Origin: Ascidia mentula
Taxonomy: Eukaryota > Chordata > Ascidiacea > Phlebobranchia > Ascidiidae
Direction: 5' to 3'
Assembly (NCBI GenBank): GCA_947561715.1
Contig: OX387197.1
Location: 1,927,001-1,991,000 of the forward strand
DNA length: 64,000 bases
The translations under genes were made by a program, and so were the position numbers. Under the pieces are notes generated by a model. The model was given only the letters and a program-made list of their open reading frames with translations, had not been told where the DNA came from and did no database searches. Position 1 is the first letter of the stretch. Every line of letters begins with the position of its first letter. This document shows positions 1-64,000 of this stretch, piece after piece.

Positions 1-114
1 AGCAGAATAAAGCCTATATCACCCACACATACATACAACATTATACTTGGGATTGCAAATGTTGCTGATTTGCTACTTCCCAAACAAGTTTGATGTAAAC
101 TATATTGTTTTCAG

Positions 115-3100
115 ATGAATTAGGAATTGCTGAAGTTGCCCAGATGCAAATACACCAGATACAACCAAGTGCATCGCAAAATAGAGGTTTTGTAACCAAA
201 CATGAAATATTCTATCAAATAATGCTAATAACTGCTCTTTATGTTATTATGAATTGGAATGTAACAAGTTACTATGAACTAAAACATAATAATAATTTTC
301 TGATTGAATAAATAATGCCTAAATGCAATGCATTTAACTGGATATATTTGTCTACAGGTGCAAACAGAAGATCTGCAAGACATGCTACACCCCAAAATCC
401 ACCCATTGAAAGAAACCTTCCAGTGGATGATGACTTGCCCAACCCATCACCAGGAAGAAGTGGAAGAGGTAATTTTGTCTTGGAAGTAATCCTACTGTTT
501 CCATTGTACATGATTTATCTGCTAAAAAAGTTTTGAGACTGCATATCCTTGCTATAAAGAGTAAGTTATTTTTAGGTGTTGAAGCTTTAAAATGATCGAA
601 AACACCTTCTTAAAACAGTAGTGTACACATTTAGATGTGAGGCATGAAATTATTCCACCACTCGAGAACAACATACAGCCTAGTGAAAGAGAACAACAAT
701 CACTGCAAGTACAAGGCAAGTGTTTGGGTACAGACTTGTGTTTCTGTATTTCTTTTTATTCACAAAATCTAAATACAAATACAGCAAATAGAAGATCTAC
801 AAGTCATTCTACACCTGAATTCCCATCCAGTGGAAGAAATCATCCAGTACATCATGACTTGCCCAACCTATCTACAAGGAGAAGTAAAAAGGGTATATAA
901 TTTGTACTTTTTGATAATCTGACATGGTTAGCATTGAGCATAGCAGCGTGACAGAATCAATACCAACATGTGAAGTAGTTTGCTACAAAAATGTTGGTTT
1001 GATGTTTGTGTATGACAGCTGCAAAAATACCCCATATTGCAGCTACTTCACATGCCTTATGAAATGATTTTCATAAGTAGGTTTAATGTATCAGTTTAAT
1101 GGATCTTGTGCTTCATTTATTTTTGTTGCATGAAAACAGATAATCATGCCTTGATAACAACTTTCTGAAAACGTACTTAATTAAAGTTATAAATGGCTTT
1201 AACAATTGAACTTTGTACAAATTATATATGTATAAATGTCTAGTCATTGATGAAGTTCTTGCAAGTTATAATACTGTACAATTTCATACCAGAAAAAGTG
1301 AAACCTGTTACCAACCCTCTGACACCACCCAGTGACCGTAACCTGAGAGTAGATGATTCCACACCCCACTCATCACATCAACAACCAGGTAAAATAAAAC
1401 AGGTGATAACGTAACAAACAAAACATGTGATATGTAAGATAAAAATGTAATGAAAAAATCTGTTAAGTATTTCTGCAATGGTGAAAGTAGGATATTTAAA
1501 TGTTCAGTTCAATATTCATGTGTGGTGCACTAGCTACTCACTATTCACAAACCTATCAGGACAATTTGTTCCAATGAATTTTCTGTTGCAGGGGACTAAC
1601 TTGTTATTTGAACCATTTTCCTAACTTGATTTTCCTATTTAAAATTGTTATGAAACAGCCATGGCATTGCACAGATTGAGAACAGTCAGCCAAACTGGAT
1701 CAGCCATTTTCCCGACAAGTCGGAGCGAGATCTGAAAAATCAAGCTCCCGGTGAGGTTTGAACTTATGACCCTGGGCTAACTAGGCCCAACGCTCTACCA
1801 ACTGAGCTAGCTCGGTGGTTTCACGGGGTATATCGTGGCCAAGGTACAATGGTGTGCAGGGCACAATTTGTCAGGCGACTTTCACATGCGTAGAGGATCT
1901 CCACCACCGTAATCAGACAACGCAGAAGTAATACCATGCTTTGAAGGCAGGGTCGCCCCACTATAAAGGGCCTGCGCAGTCGGGCAATCCTGCCTTGCTA
2001 TGCGAAAGCATGGTATTACTTCTGCATTCTTCTGTACAGTCTTTTTATTTTTTTATTTTTATTTAAAGACCCCATGGGGTAGGCAGTGCACTTAACTGTA
2101 GTGGTGTCTTTTTTATGAACATTCAAATTTTGAATATTAAAATTCATTGCAGGCTTTTCAGGATTTCTTCTCATTGGTGGAGAGGATTCAAAACGAGATT
2201 GTGTGAAATGGAATGTTGCCACAAAACAACATCAACATTTACCAGTTGGTTGCATTTTAATGTGTAAAATAGCTTCACGGTGCCTTAAAACTGTTCACAC
2301 TATGCATTTCAACTTGTTTATTGCACAAACAAATCCATTTATTTGTGCTAAAATAACAGATTAATTAAAATACAATAAGCTTGGCAGCAACAGCAACATA
2401 ATACAAGTAAATCTATGTAAAATCACAAAAATGTTAGAGAAAAATTGTTGCATCACAATCAGGGGTGAGCTCAATTGTGATATTTCCTTTTGACAGTTTT
2501 AAATTTAAAGGAATAATCTTTGCAATTATATTGGCTGTTTGTTGAAATTACTGTTAAATTATATTTGAACCACAATAAAAATATTAAACTTTGTTAACAC
2601 TTAGGATATGAAATGTTTACAGAGTTTCACAATTTTCTTTGTAGAAACTGAACTCAGCAAGAACATTCTCAACTTCAGCCAAAGTTGGAAACACAGTTTA
2701 TGTAATGGGTGGAAGCGGTCCAACAAAAAGTTGTGAGATGATGAATTTGGAGAGAAGTGAACGCTGGATAAAATTTGCTGATTTGTGTGAAGTTCGACAG
2801 TCTGCTGCATCGGCTGTTATTAGAAGTCAGTTTTATGATTGAACATAACAATTAATAAAAATCAAATATCTTTGGAACCAATATGTTAATGTTTTATGAC
2901 ACCTAAATTACATTTTGCGACCCCATATATTCATTGAACAGAATAAAATCTGTGCACTTAGGTATGTTGAGGGAGAAATTTTATGCTTGGATTCGTTTAT
3001 AACAATGTCACCATATTCAAATTGTAAAAGACCGTTTAAGAAATCATAGTGTGTATAAACAGAGTTATATGAAGAAAATCAATGGGTAAATTATGTACTA

Positions 3101-6100
3101 AGCAGTTTGAGTAAAATACACAGATTACTTACTTGAATTCTACTGTATTTTATCTTGTGGGTGGTACTTTGTTATGCTACAGAAATATTTGTTAATGACA
3201 ATAGCAAAAGTTGCATAGGAACCAAGTTTTATTGCTACCCAATCTATTTCATTGACAATTCCATGTTGTAGAGAAACTTTACATTTCCGGGGGTCATGGT
3301 GGAGATCTCAAACCATTTTCATCCTACTTGATTTATACCATAGATGTAGACAGATGGATAATTGGTGTCAACATGTTGCAACCAAGATGTGCACATGGAA
3401 TGTGTTCAATTGGCAGTAAGAATATGCTTGAAAACTCCTAAAACTTATAGAGAAGGCTTTCCTTTTTCTTGACAATGCAAGGCAACAATGTAAAATTCGG
3501 TTTAAACTTTACACACCCCACAATACTCACTCACTTATTACTCACAAACATTCCATGGAGTCGCAAAACTGTTTACTTATTGATGACGTCATATGCACGA
3601 GTTTTAATTTCGTTTCGTGTAAAATAAACAAAAAAAAAATTTTTTTGATTAAACCCATTTTTAAAATAATTATTTTCGTGCTTACTGAGTTCGTGAATAC
3701 TAAACATGATATTATTTAGTTTTTATTTACATCTTAATATAAAACTGTTCGTTATTTCTACGTTAAAACGTAGTGCTTAACTCAGCGGTGCACAACCTGC
3801 GGCCGCGGACGCTATTTTTTGCGGCCGTGCACATTTATATCAAAAAATATAAATTGGCGGCCGTTGTTGCTTCTGAAACTTGTTTTTCCAGCGGTCTCAA
3901 GAGTTAAGCTTTTAATTAGGCCCGTTACCATTTCCGCGTTATACACATTCGTTCGCTGTAGCGAGTAGTAACTGGTACAGCCACCGCAACCGAGACACAG
4001 CGCAACAATACGGATGGTGACGTCATAAAACATTAATAGCCAATCGGTGAATTGTCATGTGCGCATGTATAGTTGTCGAAAAGCTAAACAGTGCAATCAC
4101 TCAGTCATATCGCTGAAACGCAAAAGGTTGTTAAAACAAGAGAAAGGGGCGTTTGATCCCAAATGGGAAGTGGATTATTTAATGACGGAGACGTGAACCT
4201 AACGTGCAAGAACAAGGCAGCCATTAAATACTTCGACATTTCATTACATTGTAATATACGTAATTTGGCAAATGTAAATAATAAATAGTGCACACTTTTC
4301 AGGTATGGAATCATTTCCATTCCTTTCAAATAATGCTCTCGTAATTATCAGGAGTATATCGTTGAAAAAGCAGTATATTCAGTGGCGGCCGTTAGCATAC
4401 AGTGGTGTGTGTGTTGCGGCCGGCAATAGTAAAAAGGTTGTGCACCCCTGGCTTAACTCAATGATTGTTACGTAACATTACCACATAATCGTAATATGAC
4501 GTCACAATAAATATTAACACAAGCGATTTCGAAATTTCTTTAGAAATTTTGTTTTCTGTGGGCGGATTTGATGGCAGACAATACTTACAATCATGTGAAT
4601 TCCTCGATGTTCGTGTTGGAACCTCCACAAGAATCGCTTCTCTCAATGAAGCAAGATGTTATTTTACATGTGAAGAAATTGAAGGGAAGATCTATGCAAT
4701 TGGTTAGTTATCAGAAGTTAAATATTTACTAAAACTAGTAGTTTTTGAAACTGTTTCTTATTTCCTGGATTCTATCTATTAATGTGAGGTAACTTCAGTC
4801 GATTCCATAATATTTTGAATGAAGGTTTGTTATTTTCTTGCTATTCTTGTAGTTTGTTTATTCTTGACAAATAGTTTTTGAATTAACTCAAATTACTGGT
4901 TTAGTTTTAAACCAAAAACCATCAAAATATCTTCAGTGTAAGATTTACAACAGTAATTAATATTACTTAATTCACACTACTGTCATTCTGGCAGAATCCA
5001 AAATTATTGTTTCGCAAAATGCGTTCCGCATCAATGAGCAGCAATGCACAAGAAGGTTTAACTTGTACAAAAGAGTTTATTGTTGGTATATAACATACCA
5101 GTAAGCATTATTTTGCAAAACATTTCACTTCTTAATCATTTCGTACCAATACCTCTGTAGAAGTCCCAAAGTTATATTCAAAATAACCTGAAATACGGAT
5201 CTTATTGCTCATTTTTACATTGCCGGTGACGTCACTTTCAATCAAATGCCGAACCACTTTCCGCTTCATAGGATTTTTTTTAAATCTCAGTATCTGTCAA
5301 GGATAGAGTGAAGAATAGCGTGAAAGTAATAAAAATCGGTAGAGATCCCACGTATTCCATCAGAATGACCTGAAACACGGGTGATTTTTTTTCGCTTTTT
5401 TGCATTGCCGGTGACGTCACATTCAATCAAGTGCCAAACCACTTTCCGCTTCATAGGATTTTTTTTAAATCTCAGTATCTGTCAAAGATAGAGTGCAGAA
5501 TAGCGTGAAAGTAATAAAAATCGGTAGAGATCCCACGTATTCCATCAGAATGACCTGAAACACCAGTGTTTTTGCGCTTTTTTGCATTGCCGGTGACGTC
5601 ACTTTCAATCAAGTGCCAAACCACTTTCCGCTTCATAGGATTTTATTTAAATCTCAGTATCTGTCAAGGATGGAATGCAGAATAGCGTGAAAGTAATAAA
5701 AATCGGTAGAGATCCCACGTATTCCATCAGAATGACCTGAAACACCAGTGTTTTTGCGCTTTTTTGCATTGCCGGTGACGTCACTTTCAATCAAGTGCCA
5801 AACCACTTTCCGCTTCATAGGATTTTATTTAAATCTCAGTATCTGTCAAGGATAGAGTGCAGAATAGCGTGAAAGTAATAAAAATCGGTAGAGATCCCAC
5901 GTATTCCATCAGAATGACCTGAAACACCAGTGTTTTTTCGCTTTTTTGCATTACCGGTGACGTCACATTCAATCAAGTGCCAAACCACTTTCCGCTTCAT
6001 AGGATTTTTTTTAAATCTCAGTATCTGTCAAAGATAGAGTGAAGAATAGCGTAAAAGTAATAAAAATCGGTAGAGATCCCACGTATTCCATCAGAATGAC

Positions 6101-9100
6101 CTGAAACACGTGTGTTTTTGCGCTTTTTTGCATTGTCGGTGACGTCACATTCAATCAAGTGCCAAACCACTTTCCGCTTCATAGGATTTTTTTTAAATCT
6201 CAGTATCTGTCAAGGATAGAGTGAAGAATAGCGTGAAAGTAATAAAAATCGGTAGAGATCCCACGTATTCCATCAGAATGACCTGAAACACGGGTGTTTT
6301 TGCGCTTTTTTGCATTGCCGGTGACGTCACTTTCAATCAAGTGCCAAACCACTTTCCGCTTCATAGGATTTTTTTTAAATCTCAGTATCTGTCAAGGATA
6401 AAGTGCAGAATAGCGTGAAAGTAATAAAAATCGGTAGAGATCCCACGTATTCTATCAGAATGACCTGAAACACGGGTGATTTTTTTTCGCTTTTTTGCAT
6501 TGCCGGTGACGTCACATTCAATCAAGTGCCAAACCACTTTCCGCTTCATAGGATTTTTTTTAAATCTCAGTATCTGTCAAGGATAGAGTGAAGAATAGCG
6601 TAAAAGTAATAAAAATCGGTAGAGATCCCACGTATTCCATCAGAATGACCTGAAACACGAGTGTTTTTTTTCGCTTTTTTGCATTGCCGGTGACGTCACA
6701 TTCAATCAAGTGCCAAACCACTTTCTGCTTCATAGGATTTTTTTTAAATCTCAGTATCTGTCAAGGATAGAGTGAAGAATAGCGTAAAAGTAATAAAAAT
6801 CGGTAGAGATCCCACGTATTCCATCAGAATGACCTGAAACACGGGTGATTTTTTTTCGCTTTTTTGCATTGCCGGTGACGTCACATTCAATCAAGTGCCA
6901 AACCACTTTCCGCTTCATAGGATTTTTTTTAAATCTCAGTATCTGTCAAGGATAGAGTGAAGAATAGCGTGAAAGTAATAAAAATCGGTAGAGATCCCAC
7001 GTATTCCATCAGAATGACCTGAAACACGTGTGTTTTTGCGCTTTTTTGCATTGCCGGTGACGTCACTTTCAATTAAGTGCCAAACCACTTTCCGCTTCAT
7101 AGGATTTTTTTTAAATCTCAGTATCTGTCAAGGATAGAGTGAAGAATAGCGTGAAAGTAATAAAAATGGGTAGAGATCCCACGTATTCCATCAGAATGAC
7201 CTAAAACACGTGTGTTTTTGCGCTTTTTTGCATTGCCGGTGACGTCACTTTCAATCAAGTGCCAAACCACTTTCCGCTTCATAGGATTTTTTTAAATCTC
7301 TATATTTGTCCAGAATTTATGTCGTCGCAAAATCTAATGGAGTGGCACACTCGATTTTTCACACAATCTCATACATTTTCCCTTCTAATCACAATGTGTC
7401 ACACTTATAAACTTGCAAAGAACGTTTTATTGTGCAATATGCGTCCAATTCTTTTTCCTTCTTTTTGTAGTGAATATAAATGACCGTAAAGGTAATGCTT
7501 GTTAAAATAAATATTTTGATTTAACATTTTCAAATGAAATGGTATTTACTCTTAAAAAATGTTAAATTTGTGCATGATGTTGATGTATCACAGGTGAAAG
7601 TCATCTTTGCTTGTTACACAAACATATAAGAAACACAATTTTTATGGTGGCCACTAAATCTAAGAAACAAATTGGGTAAACAGGCACAATTAAAGAAAAA
7701 ACATTGCGCACGTTTATTCGGACAGTTTTAAATTATCAGGAGTTTTGATAACTGCCACATCTTTGACAATTGAGTTCATGAACATTTCTGCATCATCTGT
7801 GGTTAGTACCTACTGGTAACAGGATCAAAGATTGCTGAAATTTTCATGAGTCGGAAACGTTCGCTATTACTGTACATGCACCTTAATAGGATACATTTCA
7901 TGGCCAACCGTGTAATAAGTCAAACTCATGTACGCGTACTTAATTAACGAACATGCAACTTATTAACGTAACTAATTAACGTGCGCGCATGTTAAGTTGG
8001 CCGATAGTGTCATAATTCTATGTAAAATTACATGTACTGTCATCAGCTTATGGGCGTCGATATGCTCTTGTTTTCTGCACCTTTGCAAATATCACTCATG
8101 TATTCATCTAGTGGCAGGTAGCGTCAGATCTATGTCAAATCCTCAAATGTTATCGCAACTGCTTAAAAATCTAAGTGTTTCATCACAGGCCCAAATATAC
8201 CATGGCCCCGCACAAATTTGTAAGTACCGGAAATGTATTTTTCACATATTTATCCTTTGTCAAATTTGTCCTCTTTTTCCAGAATTAAACATTTGAACAG
8301 CGAAATTGCGCTGTATTCTCAGCTAACCTTGTACTTTTACGTACGCATATGCCTTTACAAATTATTTTGATTTTAAGTTATAGTAAACATGTACATACTT
8401 TGTTTTAATGCGCATGGGCTGCCCACATTCAAAAGAATTTTACAGCGCTTGCAATATGTTGCCACACATTAATTTACAAAGTTTGCATCTTTACGTCGCA
8501 ATTTAATCGTGTTAAGCTTGCCAAAAAGCAGAGTTGATTGCAGTAAAACCTCACGTTTTAGGTTCTCTTTGGGGTTGCGATACATCAAAGTAAACGGTGC
8601 GAACCACAGATATCCACAAGATGGATACATGAATGATATTTGCAAAGTAAAAGCAGAAAACAAGGGCATATCGACTCCCATAAGCTTTGACTTGAAGCTA
8701 ACTATTTGTTGTTTGAAATGAAAATATACGACGATAGTACAAGTAATTTTACCTAAGATTATGACACTGTCGGCCAACTTAACATGTTACTAAGTTACAA
8801 GCACCTTAATAAGTTGCATGTTCGTTAACTAGGTACGCGTACATCAGTTTGACTTATGACGCGGTTGGCCATGAAATATATCCTGTTAAGGTACATGTAC
8901 ACTAATATCGAACGTGTTGCTTACTAACGCGCGCGTGCCTTATTATTCCACATGATGTCGCTCTTATTTGGAATTTGACACTGTTGGCCAGGCTTTAGAT
9001 ATCGCGCACGTTCATTATTACGACACACGCACGTTATCTAAGGTACGCGTACAATATGGCGAATTATGACACCGATGTCCCAAACGACATAACGAACGTG

Positions 9101-12100
9101 CTCGTTATTTAAAGCCTGGCCAACAGTATGTCCAAAACAACATAATATACGTTTAGGGTTTGAATGTGAAGTTGCAACTTGTCACGATGATTATGCTGGC
9201 TAATTGCCTTTGAATTGTCGTTTACCAGTGCACTTGGCTAAGATGCAGGCAGTTGGGTATAATTGTTTATTGATGAAATGTAACTAAATAGCATAAAATA
9301 AAATGGAATATATTTAGAATCAAATAGAACGGTCAGAAAGGGCGAAAAGCGTTACCGTATAAACATATAGTCTCGTGATATGCGATATTGTGAGAGAAAG
9401 ACAAAGACTTTCCCGGTTGGGAATTGCCCTTCTCGAACTCCTGCGTAACAGAGTAAAATTGTGTGTAACAATGCAATGGGTCATGCATGGGCGCCAGTGT
9501 TTTGGTTGAATGAGCGCAGATGAACAGGCTGTTGCCAGGGCGATTTTCAGCGTGTTTGGGGCAGTTTTAGTTTGTTTTTCAGGGCTATTAGTCAGGCAGT
9601 AAATTGGTAGAGGGTGCTGTTGTACATGTAGCTGAAAAACTACCCAAATATTGAGGTTGATTTTGTGAAAAAATGAATCACAGAAAGTATGTTCAATTTG
9701 TGATTTTCTGTTAGTGCGGACCCTTGGCAAGGAATTGTGGCCAAATTTATAATCAAAATAACTACTTAAACTGCTCCCCCGGGGGCATTTTGACCCTCTG
9801 TTGGCCATTATTTTGGTCAAAAAAGCAGAAAAAAGTGTAGGTTTGTTTTGTGAAAAAATGAATCACAGAAAGTTACCTCCATTTGCGATTAAGTGAAGCC
9901 ACCAACCCTCCTCTACACAATTCATGAAGAATTAGATGTCTTGTAATTGTCTTGGGGCCCCACCGGGGCTGTTTGTACACCCCCTAGGACTGACAATTTA
10001 GCAGTTAGCCTTTGCAAAACCCCCCAATGTGCTGTCTTAATGCAGCTGCAATCAATTTTTTTTCTGTTCAGCAATAGTAGACCCCCTTCATGAGTCATCA
10101 GACCCGGCAATTGTTTTTGGCAAACAAGAGAAACTGTAACCAGGTGCACAATAACAAATGACTTCTAAAACTCAATTTTTGGGATTTAATTGAGAGATGC
10201 GGCCTTAAGGAAAAAATGAGAATTCTAAAATGGCACAATATAGGTCTAATTTTTCCTAAAGTGTGTAGACTTATGTATTTTGAAGAACACAAACTGCTTT
10301 GGAAGCTGCTCCAGTCACTCATTGCCACCTAGTGGGCACAAAACAATTTTTTTCTGATTTTTGCACATAAATCCTATGGTTGATTCTTGGGGCGCGGACT
10401 ATTAACAGGCGAAAAAAATTGCATGGCAGGCATGTATTCCTTGCATTACCATTCCGCAACACATTGCGCGTTTAATTTGTGTGAAACTTTGTGTGATATG
10501 TACCTCTTCCATCAAGGCATTGTGTACATATGCTTTCTCACCTACCGTGGTGTTTTGTCAGTAATCCATGCTTGTCAAAGTCCTGAATTAACTGTAAATA
10601 ACATTTTGCATGTTCATAACCAATGAAATGACATTATTTTGTAAATTAATCACTATATTTATTGCCACAGAGGGCAGTCGCTGCCATTCAAATGTTGCTT
10701 CATACTGAAAAACTGAGACACTTGGACCATCAGGACTGATGCAATTCATCATCACATTGTAGGTCTGTATTACACTAGCTTGTCTGTAAATAATTTCTAG
10801 TGTTGCTGTGCTATTAACTTTTATTAAATACACACTTGGCTTGTGCTTTCAGGCCACTTAATTGCATCACTTTCATCTTGTTTTCATGTTTTTGAGACAC
10901 GTATGATTTTTTACCATATGCATGTACCTGACTAGCCTTTGGATTTTGGCTAATTACCATTTAATTACTTTAATTAGGCATGAGTACCTGCATGTGAGTG
11001 GTGCCTTGCAAGTTCTAGGATATTGTTGTGCATGTATATGAATGACTTTCTGTTTTGAAAGCACATCTTTCCACCCAGAACACACACTTGCTCTAAGGCT
11101 GTTGACTGGGCCATATACAGCACTGTAGGTGGCGTCACAAAAACAGCCGAAACTCTGGGCCCGCTGGTCAACCAGGCATAAAACTTCACATGGTAACCAA
11201 TGAAGGTCCTGTGTTTTGTATTTAATAGGGAATTTGAGATTCTGGGAAAATGGCCTATATTGAAGGCCGCATCTCTGTATTTCTATGGAAAAGACTTTCC
11301 CGGTTGGGAATTGCCCTTCTCGAACTCCTGCGTAACAGAGTAAAATTGTGTGTAACAATGCAATGGGTCATGCATGGGCGCCAGTGTTTTGGTTGAATGA
11401 GCGCAGATGAACAGGCTGTTGCCAGGGCGATTTTCAGCGTGTTTGGGGCAGTTTTAGTTTGTTTTTCAGGGCTATTAGTCAGGCAGTAAATTGGTAGAGG
11501 GTGCTGTTGTACATGTAGCTGAAAAACTACCCAAATATTGAGGTTGATTTTGTGAAAAAATGAATCACAGAAAGTATGTTCAATTTGTGATTTTCTGTTA
11601 GTGCGGACCCTTGGCAAGGAATTGTGGCCAAATTTATAATCAAAATAACTACTTAAACTGCTCCCCCGGGGGCATTTTGACCCTCTGTTGGCCATTATTT
11701 TGGTCAAAAAAGCAGAAAAAAGTGTAGGTTTGTTTTGTGAAAAAATGAATCACAGAAAGTTACCTCCATTTGCGATTAAGTGAAGCCACCAACCCTCCTC
11801 TACACAATTCATGAAGAATTAGATGTCTTGTAATTGTCTTGGGGCCCCACCGGGGCTGTTTGTACACCCCCTAGGACTGACAATTTAGCAGTTAGCCTTT
11901 GCAAAACCCCCCAATGTGCTGTCTTAATGCAGCTGCAATCAATTTTTTTTCTGTTCAGCAATAGTAGACCCCCTTCATGAGTCATCAGACCCGGCAATTG
12001 TTTTTGGCAAACAAGAGAAACTGTAACCAGGTGCACAATAACAAATGACTTCTAAAACTCAATTTTTGGGATTTAATTGAGAGATGCGGCCTTTAGATTA

Positions 12101-15100
12101 TGCTGGCTAATTGCCTTTGAATTGTCGTTTACCAGTGCACTTGGCTAAGATGCAGGCAGTTGGGTATAATTGTTTATTGATGAAATGTAACTAAATAGCA
12201 TAAAATAAAATGGAATATATTTAGAATCAAATAGAACGGTCAGAAAGGGCGAAAAGCGTTACCGTATAAACATATAGTCTCGTGATATGCGATATTGTGA
12301 GAGAAAGACAGTGCTGGGCTCGTAAATAAAATTTGGGAAAGAAAGCCCCAGCCCATTACGTAGGGTGAAGTATCCCTGTCACAAACAAACTCCCCTAACG
12401 ATGGAAAGCGATGACAAATTTTTTATCAATGCAGCTTCCAGTTCTGACATTGTCCCAAATGCGACTTGGTGAGTGTCAATGCAAATTCTTATCAACGCGA
12501 TTGCGGGTAGACTTTCACCCATATGTCAAAGGCGGTTTGCATCACACGATCGCAATTTAAATCGAATGACGCTAAAAAGTACTTAACCCTGATATTGGGA
12601 TGTACTTCAATATGTAAAAAAAAATGTTTGAAAAATAATGTATGTTCACAGTACGTTTTACACGCAAAATTGACGATAAAGGTGTGCGCAATGCTAATAA
12701 TTGGGCTAATGGCGACCATGCACATTCGCAATACAAAAAGGAAAACAAACGAGAGAAAAAATCATTTGTTCAAACCTTACTGGATGATGGAACCAAGCTA
12801 CCCTGGCAGGCTGTCGACCGATTACCGTATCTATAGTGCTGAGTAAAAGGTTTGATACTTCCTGGACCTATTTTCAAATGTTTATCACATTGCTTATATG
12901 TGTTTTGCATTCCACGGAAACTGATGACGCCCTTTACAAGGCGAAACATAAATCTAAGCAACCTTCGTATTAAAAGGAAGTCAACATAAATGGTTACATG
13001 TACATATTCGCAAGGGTTAGGCGTGTTTATGAAAAGACTAACAAACGCGTTTGGTATGTGTATCAACATACTTTATAAAGCGACGTAAACCGAAATTAAA
13101 CATGCACAATATCGAATCAAGTCAACCAGCATGGGCAATTGGCATATTTAATCAAGAAGTGTTGCAAAGGATGTTAATGTCGGTATGGAAATAAGGTTAG
13201 AATCCGACGATTTCGCCACTACCATTCGTCAATACAAACTCCCAATCGGATAATATTAAGCACCTCAAAGGCTATCGCATAACGAGACAGGATCGTCACA
13301 ATGAGAAAACCATCATTTGGCAGCTATGGTATTTATAGCATGCAATGTAAACATTTCTGTGTTGTTTGATTACAATGGTGGATATCGTAAATGCAAATTT
13401 TGCCAGGCAATTTGTGCACGAAACACTGCATAGGCCAAAATCTGACTTCTCTAATCGTTTCGATCATGTACAGCTCATCTGGTGGAGCGTTGGGCCTCAT
13501 TAAAAATCGCAAAAAAGTGAAAAAGCCCTGGTTTGAAGTCATTCTGATGGAAAACGTGGGATCTCTACCGATTTTTATTACTTTCACGCTATTCTTCACT
13601 CTATCCTTGACAGATACTGAGATTTAAATAAAATCCTATGAAGCGGAAAGTGGTTTGGCACTTGATTGAAAGTGACGTCACCAGCAATGCAAAAAAGCGC
13701 AAAAACACACGTGTTTTAGGTCATTCTGATGGAATACGTGGGATCTCTACCAATTTTTGTTACTTTCACGCTATTCTGCACTTTATCCTTGACAGATACT
13801 GAGATTTAAAAAAAATCCTATGAAGCGGAAAGTGGTTTGGCACTTGATTGAAAGTGACGTCACCGGCAATGCAAAAAAGCGCAAAAACACACGTGTTTTA
13901 GGTCATTCTGATGGAATACGTGGGATCTCTACCAATTTTTGTTACTTTCACGCTATTCTTCACTCCATCCTTGACAGATACTGAGATTTAAATAAAATCC
14001 TATGAAGCGGAAAGTGGTTTGGCACTTGATTGAAAGTGACGTCACCAGCAATGCAAAAAAGCGCAAAAACACACGTGTTTTAGGTCATTCTGATGGAATA
14101 CTTGGGATCTCTACCGATTTTTGTTACTTTCACGCTATTCTGCACTCTATCCTTGACAGATACTGAGATTTTAAAAAAATCCTATGAAGCGGAAAGTGGT
14201 TTGGCACTTGATTGAATGTGACGTCACCGGCAATGCAAAAAAGCGCAAAAACACTGGTGTTTCAGGTCATTCTGATGGAATACGTGGGATCTCTACCGAT
14301 TTTTATTACTTTCACGCTATTCTGGACTCTTTCCTTGACAGATACTGAGATTTAAATAAAATCCTATGAAGCGGAAAGTGGTTTGGCACTTGAATGAAAG
14401 TGACGTCACCAGCAATGCAAAAAAGCGCAAAAACACACGTGTTTTAGGTCATTCTGATGGAATACGTGGGATCTCTACCGATTTTTGTTACTTTCACGCT
14501 ATTCTGCACTCTATCCTTGACAGATACTGAGATTTAAAAAAAATCCTATGAAGCGGAAAGTGGTTTGGCACGTGATTGAAAGTGACGTCACCGGCAATGC
14601 AAAAAAGCGCAAAAACACTGGTGTTTCAGGTCATTCTGATGGAATACGTGGGATCTCTACCGATTTTTATTACTTTCACGCTATTCTGCACTCCATCCTT
14701 GACAGATACTGAGATTTAAATAAAATCCTATGAAGCGGAAAGTGGTTTGGCACTTGATTGAATGTGACGTCACCGGCAATGCAAAAAAGCGCAAAAACAC
14801 TGGTGTTTCAGGTCATTCTGATGGAATACGTGGGATCTCTACCGATTTTTATTACTTTCACGCTATTCTTCACTCTATCCTTGACAGATACTGAGATTTA
14901 AATAAAATCCTATGAAGCGGAAAGTGGTTTGGCACTTGATTGAAAGTGACGTCACCAGCAATGCAAAAAAGCGCAAAAACACACGTGTTTTAGGTCATTC
15001 TGATGGAATACTTGGGATCTCTACCGATTTTTGTTACTTTCACGCTATTCTGCACTCTATCCTTGACAGATACTGAGATTTTAAAAAAATCCTATGAAGC

Positions 15101-18100
15101 GGAAAGTGGTTTGGCACTTGATTGAATGTGACGTCACCGGCAATGCAAAAAAGCGCAAAAACACTGGTGTTTCAGGTCATTCTGATGGAATACGTGGGAT
15201 CTCTACCGATTTTTATTACTTTCACGCTATTCTGGACTCTTTCCTTGACAGATACTGAGATTTAAATAAAATCCTATGAAGCGGAAAGTGGTTTGGCACT
15301 TGAATGAAAGTGACGTCACCAGCAATGCAAAAAAGCGCAAAAACACACGTGTTTTAGGTCATTCTGATGGAATACGTGGGATCTCTACCGATTTTTGTTA
15401 CTTTCACGCTATTCTGCACTCTATCCTTGACAGATACTGAGATTTAAAAAAAATCCTATGAAGCGGAAAGTGGTTTGGCACGTGATTGAAAGTGACGTCA
15501 CCGGCAATGCAAAAAAGCGCAAAAACACTGGTGTTTCAGGTCATTCTGATGGAATACGTGGGATCTCTACCGATTTTTATTACTTTCACGCTATTCTGCA
15601 CTCCATCCTTGACAGATACTGAGATTTAAATAAAATCCTATGAAGCGGAAAGTGGTTTGGCACTTGATTGAATGTGACGTCACCGGCAATGCAAAAAAGC
15701 GCAAAAACACTGGTGTTTCAGGTCATTCTGATGGAATACGTGGGATCTCTACCGATTTTTATTACTTTCACGCTATTCTTCACTCTATCCTTGACAGATA
15801 CTGAGATTTAAATAAAATCCTATGAAGCGGAAAGTGGTTTGGCACTTGATTGAAAGTGACGTCACCAGCAATGCAAAAAAGCGCAAAAACACACGTGTTT
15901 TAGGTCATTCTGATGGAATACGTGGGATCTCTACCGATTTTTATTACTTTCACGCTATTCTTCACTCTATCCTTGACAGATACTGAGATTTAAAAAAAAT
16001 CCTATGAAGCGGAAAGTGGTTTGGCACTTGATTGAATGTGACGTCACCGGCAATGCAAAAAAGCGCAAAAACACTGGTGTTTCAGGTCATTCTGATGGAA
16101 TACGTGGGATCTCTACCGATTTTTATTACTTTCACGCTATTCTGCACTCCATCCTTGACAGATACTGAGATTTGAATAAAATCCTATGAAGCGGAAAGTG
16201 GTTTGGCACTTGATTGAATGTGACGTCACCGGCAATGCAAAAAAGCGCAAAAACACACGTGTTTTAGGTCATTCTGATGGAATACGTGGGATCTCTACCG
16301 ATTTTTATTACTTTCACGCTATTCTGCACTTTATCCTTGACAGATACTGAGATTTAAATAAAATCCTATGAAGCGGAAAGTGGTTTGGCACTTGATTGAA
16401 AGTGACGTCACCGGCAATGCAAAAAAGCGCAAAAACACACGTGTTTTAGGTCATTCTGATGGAATACGTGGGATCTCTACCGATTTTTATTACTTTCACG
16501 CTATTCTTCACTCTATCCTTGACAGATACTGAGATTTAAAAAAAATCCTATGAAGCGGAAAGTGGTTTGGCACTTGATTGAATGTGACGTCACCGGCAAT
16601 GCAAAAAAGCGCAAAAACACTGGTGTTTCAGGTCATTCTGATGGAATACGTGGGATCTCTACCGATTTTTATTACTTTCACGCTATTCTGCACTCCATCC
16701 TTGACAGATACTGAGATTTGAATAAAATCCTATGAAGCGGAAAGTGGTTTGGCACTTGATTGAATGTGACGTCACCGGCAATGCAAAAAAGCGCAAAAAC
16801 ACACGTGTTTTAGGTCATTCTGATGGAATACGTGGGATCTCTACCGATTTTTATTACTTTCACGCTATTCTGCACTTTATCCTTGACAGATACTGAGATT
16901 TAAATAAAATCCTATGAAGCGGAAAGTGGTTTGGCACTTGATTGAAAGTGACGTCACCAGCAATGCAAAAAAGCGCAAAAACACACGTGTTTTAGGTCAT
17001 TCTGATGGAATACGTGGGATCTCTACCGATTTTTGTTACTTTCACGCTGTTCTGCACTCTATCCTTGACAGATACTAAGTTTTTAAAAAAATCCTATGAA
17101 GCGGAAAGTGGTTTGGCACTTGATTGAAAGTGACGTCACCGGCAATGCAAAAAAGCGCAAAAACACTGGTGTTTCAGGTCATTCTGATGGAATACGTGGG
17201 ATCTCTACCGATTTTTATTACTTTCACGCTATTCTGCACTCCATCCTTGACAGATACTGAGATTTAAATAAAATCCTATGAAGCGGAAAGTGGTTTGGCA
17301 CTTGATTGAATGTGACGTCACCGGCAATGCAAAAATGAGCAAAAAGATCCGTATTTCAGGTTATTTTGAATATAAACTTGGGACTTCTACAGAGGTATTG
17401 GTACGAAATGATTAAGAAGTGAAATATTTTGCAAAATAATGCTTACTGGTATGATATATACCAACAATAAACTCTTTTGTACAAGTTAAACCTTCTTGTG
17501 CAATGCTGCTCATTGATGCGGAACGCATTTTGCGAAACAATAATTTTGGATTCTGCCAGAATGACAATAGTTAATTCACACATGATGTAATTAAAGTTAC
17601 ATAAACAATTATTTCACTTAAATATAAAACAGAAGCCAAGAAAATTCCTGGACAAAGTTTTACTTTAAATCTGACAGGAGGTTTTCGTGATCTTGACTTC
17701 CTGCAAACAGTTGAAGAATACGAACCTAGAGTCAACAAATGGAAATATGTTTCTCCTCTCCTAGAACCTCGTTTCCGTCACTCTGCTTGTGTTATTGATG
17801 GGAGGATTTATGTTGTGGGTGGATGGAGGTGAGGTTTACGTTTGAATGTTTTGTACTAGTGATTGTGACGTCACTATAGGGTTTGTTACTCATAATTTAA
17901 GGTGTTTAATGACTGCGATAATACATGTAAGTGTGTAATTTGCGCACAACCGACTGACCTTGTTAATGATATAAAGTAAAAGTAAATTTTGTGTCCCAGT
18001 ATCAGTAATAAAAATATACAGAACATGTGTGTTGTTGTCAGTTGCGTGTGTAATAATGTCCTGATTTTTAACCAAACTCACAGTAATTTTGGTTGTATTT

Positions 18101-18220
18101 TGGAGTTACAGCAATCCCTCCCCGACATCAGTTGAAGTTTACGATCCAACCTCAGATGTCTGGACACATGCTTTTGATCTTGACAAACCAGTTTATGATG
18201 CGACTGTTGTTGCTGTTTAA
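115..18220 (+). CDS. Gene A: kinase-kelch gene, 3' part (linker and six kelch repeats)
   Basis: Only exons 5-15 lie in the window: 115-186, 358-468, 635-715, 785-892, 1293-1388 (linker, all phase 1-1), then kelch exons 2153-2244, 2645-2825, 3272-3415, 4544-4702, 17633-17828 and 18112-18220 (stop TAA 18218-18220). The frame stays open across all junctions. The linker reads DELGIAEVAQMQ..., GANRRSARH..., DVRHEIIPP..., ANRRSTSH... and EKVKPVTNP.... Kelch signatures in order are FLLIGGE, VYVMGGS, LYISGGH, LFSVGGF, LTGG and IYVVGGW, one blade per exon. The exon 10 donor (CCA|GTTGGT) is weak and was chosen because it alone fits the phase and kelch spacing; the exon 7 donor is GC. A 12.6-kb transposon lies in intron 13 and a hAT element in intron 12, yet the exons look undamaged. 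The kinase part is presumably left of the window. Function inferred: the kelch propeller should bind a partner or substrate. Confidence 0.8.
1689..2026 (-). mobile_element. tRNA-like SINE with foldback end (gene A, intron 9)
   Basis: On the minus strand 1743-1818 reads as a tRNA-like head: box A-like TAGCTCAGTTGG, anticodon loop CTAGTTA (AGT) and a T arm around TTCAAAC-like sequence. The acceptor ends do not pair, so it is a SINE head rather than a tRNA gene. At 1921-2026 is an inverted repeat whose outer arms (CGCAGAAGTAATACCATGC and its complement) are perfect, with a second inner pair around GCCCCACT. Confidence 0.65.
3594..3601. promoter_or_regulatory. Conserved intronic CRE-like site TGACGTCA (intron 12)
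   Basis: The full 8-bp CREB/ATF palindrome is kept at the same intron position in all four genes (A 3594, B 33360, C 52262, D 63807), in an otherwise mutable intron. Function as an enhancer site is inferred only. Confidence 0.35.
3783..4450. mobile_element. hAT-type element, 668 bp, in gene A intron 12
   Basis: Exact 8-bp target duplication GCTTAACT at 3775-3782 and 4451-4458. Genes B (near 33530) and C (near 52455) have the uninterrupted site. Terminal inverted repeats start CAGCGGTGCACAACC and end GGTTGTGCACCCCTG, with subterminal GCGGCCG motifs. On the + strand near 4115-4185 a short stretch reads LKRKRLLKQEKGAFDPKWEVDYLMTET then stops, resembling the N-terminus of ZBED/hAT-derived proteins. 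No transposase remains, so it is non-autonomous. Confidence 0.9.
4497..4504. promoter_or_regulatory. Second conserved intronic TGACGTCA before kelch exon 13
   Basis: Present in A (4497), B (33574) and C (52499), 40-50 bp before exon 13. A third copy in intron 14 is intact in A (17866) and B (34341) but mutated to TAACGTCA in C. Regulatory role unproven. Confidence 0.3.
5210..7310 (+). repeat. Left arm tandem array: 12 monomers of 182-185 bp
   Basis: The landmark GGTGACGTCAC recurs at 5225, 5410, 5592, 5774, 5956, 6138, 6320, 6505, 6689, 6874, 7056 and 7238. Each monomer also has AAACCACTTTCCGC and AAAATCGGTAGAGATCCC. Length variation comes from the T-rich run before CGCTTTTTTGC. The outermost monomers are the most diverged. 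Confidence 0.95.
7850..8930. mobile_element. Nested foldback/MITE-like element inside the giant transposon
   Basis: The left segment (about 7850-8125) and right segment (about 8600-8930) are inverted copies with several indels, sharing CATGGCCAACCG, TACGCGTAC, GTTAAGTTGGCC and CTTGTTTTCTGC. The 475-bp centre has no convincing ORF. Ends were placed by matching arms; the target duplication was not resolved. Confidence 0.6.
8977..9132. repeat. Short palindromic element related to the preceding one
   Basis: GACACTGTTGGCCAGGCTTTA at the left (first 20 bases shared) is mirrored by TAAAGCCTGGCCAACAG at the right. The interior also has ACGTTC/GAACGT pairing. It shares the GACACTGT.GGCCA end with the 7850-8930 element, so it is probably a deletion derivative. 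Confidence 0.55.
9189..12310. repeat. Nested repeat block with order X-Y-Z-Y-X
   Basis: X is a 215-bp direct repeat at 9189-9403 and 12096-12310. Y is an 804-bp direct repeat at 9403-10206 and 11290-12093. Both pairs look essentially identical, so the rearrangement is recent. Y is a dispersed repeat: diverged reverse copies lie at about 22690-23260 and 39865-40400. The right Y is preceded by AAGGCCGCATCTCT and ends AGAGATGCGGCCTT, possible terminal inverted repeats. Y lacks TG...CA ends, so I do not call it an LTR. Confidence 0.6.
12311..13499. other. Inner unique segment of the giant transposon
   Basis: No recognisable gene. Short ORFs occur (for example 12523-12846) but show no known domain. 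At 12921-12947 a hammerhead-like core (CTGATGA, a GCC/GGC stem, GAAAC) is embedded, without a convincing stem III. The remainder is ordinary AT-rich sequence that I cannot assign. Confidence 0.4.
13500..17340 (-). repeat. Right arm tandem array: about 21 monomers of 182 bp, inverted
   Basis: The complementary landmark runs from 13672 to 17312 at a near-constant 182-bp spacing (20 intervals in 3,640 bp). Orientation is opposite to the left array. Blocks of five monomers (about 14040-14950 and 14950-15860) and of three monomers (variants at 16168 and 16714) are repeated with the same private variants, so the array grew by multi-monomer duplication. Confidence 0.95.
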
Positions 18221-21175
18221 TATGTGTTTATTTTGTGCTGAACAAAAATTACATGTTTTGCTAACATTTCAATACCAGCCTGGTCAACACCCCCAGTAAT
18301 GTAGGTCAGTGGTGGTGTGCAACCTGAGGTTATAAGGTTGACGAAAATTATCTGTGCAAGAAATATCTGAAGTTCAAAACTTTATACGGCGTCTCGTAGC
18401 TAATGGAGGTGGAAGATATTTTGGGCTCTGTATTTATAAGTTGTTATGGGCATAGTTAATATGGCAACATCTAGCATAGTTTCTGTTGCGACAACCCAAC
18501 TGAAACGTTGGTAAGTGTGTAAAAGATGAAGGTGTAGGCATAGGGTTGACTCTTCGCTTGCAAGACCACATATGTTGTTACGTTTACACGGTTAATGGTT
18601 TAATAAGGGATAATTTTGGTCAGATTTAAAGACGGTCATTCCACAAAGATATTCGGTGCAAGAATAATGCGGTCCAAGGAAAATAAACCAACTTTTTTGC
18701 TCCCTGACAAAGAAAAACCTTAAAAAAATGTTTTGTGCATCACGCCTGCTTTCTGTTGTCTAGTGTTCTTCTGTTTATACCAAAACCGTTACTAATCCAT
18801 CACAATGGTGTAGCTGCAAAATATGTGTGTCACTAGCGCTGTTTTAATGACGCCCAAAAAGGTATTTGCTTGGAGTATTCTCGTTTACGTTGCCATAACA
18901 ACAACGCTGCTCGCAAATTTGCTGATCAATTACTTCTGGTTCTGATAATTTTTCCATAACAACACAATCCTTTCCAACTGCAGTTAAACAAACTTTAAAG
19001 TAACATGTGCGTTAGTTAATATTGCATTTTCCTTAAAAGAAAGTTTGTAAGCTTTGTGATCGCTTAAAGCCTGTTTAAGGTGCATGTATTGCGCAAATAA
19101 AGACGGGGTTTACCACTACTGCAACAACACAGAAAAATTATCATTAATCCAGCGGTTATTACGCCCGTTTTGTAAAATGTAAAATTCCTGGATAATATTT
19201 CATTGTGAGAGGTGATGAGTTGCAACAAGCCGCATAAGAGCCCCTCCTTGACAATCAAGCCCATTCTCAACAGAATCTAACTAGTATTTCTTTCAGAAAT
19301 CATCAAAATGTCAACCGAAGTCAACGCGCTTTGGCGCTGTTGGCGGTAATAAGGTTCCATAGTGGACAATTGTACGTTACCATGAAGTTAACATCGAAGG
19401 GACTTGAAGTTTTGTGCAGACAACCACAAGGGTTTCTACATCAACACACTAAAGTTAACCCGATACCGCTTCATTAACCCTCTCTTAATCGACGACAAAC
19501 TTTTGCTTGTGACGTAACAATTACAGTTTACAACTGCTGTTTTGATCGGCTCTTAATTACTATCAAAAAGAACCCCTCCTTGACGATCGAACCTATTTCT
19601 GCACTGTAAGGACCCTTCGCCATTAGCCATGTTTTACCTGCACGAGAGTTAGGTTTTTTGCAGCAGGCCCCTTTGCAATTAGCCCTATTGTACCTGCGCA
19701 CATGCGTCTTCCACAACGGGAACGCCAGTCTATCTGAAAAACTACATTTACATAAACTGTTAAAATATAACAGATTAGCAACACTTACATCGTTTACATA
19801 TTTTGGATTAGTGCTGATTGCCAGCACCATATCACTGAAATAGTGCGACTTCGGTCGCCTCTGACGCCACATGAATTCGTCCAGGTACGTCGGAATATAG
19901 TCCCGATGTACACCATTTCTTCGGCGTAACTGGCGTTAAGCCGCCGACCACAGGCTTTCTATTGAGTTAGTGTGGACGCCTTGTGACGTAACATACTGCA
20001 CAGAGTGATTCACTGTTCTGTGAATATATCCTATGTCTACAAGTGCAAAAACACACGTTTGAAAAAACTACATCTACTGGTCACTAAGTGAAGTTACTTC
20101 CTAAATTGTTATAGGCCCGCCACTCGTCGGACCAAATTTCTGTGCCGGGCAAAATATGTCGGCGTAAGGTTACTTGGTCCCTCGAAGGAACCAATTCATA
20201 GCGCCCTCTATAACCGGCCTGGACACCGGTCGCGCTCGTTTCAAAACTGGAGGCGGATGTGTTTCAACTGGTTTCTGCGGTCGTGCGAGACTTGTAGATA
20301 GTTTTTGGTGTGTTATTGCTCAGATAATCACATTAAATACTTTTTGCTGTTTTATTGATAGGTTAATGCGTGTAAAACGTAGGAATGTATTAAATTTACG
20401 CTTATTTTGAGTTAGTGAGCGTTTACGAGACTCGTCCAGCAAGGTCAAAAAGTTGTGTTTGTGTATAGTGAGGTCCCTGTTGGGCTTTTGGAAGTTGGTG
20501 CTAAGTTTGTTTATATCATTTATTGTAAAACAGGTCAGATAGGCTACCTATTTAAGTGCCTCAGATGTTGAACCCTGAATATAAACAACATACGTCAACG
20601 TTCATCTGCTACAAATAAAATCTTTGTTTTAATATTCTTGTTGCATCCGATTTCATAACTAAAACCTACTGCAGAAGGCATGGCAAAAACAACAACGCTG
20701 CATAATAAATTTGCCGATCGGTTACTTAGGGGTCCAATAGTTTTGCCAAAACCAACACAACAGGCCTCTCCAACTGAACCCTAATAAATATGGCTAATAT
20801 CAATACCAAAGTCAATCGATCAGTTTAATTCAGATGCATTCAACTTTAGAGTAACATGTACGTCTTAAATCGGTTGGTTAATGTCGGGGTTGCCTTACAA
20901 GAAATACTTTTGAACTTTAGTTCCGGTTGAGAGCAATATATGCACAAAGTAAGACGGGGTTTACAGAAATAATATCATTAATCCGGCCGTCATTATGCCC
21001 GTTTTGTAAAATATGAAAATATATTTCATTTTGCAAACTTATTTTTAATATTTGTGCTGGGTTCACTAAGTCCCCTTTGTCGCGTAATCGCAGCAATTAT
21101 CTCTTTGTTTCTGCCTCGTCCTTGATATCTCCCTATATATTCGCCACTCTTTTCACAAAAAAACAGATCATTGTT

Positions 21176-21262
21176 TCGGTCTCACAGATCGCAATGTGAT
21201 CTCACAGATCTTGGTCTCACAGGTTAGTTCAGATCATCTCTGTTTCGGTCTCAGACCGAACT
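21176..21262. repeat. Cluster of GGTCTCACAGATC-type motifs
   Basis: Four imperfect copies (CGGTCTCACAGATC, GTGATCTCACAGATC, TTGGTCTCACAGG, CGGTCTCAGACCG), the last a perfect palindrome. Repeated at 37616-37702 in the gene B flank. It lies about 100 bp upstream of a small conserved ORF and could be promoter sequence or a decayed element. Confidence 0.35.
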
Positions 21263-21356
21263 TAGTACAAGAACAGAGACCATCGGTGACGGGTCCTGCA
21301 TCCATCGTCGTGTCAGAATGATATTTCTAAACAGTGTTGATTTCGGGTCTTAAGCA

Positions 21357-21521
21357 ATGGAAGCGTTTAAAGCAACAGCAATCCGCGGACTCTTCAGAAG
21401 GAATAACGTTATAATAAAAGGAATTCGGAACACGATGAGACATGCTAAGTGTAAGCAATTTCAAAGTGTGTTTAAATACATGACTACGACAATAAAAGTT
21501 TCGAGGTTGAGGCATATTTAG
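21357..21521 (+). CDS. Possible 54-residue ORF in gene A flank
   Basis: Reads MEAFKATAIRGLFRRNN... and ends ...RLRHI then TAG. The duplicate at 37798-37962 is also open, with three amino acid differences. It is basic, and its N-terminus could be a mitochondrial presequence. I recognise no family. Two open copies separated by one duplication is weak evidence, so it may be non-coding. Confidence 0.2.
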   Translation: MEAFKATAIRGLFRRNNVIIKGIRNTMRHAKCKQFQSVFKYMTTTIKVSRLRHI

Positions 21522-21789
21522 GAGGTTGAAATTAAACACAATCACCTTGCACTCACCACCGCCGTACGTCATATTAATTGCTCTCATCCGTCGTAACGCA
21601 GCTCATTTGCATTCAAGTTTTTCTAGCACGAAGTTTGAAATCTTTCTTAACTTGTTGCGATACAAATTTACTCTGTTATAAGACTTTTAAGAGTCGTCAA
21701 ATGCGTTGTGTTGTGGTTTGAATCAAATCAGAATCCCGGTTAGCTATAAAGCGTGTGTTTAACTACAGACCAAACGTAAATTGTGTTAC

Positions 21790-22290
21790 GGTTTTAACAC
21801 AATTGTCATTTTGGCAGAATGCAAATATGTTGTTTCTAGTGATGTGTTGCGCCGGATCCGACCCAAAATTGTTGCTGCGCTTGTACACTGGAAGGTAGTT
21901 GAAGGATTTAATTCCCACTGTCTAAATTTATAATTTTCAAATATATTCATGTTCACGTCGATGCATATTTTTGTAAACCGAAAAGTCTGGTCATCGCATC
22001 CCAGTGCAATGGGTTTGGATTCTACGCCAGACGTATCTGTGAGGAAATCACATTTACATGTGTGCTTGACAACCCCCCCAGCAAAACATGTAAAATCACA
22101 AGCAAATTTGATGAACAATTTTACAGACTTTAAAATTTTAATTTTTAATTGCTTTCCTGTAAGTCAGCATTAGAATCTTGACAGATCCAAGGATGTTAAG
22201 GAAATTATAGGGAACAGAAAGTATTTTGGCATGCAGTTGAAAAAAAAAACATATTTGGATTCTGATAGAATGACAATAGTGTGTTAATGA
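21790..22290. mobile_element. Small element related to the giant foldback transposon (gene A flank)
   Basis: The left end TTGTCATTTTGGCAG and the right end TAGAATGACAATAG resemble the ends of the 12.6-kb element (CTACTGTCATTCTGGCAG). Near the right end is an inverted, diverged piece of the 182-bp monomer. The gene B copy spans about 38235-39470. Confidence 0.45.
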
Positions 22291-22689
22291 ATTTGTGTTC
22301 CAGTTATATGAAAAGTGAAGTTAATGCAATAACTTTACTTAATCGCAATGTTTTTCACATGTTTATCATTGGCTAGTTTTTATTGTACAGATTATTGGTG
22401 AATTTTTGCAAAAGTGTGCGGAGAATTTATTATCACATATTCCCAATCTGGCTTGTGTTGCAGGTTGTCAAGAAACTGGTAGCAAATAATCAAGCAGTCG
22501 ATAACCACAACGAATGGTGGAGTTACATAAAGTGAAGTTTGCAAGAATTTTTTTTTTTAAAATGGGTTGATATCGCATACCAGTGACTCCTAACTAGGTA
22601 ATATTTAAGTAAACTTAACATGGTTGGTTTAGAAACATTTAAAGTATTGGTAAAAATCATAAGGCTACATGCTGCACTATCGAAATAAC

Positions 22690-23270
22690 CTCAAACATCC
22701 CTTCGGGGCTCCAAAACAGTTACAAGACATCTAATTCTGAATGCATTTTGTAGTGGAGGGTTGGTGGCTTCACTTAATTGCAAATGGAGGGACACTTTTC
22801 TGTGATTCATTTTTTGCAAAACAAATTTACACTTTTTTAGCCAAAGTAATATCCAACAGGGGCCAAAATGCACTGGGGAAGAGATTAAGGTAGTTGTCTT
22901 GCATATAATTTTGACCAGAATTTCTAGATAAGATGTGGGACTAACAGAAAATCACAAATGGAGTGTACTTTCTGTGATTCATTTTTCCGCAAAATCCACC
23001 TTAATATTTCAGCAGGTTATGAATCAGATTTTTAACAGCACCCTCTACCATTCACTGCCTGACCGAAAACCCTGAAAACCATGCCAAAACTGTCAAAAAC
23101 ATGCTGAAATTGCCCTGGCAACAGTCTGTGCATCTATGCTCATTCAACCAAACCACTGACACTCATGCAGTATACTCTGTTACACAGGAGAAGGGAATTT
23201 CACGACCAACAAACTCTTTTCCAAAGAAATACAGAGATGCGACCATTAGGCCAAATCCTGGCATTAAAGG
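22690..23270 (-). repeat. Diverged Y-family repeat, reverse orientation (gene A flank)
   Basis: Matches the reverse complement of Y (9403-10206): shared landmarks include GGAGGGTTGGTGGCTTCACTT, of which the first 20 bases match closely, TTCTGTGATTCATTTTT twice, and AAATACAGAGATGCG near the end. It is clearly older than the copies inside the transposon. Counterpart in the gene B flank at about 39865-40400. Confidence 0.6.
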
Positions 23271-24640
23271 TTATTCAAATTTTATCTAGAAAGTTGTATT
23301 TTTACCTAAAGTGGTTTTCATCACTTTAACCAACGACACTGTTAACCACCACATTTTATTGCAGAACTGAGGCTTTCTTGCAAACTCGATATCCAGTTAC
23401 AAACTGATCTTGTTTAGGAATTGGCAACAGTTCGTTCAAATAGACAGCACAGCTTCCAGAATAATGTGAAGTACTGATTATGTTCCACAAGGTAGTGCTG
23501 TTGGTCCACTGTTGTTTCTTCTTTATAAATGATTTACCACAATCAGCCTTCACTAAACATACATTTGTTTGCTGTCGAAACAGCACTAATTACAACCCAG
23601 GCGACATCGCAGCTGTGCACAAAAATAAGAGCAAATAACTTTTCAATGTTTGCTAAAATCTGTCGATGTAGAGATTGTCCCATTTTGTTGGAAAATTCAG
23701 CTCTGATTCAAAACAATTAGTTCACATAAATAGTTGCATTCTTCACATTAAATGCTGTTGTTTGCTATGCAGATGTGAAGTTGTAAAATTTAGATGGAAT
23801 ATCTCATTACCATATATCACCTTGCTCTGTAGCCCACTGAACACTGAGTTTTGCTCACCACAATGCCATGGCCCTGGTTGAGAATCCTTGTATTCAAAAC
23901 CTTTACTTTCATTTACTTTATTCTTAGATTTATTCAAAATGGTGAAGCTATGTTAATTTTTTTTAGTCAAGTTCTGTTGTGATTCAGAAAAAGACTTTAA
24001 CAAAACAAGATTTGGAAACCTGGAGGAGATTAAAAATGAAGAATACCTTTATACAAGAATCATGTAACTGTGTTACACCATAACATTTCTCATTCACATG
24101 TCACTGTGATATGATTTGAATGTTTTTAGACCACATATCAGTATCTTGAAGTTTTATTTTAAACCTCTAGCATGAAGAAAGGTGGCACGTAACAAAGCAA
24201 CCAGTAATGAAGGTAAAATTTGGGGATAATTGAGCGGGCACACTTTGTGTTAAGCCAAACTCTAGTTTACGTATTGAAGTCAAATTATTTACTCAAGTGC
24301 CCCCAGGGGAATACAAAAGAGAATAAGGTATCTATGTTATACTGTAGTTGGACGTTATGGCAACATTATTTTAGCTGCGTAAGTGTAAATGTGCACCGAT
24401 GTTAACTATGTGTACTGTTTATACTAATTCCAGATAATCGCGTATTTTGGTTCATCGCATCAAAAAGCTTGGCAAATTAGATGTGTGGTTGACCACATTG
24501 TGTCTGCGTGATGTAAAGGTTAAAATTAAACACCTGCATTAAAATGTTAAACTTTGACCATCATTATACTCATACAACATTTGCTGAACAAACATTTAAA
24601 ATTAAGTTAATATACCTAAAGGTTATTAGAACCTAATGTT

Positions 24641-25094
24641 TAATTATTTGCAGACATGTTTGGAACAACCACTGCTGTTTTTGGTGGCACTGTGATATTA
24701 TCCCCAAAATAACTTTGTACAATTAAGTCAACCATAAAATAAAGCACAAAATTCCACCCCATTTTAAATGATCTATGTTGTGTTTTTACAAATTATCAAG
24801 TGTTGGTTATTTCATTTGGGTCTGAAATGTACATTGTCATTAAAACAGCAGCTAGCTTGGAGAAACTTTGTGACTTTTTTACTGTGGTGTGAAAAAGGAA
24901 GTTATAAGTTAATGTTTAACCAGCATTTAGGTTTGTAGCAGTTGCCCATATTTGCTTACCTCAGCCACACCTAGCTATTTAGTTCCTGCATTGGGAAGAG
25001 AGTGAACACATTTTTGGACAAAGTAATACAACAAAATTCAAACAGTTAAATGATTATTTTCTGGGAGAACAAATGTAATCCAGCAAAATTAACG
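24641..25094 (+). promoter_or_regulatory. Upstream region of gene B, shared with gene C
   Basis: Conserved between B and C (41750-42227) but not found upstream of D. It contains an acceptor-like TTATTTGCAG followed by an 18-codon open stretch (MFGTTTAVFGGTVILSPK in B) that could be a leftover exon. No TATA-type promoter can be fixed, so the transcription start is unknown. Confidence 0.35.
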
Positions 25095-28000
25095 ATGGCA
25101 GTTTCCTCACGTACTGCGAGTCCAGAAGAACTTCATATAGTAAGTATCACCTGTTTTATGTTTGTGTAATATTCTAATGCAATATTGTTTTGTCAGTTGA
25201 GAGAATTTAAAGCTGAAAACATATTTTGTGATGTTGAAAAATGTGAAGTTGGCCAAGGTAGTTTTGGCAAAATTTTCATTGGAAAACACAAAAAACATGG
25301 ATTTTTTGCTGTCAAATTCTTTAAAATTGCTGGTGGAGAACATGAGCAATTGATGCTGGAGAATGAGTAAGTTATATGGCTCAGTTTAACTGCCCATAAA
25401 AAATATCCACATGTATTTCCAGGTTTAACCAAGAATATGATGTGTTACTACGTATTCGCCATGACAACATATCAATTGTTCATGGGTACACCAAGTGGCC
25501 AGGGGCAATTGGAATTGTAATGCAATTCTATGGAGGGGGTAATTTAGAAGTCTTACTCCTGGATAAACGTATTGAACTTGGTTCGTGTTTGATTCTTCGT
25601 ATGACAACTGAAATAACATCAGCAGTTGCATACATTCATAATTGCGGGCTTGATAAGCGTGTAGTCCATGGTGATCTTAAGCCTGGAAACATATTCATCA
25701 CAATAGACATGCGTTGCGTAGTTGGTGACTTTGGATGTGCTCGGCTTGTAAACTTTACTCAGGCAGCAACTCAGATTCAAGGTCAACAAAAACGACAACC
25801 ATTGACATTGTACTATGCGGCACCAGAAAAATTATCTGATGACGTTAAACCGAAAAAGGAGCAAGACGCATACAGTTGTGGTGTAATTTATTATGTCATG
25901 CTGGCACGCAAGCAGCCATATCCCTCAGCTGATATTTTTTGGCTAAAAATTCAAAATGGTGGTTGTCCAAACCTTCAAGGTATTAGAGAAATACAGGATG
26001 AAACCAATGATGCAAGCAACAGAGAAATAGTTGATGTGATGGAAAGAGCGATGATCAGATGTTGGAATCAAGATCCAAATCAACGACCAGACATGGTTGA
26101 CATTCGTGATGAATTCCAACAACTTCTTTCCAAACAAGACCCCACAGTAATTTTGCTGCAAGTAGCAAATGCTGCAAGGAACATGCATATTGTGGATCCA
26201 ACAGCAACCCACAATCCAACTGTTCCACTCAGCCAGTTTTCTACACAGACATGGAAATTTCATGGTATGATATTTTGTCAGTTTCATGAATTCAAGTTTG
26301 TTTTGTATCATACTTCCACAATAGTGTTTATGTACAATGGAACTTATATATTGATATGCATGCTTTATATCTCTTGTTCGTGTAATATTTGTTGAGGATT
26401 TTTGTTTCTAGATATTGGGCCTGAAATTAACCAACCACTTGATGGCAACATTCATCCAGTTGAACAAGCACAACAATCCCCACAAGTACAATGTAAGCAA
26501 TTTATGTTGCAAAATTATTATCCAAGTATGTGGGCGTCAGAGGCTGTAATCCTTTTTCAATGCAAGCTACCTGGCCGAAAGCATAAACATTGCGCTTATA
26601 GAGTTAGCTGCAGGAATTGAAAAGAAACGATCACCGTCATCCGTTTGGTGCTCAACGGATGACGGTGATTGTTTCTTTTAAAGTATAGTCACCACAAAGT
26701 GGAAGTCTTTGCTTGGCCGTTTGGTCTGCAAAGTTTGCCTTATAGTTACACCAGCTGCACTGATGAGAACTTTTAGGTCGAAACAGTGGCCATCTGTCTG
26801 CAGCTTATACACGAAACATTTTATTTCAAAAAGTATTCAAAGATTATGAGAAATCTTTCCAAGCCAACGTTTGTTCCACCCTGACTAAGGTCATTGTTTT
26901 TGAAAGCAGAATAAAGCCTATATCACCCACACATACATACAACATTTTACTTGGGATTGCAAATGTTGCTGATTTGCTACTTCCCAAACAAGTTTGATGT
27001 AAACTATATTGTTTTCAGATGAATTAGGAATTGCTGAAGTTGCCCAGATGCAAATACACCAGATACAACCAAGTGCATCGCAAAATAGAGGTTTTGTAAC
27101 CAAACATGAAATATTCTATCAAATAATGCTAATAACTGCTCTTTATGTTATTATGATTTGGAATGTAACAAGTTACTATGAACTAAAACATAATAATAAT
27201 TTTCTGATTGAATAAATAATGCCTAAATGCAATGCATTTAACTGGATATATTTGTCTACAGGTGCAAACAGAAGATCTGCAAGTCATGCTACACCCCAAA
27301 ATCCACCCATTGAAAGAAACCTTCCAGTGGATCATGACTTGCCCAACCCATCACCAGGAAGAAGTGGAAGAGGTAATTTTGTCTTGGAAGTAATCCTACT
27401 GTTTCCATTGTACATGATTTATCTGCTAAAAAAGTTTTGAGACTGCATATCCTTGCTATAAAGAGTAAGTTATTTTTAGATGTTGAAACTTTAAAATGAT
27501 CGAAAACACCTTCTTAAAACAGTAGTGTACACATTTAGGTGTGAGGCATGAAATTGATCCACCACTCGAGAACAACATTCAGCCTAGTGAAAGAGAACAA
27601 CAATCACTGCAAGTACAAGGCAAGTGTTTGGGTACAGACTTGTGTTTCTGTATTTCTTTTTATTCACAAAATCTAAATACAAATAGAAGCAAATAGAAGA
27701 TCTACAAGTCATTCAACACCTGAAGTCCCACCCAGTGGTAGAAATCATCCAGTACATCATGACTTGCCCAACCCATCCACAAGGAGAAGTAAAAAGGGTA
27801 TGTAATTTGTACTTTTTAATAATCTGACATGGTTAGCATTGAGCATAGCAGCATGACAGAATCAATACCAACATGTGAAGTAATTTGCTACAAAAATATT
27901 GGTTTGATGTTTGTGTATGACAGCTGTAAGAATACCCCATATTGCAGCTACTTCACAAGTCTTATAAAATGATTGTCATAAGTAGATTTAAAATATCAAT

Positions 28001-31000
28001 TAAATGGATCTTGTGCTTCATTTATTTTTGTTGCATGAAAACAGATAATCATGCCTTGATAACAACTTTCTGAAAACGTACTTAATTAAAGTTATAAATG
28101 GCTTTAACATTTGAACTTTGTACAAATTATATATGTATAAATGTCTAGTCATTGATGAAGTTCATTGCAAGTTATAATACTGTACAATTTCACACCAGAA
28201 AAAGTGAAACCTGTTACCAACCCTCTGACACCACCCAGTGACCGTAACCTGAGAGTAGATGATTCCACACCCCACTCATCACATCAACAACCAGGTAAAA
28301 TAAAACAGGTGATAACGTAACAAACAAAACATGTGATATGTAAGATAAAAATGTAATGAAAAAATACAATGTCAAATTTAAGTATCTGCCTTTTAAATAT
28401 TGACATATCAAAAATTTCCTGTTAAGTATTTCTGCAATGGTGAAAGTAGGATATTTAAATGTTCAGATCAATATTCATGTGTGATGCACTAGCTACTCAC
28501 TATTCACAAACCTATCAGGACATTTTGTTCCAATGTATTTTCTGTTGCAGGGGACTAACTTGTTATTTGAACCATTTTCCTAACTTGATTTTCCTATTTA
28601 AAATTGTAATGAAACAGCCATGGCATTGCAATGCACAGATTGAGAACAGTCAGTTCTTCTATACAGAAGGTTCACAGGCTTCGCAGCCAAGCTGGATCAG
28701 CCATTTTCCCGACAAGTCGGAGCGAGATCTGAAAAATCAAGCTCCCGGTGAGGTTTGAACTCACGACCCTGGCTAACTAGGCCCAACGCTCTACCAACTG
28801 AGCTAGCTCGGTGGTTTCACGGGTTATATCATGGCCAAGGTACAATGGTGTGCAGGGCACAATTTGTCAGGCGACTTTCACATGCGCAGAGGATCTCCAC
28901 CACCGTAATCAGACAACGCAGAAGTAATACCATGCTTTGAAGGCAGGGTCGCCCCACTATAAAGGGCCTGCGCAGTGGGGCGATCCTGCCTTGCTATGCG
29001 AAAGCATGGTATTACTTCTGCGTTCTTCTATACAGTTTTTTTTTTTTTTCATGGTATGATATTGAGAAATTTCATGGTATGATATTTTGTCAGTTTCATG
29101 AATTCAAGTTTGTTTTGTATCATACTTCCACAATAGTGTTTATGTACAATGGAACTTATATATTGATATGCATGCTTTATATCTCTTGTTTGTGTAATAT
29201 TTGTTGAGGATTTTTGTTTCTAGATATTGGGCCTGAAATTAACCAACCACTTGATGGCAACATTCATCCAGTTGAACAAGCACAACAATCCCCACAAGTA
29301 CAAGGTAAGCAATTTATGTTGCAAAATTATTATCCAAGTATGTGGGCGTCAGAGGCTGTAATCCTTTTTCAATGCAAGCTACCTGGCCGAAAGCATAAAC
29401 ATTGCGCTTATAGAGTTAGCTGCAGGAATTTAAAAGAAACAATCACCGTCATCCGTTTGGTGCCCAACGGATGACGGTGATTGTTTCTTTTAAAGTATAG
29501 TCACCACAAAGTGGAAGTCTTTGCTTGGCCGTTTGGTCTGCAAAGTTCGCCTTATAGTCACACCAGCTGCACTGATGAGACCTTTTAGGTCGAAACAGTG
29601 GCCATCTGTCTGCAGCTTATACACGAAACATTTTATTTCGAAAAGTATTCAAAGATTATGAGAAATCTTTCCAAGCCAACGTTTGTTCCACCCTGACTAA
29701 GGTCATTGTTTTTGAAAGCAGAATAAAGCCTATATCACCCACACATACATACAACATTATACTTGGGATTGCAAATGTTGCTGATTTGCTACTTCCCAAA
29801 CAACTTTGATGTAAACTATATTGTTTTCTGTTTTCAGATGAATTAGGAATTGCTGAAGTTGCCCAGATGCAAATACACCAGATACAACCAAGTGCATCGC
29901 AAAATAGAGGTTTTGTAACCAAACATGAAATATTCTGTCAAATAATGCTAATAACTGCTCTTTATGTTATTATGAATTGGAATGTAACAAGTTACTATGA
30001 ACTAAAACATAATAATAATTTTCTGATTGAATAAATAATGCCTAAATGCAATGCATTTAACTGGATATATTTGTCTACAGGTGCAAACAGAAGATCTGCA
30101 AGACATGTTACACCCCAAAACCCACCCAGTGAAAGAAACCTTCCAGTGGATGATGACTTGCCCAACCCATCACCAGTAAGAAGTGAAATGGGTAATTTTG
30201 TCTTGGAAGTAATCCTACTGTTTCCATTGTACATGATTTATCTGCTAAAAAAGTTTTGAGACTGCATATCCTTGCTGTGAAGAGTAAGTTATTTTTAGGT
30301 GTTGAACTTGAAGCTTTAAAATGATCGAAAACACCTTCATAAAACAGTAGTGTATACATTTAGGTGTTAACCTTGAAATTGATCCACCACTCGAGGGCAA
30401 CATTCAGCCTAGTGAAAGAGAACAACAATCACTACAAGTACAAGGCAAGTGTTTGGGTACAGACTTGTGTTTCTTTATTTCTTTTAATTCTCAAAATCTG
30501 AACACAGCAAGTAGAAGATCTACGAGTTATGCTATACCACTCATTGGAGGATGGCTATCTACAAGGAGAGGTAAAAAGGGTATATATATATATAATCTGA
30601 CATGGTTAGCATTGAGCATAGCAGCGTGACAGAATCAATACCAACATGTGAAGTAATTTGCTACAAAATGTTGGTTTGATGTTTGTGTAAGAGATCCCCA
30701 TATCCTTTTTGCAGCTACTTTGCAAAGTATGAAATGATGAAATGATTGCCTTAAGTAGATTTAATGTATCAATTAAATGGATCTTGTACCTTGTTTATTT
30801 TTGTTGCATGAAAACAGATAATCATACTTGGATAACTATTTTTTTAAAAACGAACTTAATTTAAGTTATAAATTGCTTTTATCAATTGAACTTTGTATAA
30901 ATTATATATGTATGAATGTCTAGTCATTGATGAAGTTTATTGCAAGTTATAATATTGTACAATTTAACACCAGAAAAACTGAGACCTGTTACCAACCCTC

Positions 31001-34000
31001 TGACACCACCCAGTGACCGTAACCTTAGAGTAGATCATTCCACACCCCACTCATCCCATCAACAACCAGGTAAAATAAAACAGGTGATAACGTAACAAAC
31101 AAAACACGTGATATGTAAGATAAAAATGTAATGAAAAAATACAATGTCAAATTTAAGTATCTGCTTTTTGAACATTGACATATCAAAAATTTCCTGTTGA
31201 GTATTTCTGCAATGGTGAAAGTAGAATATTTCAATGTTCAGATCAATATTCATGTGTGGTGCACTAGCTACGCACTATTCACAAACCTATCAGGACATTT
31301 TGTTCCAATGAATTTTCTGTTGCAGGGGACTAACTTGTTATTTGAACCATTTTCCTAACTTGATTTTCCTATTTAAAATTGTCATGAAACAGCCATCGCA
31401 TTGCAATGCACAGATTGAGAACAGTCAGTTCTTCTATACAGAAGGTTCACAGGCTTCGCAGCCAAAGCATTGCAGCCAAGCTGGATCAGCCACAAGTCGG
31501 AGCAAGATCTGAAAAATCAAGCTCCCAGTGAGGTTTGAACTCATGACCCTGGGCTAACTAGGCCCAACGCTCTACCAACTGAGCTAGCTCAGTGGTTTCA
31601 CGGGGTACATTGTGGCCAAGGTACACTGGTGCGCAAGCGCACAACTTGTCAGGCGACCTTCACATGCGTAGAGGATCTCCACCACCGTAATCAGATAACG
31701 CAGAAGTAATACCATGCTTTCAAGGCAGGATCGCCCCACTATAAAGGGCCTGCGCAGTGGGGCGATCCTGTCTTGCTATGCGAAAGCATGGTATTACTTC
31801 TGCATTCTTCTATACAGTTTTTGTTTTTTTTGTATTTTTATTTAAAGACCCCATGGGGTAGGCAGTGTACTTAACTGTAGTGGTGTCTTTTTTATGAACA
31901 TTCAAATTTTTAATAATAAAATTCATTGCAGGCTTGTCAGGATTTCTTCTCATTGGTGGAGAGCATTCAAAACAAGATTGTGTGAAATGGAATGTTGCCA
32001 CAAAACAACATGAACATTTACCAGTTGGTTGCATTTTAATGTTTAAAATAGCTTCACGGTGCCTTAAAACTGTAAACCCCATGCATTTCAACTTGTTTAT
32101 TGCACAAGCAAATCCATTTATTTGTGCTGAAATAACAGATTAATTAAAATACAATATGCTTGGCAGCAACAGCAACATAATACAAGTAAATCTATGTAAA
32201 ATCACAAAAATGTTAGAGAAAAATTGTTGCATCACAATCAGGGGTGAGCTCAATTGTGATATTTCCTTTTGACAGTTTTAAATTTTAAGGAATAATCTTT
32301 GCAAATATATTGGCTGTCTGTTGAAAACTACTGTTAAATTATATTTGAACCACAATAAAAATATTAAAAATTGTTAAAAATTGTTATGAAATGTTTACGG
32401 AGTTTCACAATTTTATTTGTAGAAACTGAACACAGCAAGAAAATACTCAACTTCGGCCAAAGTTGGAAACACAGTTTATGTAATGGGTGGAAGCAGTTCA
32501 ACAAAAAGTTGTGAGATAATGAATTTGGAGAGAAGTGAACGCTGGATGAAATTTGCTGATTTATGTGAAGGTCGAGTGTTTGCTGCATCTGCTGTTGTCG
32601 GAGGTCAGTTGCTATGATTGAACAAAACAATTTAAAAAAATCAAATATCTTTGGAACCAATATGTTAATGTTTTATGACACCTAAATTACATTTTGCGAC
32701 CCCATATATTCATTAAACAGAATAAAATCTGTGCACTTAGGTATCTTTAGGGAGAAATTTTATGCTTGGATTCGTTTATAACAAGGTCACCATATTCAAA
32801 TTATAAAAGACGGTTTAAGAAATCGTAATGTGTATAAACAGAGTTATACGAAGAAAATCAATGGTTAAATTATATACTAAGCAGTTTGAGTAAAATACAC
32901 AGATAAATTACTTGAATTCTACTGTATTTTATCTTGTGGGTGGTACTTTGTTATGCTACAGAAATATTTGTTAATGACAATAGCAAAAGTTGCATAGGAT
33001 CCAAGTTTTATTGCTACCCAATCTATTTTGTTGACAATTCCATGTTGTAGAGAAACTTTACCTTTCCGGAGGTCATGGTGGAGATCACAAACCATTTTCA
33101 TCCTACTTGATTTATAACATAGATGTAGACAGATGGACGAATAATTTCAACATGTTACAACCAAGATATGCACATGGAATGTGTTCAATTGACAGTAAGA
33201 ATATGTTTTAAATCTTTCAAAACTTATGAAGGCTTTCCCTTTTCTTGACAATGCAAGGCAACAATGTAAAATTCGGTTTAAACTTTACACACCCCACAAT
33301 ACTCACTCACTTATTACTCACAAACATTCCATCAAGTTGCAAAACTGTTTGCTTATTAATGACGTCATATGCACGAGTTTTAATTTCGTTTCGTGTAAAA
33401 AAAATTTTTTTTATTAAACTCATGTTTAAAATAATTATTTGCGTTCGTGAATATCAACCTTAAAATTGTTTAGTTTTTATTTACATCTTGATACAAAACT
33501 GTCCGTTGTTCCTTCGTAAAACGTAGTGCTTAACTCAATGATTGTTACGTAACATTACAACATAATCGTAATATGACGTCACAATAAATATTAACACAAG
33601 CGATTTGAAAATTTCTTCAGATGTTTTGTTTTCTGTGGGCGGAAGTGATGGCAGACAATACTTACAATCATGTGAATTCCACGATGTTCGTGTTGGAACC
33701 TCCAGAAGAATCGCTTCTCTCAATCAAGCAAGATGTGATTTTACATGTGAAGAAATTAAAGGGAAGATCTATGCAATTGGTTAGTTATCAGAAGTTACAT
33801 ATTAACTAAAACTAGTAGTTTTTGAAACTGTTTCTTATTTCCTGGATTCCATCCATTAATGCGAGGTAACTTCAGTCGATTCCATGATATTTTGAATGAA
33901 GGTTTGTTATTTTCTTGCTATTCTTGTAGTTTGTATATTCTTGACAAATAGTTTTTGAATTAACTCAAATTACTGGTTTAGTTTTAAACCAAAAACCATC

Positions 34001-34695
34001 AAAATATCTTCAGTGTAAGATTTACAACAGTAATTAATATTACTTAATTCACACATGATGTAATTAAAGTTATTTGAACAAATATTTCACTTAAATATAA
34101 AACAGAAGCCAAGAAAACCCTGGACAAAGTTTTACTTTAAATCCGACAGGAGGTTCTGATGGTGATCGTGGCGTCCCTGCAAACAGTTGAAGAATACGAA
34201 CCAAGAGTCGACAAATGGAAATATGTTTCTCCTCTCCTAAAACCTCATTGCGATCACTCTACTTGTGTTATTGATGGGAGGATTTATGTTGTGGGTGGAG
34301 AGAGGTGAGGTTTACGTTTGAATGTTTGTACTAGTAATTGTGACGTCACTATAGGGTTTGTTACTCACAATTGAATCTGTTTAATGACTGGGATAATATA
34401 TGTAAGTGTAGGATTTGCGCACAGCCGACTGACCTTGCTAATGATATTAAGTAAAAGTAAATTTTGTGTCCCAATATCAGTAATAAAAATATACAGGTCA
34501 TGTGTGTTGTTGTCAGTTGCGTGTGTAATAATTTCCTGATTTTTAACCAAACTCACAGTAATTTTGGTTGTATTTTGGAGTTACAGCGATCCCTCCTCGA
34601 CATCAGTTGAAGTTTACGATCCAACCTCAGATGTCTGGACACATGCTCTTGATCTAGACAAACCAGTTTATGATGCGACTGTTGTTGCTGTTTAA
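25095..34695 (+). CDS. Gene B: kinase-linker-kelch gene with frameshifted kelch exon
   Basis: Exons: 25095-25139, 25197-25366, 25423-26264 (kinase); cassette 1: 26412-26492, 27019-27090, 27262-27372, 27539-27619, 27690-27797, 28199-28294; cassette 2: 29224-29304, 29838-29909, 30081-30191, 30364-30444, 30508-30579, 30974-31069; kelch: 31932-32023, 32423-32603, 33051-33194, 33621-33779, 34106-34304, 34587-34695. The kinase has glycine loop GQGSFG (residues 34-39), Lys55 in AVKF, helix C Glu76, HGDLKPGN (154-161), DFG (174-176), APE (205-207), DAYSCG (220-225) and Arg293, so all catalytic landmarks are present. It is non-RD (HGD). The fold is closest by motif to TKL/RIPK-like kinases. Exon 14 has a 1-bp deletion relative to A and C and reads into TAA at 34138-34140, giving about 909 residues and losing the last two kelch blades. 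It may therefore be a truncated protein, a decaying copy or an assembly error. Confidence 0.82.
26620..26817 (+). mobile_element. Retrozyme-like insertion with hairpin and ribozyme (B1)
   Basis: Comparison with the empty sites in C1 (near 43672) and D (near 59950) shows about 195 bp of extra sequence between GAAAAGA and CATTTTATTTC. It begins with a hairpin (arms 26620-26645 and 26654-26679, loop TGGTGCTC, one G:T-type mismatch). A structured spacer with CCAC-AAA-GTGG and CTTTGC...GCAAAG pairs follows, then the hammerhead. No protein is encoded. Small size, strong RNA structure and a hammerhead are typical of retrozymes; the class is inferred. Confidence 0.6.
26753..26805 (+). ncRNA. Hammerhead ribozyme (type I), cassette B1, intron 4
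   Basis: Stem I strands AGCTGCA (26753-26759) and TGCAGCT (26799-26805) are complementary. They enclose CTGATGA (26760-26766), a stem II hairpin, GAAAC, and a stem III of ACAG with CTGT around loop TGGCCAT. The cleavage triplet is GTC, so cleavage is expected after C26798. This copy has one stem II mismatch (GAACT against AGGTC), which may slow it. It is sense to gene B, about 210 nt before exon 5. Confidence 0.85.
28677..29021 (-). mobile_element. tRNA-like SINE with foldback end (gene B, after cassette 1)
   Basis: Flanked by a 14-bp direct repeat GTTCTTCTATACAG at 28663-28676 and 29022-29035. This is the best view of the element boundaries and shows that the tRNA-like part (28741-28815) and the hairpin (28917-29022) moved as one unit. 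A T-rich tract follows on the + strand. Confidence 0.7.
29429..29629 (+). mobile_element. Retrozyme-like insertion with perfect hairpin and ribozyme (B2)
   Basis: Here the hairpin is perfect: 29-bp arms at 29429-29457 and 29466-29494 around the 8-nt loop TGGTGCCC. The hammerhead occupies 29565-29617. TATAGTCAC occurs both just after the hairpin and just before the ribozyme. Partial copies are at 46271-46445 (right arm and ribozyme) and 48381-48555 (loop, right arm and ribozyme). Confidence 0.62.
29565..29617 (+). ncRNA. Hammerhead ribozyme (type I), cassette B2, intron 4
   Basis: The cleanest copy. Stem I is AGCTGCA (29565-29571) with TGCAGCT (29611-29617), 7 of 7 pairs. The core CTGATGA is at 29572-29578. 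Stem II is GACCT-TTT-AGGTC (29579-29591), followed by GAAA (29592-29595). Stem III pairs ACAG (29595-29598) with CTGT (29606-29609) around a 7-nt loop. H17 is C29610, giving a GTC triplet. Every invariant hammerhead core position is present. The RNA would be made as part of the gene B intron. Confidence 0.92.
31442..31803 (-). mobile_element. tRNA-like SINE with foldback end (gene B, after cassette 2)
   Basis: Same element before kelch exon 10. The flanking repeat is GTTCTTCTATACA at 31428 and ATTCTTCTATACAG at 31804, slightly diverged. The tRNA-like head is 31520-31596 and the hairpin 31699-31804. It has a duplicated GCAGCCAAGC stretch near the left end. Confidence 0.65.
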
Positions 34696-37600
34696 TATGT
34701 GTTTATTTTGTGCTCAACAAAAATTACATGTTTTGCTAACATTTCAATCCCAGTCTGGTCAACACCCCCCGTAATGTAGGTCAGTGGTGTGCAACCTGAG
34801 GTTATAAGGATGACGAAAATGAGAAATATCTGAAGTTCAAAACTTTATACGGCGTCTCGTAGCTAATGGAGGTGGAAGATATTTTGGGACTCTGCATTTA
34901 TAAGTGATTATGGGCATAGTTAATATGCCAACATCTAGCATAGTTTCTGTTGCGACAACCCAACTGAAACGTTGGTAAGTGTGTAAAAGATGAAGGGGTA
35001 GGCATAGGGTTTGACTCTTCGCTTGCAAGACCACATATGTTGTTACGTTTACACGGTTAATGGTTTAATAAGGGATAATTTTGGTGAGATTTAAAAGACG
35101 GACATTCCACAAAGATATTCGGTGCAAGAATAATGCGGTCCAAGGAAAATAAACCAACTTTTTTGCTCCCTGACAAAGGGAAACCCTAAAAAATGTTTTG
35201 TGCATCACGCCTGCGTTCTGTTGTCTAGTGTTCTTCTGTTTATACCAAAACCGTTAATAATTCATCACAATGGTGTAGCTGCAATATATGTGTGTCAGTA
35301 GCGCTGTTTTAGTGACGCCCAAAAAGGTATTTGCTTGGAGTATTCTCGTTTACGTTGTCATAACAACAACGCTGCTCGCTAAATTTGCTGATCAATCACT
35401 TCTGGTTCCGATAATTCTTTCATAACAACACAATCCTTACCAACTGCGATTAAACAAACTTTAAAGTAACATATGTGCGTTATAAATCGGTTAGTTAACA
35501 TTGCAGTTGCCGTAAAAGAAAGTTTGTAAACTTTGTGATCGCTTAAAGCCTGATTAAGGTGCATGTATTGCGCAAATAAAGACGGGGTTTACCACTACTG
35601 CAACAACACAGAAAAATTATCACTAATCCAGCGGTTATTACGCCCGATTTGTAAATGTAAAATTCCTGGATAGTATTTCATTGTGAGAGGTGATGAGTTG
35701 CGACAAGCCGCACAAGAGCCCCTCCTTGACAATCGAGCCCATTCTCAACAGAATCTAACTAGTATTTCTTTCAGAAATCATCAAAATGTCAACCGAAGTC
35801 AACGCGCTTTGGCGCTGTTGGCGGTAAAAAGGTTCCATAGTGGACAATTGTACGTTACCATGAAGTTAACATCGAAGGGACTTGAAGTTTTGTGCAGACA
35901 ACCACAAGGGTTTCTACATCAACACACTAAAGTTAACCCGATACCGCTTCATTAACCCTCTCTTAATCGACGACAAACTTTTGCTTGTGACGTAACAATT
36001 ACAGTTTACAACTGCTGTTTTAATCGGCTCTTAATTATTATCAAAAAGAACCCCTCCTTGACGATCGAACCTATTTCTGCACTGTAAGGACCCTTCGCCA
36101 TCAGCCATGTTTTACCTGCACGAGAGTTAGGTTTTTTGCAGCAGGCCCCTTTGCAATTAGCCCTATTGTACCTGCGCACATGCGTCTTCCACAACGGGAA
36201 CGCCAGTCTATCTGAAAAACTACATTTATATAAACTGTTAAAATATAACAGATTAGCAACACTTACATCGTTTACATATTTTGGATTAGTGCTGACTGTC
36301 AGCACCATATCACTGAAATAGTGCGACTTCGGTCGCCTCTCACGCCACAAGAATTCGTCAAGGTACGTCGGAATATAGTACCTATGTACACCATTTAATT
36401 GGCGTTAAGCCGCCGACCACAGGCTGTCTATATTGAGTTAGTGTGGACGCCTTGTGACGTAACATACTGCACAGAGTGATCAATTGTTCTGTGAATATAT
36501 CCTATGTCCACAAGTGCAAAAACACATGTTTAAAAAAACTACATTTACTGGTCACTAAGTGAAGTTACTTCCTAAATTGTTATAGGCCCGCCACTCGTCG
36601 GACCAAATTTCTGTGCCGGGCAAAATATGTCGGCGAAAGGTTACTTGGCTCCTCGAAGGAACCGATTCATAGCGCCCTCTATAACAGGCCTGGACACCGG
36701 TCGCGCTCGTGTCAAAACTGGAGGCGGATGTGTTTTAACTGGTTTCTGCGGTCGTGCGAGACTTGTAGATAGTTTTTGGTGTGTTATTGCTCAGATAATC
36801 ACATTAAATAGTTTTCGCTGTGTTATTGATAGGTTAATGCGTATAAAACGTAGGAATGTATTAAATTTACGCTTATTTTGAGTTAGTGAGCGTTTACGAG
36901 ACTCGTCCAGCAAGGTCAAAAAGTTGTGTTTGTGTATACTGAGGTCCCTGTTGGGCTTTTGGAAGTTGGTGCTAAGTTTGTTTATATTATTTATTGTAAA
37001 ACAGGTCAGATAGGCTACCTATTTAAGTGCCTCAGATGTTGAACCCTGAATATAAACAACATACGTCAACGTTCATCTGCTACAAATAAAATCTTTGTTT
37101 TAATACTCTTGTTGTATCCGATTTCATAACTAAAACCTACTGCAGAAGGCATGGCAAAAACAACAACGCTGCATGATAAATTTGCCGATCGGTTACTTAG
37201 GGGTCCAATAGTTTTGCCAAAACCAACAGAAGCCTCTCCAACTGAACGCTGATAAAAAACGCTAATCTCGAAGTCAATCGATCAGTTTAATTCAGATGCA
37301 TTCAACTTTAGAGTAACATGTACGTCTTAAATCGGTTCGTTTATGTCGGAGTTGCCTTAAAAGAAATACTTTTGAACTTTAGTTCCGGTTGAGAGCAATA
37401 TATGCACAAAGTAAGACGGGGTTCACAAAAATAATATCATTAATCCGTAAAATATGAAAGTATATTTCATTTTGCAAACTTATTTTTAATATTTGTGCTG
37501 AGTTCGCTAAGTCCCCTTTGTCGCGTAATCGCAGCAATTATCTCTTTGTTTCTGCCTCGTCCTTGATATCTCCCTATATATTCGCCACTCTTTCCACAAA

Positions 37601-37797
37601 AAAACAGATCATTGTTTCGGTCTCACAGATCGCAATGTGATCTCACAGATCTTGGTCTCACAGGTTAGTTCATATCATCTCTGTTTCGGTCTCAGACCGA
37701 ACTTAGTACAAGAACAGAGACCATCGGTGATGGGTCCTGCATCCATCGTCGTGTCAGAATGATATTTCTAAACAGTGTTGATTTCGGGTTTTCAGCA

Positions 37798-37962
37798 ATG
37801 GAAGCGCTCAAAGCAACAGCAATCCGCGGACTCTTCAGAAGGAATAACGTTATAATGAAAGGAATTCGGAACACGATGAGACATGCTAAGTGTAAGCAAT
37901 TTCAAAGGGTGTTTAAATACATGACTACGACAATAAAAGTTTCGAGGTTGAGGCATATTTAG
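37798..37962 (+). CDS. Possible 54-residue ORF in gene B flank
   Basis: Duplicate of the ORF at 21357-21521, reading MEALKATAIRGLFRRNN.... It stays open to TAG. A near-donor sequence (AAGTGTAAGC) about 90 nt after the ATG could make it a first exon. No family recognised. Confidence 0.2.
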   Translation: MEALKATAIRGLFRRNNVIMKGIRNTMRHAKCKQFQRVFKYMTTTIKVSRLRHI

Positions 37963-38297
37963 GAGGTTGAAATTAAACACAATCACCTTGCACTCACCAC
38001 CGCCGTAGATCATATTAATTGCTCTCATCCGTCGTAACCCACATCATTTGCATTCAAGTTTTTCTTGCACGAAGTTTAAAATCTTTCTTAACTTGTTGAG
38101 ATACAAATCTACTCTGTAAGACTTTCAAGAGTCGTCAAATGCGTTGTGTTGTGGTTTAAACCAAATTGGAATCCCGGTTAGCTATAAAGCGTGTGTTCAA
38201 GTACAGACCAAACGTAAATTGTGTTACGGTTTTAACACAATTGTCATTTTGGCAGAATGCAAATATGTTGTTTCTAGTGATGTGTTGCGCCGGATCC

Positions 38298-39047
38298 GGG
38301 TACCCGGACCCGGCCGGATATTGACCAATTTTTCAATACCCGGACCCGGCCGGATAATACACTTTATATAACCGGATAGTTGGGAAAGCATTTTTGTCCT
38401 AAAAGCGGACAAACATTTTGCAAATTACTCGTTTTTGGGACCCAGTCTGTTATACTCGCCGTTGTAAGATTTTTCTGTTATTTGTTATTAAGGTTTTTCG
38501 TGATGTGTTATACCATATTAATAAATGCTCACGTTTATTTGTTCCACTCATGACAGGCTAACCTTAACATAGCATTCTGTTTGGCAATCAAACATTTTTG
38601 CCATAGTACACGAATCGGTGTTAACAAACTGCCGGATCCAAATTATCCGGCCGGATTTGATTAATAACTATCCGGATCCGGCCGGGCCGGATAATTTGGA
38701 ACTGGGAACATCACAAGTTGTTTCTTAATCTTAATTTCGAAAGAAACGACAAAAAATCTTTTCAGAAGATTAATACAAACATCTGCCAATTCCAAGTTTT
38801 CCATTAGAAAGACTTCAAACACCCTCGATAATTAGCATGCCAAAATACTTTCCACCCCTTATAATTTTTTTGAAATCTCGATCTGTGAAAAATCTAGTGC
38901 TGATTGACGAAAAGTAATCAAAATCGGTATAAATCCCAGGTTTCCCATTAGAATGACAATGTTACAGCACCACCATTTCACTGAAGATGAAACGTTTTTA
39001 ACAATAAAGATAAATGCTAATACCTTGTATTTTTCTGTGTTTTAATT
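38298..39047. mobile_element. CCGG-motif-rich block present only in the gene B flank
   Basis: Absent from the gene A flank, where GCGCCGGATCCG runs directly into CCCAAAATTG (21850-21867). CCCGGACCCGGCCGGATA is repeated near both 38309 and 38339, and CCGGATCCGGCCGGGCCGG lies near 38672. The 38785-38955 part is a single diverged monomer of the foldback satellite. It is either an insertion in B or a deletion in A; the shared CCGGATCC at the breakpoint fits both. Confidence 0.5.
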
Positions 39048-39572
39048 ACCCCAAAATTGGTGCTGCGTTTGTGCACTGGAAGGTAGTTAAAGGATTTAAT
39101 GCCCACTGTCTAAATTTATGATTTACAAATATATTCATGTTCTCATTGATGCATATTTTTGTAAACTGAAAAGTCTGGTCATCACATCCCAGTGCAATGT
39201 GTTTGGATTCTACGCCAGACGTTATCTGTGAGGAAATCACATTTACATGTGTGCTTGACAACCCCCCCAGCAAAACATGTAAAATCACAAGCAAATTTGA
39301 TGAACAATTTGTACAGACTTTAAAATTTTAATTTTTAATTGCTTTTCTGTAATCAGCATTGGAATCTTGACAGATCCAGAGATGTTAAGGAAATTATAGG
39401 GAACAGAAAGTATTTTGGCATGCAGTTGAAAAAAAAAAACATATTTGGATTCCGATAGAATGACAATAGTGTGTTAATGAATTTGTGTTCCAGTTGTATG
39501 AAAAGTGAAGTTAATGCAAAAACTTTACTAAATCGCAATGTTTTTCACATGTTAATCATTGGCTAGTTTTTA

Positions 39573-39755
39573 TTGTACAGATTATTGGTGAATTTTCGCA
39601 AAAGTGTGCGGAGAATTTATTATCACATATTCCCAATCTGGCTTGTGTTGCAGGTTGTCAAGAAACTGGTAGCAAATAATCAAGCAGTCGATAACCACAA
39701 CGAAATGGTGGAGTTACATAAAGTGAAGTTTGCAAGAATTTTAGACAATATTTAA
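39573..39755 (+). CDS. Possible short coding remnant (LLVNFRKSVRRIYY...)
   Basis: An open frame with a hydrophobic stretch (YYHIFPIWLVLQ) followed by a polar tail (VVKKLVANNQAVDNHNEMVELHK...) and TAA. It has no ATG, so it would need an upstream exon (an AG precedes it at 39579-39580). The gene A counterpart (22383 onward) has a 1-bp deletion near 22512 that stops it early. Origin unknown; it may be fortuitous. Confidence 0.2.
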   Translation: MYRLLVNFRKSVRRIYYHIFPIWLVLQVVKKLVANNQAVDNHNEMVELHKVKFARILDNI

Positions 39756-41749
39756 GTAAATTCTAGACAATATTTAAGTAAACCTAACATGGCTGGTTTA
39801 AAAACATTTAAAGTATTGGTAAAAATCATAAGACTACATGCTGCACTATCGAAATAACCTCAAACATCCCTTCGGGGCTCCAAAACAGTTACAAGACATC
39901 TAATTCTGAATGCATTGTGTAACTTCACTTAATTGCAAATGGAGGGACACTTTTCTGTGATTCATTTTTTGCAAAACAAATTTACACTTTTTTAGCCAAA
40001 GTAATATCCACCAGGGGCTAAAATGCACTGGGGAAGAGGTTAAGGTAGTTGTCTTGAATATAATTTTGACCAGAATTTCTAGATAAGATGTGGGACTAAC
40101 AGAAAATCACAAATGGAGTGTTCTTTCTGTGATTGAATTTTCCGCAAAATCCAATTAATATTTCAGCAGGTTATGAATCAGATTTTTAACAGCACCCTCT
40201 ACCAATCAACTGCCTGACTAAAAACCACAGTAAAACTGCCCCAAACACGCTGAAAATGCCCTGGCAACAGTCTGTGCATCTATGCTCATTCAACCAAAAC
40301 ACTGACACTCATGCATTATACTCTGTTACACAGGAGAAGGGAATTTCACGACCAACAAACTCTTTTCCAAAGAAATACAGAGATGCGACCGTTAGGCCGA
40401 ATCCTGGCATTAAAGGTTATTCAATTTTTATCAAAACAGTTGTATTTTTTACCCAAAGTGTTTTTTATCATTTTAACCAACGACACTGTTAACCACCACA
40501 TTTATTGCAGAACTGAGGCATTGTGGCAAACTCAATATCCACTTAAAAACTGATCTTATTCAGAAATTGGCAACAGCTTGTTCAAATAGACAGCACAGCG
40601 TCCAGAATAATGTGAAGTACTGATGATGTTCCACAAGGTAGTGCTGTTGGTCCACTGTTGTTTCTTCTTTATAAATGATTTACCACAATCAGCCTTCACT
40701 AAACATACATTTGTTTGCTGTCGAAACAGCACTAATTACAACCCAGGCAACATAGCAGCTGTGCACAAAAATAAGAGCAAATAACTTTTCAATGCCTGCT
40801 AAAATCTGTGGATGTAGAGCTTGTCGCATTTTGTTGGAAAATTCAGCTCTGATTCAAAACAATTAGTTCACATAAATAGTCGCATTCTTCACATCAAATG
40901 CTGTTGTTCGCTACGCAGATTTGAAGTTGTAAAATTTAGATGGAATATCTCATTACCATATATCACCTTGCTCTGTAGCCCACTGAACACTGAGTATTGC
41001 TCACCACGATGCCATGGCCCTGGTTGAGAATCCTTGTATTCAAAACCTTTACTTTCATTTACTTTATTCTTGGATTTATTCAAAATGGTGAAGCCATGTT
41101 AATTTTTTTTCGTCCAAGTTCTGTTGCGATTCAGAAAAAGACTTTTTGGAAACCTGGAGGAGATCAAAAATGAAGAAAACCTTTATACAAGAACCATGTA
41201 ACTGTGTTACACCAAAACATTCTCATTCACATGCCACTGTGATATGATTTGATTGTTTTTAGACCACATGTCAGTGTCTTGAAGTTTTATTTTAAACCTC
41301 TAGCAAGAAGAAAGGTGGCACGTAACAAAGCAACCAGTAATGAAGGTCAAATTTGGGGATAATTGAGCGGGCATACTTTGTGTTAAGCCTACCTCTAGTT
41401 TACGTATTGAAGTCAAATTATTTAATCAAGTGCCCCCAGGGGGATACAAAGGTATCTATGTTATACTGTAGTTGGACGTTATGGCAACATTATTTTAGCT
41501 GCATAAGTGTAAATGTGCACCGATGTTAACTATGTGTACTGTTTATATTAATTCCAGATAATCGCGTATTTTGGTTAATCGCATCAATAAGCTTGGCAAA
41601 TTAGATGTGTGGTTGACCACATTGTGTGATGGAAAGGTTAAAATTAAACACCTGCATTAAAATGTTAAAATTTGACCATCATTATACTCATACAACATTT
41701 GCTGAAAACAAATATTTAAAATTAAGTTAATATATAGAACCTAATGTTT

Positions 41750-42227
41750 AATTATTTGCAGACATGTTTGGAACAACCACTGCTGTTTTTGGTGGCACTG
41801 TGATATTATCCCCTAAAATAACTTTGTACAATTAAGTCAACCATAAACATAAAGCACAAAATTCCACCCCATTTTAAATGATTCATGTTGTGTTTTTACA
41901 AATTATCAAGTGTTGGTTATTTCAATTTGAGTCTGAAATGTACATTGTCATTAAAACAGCAGCTAGCTTGGAGAAACTTTGTGACTTTTTTACTGTGGTG
42001 TGAAAAAGGAAGTTGTAAGTTAATGTTTAACCAGCATGTAGGTTTGTGGCAGTTGCCCATATTTGCTTACCTCGGCCACACCTTGCTATTTAGTTCCTGC
42101 ATTGGGAAGAGAGTGAAGTTAGTTATTTTTCGTGGTTACGCATTTTTGGACAAAGTAAAAGAACAAAATTCAAACAGTTTAATGATTATTTTCTGGGAGA
42201 ACAAATGTAATCCAGCAAAACTATATG
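41750..42227 (+). promoter_or_regulatory. Upstream region of gene C, shared with gene B
   Basis: Counterpart of 24641-25094 with small indels, including about 25 extra bases near 42115-42140. The VILSPK-like open stretch has a changed end here. Promoter elements were not identified. Confidence 0.35.
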
Positions 42228-45200
42228 ATGGCAGTTTTCTCACATACTGCTAATCCAGAAGAACTTCACATAGTAAGTATCACCTGTTTTATGTTTATAT
42301 AATATTCTAATGCAATATTGTTTTGTCAGTTGAGAGAATTCAAAACTGAAAACATATTTTGTGATGTCGAAAAATGTGAAGTTGGCCAAGGTAGTTTTGG
42401 TAAAATTTTCATTGGAAAACATAAAAAACATGGATTTTTTGCTGTGAAATTCTTTAAAATTGCTGATGGAGAACAGGAGCAATTGATGCTGGAGAATGCG
42501 TAAGTTATGTGGCCCAGTTTAACTGTCCATAAAAAATATCCACATGTATTTTTAGGTTTAACCAAGAATACGACGTGTTACTGCGTATTCGCCATGACAA
42601 CATATCAATTGTTCATGGGTATACCAAATGGCCGGGAGCAATTGGGATTGTAATGCAATTCTATGGAGGGGGTAATTTAGAAGTCTTACTCCTGCAAAAA
42701 CGCATTGAACTTGGATCGTGTTTGATTCTTCGTATGACAACTGAAATAACATCAGCAGTTGCATACATTCATAATTGCGGGCTTGATAAGCGTGTAGTCC
42801 ATGGTGATCTTAAGCCTGGAAACATATTTATCACAATAGACATGCGTTGCGTAGTTGGTGACTTTGGATGTGCGCGGCTTGTAAACTTTACTCAGGCAGC
42901 AACACATATTCAAGGTCAACAAAAACCACAGCCATTGACATTGTATTATGCGGCACCAGAAAAAGTATTTAAAGGCGCTGAACCTAAAAAGGAACAAGAT
43001 GCATACAGTTGTGGTGTAATTTATTATGTGATGCTGGCACGCAAGCAGCCATATCCCTCAACTGATATTTTTTGGTTCAATATTCAAAATGGTGGTCGTC
43101 CAAACCTTCAAGGTATTAGAGAAATACAGGATAAAACCAATGATGCAAGCAACAGAGAAATAGTTGATGTGATGGAAAGTGCGATGATCAGATGTTGGGA
43201 TCAAGATCCAAATCAACGTCCAGACATGGTTGACATTCGGGATGAATTCCAACAACTTCTTTCCAAACAAGATCCCAGAGTAACTTTGCAGCAAGCATTA
43301 AATGCTGCAACGAACATGCATTTTGTGGATCCAACAGCAACCCACAATCCAACTGTTTCACTCAGCCAGTTTTCAACACAGACATGGAAATTTCATGGTA
43401 GCTTTTTGTTTGTCAGTTTCATGATTTCAAGTTTGTTTTGTATCATACTTCCACAATAGTGTTTATGTACAATGGAACTTATATATTTACATACTTTATA
43501 TCTCTTGTTTGTGTATTTGTTGAGGATTTTTGTTTGTAGATGTTGGGCCTGAAATTAACCGACCACTTGATGGCAACATTCATCCAGTTGAACAAGCACA
43601 ACAATCCCCACATGCAAGCTACCTGGCCGAAAGCATAAACATTGCGCTTATAGAGTTAGCTGCAGGAATTGAAAAGAGCATTTTAATTTCGAAAAGTATT
43701 CAAAGTTATTTTTGATAAGATTATGAGAAATCTTTCCAAGCCAACGTTTGTTCCACCCTGACAAAGGTCATTGTTTTTGAAAGCAGAATAAAGCCTATAT
43801 CACCCATACATACATACAACAAAACACTTGGGATTGCAAATGTTGCTGATTTGCTACTTCCCAAACAACTTTGATGTAAACTATATTGTTTTCAGATGAA
43901 TTAGCAATTGCTGAAGTTGCCCAGATGCAAATACACCAGATACAACCAAGTGCATCGCAAAATAGAGGTTTTGTAACCAAACATGGAATATTCTATCAAC
44001 TAATGCTAATAACTGCTCTTTATGTTATTATGAATTGGAATATAACAAGTTACCATAAACTAAAACGTAATAATAATTTTATCATTGAATAAATAATGCC
44101 TAAATGCAATGCATTTAACTGCATTTTCGCTTATCTTAGATCCAAACAGAAGATCTGCAAGACATGTTACACCCCAAAATCCACCCATTGAAAGAAACCT
44201 TCCAGTGGATGATGACTTGCCCAACCCATCACCAGGAAGAAGTGGAATAGGTAATTTTGTTTTGGAAGTAATCCTACTGTTTCCATTGTACATGATTTTT
44301 CTGCTAAAAAAGTTTTGAGACTGTATAACCTCACTATAAAAGAGTAAGTTATTTTTAGGTGTTGAATTTGAAGCTTCAAAATGATCGAAAACACCTTCAT
44401 AAAACAGTAGTGTATACATTTAGGTGTTAACCTTGAAATTGATCCACCACTCGAGGGCAACATTCAGCCTAGTGAAAGAGAACAGCAATCACCGCAAGTG
44501 CAAGGCAAGTGTTTGGGTACAGACTTGTGTTTCTGTATTTCTTTTATTCACAAAATCTAAATACAAACACAGCAAATAGAAGATCTACAAGTCATTCTAC
44601 ACCTGAAGTCCCACCCAGTGGAAGAAATATTTCAGTACATCATGACTTGCCCAACCCATCCACAAGGAGAAGTAAAAAGGATAATTTGTACTTTTTGGTA
44701 ATCTGATATGGTTAGCATTGAGCATAGCAGCGTGACAGAATCAATACCAACATGTGAAGTAATTTGCAACAAAAATGTTGGTTTGATGTTTGTGTATGAC
44801 ACCTGTAAGAAGACCCCATATTGCAGCTACTTCACATGCCTTATGAAATGATTGTCATAAGTAGATTTAATATATCATTTAAATGGATCTTGTGCTTCAT
44901 TTATTTTTGTTGTATGAAAACAGATAATCATGCCTTGATAACAACTTTCTGAAAACGTACTTAATTAAAGTTATAAATGGCTTTAACAATTGAACTTTGT
45001 ACAAATTATATTTGTATAAATGTCTAGTCATTGATGAAGTTCATTGCAAGTTATAATATTGTACAATTTACCACCAGAAAAAGTGAAACCTGTTACCAAC
45101 CCTCTGACACCACCCAGTGACCGTAACCTGAGAGTAGATCATTCCACACCCCACTCATCACATCAACAACCAGGTAAAATAAAACAGGTGATAACGTAAC

Positions 45201-48200
45201 AAACAAAACATGTGATATGTAAGATAAAAATGTAATGAAAAAATACAATGTCAAATTTAAGTATCTGCTTTTTGAACATTGACATATCAAAAATTTTCTG
45301 TTAAGTATTTCTGCAATGGTGAAAGTAGGATATTTCAGTGTTCAGATCAATATTCATGTGTGGTGCACTAGCTACTCACTATTCACAAACCTATCAGGAC
45401 ATTTTGTTCCAATGAATTTTCTGTTGCAGGGGACTAACTTGTTATTTGAACCATTTTCCTAACTTGATTTTCCTATTTAAAATTGTTATGAAACAGCCAT
45501 GGCATTGCACAGATTGAGAACAGTCAGCCAAGCTGGATCAGCCATTTTCCCGACAAGTCGGAGCGAGATCTGAAAAATCAAGCTCCCGGTGAGGTTTGAA
45601 CTCACGACCCTGGGCTAACTAGGCCCAACGCTCCACCAACTGAGCTAGCTCGGTGGTTTCACAGGGTATATCGTGGCCAAGGTACAATGGTGTGCAGGGC
45701 ACAATTTGGCAGGCGATTTTCGCATGCGTAGAGGATCTCCACCACCGTAATCAGACAACGCAGAAGTAATACCATGCTTTGAAGGCAGGGTCGCCCCACT
45801 ATAAAGGGCCTGCGCAGTGGGGCGATCCTGCCTTGCTATGCGAAAGCATGGTATTACTTCTGCGTTGTTCTATATAGTTTTTTTTTTTTTTCATGGTATG
45901 ATATTTAGAAATTTCATGGTATGATATTTTGTCAGTTTCATGAATTCAAGTTTGTTTTGTATCATACTTCCACAATAGTGTTTATGTACAATGGAACTTA
46001 TATATTGATATGCATGCTTTATATCTCTTGTTTGTGTAATATTTGTTGAGGATTTTTGTTTCTAGATATTGGGCCTGAAATTAACCAACCACTTGATGGC
46101 AACATTCATCCAGTTGAACAAGCACAACAATCCCCACAAGTACAAGGTAAGCAATTTATGTTGCAAAATATTTATCCAAGTGTGTGGGCGTCAGAGGCTG
46201 TGATCCTTTTTCAATGCAAGCTACCTGGCCGAAAGCATAAAAATTGCGCTTACAGAATTAGCTGCAGGAATTTGGTGCCCAACGGATGACGGTGATTGTT
46301 TCTTTTAAAGTATAGTCACCACAAAGTGGAAGTCTTTGCTTGACCGTTTGGTCTTCAAAGTTCGCCTTATAGTCACACCAGCTGCACTGATGAGACCTTT
46401 CAGGTCGAAACAGTGGCCATCTGTCTGCAGCTTATACACGAAACATTTTATTTCGAAAAGTATTCAAAGATTATGAGAAATCTTTCCAAGCCAACGTTTG
46501 TTCCACCCTGACTAAGGTCATTGTTTTTGAAAGCAGAATAAAGCCTATATCACCCACACATACATACATACAACATTATACTTGGGATTGCAAATGTTGC
46601 TGAATTGCTACTTCCCAAACAACTTTGATGTAAACTATATTGTTTTCAGATGAATTAGCAATTGCTGAAGTTGCCCAGATGCAAATACACCAGATACAAC
46701 CCAGTACATCGCAAAATAGAGGTTTTGTAACGAAACATGAAATATTCTATCAAATAATGCTAATAACTGCTCTTTATGTTATTATGAATTGGAATGTAAC
46801 AAGTTACTATGAACTAAAACATAATAATAATTTTCTGATTGAATAAATAATGCCTAAATGCAATGCATTTAAGTGGATATATTTGTCTACAGGTGCAAAC
46901 AGAAGATCTGCAAGACATGATACACCCCAAAATCCACCCATTGAAAGAAACCTTCCAGTGGATCATGACTTGCCGAACCCATCACCAGGAAGAAGTGGAA
47001 GAGGTAATTTTGTCTTGGAAGTAATCCTACTGTTTCCATTGTACATGATTTATCTGCTAAAAAAGTTTTGAAACTGCATATCCTTGCTATAAAGAGTAAG
47101 TTATTTTTAGGTGTTGAAGCTTTAAAATGATCGAAAACACTTTCTTAAAACAGTAGTGTACACATTTAGGTGTGAGGCATGAAATTATTCCACCACTCGA
47201 GAACAACATTCAGCCTAGTGAAAGAGAACAGCAATCACTACAAGTACAAGGCAAGTGTTTGGGTACAGACTTGTGTTTCTGTATTTCTTTTTATTCACAA
47301 AATCTAAATACAAATAGAAGCAAATAGAAGATCTACAAGTCATTCAACACCTGAAGTCCCACCCAGTGGTAGAAATCATCCAGTACATCAAGACTTGCCC
47401 AACCCATCCACAAGGAGAAGTAAAAAGGGTATATAATTTGTACTTTTTGATAATCTGACATGGTTAGCATTGAGCATAGCAGCGTGACAGAATCAATACC
47501 AACATGTGAAGTAATTTGCAACAAAAATGTTGGTTTGGTGTTTGTGTATGACAGCTGTAAGAATACCCCATATTGCAGCTACTTCACAAGTCTTATGAAA
47601 TGATTGTCATAAGTAAATTTAATATGTCAATTAAATGGATCTTTTGCTTCATTTATTTTTGTTGCATGAAAACAGATAATCATGCCTTGATAACAACTTT
47701 CTGAAAACGTACTTAATTAAAGTTATAAATGGCTTTAACAATTGAACTTTGTACAAATTATATATGTATAAATGTCTAGTCATTGATGAAGTTCATTGCA
47801 AGTTATAATATTGTACAATTTACCACCAGAAAAAGTGAAACCTGTTACCAACCCTCTGACACCACCCAGTGACCGTAACCTGAGAGTAGATCATTCCACA
47901 CCCCACTCATCACATCAACAACCAGGTAAAATAAAACAGGTGATAACGTAACAAACAAAACATGTGATATGTAAGATAAAAATGTAATGAAAAAATACAA
48001 TGTCAAATTTAAGTATCTGCTTTTTAAACATTGACATATCAAAAATTTCCTGTTAAGTATTTCTGCAATGGTGAAAGTAGGATATTTAAATGTTCAGATC
48101 AATATTCATGTGTGGTGCACTAGCTACTCACTATTCACAAACCTATCAGGACATTTTGTTCCAATGAATTTTCTGTTGCAGGGGACTAACTTGTTATTTG

Positions 48201-51200
48201 AACCATTTTCCCAACTTGATTTTCCTATTTAAAATTGTTATGAAACAGCCATGGCATTGCAATGCACAGATTGAGAACAGTCAGCCAAGCTAGATCAGCC
48301 ATTTTTCCGACAAGTCGGAGCGAGATCTGAAAAATCAAGCTCCCGGTGAGGTTTGAACTCACGACCCTGGGCTAACTAGGTTGGGCACCAAACGGATGAC
48401 GGTGATTGTTTCTTTTAAAGTATAGTCACCACAAAGTGGAAGTCTTTGCTTGGCCGTTTGGTCTGCAAAGTTCGCCTTATAGTCACACCAGCTGCACTGA
48501 TGAGACCTTTTAGGTCGAAACAGTGGCCATCTGTCTGCAGCTTATACATGAAACATTTTATTTCGAAAAGTATTCAAAGATTATGAGAAATCTTTCCAAG
48601 CCAACGTTTGTTCCACCCTGACTAAGGTCATTGTTTTTGAAAGCAGAATAAAGCCTATATCACCCACACATACATACAACATTACACTTGGGATTGCAAA
48701 TGTTGCTGATTTGCTACTTCCCAAACAAGTTTGATGTAAACTATATTGTTTTCAGATGAATTAGCAATTGCTGAAGTTGCCCAGATGCAAATACACCAGA
48801 TACAACCAAGTGCATCGCAAAAAAGAGGTTTGGTAACCAAACATGAAATATTCTATCAAATAATGCTAATAACTGCTCTTTATGTTATTATGAATTGGAA
48901 TGTAACAAGTTACTATGAACTAAAACATAATAATAATTTTCTGATTGAATAAATAATGCCTAAATGCAATGCATTTAACTGGATATATTTGTCTACAGGT
49001 GCAAACAGAAGATCTGCAAGACATGTTACACCCCAAAATCCACCCATTGAAAGAAACCTTCCAGTGGATGATGACTTGCCCAACCCATCACCAGGAAGAA
49101 GTGGAAGAGGTAATTTTGTCTTGGAAGTAATCCTACTGTTTCCATTGTACATGATTTATCTGCTAAAAAAGTTTTGAGACTGCATATCCTTGCTATAAAG
49201 AGTAAGTTATTTTTAGGTGTTGAAGCTTTAAAATGATCGAAAACACCTTCTTAAAACAGTAGTGTACACATTTAGGTGTGAGGCCTGAAATTATTCCACC
49301 ACTCAAGAACAACATTCAGCCTAGTGAGAGAGAACAACAATCACTGCAAGTACAAGGCAAGTGTTTGGATACAGACTTGTGTTTCTGTATTTCTTTTTAT
49401 TCACAAAATCTAAATACAAATATAGCAAATAGAAGATCTACAAGTCATTCTACACCTGAAGTCCCACCAAGTGGTAGAAATCATCCAGTACATCATGACT
49501 TGCCCAACCTATCTACAAGGAGAAGTAAAAAGGGTATATAATTTGTACTTTTTGATAATCTGACATGGTTAGCATTGAGCATAGCAGCGTGACAGAATCA
49601 ATACCAACATGTGAAGTAATTTGCTACAAAATGTTGGTTTGATGTTTGTGTATGACACCTGTAAGAATACCCCATATTGCAGCTACTTCACAAGTCTTAT
49701 GAAATGATTGTCATAAGTAGATTTAATATATCAATTAAATGGATCTTGTGCTTCATTCATTTTTGTTGCATGAAAACAGATAATCATGCCTTGATAACAA
49801 ATTTCTGAAAACGTACTTAATTAAAGTTATAAATGGCTTTAACAATTGAACTTTGCACAAATTATATATGTATAAATGTCTAGTCATTGATGAAGTTCAT
49901 TGCAAGTTATAATACTGTACAATTTCACACCAGAAAAAGTGAAACCTGTTACCAACCCTCTGACACCACCCAGTGACCGTAACCTGAGAGTAGATCATTC
50001 CACACCCCACTCATCCCATCAACAACCAGGTAAAATAAAACAGGTGATAACGTAACAAACAAAACATGTGATATGTAAGATAAAAATGTAATGAAAAAAT
50101 CTGCTTTTTGAACATTGAAATATCAAAAATTTCCTGTTAAGTATTTCTGCAATGGTGAAAGTAGGATATTTAAATGTTCAGATCAATATTCATGTGTGGT
50201 GCACTAGCTACTCACTATTCACAAACCTATCAGGACATTTTGTTCCAATGAATTTTCTGTTGCAGGGGACTAACTTGTTATTTGAACCATTTTCCCAACT
50301 TGATTTTCCTATTTAAAATTGTTATGAAACAGCCATGGCATTGCAATGCACAGATTGAGAACAGTCAGCCAAGCTGGATCAGCCATTTTCCCGACAAGTC
50401 GGAGCGAGATCTGAAAAATCAAGCTCCCGGTGAGGTTTGAACTCACGACCCTGGGCTAACTAGGCCCAACGCTCTACCAACTGAGCTAGCTCGATGGTTT
50501 CACGGGGTATATCGTGGCCAAGGTACAATGGTGTGCAGGGCACAATTTGTCAGGCGACTTTCACATGCGTAGAGGATCTCCACCACCGTAATCAGACAAC
50601 GCAGAAGTAATACCATGCTTTGAAGGCAGGGTCGCCCCACTATAAAGGGCCTGCGCAGTGGGGCGATCCTGCCTTGCTATGCGAAAGCATGGTATTGCTT
50701 CTGCGTTCTTCTATACAGTTTTTTTATTTTTTTATTTTTATTTAAAGACCCAAGGGGTAGGCAGTGCACTTAACTGTAGTGGTGTCTTTTTTATGAACAT
50801 TCAAATTTTTAATATTAAAATTCATTGCAGGCTTGTCAGGATTTCTTCTCATTGGTGGAGAGAATTCAAAACGAGATTGTGTGAAATGGAATGTTGCCAC
50901 AAAACAACATCAACATTTACCAGTTGGTTGCATTTTAATGTGTAAAATAGCTTCACGGTGCCTTAAAACTGTTCACACTATGCATTTCAACTTGTTTATT
51001 GCGCAAGCAAATCCATTTATTTGTGCTAAAATAACAGATTAATAAAATACAGTAAGCTTGGCAGCAACAGCAACATAATACAAGTAAATCTTTGTAAAAT
51101 CACAAAAATGTTAGAGAAAAATTGTTGCATCACAATCAGGGGTGAGCTCAATTTTGATATTTCCTTTTGACAGTTTTAAATTTAAAGGAATAATCTTTGC

Positions 51201-53606
51201 AATTATATTGGCTGTCTGTTAAAAACTACTGTTAAATTATATTTGAACCACAATAAAAATATTAAACTGTGTTAACACTTGGGATATGAAATGTTTACAG
51301 AGTTTTACAATTTTCTTTGTAGAAACTGAACTCAGCAAGAACATTCTCAACTTCAGCCATAGTTGGAAACACAGTTTATGTAATGAGTGGAAGCGGTCCA
51401 ACAAAAAGTTGTGAGATGATGAATTTGGAGAGAAGTGAACGCTGGATAAAATTTGCTGATTTGTGTGAAGTTCGACAGTCTGCTGCATCGGCTGTTATTA
51501 GAAGTCAGGTTTATGATTGAACATAACAATTAATAAAAATCAAATATCTTTGGAACCAATATGTTAATGTTTTATGACACCTAAATTACATTTTGCGACC
51601 CCATATGTTCATTGAACAGAATAAAATCTGTGCACTTAGGTATGTTGAGGGAGAAATTTTATGCTTGGATTCGTTTATAACAATGTCACCATATTCAAAT
51701 TGTAAAAGACCGTTTAAGAAATCATAGTGTGTATAAACAGATTTATATGAAGAAAATTAATGGGTAAATTATGTACTAAGCAGTTTGAGTAAAATACACA
51801 GATTACTTACTTGAATTCTACTGTATTTTATCTTGTGGGTGGTACTTTGTTATGCTACAGAAATATTTGTTAATGGCAATAGCAAAAGTTGCATAGGAAC
51901 CAAGTTTTATTGCTACCCAATCTATTTCATTGACAATTCCATGTTGTAGAGAAACTTTACCTTTCCGGTGGTCTTGGTGGAGCTCACAAACCATTTTCAT
52001 CCTACTTGATTTATACCATAGATGTAGACAGATGGATAATTGGTGTCAACATGTTGCAACCAAGATGTGCACATGGAATGTGTTCAATTGACAGTAAGAA
52101 TATGTTTGAAAACTCCTAAAACTTATGGAGAAGGCTTTCCCTTTTCTTGACAATGCAAGGCAACAATGTAAAATTCGGTTTAAACTTTACACACCCCACA
52201 ATACTCACTCACTTATTCCTCACAAACATTCCATGGACTCGCAAAACTGTTTACTTATTGATGACGTCATATGCACGTTTTAATTTCGTTTCGTGTAAAA
52301 TGAACAAAAAAAAATTTTTCTTTAATTAAACCGATGTTTAAAATAATTATTTTCGTGCTTACTGAGTTCGTGAATATCAACCATGATATTATTTAGTTTT
52401 TATTTACATCTTGATATTAAAACTGTCCGTTATTTCTACGTTAAAACGTAGTGCTTAACTCAATGATTGTTACGTAACATTACCACATAATCGTAATATG
52501 ACGTCACAATAAATATTAACACAAACGATTTGGAAATTTCTTCAGATGTTTTGTTTTCTGTGGGTGGAGATGGTGGCGGACAACGCTTACAATCATGTGA
52601 ATTCCGTGATGTTCGTGTTGGAACCTCCACAAGAATCGCTTCCCTCAATGAAGCAAGATGTGATTTAACATGTGAAGAAATTAAAGGGAAGATCTATGCA
52701 ATTGGTTAGTTATCAGAAGCTACATATTAACTAAAACTACTAGTTTTTGAAACTGTTTCTTATTTCCTGGATTCTATCTATTAATGTGAGGTAACTTCAG
52801 TCGATTCCATAATATTTTGAATGATTTTTTTTCTTGCTATTCTTGTAGTTTGTTTATTCTTGACAAATAGGTTTTGAATTAACTCAAATTACTGGTTTAG
52901 TTTTAAACCAAAAACCATCAAAATATCTTCAGTGTAACATTTACAACAGTAATTAATATTACTTAATTCACACATGATGTAATTAAAGTTACATGAACAA
53001 ATATTTCACTTAAATATAAAACAGAAGCCAAGGAAATTCCTGGACAAAGTTTTACTTTAAATCTGACAGGAGGTGGTGGTCGTGGCTTCCCCCTTGGAAC
53101 AGTTGAAGAATACGAACCTAGAGTCAACAAATGGAAATATGTTTCTCCTCTCCTAGAACCTCGTTTCCGTCACTCTACTTGTGTTATTGATGGGAGGATT
53201 TATGTTGTGGGTGGATCGGGGTGAGGTTTACGTTTGAATGTTTGTCCTAGTGATTGTAACGTCACTATAGGGTTTGTTTCTCATAATTTAAGGTGTTTAA
53301 TGCGATAATATATGTAAGTGTGTGATTTGCGCACAACCGACTGACCTTGCTAATGATATTAAGTAAAAGTAAATTTTGTGTCCCAATATCAGCAATAAAA
53401 ATATACAGAACACGTGTGTTGTTGTCAGTTGCGTGTGTAAAATTTCCTGATTTTTAACCAAACTCACAGTAATTTTGGTTGTATTTTGGAGTTACAGCAA
53501 TCCCTCCCCGACATCAGTTGAAGTTTACGATCCAACCTCAGATGTCTGGACACATGCTTTTAATCTTGACAAACCAGTTTATGATGCGACTGTTGTTGCT
53601 GTTTAA
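42228..53606 (+). CDS. Gene C: kinase-linker-kelch gene, three linker cassettes
   Basis: Kinase exons are 42228-42272 (an in-frame ATG also lies at 42225), 42330-42499 and 42556-43397. Cassette 1: 43896-43967, 44140-44250, 44424-44504, 45078-45173, plus damaged exon 4 (from 43540) and exon 8 (from 44573). Cassette 2: 46066-46146, 46650-46721, 46893-47003, 47170-47250, 47321-47428, 47830-47925. Cassette 3, lacking exon 4: 48756-48827, 48999-49109, 49276-49356, 49426-49533, 49934-50029. Kelch: 50831-50922, 51323-51503, 51950-52093, 52546-52704, 53025-53220, 53498-53606 (TAA). Skipping the two damaged phase 1-1 exons keeps the frame and predicts about 1,104 residues. The kinase motifs match gene B (GQGSFG, AVKF, HGDLKPGN, DFG, APE). 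The second kelch repeat has VYVMSG instead of VYVMGG. This is the only gene in the window spanned from start to stop with an apparently open frame. Confidence 0.83.
43540..45173 (+). repeat. Linker exon cassette C1, partly decayed
   Basis: Exon 4 is missing its 3' end, donor and the start of intron 4: the sequence runs from CAATCCCCA straight into intron-derived CATGCAAGC at about 43610. Exon 8 has lost its GT donor through a 4-bp deletion (AAAAAGG followed by ATAATTTG near 44680). Exons 5, 6, 7 and 9 keep their signals. Exons 4-7 match gene D most closely, while exon 8 is of the long type. There is no ribozyme insertion in intron 4. Confidence 0.7.
45537..45865 (-). mobile_element. tRNA-like SINE with foldback end (gene C, after cassette 1)
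   Basis: tRNA-like head at 45582-45657 and hairpin at 45759-45864. The left direct repeat and about 20 bp are deleted, as in genes A and C3. It is followed by a T tract and the cassette junction. Confidence 0.65.
46271..46445 (+). mobile_element. Retrozyme-like insertion, left arm deleted (C2)
   Basis: Starts in the hairpin loop (TTTGGTGCCC) and keeps the right arm, the spacer and the intact hammerhead. The left arm present in B1 and B2 is gone, which would abolish the hairpin but not the ribozyme. Confidence 0.6.
46380..46432 (+). ncRNA. Hammerhead ribozyme (type I), cassette C2, intron 4
   Basis: Same structure as the B2 copy. Stem I is 46380-46386 with 46426-46432, and the core CTGATGA is 46387-46393. 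Stem II is GACCT-TTC-AGGTC, so the only change from B2 is in the terminal loop. GAAAC, the 4-bp stem III and the GTC triplet (cleavage after C46425) are intact. Confidence 0.92.
48283..48380 (-). mobile_element. Truncated tRNA-like SINE at cassette junction (gene C, after cassette 2)
   Basis: Only the left part survives. The tRNA-like head starts at 48339 and stops in the anticodon region (CTAACTAGG), where it is fused to ribozyme-element sequence. This marks the C2/C3 recombination breakpoint. Confidence 0.65.
48381..48555 (+). mobile_element. Retrozyme-like insertion at recombination junction (C3)
   Basis: Begins exactly at the breakpoint with the tRNA-like SINE. The first bases (TTGGGCACCAAACGG) are the inverted form of the hairpin loop followed by the right arm, so the break occurred inside or by way of the palindrome. 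The hammerhead is intact. Confidence 0.6.
48490..48542 (+). ncRNA. Hammerhead ribozyme (type I), cassette C3, intron 4-like sequence
   Basis: Identical in the ribozyme to the B2 copy: stem I 48490-48496 with 48536-48542, CTGATGA 48497-48503, stem II with TTT loop, GAAAC, stem III and GTC, with cleavage expected after C48535. It lies in the intron between exon 9 of C2 and exon 5 of C3, because exon 4 of this cassette is missing. Confidence 0.92.
48756..50029 (+). repeat. Linker exon cassette C3 (exons 5-9 only)
   Basis: A third copy that lacks exon 4. The upstream breakpoint at 48380/48381 joins the middle of the tRNA-like SINE to the loop and right arm of the intron 4 hairpin. The ribozyme is therefore present but exon 4 is gone. 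Because exon 9 of C2 ends in phase 1 and exon 5 starts in phase 1, the frame survives. Confidence 0.75.
50368..50706 (-). mobile_element. tRNA-like SINE with foldback end (gene C, before kelch exons)
   Basis: tRNA-like head at 50423-50499 and hairpin at 50600-50705, in the intron between exon 9 of cassette 3 and kelch exon 10, the same position as in genes A, B and D. Confidence 0.65.
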
Positions 53607-54450
53607 TATGTGTTTATTTTGTGCTGAACAAAAATTACATGTTTTGCTAACATTTCAATCCCAGCCTGGCCAACACCCCAGTAATGTAGGTCAGTGGTGT
53701 GCAACCTGAGGTTATAAGGTTGACGAAAATGATCTGTGCAAGAAATATCTGTATTTCAAAACTTTATACAATGGCTTGTAGCTAATGGAGGTGAAAGATA
53801 TTTTTGAGCTCTGCATTTATAAGTGATTATGGGCATAGTTAATATGCCAACATCTAGCATAGTTTGGTAAGTGTGTAAAAGATGAAAGGGTAGGCATAGG
53901 GTTGACTCTTCGCTTGCAAGACCACATATGTTGTTACGTTTACACGGTTAATGGTTTAATAAGAGATAATTTTGGTCAGATTTAAGAGACGGTCATTCCA
54001 CAAAGATATTCGGTGCAAGAATAATGCGGTCCAAGGAAAATAAACCAACTTTTTTGCTCCCTGACAAAGGAAAACCTTAAAAAAATGTTTTGTGCATCAC
54101 GCCTGCGTTCTGTTGTCTAGTGTTCTTCTGTTTATACCAAAACAGTTATTAATGCATCACAATGGTGTAGCTGCAAAATATGTGTATCACTAGCGCTGTT
54201 TTAGTGACGCCCAAAAAGGTATTTGCTTGGAGTATTCTCGTTTACGTTGTCATAACAACAACGCTGCTCGCAAATTTGCTGATCGATCACTTCTGGTTCC
54301 GATAATTCTTCCATAACAACACAATCCTTTCCAACTGCGGTTAAACAAACTTTAAAATAACATGTGCGTTATAAATCGGTTAGTTAATATTGCAGTTGCC
54401 TTAAAAGAAAGTTTGTAAACCTTGTGATCGCTTTAAGGCTGTTTAAGGAG
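53607..54450. repeat. Truncated 3' flank of gene C
   Basis: Matches the first ~850 bp of the gene A and B flanks, then diverges abruptly at about 54450 (after TGTTTAAGGAGCATGTATTAC). The remaining ~6 kb of flank found after A and B is missing here. No gene seen. Confidence 0.6.
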
Positions 54451-55304
54451 CATGTATTACACTGCGATTTTTTATAACTGCAAAAGAGTAGTAACTTTTG
54501 ACAAACAAGGAACCACACTGAAACAGAACATGTGAGCAGTAGCACACAGCTAGCAAACACAAATGTAGGGTGCATAAAACTCAGGCCATGACTAACTTCA
54601 TTACCAGAAAAGTATGTATATAATAAATGTTGACCGAATGACCAAGATTACTTGAAAGTCGTGGAAACGCACGGTCAAATATATGCCCTTGCGCGCTCCA
54701 GCCCTATGGAAATACTCGAGCAATAATCGGCCGCAGTGGGCTCACAATTGCCATTGTGACCAAAAGTCCACTTGGCTTATTGCCGAAGAAATAAATACAC
54801 GAACTCTCCTTCTCTCCCGCGGTGAACATAGGGTTCGGAACCAACAACATGTTTGCAATGAAAGGTGACAATCCAATGGAGGCATAAGTGGAATTGTTGA
54901 CTTATGAAAGTTCTTGTCCGTTTGGTGCACATTCCTGTACCTATTCGCCAACGTATGCAGAAATACTGTAAATTATTATGCATTCTTTTTACTTATACGC
55001 CATGTTGTGTTGCAAATCCTTCACACTGGATTATTGCCTTGACCAAGAAGCCAAGTTTCATTGCAACGCTTAATATGGAATGGAAGAAGTGGATCTTCAG
55101 CTTATTGAGGGTTACTTATAGTACGATAGGATTCATCTCTCCGTTGAACATCACATATGTTTAACATCTGTTTTAAGTATTTTGCAGGTTGGTCGCTGGG
55201 TTCTTTGTGGCCTATTTGGCTTGAACATCAAGTCATCCGTGCTGGTGCGACTGGGAGCAGTTTTAGCTGACCAAACACAGAGGCGCCTAAAGTCTACAGC
55301 CTCA
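54451..55304. other. Unique spacer after gene C
   Basis: Not shared with the other units. Short ORFs exist on both strands but none shows a recognisable domain or splice context, and I see no RNA gene. Confidence 0.4.
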
Positions 55305-55650
55305 GAGCAGTGTTTCTCAAACTTTTTCCAATCACGTACCGCTCATTTGTTTTTAATGCACTGCGTACCACCGTATTACTATACCATAACTGTTATGACA
55401 TAACACCAATGAATAACAATTTAGCCAATATCACCACGTGAAATTGTTGCACAGTTGAATACACGATGTCAGAATTACTTTAACAGTGCAACAATTTCAC
55501 GTTGATACTATTGCGTCACAAATGCACAATAAAGAAAACCGACATCATGTATTTGCAGCGGTTTTGGCTTCTGCAAAGTGCGGTAAATTGTATAGAGTAG
55601 ACTAAATCGCGTACCACTTGAAAAGCTCTCGCGTACCACTAGTGGTACGC
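55305..55650. mobile_element. Possible decayed hAT-like MITE
   Basis: Starts CAGTGTTTCTCAAACTTTTT, a hAT-style terminus. It is followed by inverted pieces (AATTTCACGTGGTGAT-like motifs at about 55433 and 55493, and GCGTACCAC motifs toward the right). The right terminus is not cleanly identified, so the limits are approximate. Confidence 0.4.
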
Positions 55651-55908
55651 GTGGATATCGAGTTAGAAAGCAATAGAATCGCAGCCCAAGCCAACCTAAA
55701 ATATGAACGCTCGCTTTGCCCGAGAGGTCATCACAAGGATTTACGCGAGGATTGAGTGTATGTGGCTGTACCTGAAGGCAAATACTTTACAGTCCTAATC
55801 AAAAATTTGCAGTAAACATTACATGTACATACAATGTGCTAGTGTTGTAATGATAATGAGAAGTAGTGATATGGCCATTAACAAGTTTAGTAGAAATGAA
55901 AATCCAAG

Positions 55909-56136
55909 GTGCGAAGACCGTGTGGCAGATGTGGTCACTCTGGTCATGAGGAATTAAGTTGCCTTTTCAAAAGTGCCCCGTGTTACAAGTGTGGAATAAT
56001 AGGTCCCATTGCATCGACTTGTCGGAACCGAAGCAAGCGAAATTTAAACTACATGGCTTCCGAAGATCAACAGGTGCCATTAAAATGTTTTTTAGATTCC
56101 ATTGGTGCTATAGAACATGATAATTTAGTGATTTGA
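55909..56136 (+). pseudogene. Gag zinc-knuckle remnant
   Basis: Two tandem CCHC-like knuckles can be read. CGRCGHSGHEELSC fits C-x2-C-x4-H-x4-C. The second, CYKCGIIGPIASTC, has Pro where the His should be. The rest of Gag is not recognisable. Confidence 0.65.
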
Positions 56137-56339
56137 AAACTTATTCAAACGAGAGAATCATTCCTCTGGGGTTTTTGCGAGTTGAGGTGGAATACCAATC
56201 TACCCGTTAATACTTGAACCTTTATATTATGGAAATAAATGGTTCGACTTTGTTTGGTCGTGAGTGACTGCGTGCCTTTTGTAAATCTGGAAGTCATGAA
56301 GTTTTTAGTTGTTTGAAGTTTAATGTAACAAACTGTCCG

Positions 56340-56690
56340 CTGGTCACCGAGTTTCCAGAGGTGTTTGATGACAAATTAGGAACATCAAAAGAATTAAAAT
56401 GAAAATTGTATCCCAAATCTAACGCAAAACCTGTTTTCTGTAAGGCCAGATCACTTCCATACTCCATAAAGCAAAAAGTTGAAACTGAATTAGAGAGGCC
56501 ATGACATCTGAAGGAATATTGGAGTCCGTTCCTTACAGTGAGTGGGCAACCCCTGTCGTACCCGTGTTAAAAAAGGATGGTTCAGTAAGATTGTGCGGAG
56601 ATTTTAAAGTAAGCTTAAAATTCAATCTTAAACATAGAGCAATATCCCTTGCCTCAAGTAACTGATATTTTTGCCACGTTGGCTGGACCA
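56340..56690 (+). pseudogene. Reverse transcriptase fragment, frameshifted
   Basis: Pieces such as [39 protein letters not shown] and [15 protein letters not shown] follow the order of the N-terminal reverse transcriptase region of Gypsy-family Pol, across stops near 56400 and 56503. The active-site region is missing. The sequence passes directly into integrase sequence at about 56690. Confidence 0.65.
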
Positions 56691-57260
56691 CATTGGCTCG
56701 TTCAAACCGTCAAGAGAGGTTTACAGTCAATGTCAAACGATACCGGAGACATCAAAAGCAAACTATCAAGATTTTTGCTGTCCTACCGCAATGCTCCTCA
56801 TGCAGTGTTAAGAGAGTCCCCTGCCAAGCTGTTCCTCAAGTGCAATCTGAGAACCCGCCTGGATCTTATTCAACCCGCGGGAGAGGGAAGGGTCGAGAAG
56901 TGCACAGAAAAGCACATCGACAATCACCACGGGCAACGGCCACGAACATTTGAAGTTGGTCAAAAAGTGGCAACTCTTGATTATCGCGCTCGTAGTAAGC
57001 GTTGGGCAGTTGGAGTCATTGAAAAAGTTCTCAGGCCACTGACCTATCTTGTTCTTGTAAACTGTAAATTTCCTTGGAAGGGTCACATTAATCAGATAAT
57101 CGATATGTCAGGAAATACCGTTCGTGATATTGTACAATGTAATTCGCCGTGTTTCGACGATTTTGTTTTTGATAACCGTTCCAACCTTTCGAACGACACT
57201 CATGCTCGTTATCCTACGAGAACTCGACATCCGCCATCCAGATATGGATGTGAGAATTAG
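56690..57260 (+). pseudogene. Integrase C-terminal fragment
   Basis: The frame from 56649 to 57260 runs FATLAG then VQTVKRGLQ, LLSYRNAPHAV, SPAKLFL, LRTRLDLIQP and VIEKVLRPLTYLV, the pattern of the distal integrase core and C-terminal domain of Gypsy elements. The catalytic core and RNase H are deleted. The fusion to the reverse transcriptase piece keeps one open frame by chance. Confidence 0.65.
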
Positions 57261-57470
57261 GATTTGTTTGTAGGGAGGAGTGTTATATATTGTGTTTGTG
57301 ATCCACGTGTGCTCGCTGAAGCGTAACGACCGCTTTATAAGTACTCCTATATGCCCGAGAGGTCATTACAAGGATGTACGCGAGGATTGCGTGTAAGTGG
57401 CTATTACTCAAGGCGAATACTTTACACAATCTACCAACGGACAAGATTAATCTTGCTGAACCATGAAACA

Positions 57471-58428
57471 CTTGTTAGAATGGGGGGTTATGTATCCGAC
57501 GTCATATTTCTCATATATCATGTTGTGTTTTTGTGGCATCAACTGCATTTTTTTATTGACGTCGGTTAATAATCACGCTTTAAACCCGTGTTAACTCATT
57601 TACGGAACATAGGTATTGCAAACGCCTTTACTGACAAAATACATTCAAAAACAACGGTGGTTGGTATTAATTTCTCGAATCAAAGCAGAATAATACACCG
57701 TTTAGCAATCAAATAAAAACAACTTCCACCACAAAAATAAACCATAGTACTTTCGTACATAAAGTGAGATTTCTTAAAAGAATGAACAAATTTACTTGAA
57801 TTAATTTTCTCATAATTATTTAGGACACAAAGGCGTTTAATTCTTATTGGAACAGCATTCCGGCTTACTTTCAGCACTATAATTATCGCTTTGTTGAGGG
57901 TGATTTCATAAATTCAAACGAGTAAAAAGAAACAGAAGCATATCTTTAGTGAGAACTGCAAATTAACACTGGGGCCCTTGGATTGGGTTGGACGAAGCTA
58001 TGCTAAACCTGCCTACCTTTTTAACATTCATCCGTTTTCCTTTTCCTTTTTAAAACAACAGTTAATATAAAGATTATCTTTCTGAAAATTCCTGACCCGG
58101 TGGGCGTATTGAAATCTTTTAACATCGACTGGTCGATGAATAGATATTTATTTGCGTTACGCTTTGATAATTTGTAGTCATGGAAACGTAAACGCCTTTT
58201 GGGCATTTTACATTGTCCAATAAACAATGGTCGGGTGCTTTGGCCTAGTTAAAATTAACCGTAGATATGTATTTGTAACATTTTATCAAATAATCGTTAT
58301 GTCCATGATTGCTTTCAGCTAGTCGTATGTTAAATACGATAAGGTATCGGTTTTTAGATAAGGAGATAATGGGTGATCTTTATGCAGTTTTGGTAAAATG
58401 GGTTAAATTAAAAAATTATGATTAAAAA
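57471..58428 (+). other. Gene D upstream region, unrelated to the B and C promoters
   Basis: No match to 24641-25094. It is AT-rich with no recognisable ORF or repeat. It presumably holds the gene D promoter and 5' UTR, but I cannot place a start site. Confidence 0.35.
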
Positions 58429-61400
58429 ATGGCCTCTACACCACCTACTGCTGATTCAGAAGCATTTCATATTGTGAGTATCATGCAGTTTAATGTCTCC
58501 ATGCAACATTAACAAGTTAAATTTTTAGTTGAGAGAATTCAAAGCTGAAAACATATTTTGTGATGTCGAAAAATGTGAAGTTGGCCAAGGTAGTTTTGGT
58601 AAAATTTTCATTGGAAAACATAAAAAACATGGATTTTTTGCTGTCAAGTTCTTTATAATTACTGGTGGAGAACAGGAGCAATTGATGCTGGAGAATGAGT
58701 AAGTTATGTTTAAACCCAATTTAACTGTCCATAAAAAATATCAACATGTATTTTCAGGTTTAACCAAGAATACGACGTGTTGCTATGTATTCGCCATGAC
58801 AACATATCAATTGTTCATGGGTATACCAAATGGCCCGGAGCAATCGGGATTGTAATGCAATTCTATGGAGGGGGTAATTTAGAAGTCTTACTCCTGGATA
58901 AACGTATTGAACTTGGATCGTGTTTGATTCTTCGTATGACAACTGAAATAACATCAGCAGTTGCATACATTCATAATTGCGGGCTTGATAAGCGTGTAGT
59001 CCATGGCGATCTTAAGCCTGGAAACATATTCATCACAATGGACATGCGTTGTGTAGTTGGTGACTTTGGATGTGCTCGGCTTGTAAACTTTACTCAGGCA
59101 GCAACTCAGATTCAAGGTCAACAAAAACGACAACCATTGACATTGTACTATGCGGCACCAGAAAAATTATTTGATGGCGCTGAACCTAAAAAGGAACAAG
59201 ACGCATACAGTTGTGGTGTAATTTATTATGTGATGTTGGCACGCAAGCAGCCATATCTGTCAACTGATATATTTTGGCTAAAAATTCAAAATGGTGATCG
59301 TCCAAACCTTCAAGGTATTAGAGAAATACAGGATAAAACCAATGATGCAAACAACAGAGAAATAGTTGATGTGATGGAAAGTGCGATGATCAGATGTTGG
59401 GATCAAGATCCAAATCAACGTCCAAACATGGTTGACATTCGGGATGAATTCCAACAACTTCTTTCCAAACAAAATCCCACTGTAGTTTTGCAGCAAGTAG
59501 CAAATGCTGCAAGGAACATGCATATTGTGGATCCAACAGCAACCCACAATCCAACTGTTCCACTCAGCCAGTTTTCAACACAGACATGGAAATTTCATGG
59601 TAGCATTTTGTTTGTCAGTTTTATGATTTCAAGTTTGTTTTGTATCATACTTCCACAATAGTGTTTATGTACAATGGAACTCATATATACATGCTTTATA
59701 TCTCTTGTTTGTATATTTGTTGAGGATTTTTGTTTGTAGATGTTGGGCCTGAAATCAACCGACCACTTGATGGCAACATTCATCCAGTTGAACAAGCACA
59801 ACAATCCCCACAAGTACAAGGTGAGCAATTTATGTTCCAAAATTATTATCCAAGTATGTGGGTGTCAGAGGCTGTAATCCTTTTTCAATGCAAGCTACCT
59901 GGCCGAAAGCAAAAACATTGCGCTTATAGAGTTAGCTGCAGGAATTAAAAAGAATGCATTTTGATTTCGAACAGTATTCAAAATTATTTTTGATAGGATT
60001 ATTAGAAATCTTTCCAGCCAAGGTTTGTTCCACCCTGACTAAGGTCATTGTTTTTGAAAGCAGAATAAAGCCTATATCACCCATACATACATACAACATT
60101 ACACTTGGGATTGCAAATGTTGCTGATTTGCTACTTCCCAAACAACTTTGATGTAAACTATATTGTTTTCAGATGAATTAGCAATTGCTGAAGTTGCCCA
60201 GATGCAAATACACCAGATACAACCCAGACCATCACAAAATAGAGGTTTTGTAACCAAACATGAAATATTCTGTCAAATAATGCTAATAACTGCTCTTTAT
60301 GTTATTATGAATTGGAATATAACAAGTTACCATAAACTAAAACGTAATAATAATTTTATGATTGAATAAATAATGCCTAAATGCAATGCATTTAACTGCA
60401 TTTTCGCTTATCTTAGATCCAAACAGAAGATCTGCAAGACATGTTACACCCCAAAATCCACCCATTGAAAGAAACCTTCCAGTGGATGATGACTTGCCCA
60501 ACCCATCACCAGGAAGAAGTGGAATAGGTAATTTTGTTTTGGAAGTAATCCTACTGTTTCCATTGTACATGATTTTTCTGCTAAAAAAGTTTTGAGACCG
60601 TATAACCTCACTATAAAGGAGTAAGTAGGTGTTGAACTTGAAGCTTCAAAATGACCGAAAACACCTTTATAAAACAGTAGTGTATAAATTTAGGTGTTAT
60701 TCTTGAAATTGATCCACCACTTGAGGGCAACATTCAGCCTAGTGAAAGAGAACAGCAATCACTACAAGTACAAGGCAAGTGTTTGGGTACAGACTTGTGT
60801 TTCTTTATTTCTTTTAATTCTCAAAATCTGAACACAGCAAATAGAAGATCTACAAGTTATGCTACACCAGAACCTACACCCACTGGAGGATGGCTATCTA
60901 CAAGGAGAGGTAAAAAGGGTACATATATAATCTGACATGGTTAGCATTGAGCATAGCAGCGTGACAGAATCAATACCAACATGTGAAGTAATTTGCAACA
61001 AAAATGTTGGTTTGATGTTTGTGTATTACGGCTGTAAGAAGACCCCATATTGCAGCTACTTCACAAGTCTTATGAAATGATTGTCATAAGTAGATTTAAT
61101 GTATCAATTAAATGAATCTTGTGCTTCATTAATTTTTGTGGCATGAAAACAGATAATCATACTTAGATAACTATTTTTCTTTAAACGAACTTAATTTAAG
61201 TTATAAATTGCTTTTATCAATTGAACTTTGTAGAAATTATATACGTAAAAATGTCTAGTCACGCAGTAATATTTCATGCAATGGCATGATTGGCAGGATC
61301 GCCCCACTGCGCAGGTCCTTGCTTGGCGATCACAGCTATCGTATCGCGATCATTAGGTTTGCAGGCTTGGCAGCCCAGGCATTGCAGCCTAGCTGGATCA

Positions 61401-63628
61401 GATCAGCCAATGTCTAGTCATTGATGAAGTTTATTGCAAACTATAATACTGTACAATTTACCACCAGAAAAACTGAGACCTGTTACCAACCCTCTATCAC
61501 CACCCAGTGACCGTAACCTTAGAGTAGTTCATTCCACACCCCACTCATCACATCAACAACCAGGTAAAATACAACAGGTGATAACATAACAAACAAAACA
61601 TGGGATATGTAAGATAAAAATGTAATGAAAAAATACAATGTCAAAATTAAGTATCTGCTTTTTGAACATTGACATATCAAAAGTCTCCTGTTAAGTATTT
61701 CTGCAATGGTGAAAGTAGGATATTTCAATGTTCAGATCAATATTCATGTGTGGTGCATTTAAAAAAATTCACAACACTAGCTATGCACTACTCACAAACC
61801 TATCAGGACAATTTGTTCCAATGAATTTTCTGTTGCAGGGGACTAACTTGTTATTTGAAACATTTTCCTAACTTGATTTTCCTATTTAAAATTGTTATGA
61901 AACAGCCATGGCATTGCAATGCACAGATTGAGAACAGTCAGTTCTTCTATACAGAAGGTTCACAGGCTTCGCAGCCAAGGCATTGCAGCCAAGCTGGATC
62001 AGCCATTTTTCCAACAAGTCGGAGCGTGATCTGAAAAATCAAGCTCCCGGTGAGGTTTGAACTCACAACCCTGGGCTAACTAGGCCCAACGCTATACCAA
62101 CTGAGCTAGCTCAGTGGTTTCATGTGGTATATTGTGGCCAAGGTACACTGGTGCGCAAGCGCACAACTTGTCAGGCGACCTTCACATGCGAAGAGGTTCT
62201 CCACCACCGTAATCAGACAACGCAGAAGTAATACCATGCTTTCAAGGCAGTATCGCCCCACTATAAAGGGCCTGCACAGTGGGGCGATCCTGCCTTGCTA
62301 TGCGAAAGCATGGTATTACTTCTGCATTCTTCTATACGGTTTTTGTTTTTTTGTATTTTTATTTAAAGATCCCACTTAACTGTAGTGGTGTCTTTTTTAT
62401 GAACATTCAAATTTTTAATATTAAAATTCATTGCAGGCTTGTCACGATTTCTTCTCATTGGTGGAGAGCATTCAAAACGAGATTGTGTGAAATGGAATGT
62501 TGCCACAAAACAACATGAACATTTACCAGTTGGTTGCATTTTAATGTTTAAAATAGCTTCACGGTGCCTTAAAACTGTTAACACCATGCATTTCAACTTG
62601 TTTATTGCACAAGCAAATCCATTTATTTGTGCTAAAATAACAGAATAATTAAAATACAATATGCTTGGCAGCAACAGCAACATAATACAAGTAAACCTAT
62701 GTAAAATCACAAAAATGTTAGAGAAAAATTGTTGCATTACAATCAGGGGTGAGCTCAATTGTGATATTTCCTTTTGACAGTTTCATATATAAAGGAATAA
62801 TCTTTGCAAATATATTGGCTGTTGAAAACTATTGTTAAATTATATTTGAACCACAATAAAAATATTAAAATTGATTAACACTTGAGATATGAAATGTTTA
62901 CAAAGTTTCACAATTTGATTTGTAGAAACTGAACACAGCAAGAAACTACTCAACTTCAGCCAAAGTTGGAAACACAGTTTATGTAATGGGTGGAATGGGT
63001 CCAACAAAAAGTTGTGAAATGATGAATTTGGAGAGAAGTGATCGTTGGATGAAATTTGCTGATTTGTGTGAAGGTCGAGAGGATGCTGCATCGGCTGTTA
63101 TTAGAAGTCAGTTGCTATGATTAAACAAAACAATTAAAAAAATCAAATATCTTTGGAACCAATATGTTAATGTTTTATGACACCTAAATTACATTTTGCG
63201 ACCCCATATATTCATTGAACAGAATAAAATCTGTAGACTTAGGTACGTTTAGGTAGAAATTTTATGCTTGTATTTGTTTATAACAATGTCACCATATTCA
63301 AATTGTAAAAGACCGTTTAAGAAATCATAGTGTGTAAAAACAGATTTATATGAAGAAAATCAATTTAATCTTGTGGGTGGTACTTTAAGCTACAGAAATA
63401 TTTGTTGATGACAATCACAAAAGTTGCATAGGAACCAAGTTTTATTGCTACCCAATCTATTTTGTTGACAATTCCATGTTGCAGAGAAACTTTACCTTTC
63501 CGGAGGTCATGGTGGAGATCGCAAACCATTTTCATCCTACTTGATTTATAACATAGATGTAGACAGATGGACGAATAATTTCAACATGTTACAACCAAGA
63601 TATGGACATGGAATGTGTTCAATTGGCA
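58429..63628 (+). CDS. Gene D: kinase-linker-kelch gene, 5' part (3' end outside window)
   Basis: Exons: 58429-58473, 58529-58698, 58758-59599 (kinase); 59740-59820, 60173-60244, 60417-60527, 60694-60774, 60838-60918, 61468-61563 (single linker cassette); 62437-62528, 62926-63106, 63485-63628 (kelch blades 1-3). Blades 4-6 should lie beyond 64000. The first exon (MASTPPTADSEAFHI) differs from B and C (MAV...PEELHI) although the next residues LREFKAENIF are the same. Kinase catalytic motifs are all intact. Exon 4 begins DVGPEINRPL and exon 6 begins DPNRRSARH, a variant shared with cassette 1 of gene C. Exon 8 is the short form (81 nt). The intron 4 ribozyme insertion is absent. If the missing exons match the other copies, the product would be about 819 residues, the shortest linker of the array. 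Confidence 0.82.
61262..61408. mobile_element. Short SINE-derived insertion with 12-bp target duplication (gene D only)
   Basis: AATGTCTAGTCA occurs at 61250-61261 and again at 61409-61420, while the other gene copies have it once. The 147-bp insert shares the GGCAGGATCGCCCCACTG segment of the foldback and the AGCTGGATCAG end of the SINE but lacks the tRNA-like head. It is a headless derivative that moved recently into intron 8. Confidence 0.75.
61955..62325 (-). mobile_element. tRNA-like SINE with foldback end (gene D, intron 9)
   Basis: Direct repeats GTTCTTCTATACAG (61941-61954) and ATTCTTCTATACGG (62326-62339) flank it. The tRNA-like head is 62043-62119, with some box B changes, and the hairpin is 62221-62326. 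Confidence 0.65.
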
Positions 63629-64000
63629 GTAAGAATATGCTTGAAAACTCCTAAAACTTATAGAGAATGCTTTCTTTTTTCTTGACAATGCAAGGCAACA
63701 ATGTAAAATTCGGTTTAAACTTTGGACTCCCCACAATATTCACTCACTTATTACTCACAAATATTCCATGGAGTCGCAAAACTGTTTGCTTATTAATACT
63801 TAGTGATGACGTCATATGCACGAGTTTTGATTTCGTTTCGTGTAAAATGAGCAAAAATTTTTTTTGATTAAACCCATGTTTAAAATAATTATTTGCGTGC
63901 TTGCTGAGTTCGTGAATATCAACCTTCATATTATTTAGTTTTTATTTACATCTTGATATAAAACTGCCTGTTGTTTCTACGTCAAACGTATAGTGCTTAC

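Follow-up and report, generated by a model that had tools for sequence, protein, structure and literature searches.

Why should hammerhead ribozyme motifs lie, in sense orientation, inside introns of a kinase-kelch gene family? A preliminary description of a 64,000-nucleotide stretch of the Ascidia mentula genome (hereafter the window; contig OX387197.1, positions 1,927,001 to 1,991,000) raised this question by reporting complete hammerheads at 26753, 29565, 46380 and 48490. On the evidence set out here, we think it probable that the intronic hammerheads are the 3′ remnant of one 5′-truncated retrozyme, copied by segmental duplication, and that the parent of this retrozyme was moved by a protein of Penelope-like elements (PLEs).

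Hammerhead motifs and the gene family that carries them

A pattern scan of the window found CTGATGA followed by GAAA on the plus strand, starting at 26760, 29572, 46387 and 48497, in agreement with all four reported positions. The motifs are as follows.

26753 to 26805, plus strand: hammerhead copy, stem II mismatched as GAAC/GGTC (77.4 bits with our own covariance model)
29565 to 29617, plus strand: type I hammerhead with full core and three helices (core scan; 80.1 bits with our own covariance model)
46380 to 46432, plus strand: hammerhead copy with a single change in the stem II loop (pairing check; our own covariance model)
48490 to 48542, plus strand: hammerhead copy identical to that at 29565 over all 53 nt (pairing check; our own covariance model)

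As described, stem I (AGCTGCA/TGCAGCT) is paired at 7/7 positions and a GTC cleavage site is present in every copy; stem III is likewise paired at 4/4 positions in all four. For the hammerhead at 29565, cleavage would be expected after C29610. The claim of completeness holds for 29565, 46380 and 48490 and fails for 26753, where an A-G mismatch occupies the third of the four stem II pairs and weakens the hammerhead fold (-11.7 kcal/mol, compared with -15.1 kcal/mol). A T-to-C substitution, the sole change of copy 46380, is indeed located in the stem II loop. Judged by core and helices, we class the window motifs as type I hammerheads, with CUGANGA, GAA, UH, three helices and an open end at stem I; apart from the one stem II mismatch of copy 26753, they have these parts in full (three of four copies).

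A covariance model built from 15 rows of this genome's copies, the four window copies among them, scored those four at 77-80 bits and the next match in the window at 13 bits. Over the 14 distinct rows, 95.2% of the helix cells are paired, compared with 16-35% in a slid alignment. No pair is altered on both sides among these 14 rows and, given this lack of compensatory changes, the fold rests on exact core and helix complementarity. For the isolated 53 nt the hammerhead fold is not that of minimum energy, which at -17.4 kcal/mol lies 2.3 kcal/mol lower, although the energy rules used omit tertiary contacts and cannot decide between the two folds.

The Rfam hammerhead models, which had been proposed as a check, gave no window match at the gathering score. 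Under permissive settings RF00008 matched out of register at 29552 and 48477 (21.6 bits, cut-off 48.5), and RF03152 scored 17.5 bits. RF00008 gives no more than 20.6-21.6 bits to tandem members of this retrozyme family as well (loci L033 and L031), and the Rfam test is therefore powerless here; a control search with the hammerhead models gave a signal in 0/14 control genomes. Further core-like matches lie in the window, all of them absent from the covariance-model matches: one at 25836 lies within a kinase exon, one at 12921 has no stem I or stem III partner by eye, and those at 10061 and 11948 are on the minus strand. Matches to mir-5 at 26617 and 29427, below the cut-off and on both strands, are accounted for by a palindrome at the insertion junction described below.

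The host family is represented by these features.

25400 to 26395, plus strand: open frame with a kinase exon of the host family
42533 to 43459 and 58735 to 59661, plus strand: further open frames with kinase exons
33572 to 33784, plus strand: open frame with a kelch motif
29305 to 29837, plus strand: host intron of a kinase-kelch gene, GT...AG, 533 nt (from the sequence)

All three exons tested contain a kinase domain (Pkinase, E 2e-30 to 3e-30), and the one frame tested for kelch matched PF01344 (25.2 bits; cut-off 20.1) on the strand of the hammerheads; the reported intronic placement on the coding strand of a kinase-kelch family was thus confirmed. A protein search with the kinase yielded three relatives, 38-40% identical to it. 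The hammerhead at 29565 sits 227 nt upstream of the splice acceptor. It is possible that the pre-mRNA would cleave itself unless splicing is faster. Published cleavage rates are about 0.8 per minute for a coral retrozyme hammerhead and about 0.1 per minute for a mussel one, and those of the axolotl are described as slower when acting as single units (PMC7229834); at such rates splicing could well outpace intronic cleavage.

Other repeats share the window. An open frame at 56619-57260 resembles by eye the end of a Ty3/Gypsy-type integrase (no Pfam match at E 1), and a tandem repeat of ~182 bp forms two arrays, at 13511-17470 (21 copies) and 5202-7332 (11 copies). Five tRNA-like sequences on the minus strand (28748, 31528, 45589, 50430 and 62050; two exceed the Rfam cut-off) are probably a tRNA-derived SINE.

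A retrozyme family and the ends of its insertions

The window copies match the unit of a dispersed retrozyme at unit positions 142-313 only, with 87.5-90.2% identity (29442 to 29624 at 90%), and this confinement identifies them as 5′-truncated single units. In the assembly (196 Mb, 79 contigs) the hammerhead pattern matches 1,238 + 1,162 times and its reversed form 19 + 22 times. The exact 39-mer core of the copy starting at 29572 occurs 315 + 295 = 610 times, the reversed 39-mer 0 + 0 times, and at least three other hammerhead variants (38, 41 and 46 bases) span the same interval. Units are spaced by ~285 bp in arrays of 2-6 on the same strand, such as the six at C1:3332752-3334216, and besides these tandems the family occurs as lone units and as inverted pairs; most of the insertions examined share 97-100% identity with the unit. 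By these features, the parent repeat is a retrozyme of the metazoan type, with a unit of ~285 nt and a type I hammerhead. In this genome, with its 610 exact copies of the motif, the insertions examined can be read at both ends to within a few bases.

End analysis drew on a non-random sample of loci, 24 picked up by a similarity search with the hammerhead region and five taken from the pattern list. From 26 clusters we obtained 20 main-family insertions. The six that were dropped comprise tiny chance clusters (L008 at 1163, L009 at 1063, L020 at 768 and L023 at 591) and loci of divergent families (L038 and L039); their shared flank words measure 3-7 bases, and all 17 clusters with words of at least 9 were retained.

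The 3′ ends of the retrozymes cluster at two places, 13 to 19 and 41 to 60 nt past the hammerhead cut. Twelve of the 20 insertions are inverted pairs, with a minus copy on the left, a plus copy on the right and the 3′ ends facing outward. In 12/12 of these, the two outer ends belong to different classes, 13-19 nt past the cut on one side and 43-60 nt on the other, so that one end is longer by ~30 nt, the right end of L025 being +28 by BLAST and +17 once the target duplication is subtracted. The eight insertions of single orientation end at +16 to +18 (five) or +41 to +49 (three). Target duplications are exactly 12 bp in 11/20, at least 9 bp in 17/20 and 6-8 bp in three, whereas mismatched flank pairs, our control, shared at least 9 bp in 14/642. 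Orientation was counted among 170 distinct matches listed (the first 100 of the 2,400 pattern places and the first 100 of the 610 39-mer places): opposite-strand neighbours within 2 kb are arranged minus-then-plus, that is 5′-to-5′, in 15/15 cases, and within 6 kb the count is 16 minus-then-plus versus 2 plus-then-minus. The latter two, at 3.55 and 5.6 kb, are taken for separate insertions. Because the two end classes differ within a pair and one target duplication is shared by both sides, one insertion event is the best reading of an inverted pair. Hairpins around the two start sites were not clearly better than those of shuffled sequences (z -0.7 to -1.65).

The PLEs of the same genome share this architecture. 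At least 121 GIY-YIG matches were found (150 of 382 candidates scored), and among the matches listed opposite-strand PLE neighbours within 6 kb are minus-then-plus in 17/17 cases. Six inverted PLEs that we inspected each have one short and one longer outer end (6/6), the difference being ~32-44 nt (worked out by hand for L075/L076), and target duplications of 12, 13, 12, 13, 12 and 12 bp. All of this, from the repeat, its end positions and target duplications to the inverted arrangement and its match in PLEs, is read directly from the assembly. By eye, no obvious end sequence is common to the retrozyme and the PLE families examined.

Hammerheads of the minimal PLE type occur in 24/39 PLE stretches and in none of the reversed controls, a descriptive count in that the pattern was shaped on examples from the same loci and many loci overlap or share few families. 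In these hammerheads a palindromic stretch of 4 nt replaces stem III, which agrees with the minimal variants reported in PMC7761336. Examples at L047, L050, L055, L077, L081, L083 and other loci carry an extra A after CTGANGA, and the palindrome that replaces stem III is ACGT or AGCT; their stem I varies between families yet remains paired, which fits the published dimer action. Studies by Cervera and de la Pena (2014) and Lunse et al. (2017) reportedly dealt with PLEs bearing minimal hammerheads. The small size of such hammerheads and their action as dimers are already published (PMC11722881, PMC7761336).

Several loci merit separate mention. At L078, retrozyme-type hammerheads might have been part of the PLE repeat; the other PLE copy has none outside it, and we regard them as a separate inverted insertion. 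Retrozyme-type hammerheads lie within 1.5 kb of PLE endonuclease sequences at L064 and L074. A PLE sits inside an array of ~138-bp tandem repeats at L080 (C69:12188500-12196500). At L075-L076 (C67:6133500-6150400), two minus PLE units are followed by three plus units with a same-strand spacing of 2,870 bp; these are near-identical, contain long open frames and are apparently recent.

PLE biochemistry offers a frame for these ends. In purified form, the PLE of the lizard Anolis cleaves both target strands, extends them and initiates reverse transcription within its RNA, and the optional PLE tail of 30-40 bp corresponds to the interval from one start site to the other (PMC11167929). Our retrozyme ends would fit this scheme, with one end of each kind in 12/12 inverted retrozymes and 6/6 inspected inverted PLEs. 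Hammerhead mutants of the PLE kept insertion in vitro (PMC11167929), which implies that hammerhead cleavage is dispensable for PLEs themselves.

We propose, and consider likely, that animal retrozymes are parasites of PLEs, inserted by cutting of both strands ~12 bp apart and copying of circular RNA from two start sites. Tandem retrozyme copies would be transcribed, and their hammerheads would release unit-length RNA, which in circular or multimeric form would serve as template for the PLE protein. The PLE enzyme, probably a dimer, would cut both target strands ~12 bp apart; reverse transcription would be primed at either end, the two fixed sites for this lying ~17 and ~47 nt beyond the hammerhead cut, and the two cDNAs would be joined head to head to give one short and one tailed end. 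The identity of the enzyme, the circular template and cleavage in vivo are the steps that we infer. As the end sites lie 3′ of the cut and inserted copies run through the cut site, the template was presumably circular or uncut: a linear cut monomer would yield just ~15-50 nt of cDNA, whereas a circle or uncut multimer yields whole units. PLEs have been proposed as mobilisers of retrozymes from shared hammerheads, tandem structure and co-occurrence (PMC7229834), a suggestion that the shared end architecture seen here supports.

It is unlikely, in our assessment, that a LINE-type enzyme with L1-style twin priming moves the repeat in place of a PLE. LINE insertions also show 5′ truncation, target duplications and inverted segments. 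The inverted arm in L1 twin priming, however, begins at an arbitrary internal site, whereas the outer ends observed here fall on two narrow sites, one each, in 12/12 retrozymes, and do the same in 6/6 inspected PLEs, the comparison of end architecture having been made with the PLEs of this genome. Nor do the junctions listed show a poly-A end by eye. LINEs are nevertheless named as an option by the retrozyme authors (PMC7229834), and the 15-bp duplications on record for Nematostella repeats were likened to those of LINEs (PMC4918200), a point that counts against movement by PLEs.

A probable single insertion, multiplied with the gene

The insertion in the window, its junctions and the corresponding empty sites are as follows.

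29442 to 29624, plus strand: retrozyme fragment, 183 bp, with one hammerhead (empty-site comparison, GAAACA flanks, unit match 90%)
29436 to 29441: left target-site duplication GAAACA, 6 bp (empty-site comparison)
29625 to 29630: right target-site duplication GAAACA (empty-site comparison)
29427 to 29497: 5′-junction palindrome, nearly perfect, with an inverted copy of the left target flank in the right arm (TTTAAAAGAAAC)
26630 to 26812, plus strand: same insertion in a duplicated gene segment (both ends by eye)
46271 to 46439, plus strand: same insertion with the left palindrome arm deleted (start from the BLAST match, end by eye)
48380 to 48549, plus strand: same insertion, bordered on the left by a tRNA-like repeat in place of the usual intron (start from BLAST, end by eye)
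43659 to 43710, plus strand: empty site, paralogous intron without the insertion (intron alignment)
59935 to 59990, plus strand: empty site, paralogous intron without the insertion (intron alignment)

The empty sites carry a related single copy of the GAAACA target. Outside the window, six more matches on C1 end within two bases of one point (query 129-130 of 151), which suggests that these six C1 sites are also empty. Filled copies number six, all within C1:1.924-1.976 Mb, two of them just upstream of the window (C1:1924046 and 1926856). Given the empty paralogous introns and the target duplication, it is most likely that a single retrozyme inserted into an ancestral gene and was then multiplied with the kinase-kelch family. 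The same two lines of evidence leave the original view of the hammerheads as a feature of the gene without support and point to remnants of a retrozyme insertion. As the copies stem from one insertion, their sense orientation counts as one event, without statistical weight.

The left end of this insertion departs from the standard. The 71-bp palindrome there suggests fold-back during insertion or reverse transcription; a junction palindrome with inverted target flank is also seen at 26617-26685. Compared with standard retrozyme insertions, that in the window has a duplication of 6 bp and a fold-back left end, and it lacks the standard inverted arm.

Could the hammerheads nonetheless have been retained as a regulatory feature, with self-cleavage of the intron tuning splicing or mRNA output as proposed for amniotes? 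The core is intact in 4/4 window copies and stem II in 3/4, the orientation is sense and the motif is kept in six duplicates, as such a role would have it. Six duplicates of one event, however, are not six retentions, some paralogous introns do without the motif (two seen in the window, the further ones inferred), and a stem II mismatch is present in 2/6 filled copies. Variable sites across the six copies number 2/53 in the motif versus 13/224 in the downstream intron (Fisher P 0.74, at low power); 33/135 variable columns upstream of the motif were set aside, copy 48490 having unrelated sequence there. No sign of constraint is visible in this comparison, which with six copies has low power, and we consider the regulatory reading very improbable. 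The loop substitution of copy 46380, put forward as the kind of change expected of a functional RNA, does not serve as a sign of function, another copy being changed inside stem II and the variability of the 53 nt not being clearly below that of the adjacent intron. The intronic copies of the truncated retrozyme are probably neutral passengers, and since each has one hammerhead only, no unit circle could arise from any of them alone. The intronic hammerheads themselves are thus ordinary mobile-element debris.

Least credible of all is the reading of the repeat as an ordinary satellite, or as a DNA transposon with inverted repeats, that contains a hammerhead-like sequence by chance: tandem arrays and palindromes do occur, but the arrays examined are short and dispersed, and the outer ends fall on two sites, with the whole flanked by a target duplication and with inner junctions and unit number varying, where a DNA transposon would be expected to have matching terminal repeats of fixed extent.

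Relation to known hammerhead elements

Earlier publications already cover retrozymes, the hammerheads of PLEs and the notion that PLEs assist retrozymes (PMC7229834, PMC7761336, PMC11722881). In the accessible text of these works the mobilising enzyme of animal retrozymes is a suggestion only, and the end structure shared with PLEs turns it into a specific, testable mechanism. Our literature search, which covered available main texts, found no description of double-ended inverted retrozyme insertions or of tails, and a search for the word 'inverted' in the available text of PMC7229834, PMC4918200, PMC7761336 and PMC11722881 found no passage on inverted retrozyme insertions.

The closest relatives are the metazoan non-LTR retrozymes, described as short dispersed tandem repeats whose units measure 150-450 bp and contain a type I hammerhead, with lone units and multimers both occurring and PLEs alongside (PMC7229834); the 285-bp family has the same forms and the same company. 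That text describes tandem copies, and the words 'inverted' and 'tail' are absent from the part available, whereas inverted pairs with a tailed end are found here. Its figure for GC content is below 50% (below 45% in a figure legend), and one L033 unit has 46.7%. Metazoan retrozymes are further marked by the absence of coding capacity, LTRs, primer site and polypurine tract, and our unit measures just 285 bp. Abundant circular and linear RNAs characterise them, circular RNA having been demonstrated for the retrozymes of coral and mussel; the present family is described here from genomic sequence.

Plant LTR retrozymes are comparable in that they are non-autonomous, contain hammerheads and are supposed to move through circular RNA (PMC4918200). 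They differ in that their hammerheads are of type III and lie in LTRs, their circles measure 600-800 nt, their mobilisation is Gypsy-like and their duplications span 4 bp (PMC7229834), against a type I hammerhead, 285 nt and usually 12 bp in the ascidian family. The amniote hammerheads are intronic too, few and highly conserved by the published accounts (PMC7761336, PMC6155905), in contrast to the duplicated mobile-element insertion with empty paralogs that we describe. The kinase-kelch copies have one more trait in common with them. The published intronic hammerheads of amniotes are reported to lie in sense orientation.

The comparison with PLEs of the same genome is the most direct. Retrozymes and PLEs are both inverted head to head, have a tail of ~30-44 nt at one end and place a hammerhead just upstream of the end sites. 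Duplications are 12-13 bp in 6/6 PLEs and 12 bp in 11/20 retrozymes. The retrozyme hammerhead has a full stem III, in contrast to the 4-nt palindrome of PLE hammerheads, and a unit of 285 nt is too short for an open reading frame encoding reverse transcriptase and GIY-YIG endonuclease. The retrozyme would thus be a parasite of PLEs and itself no PLE.
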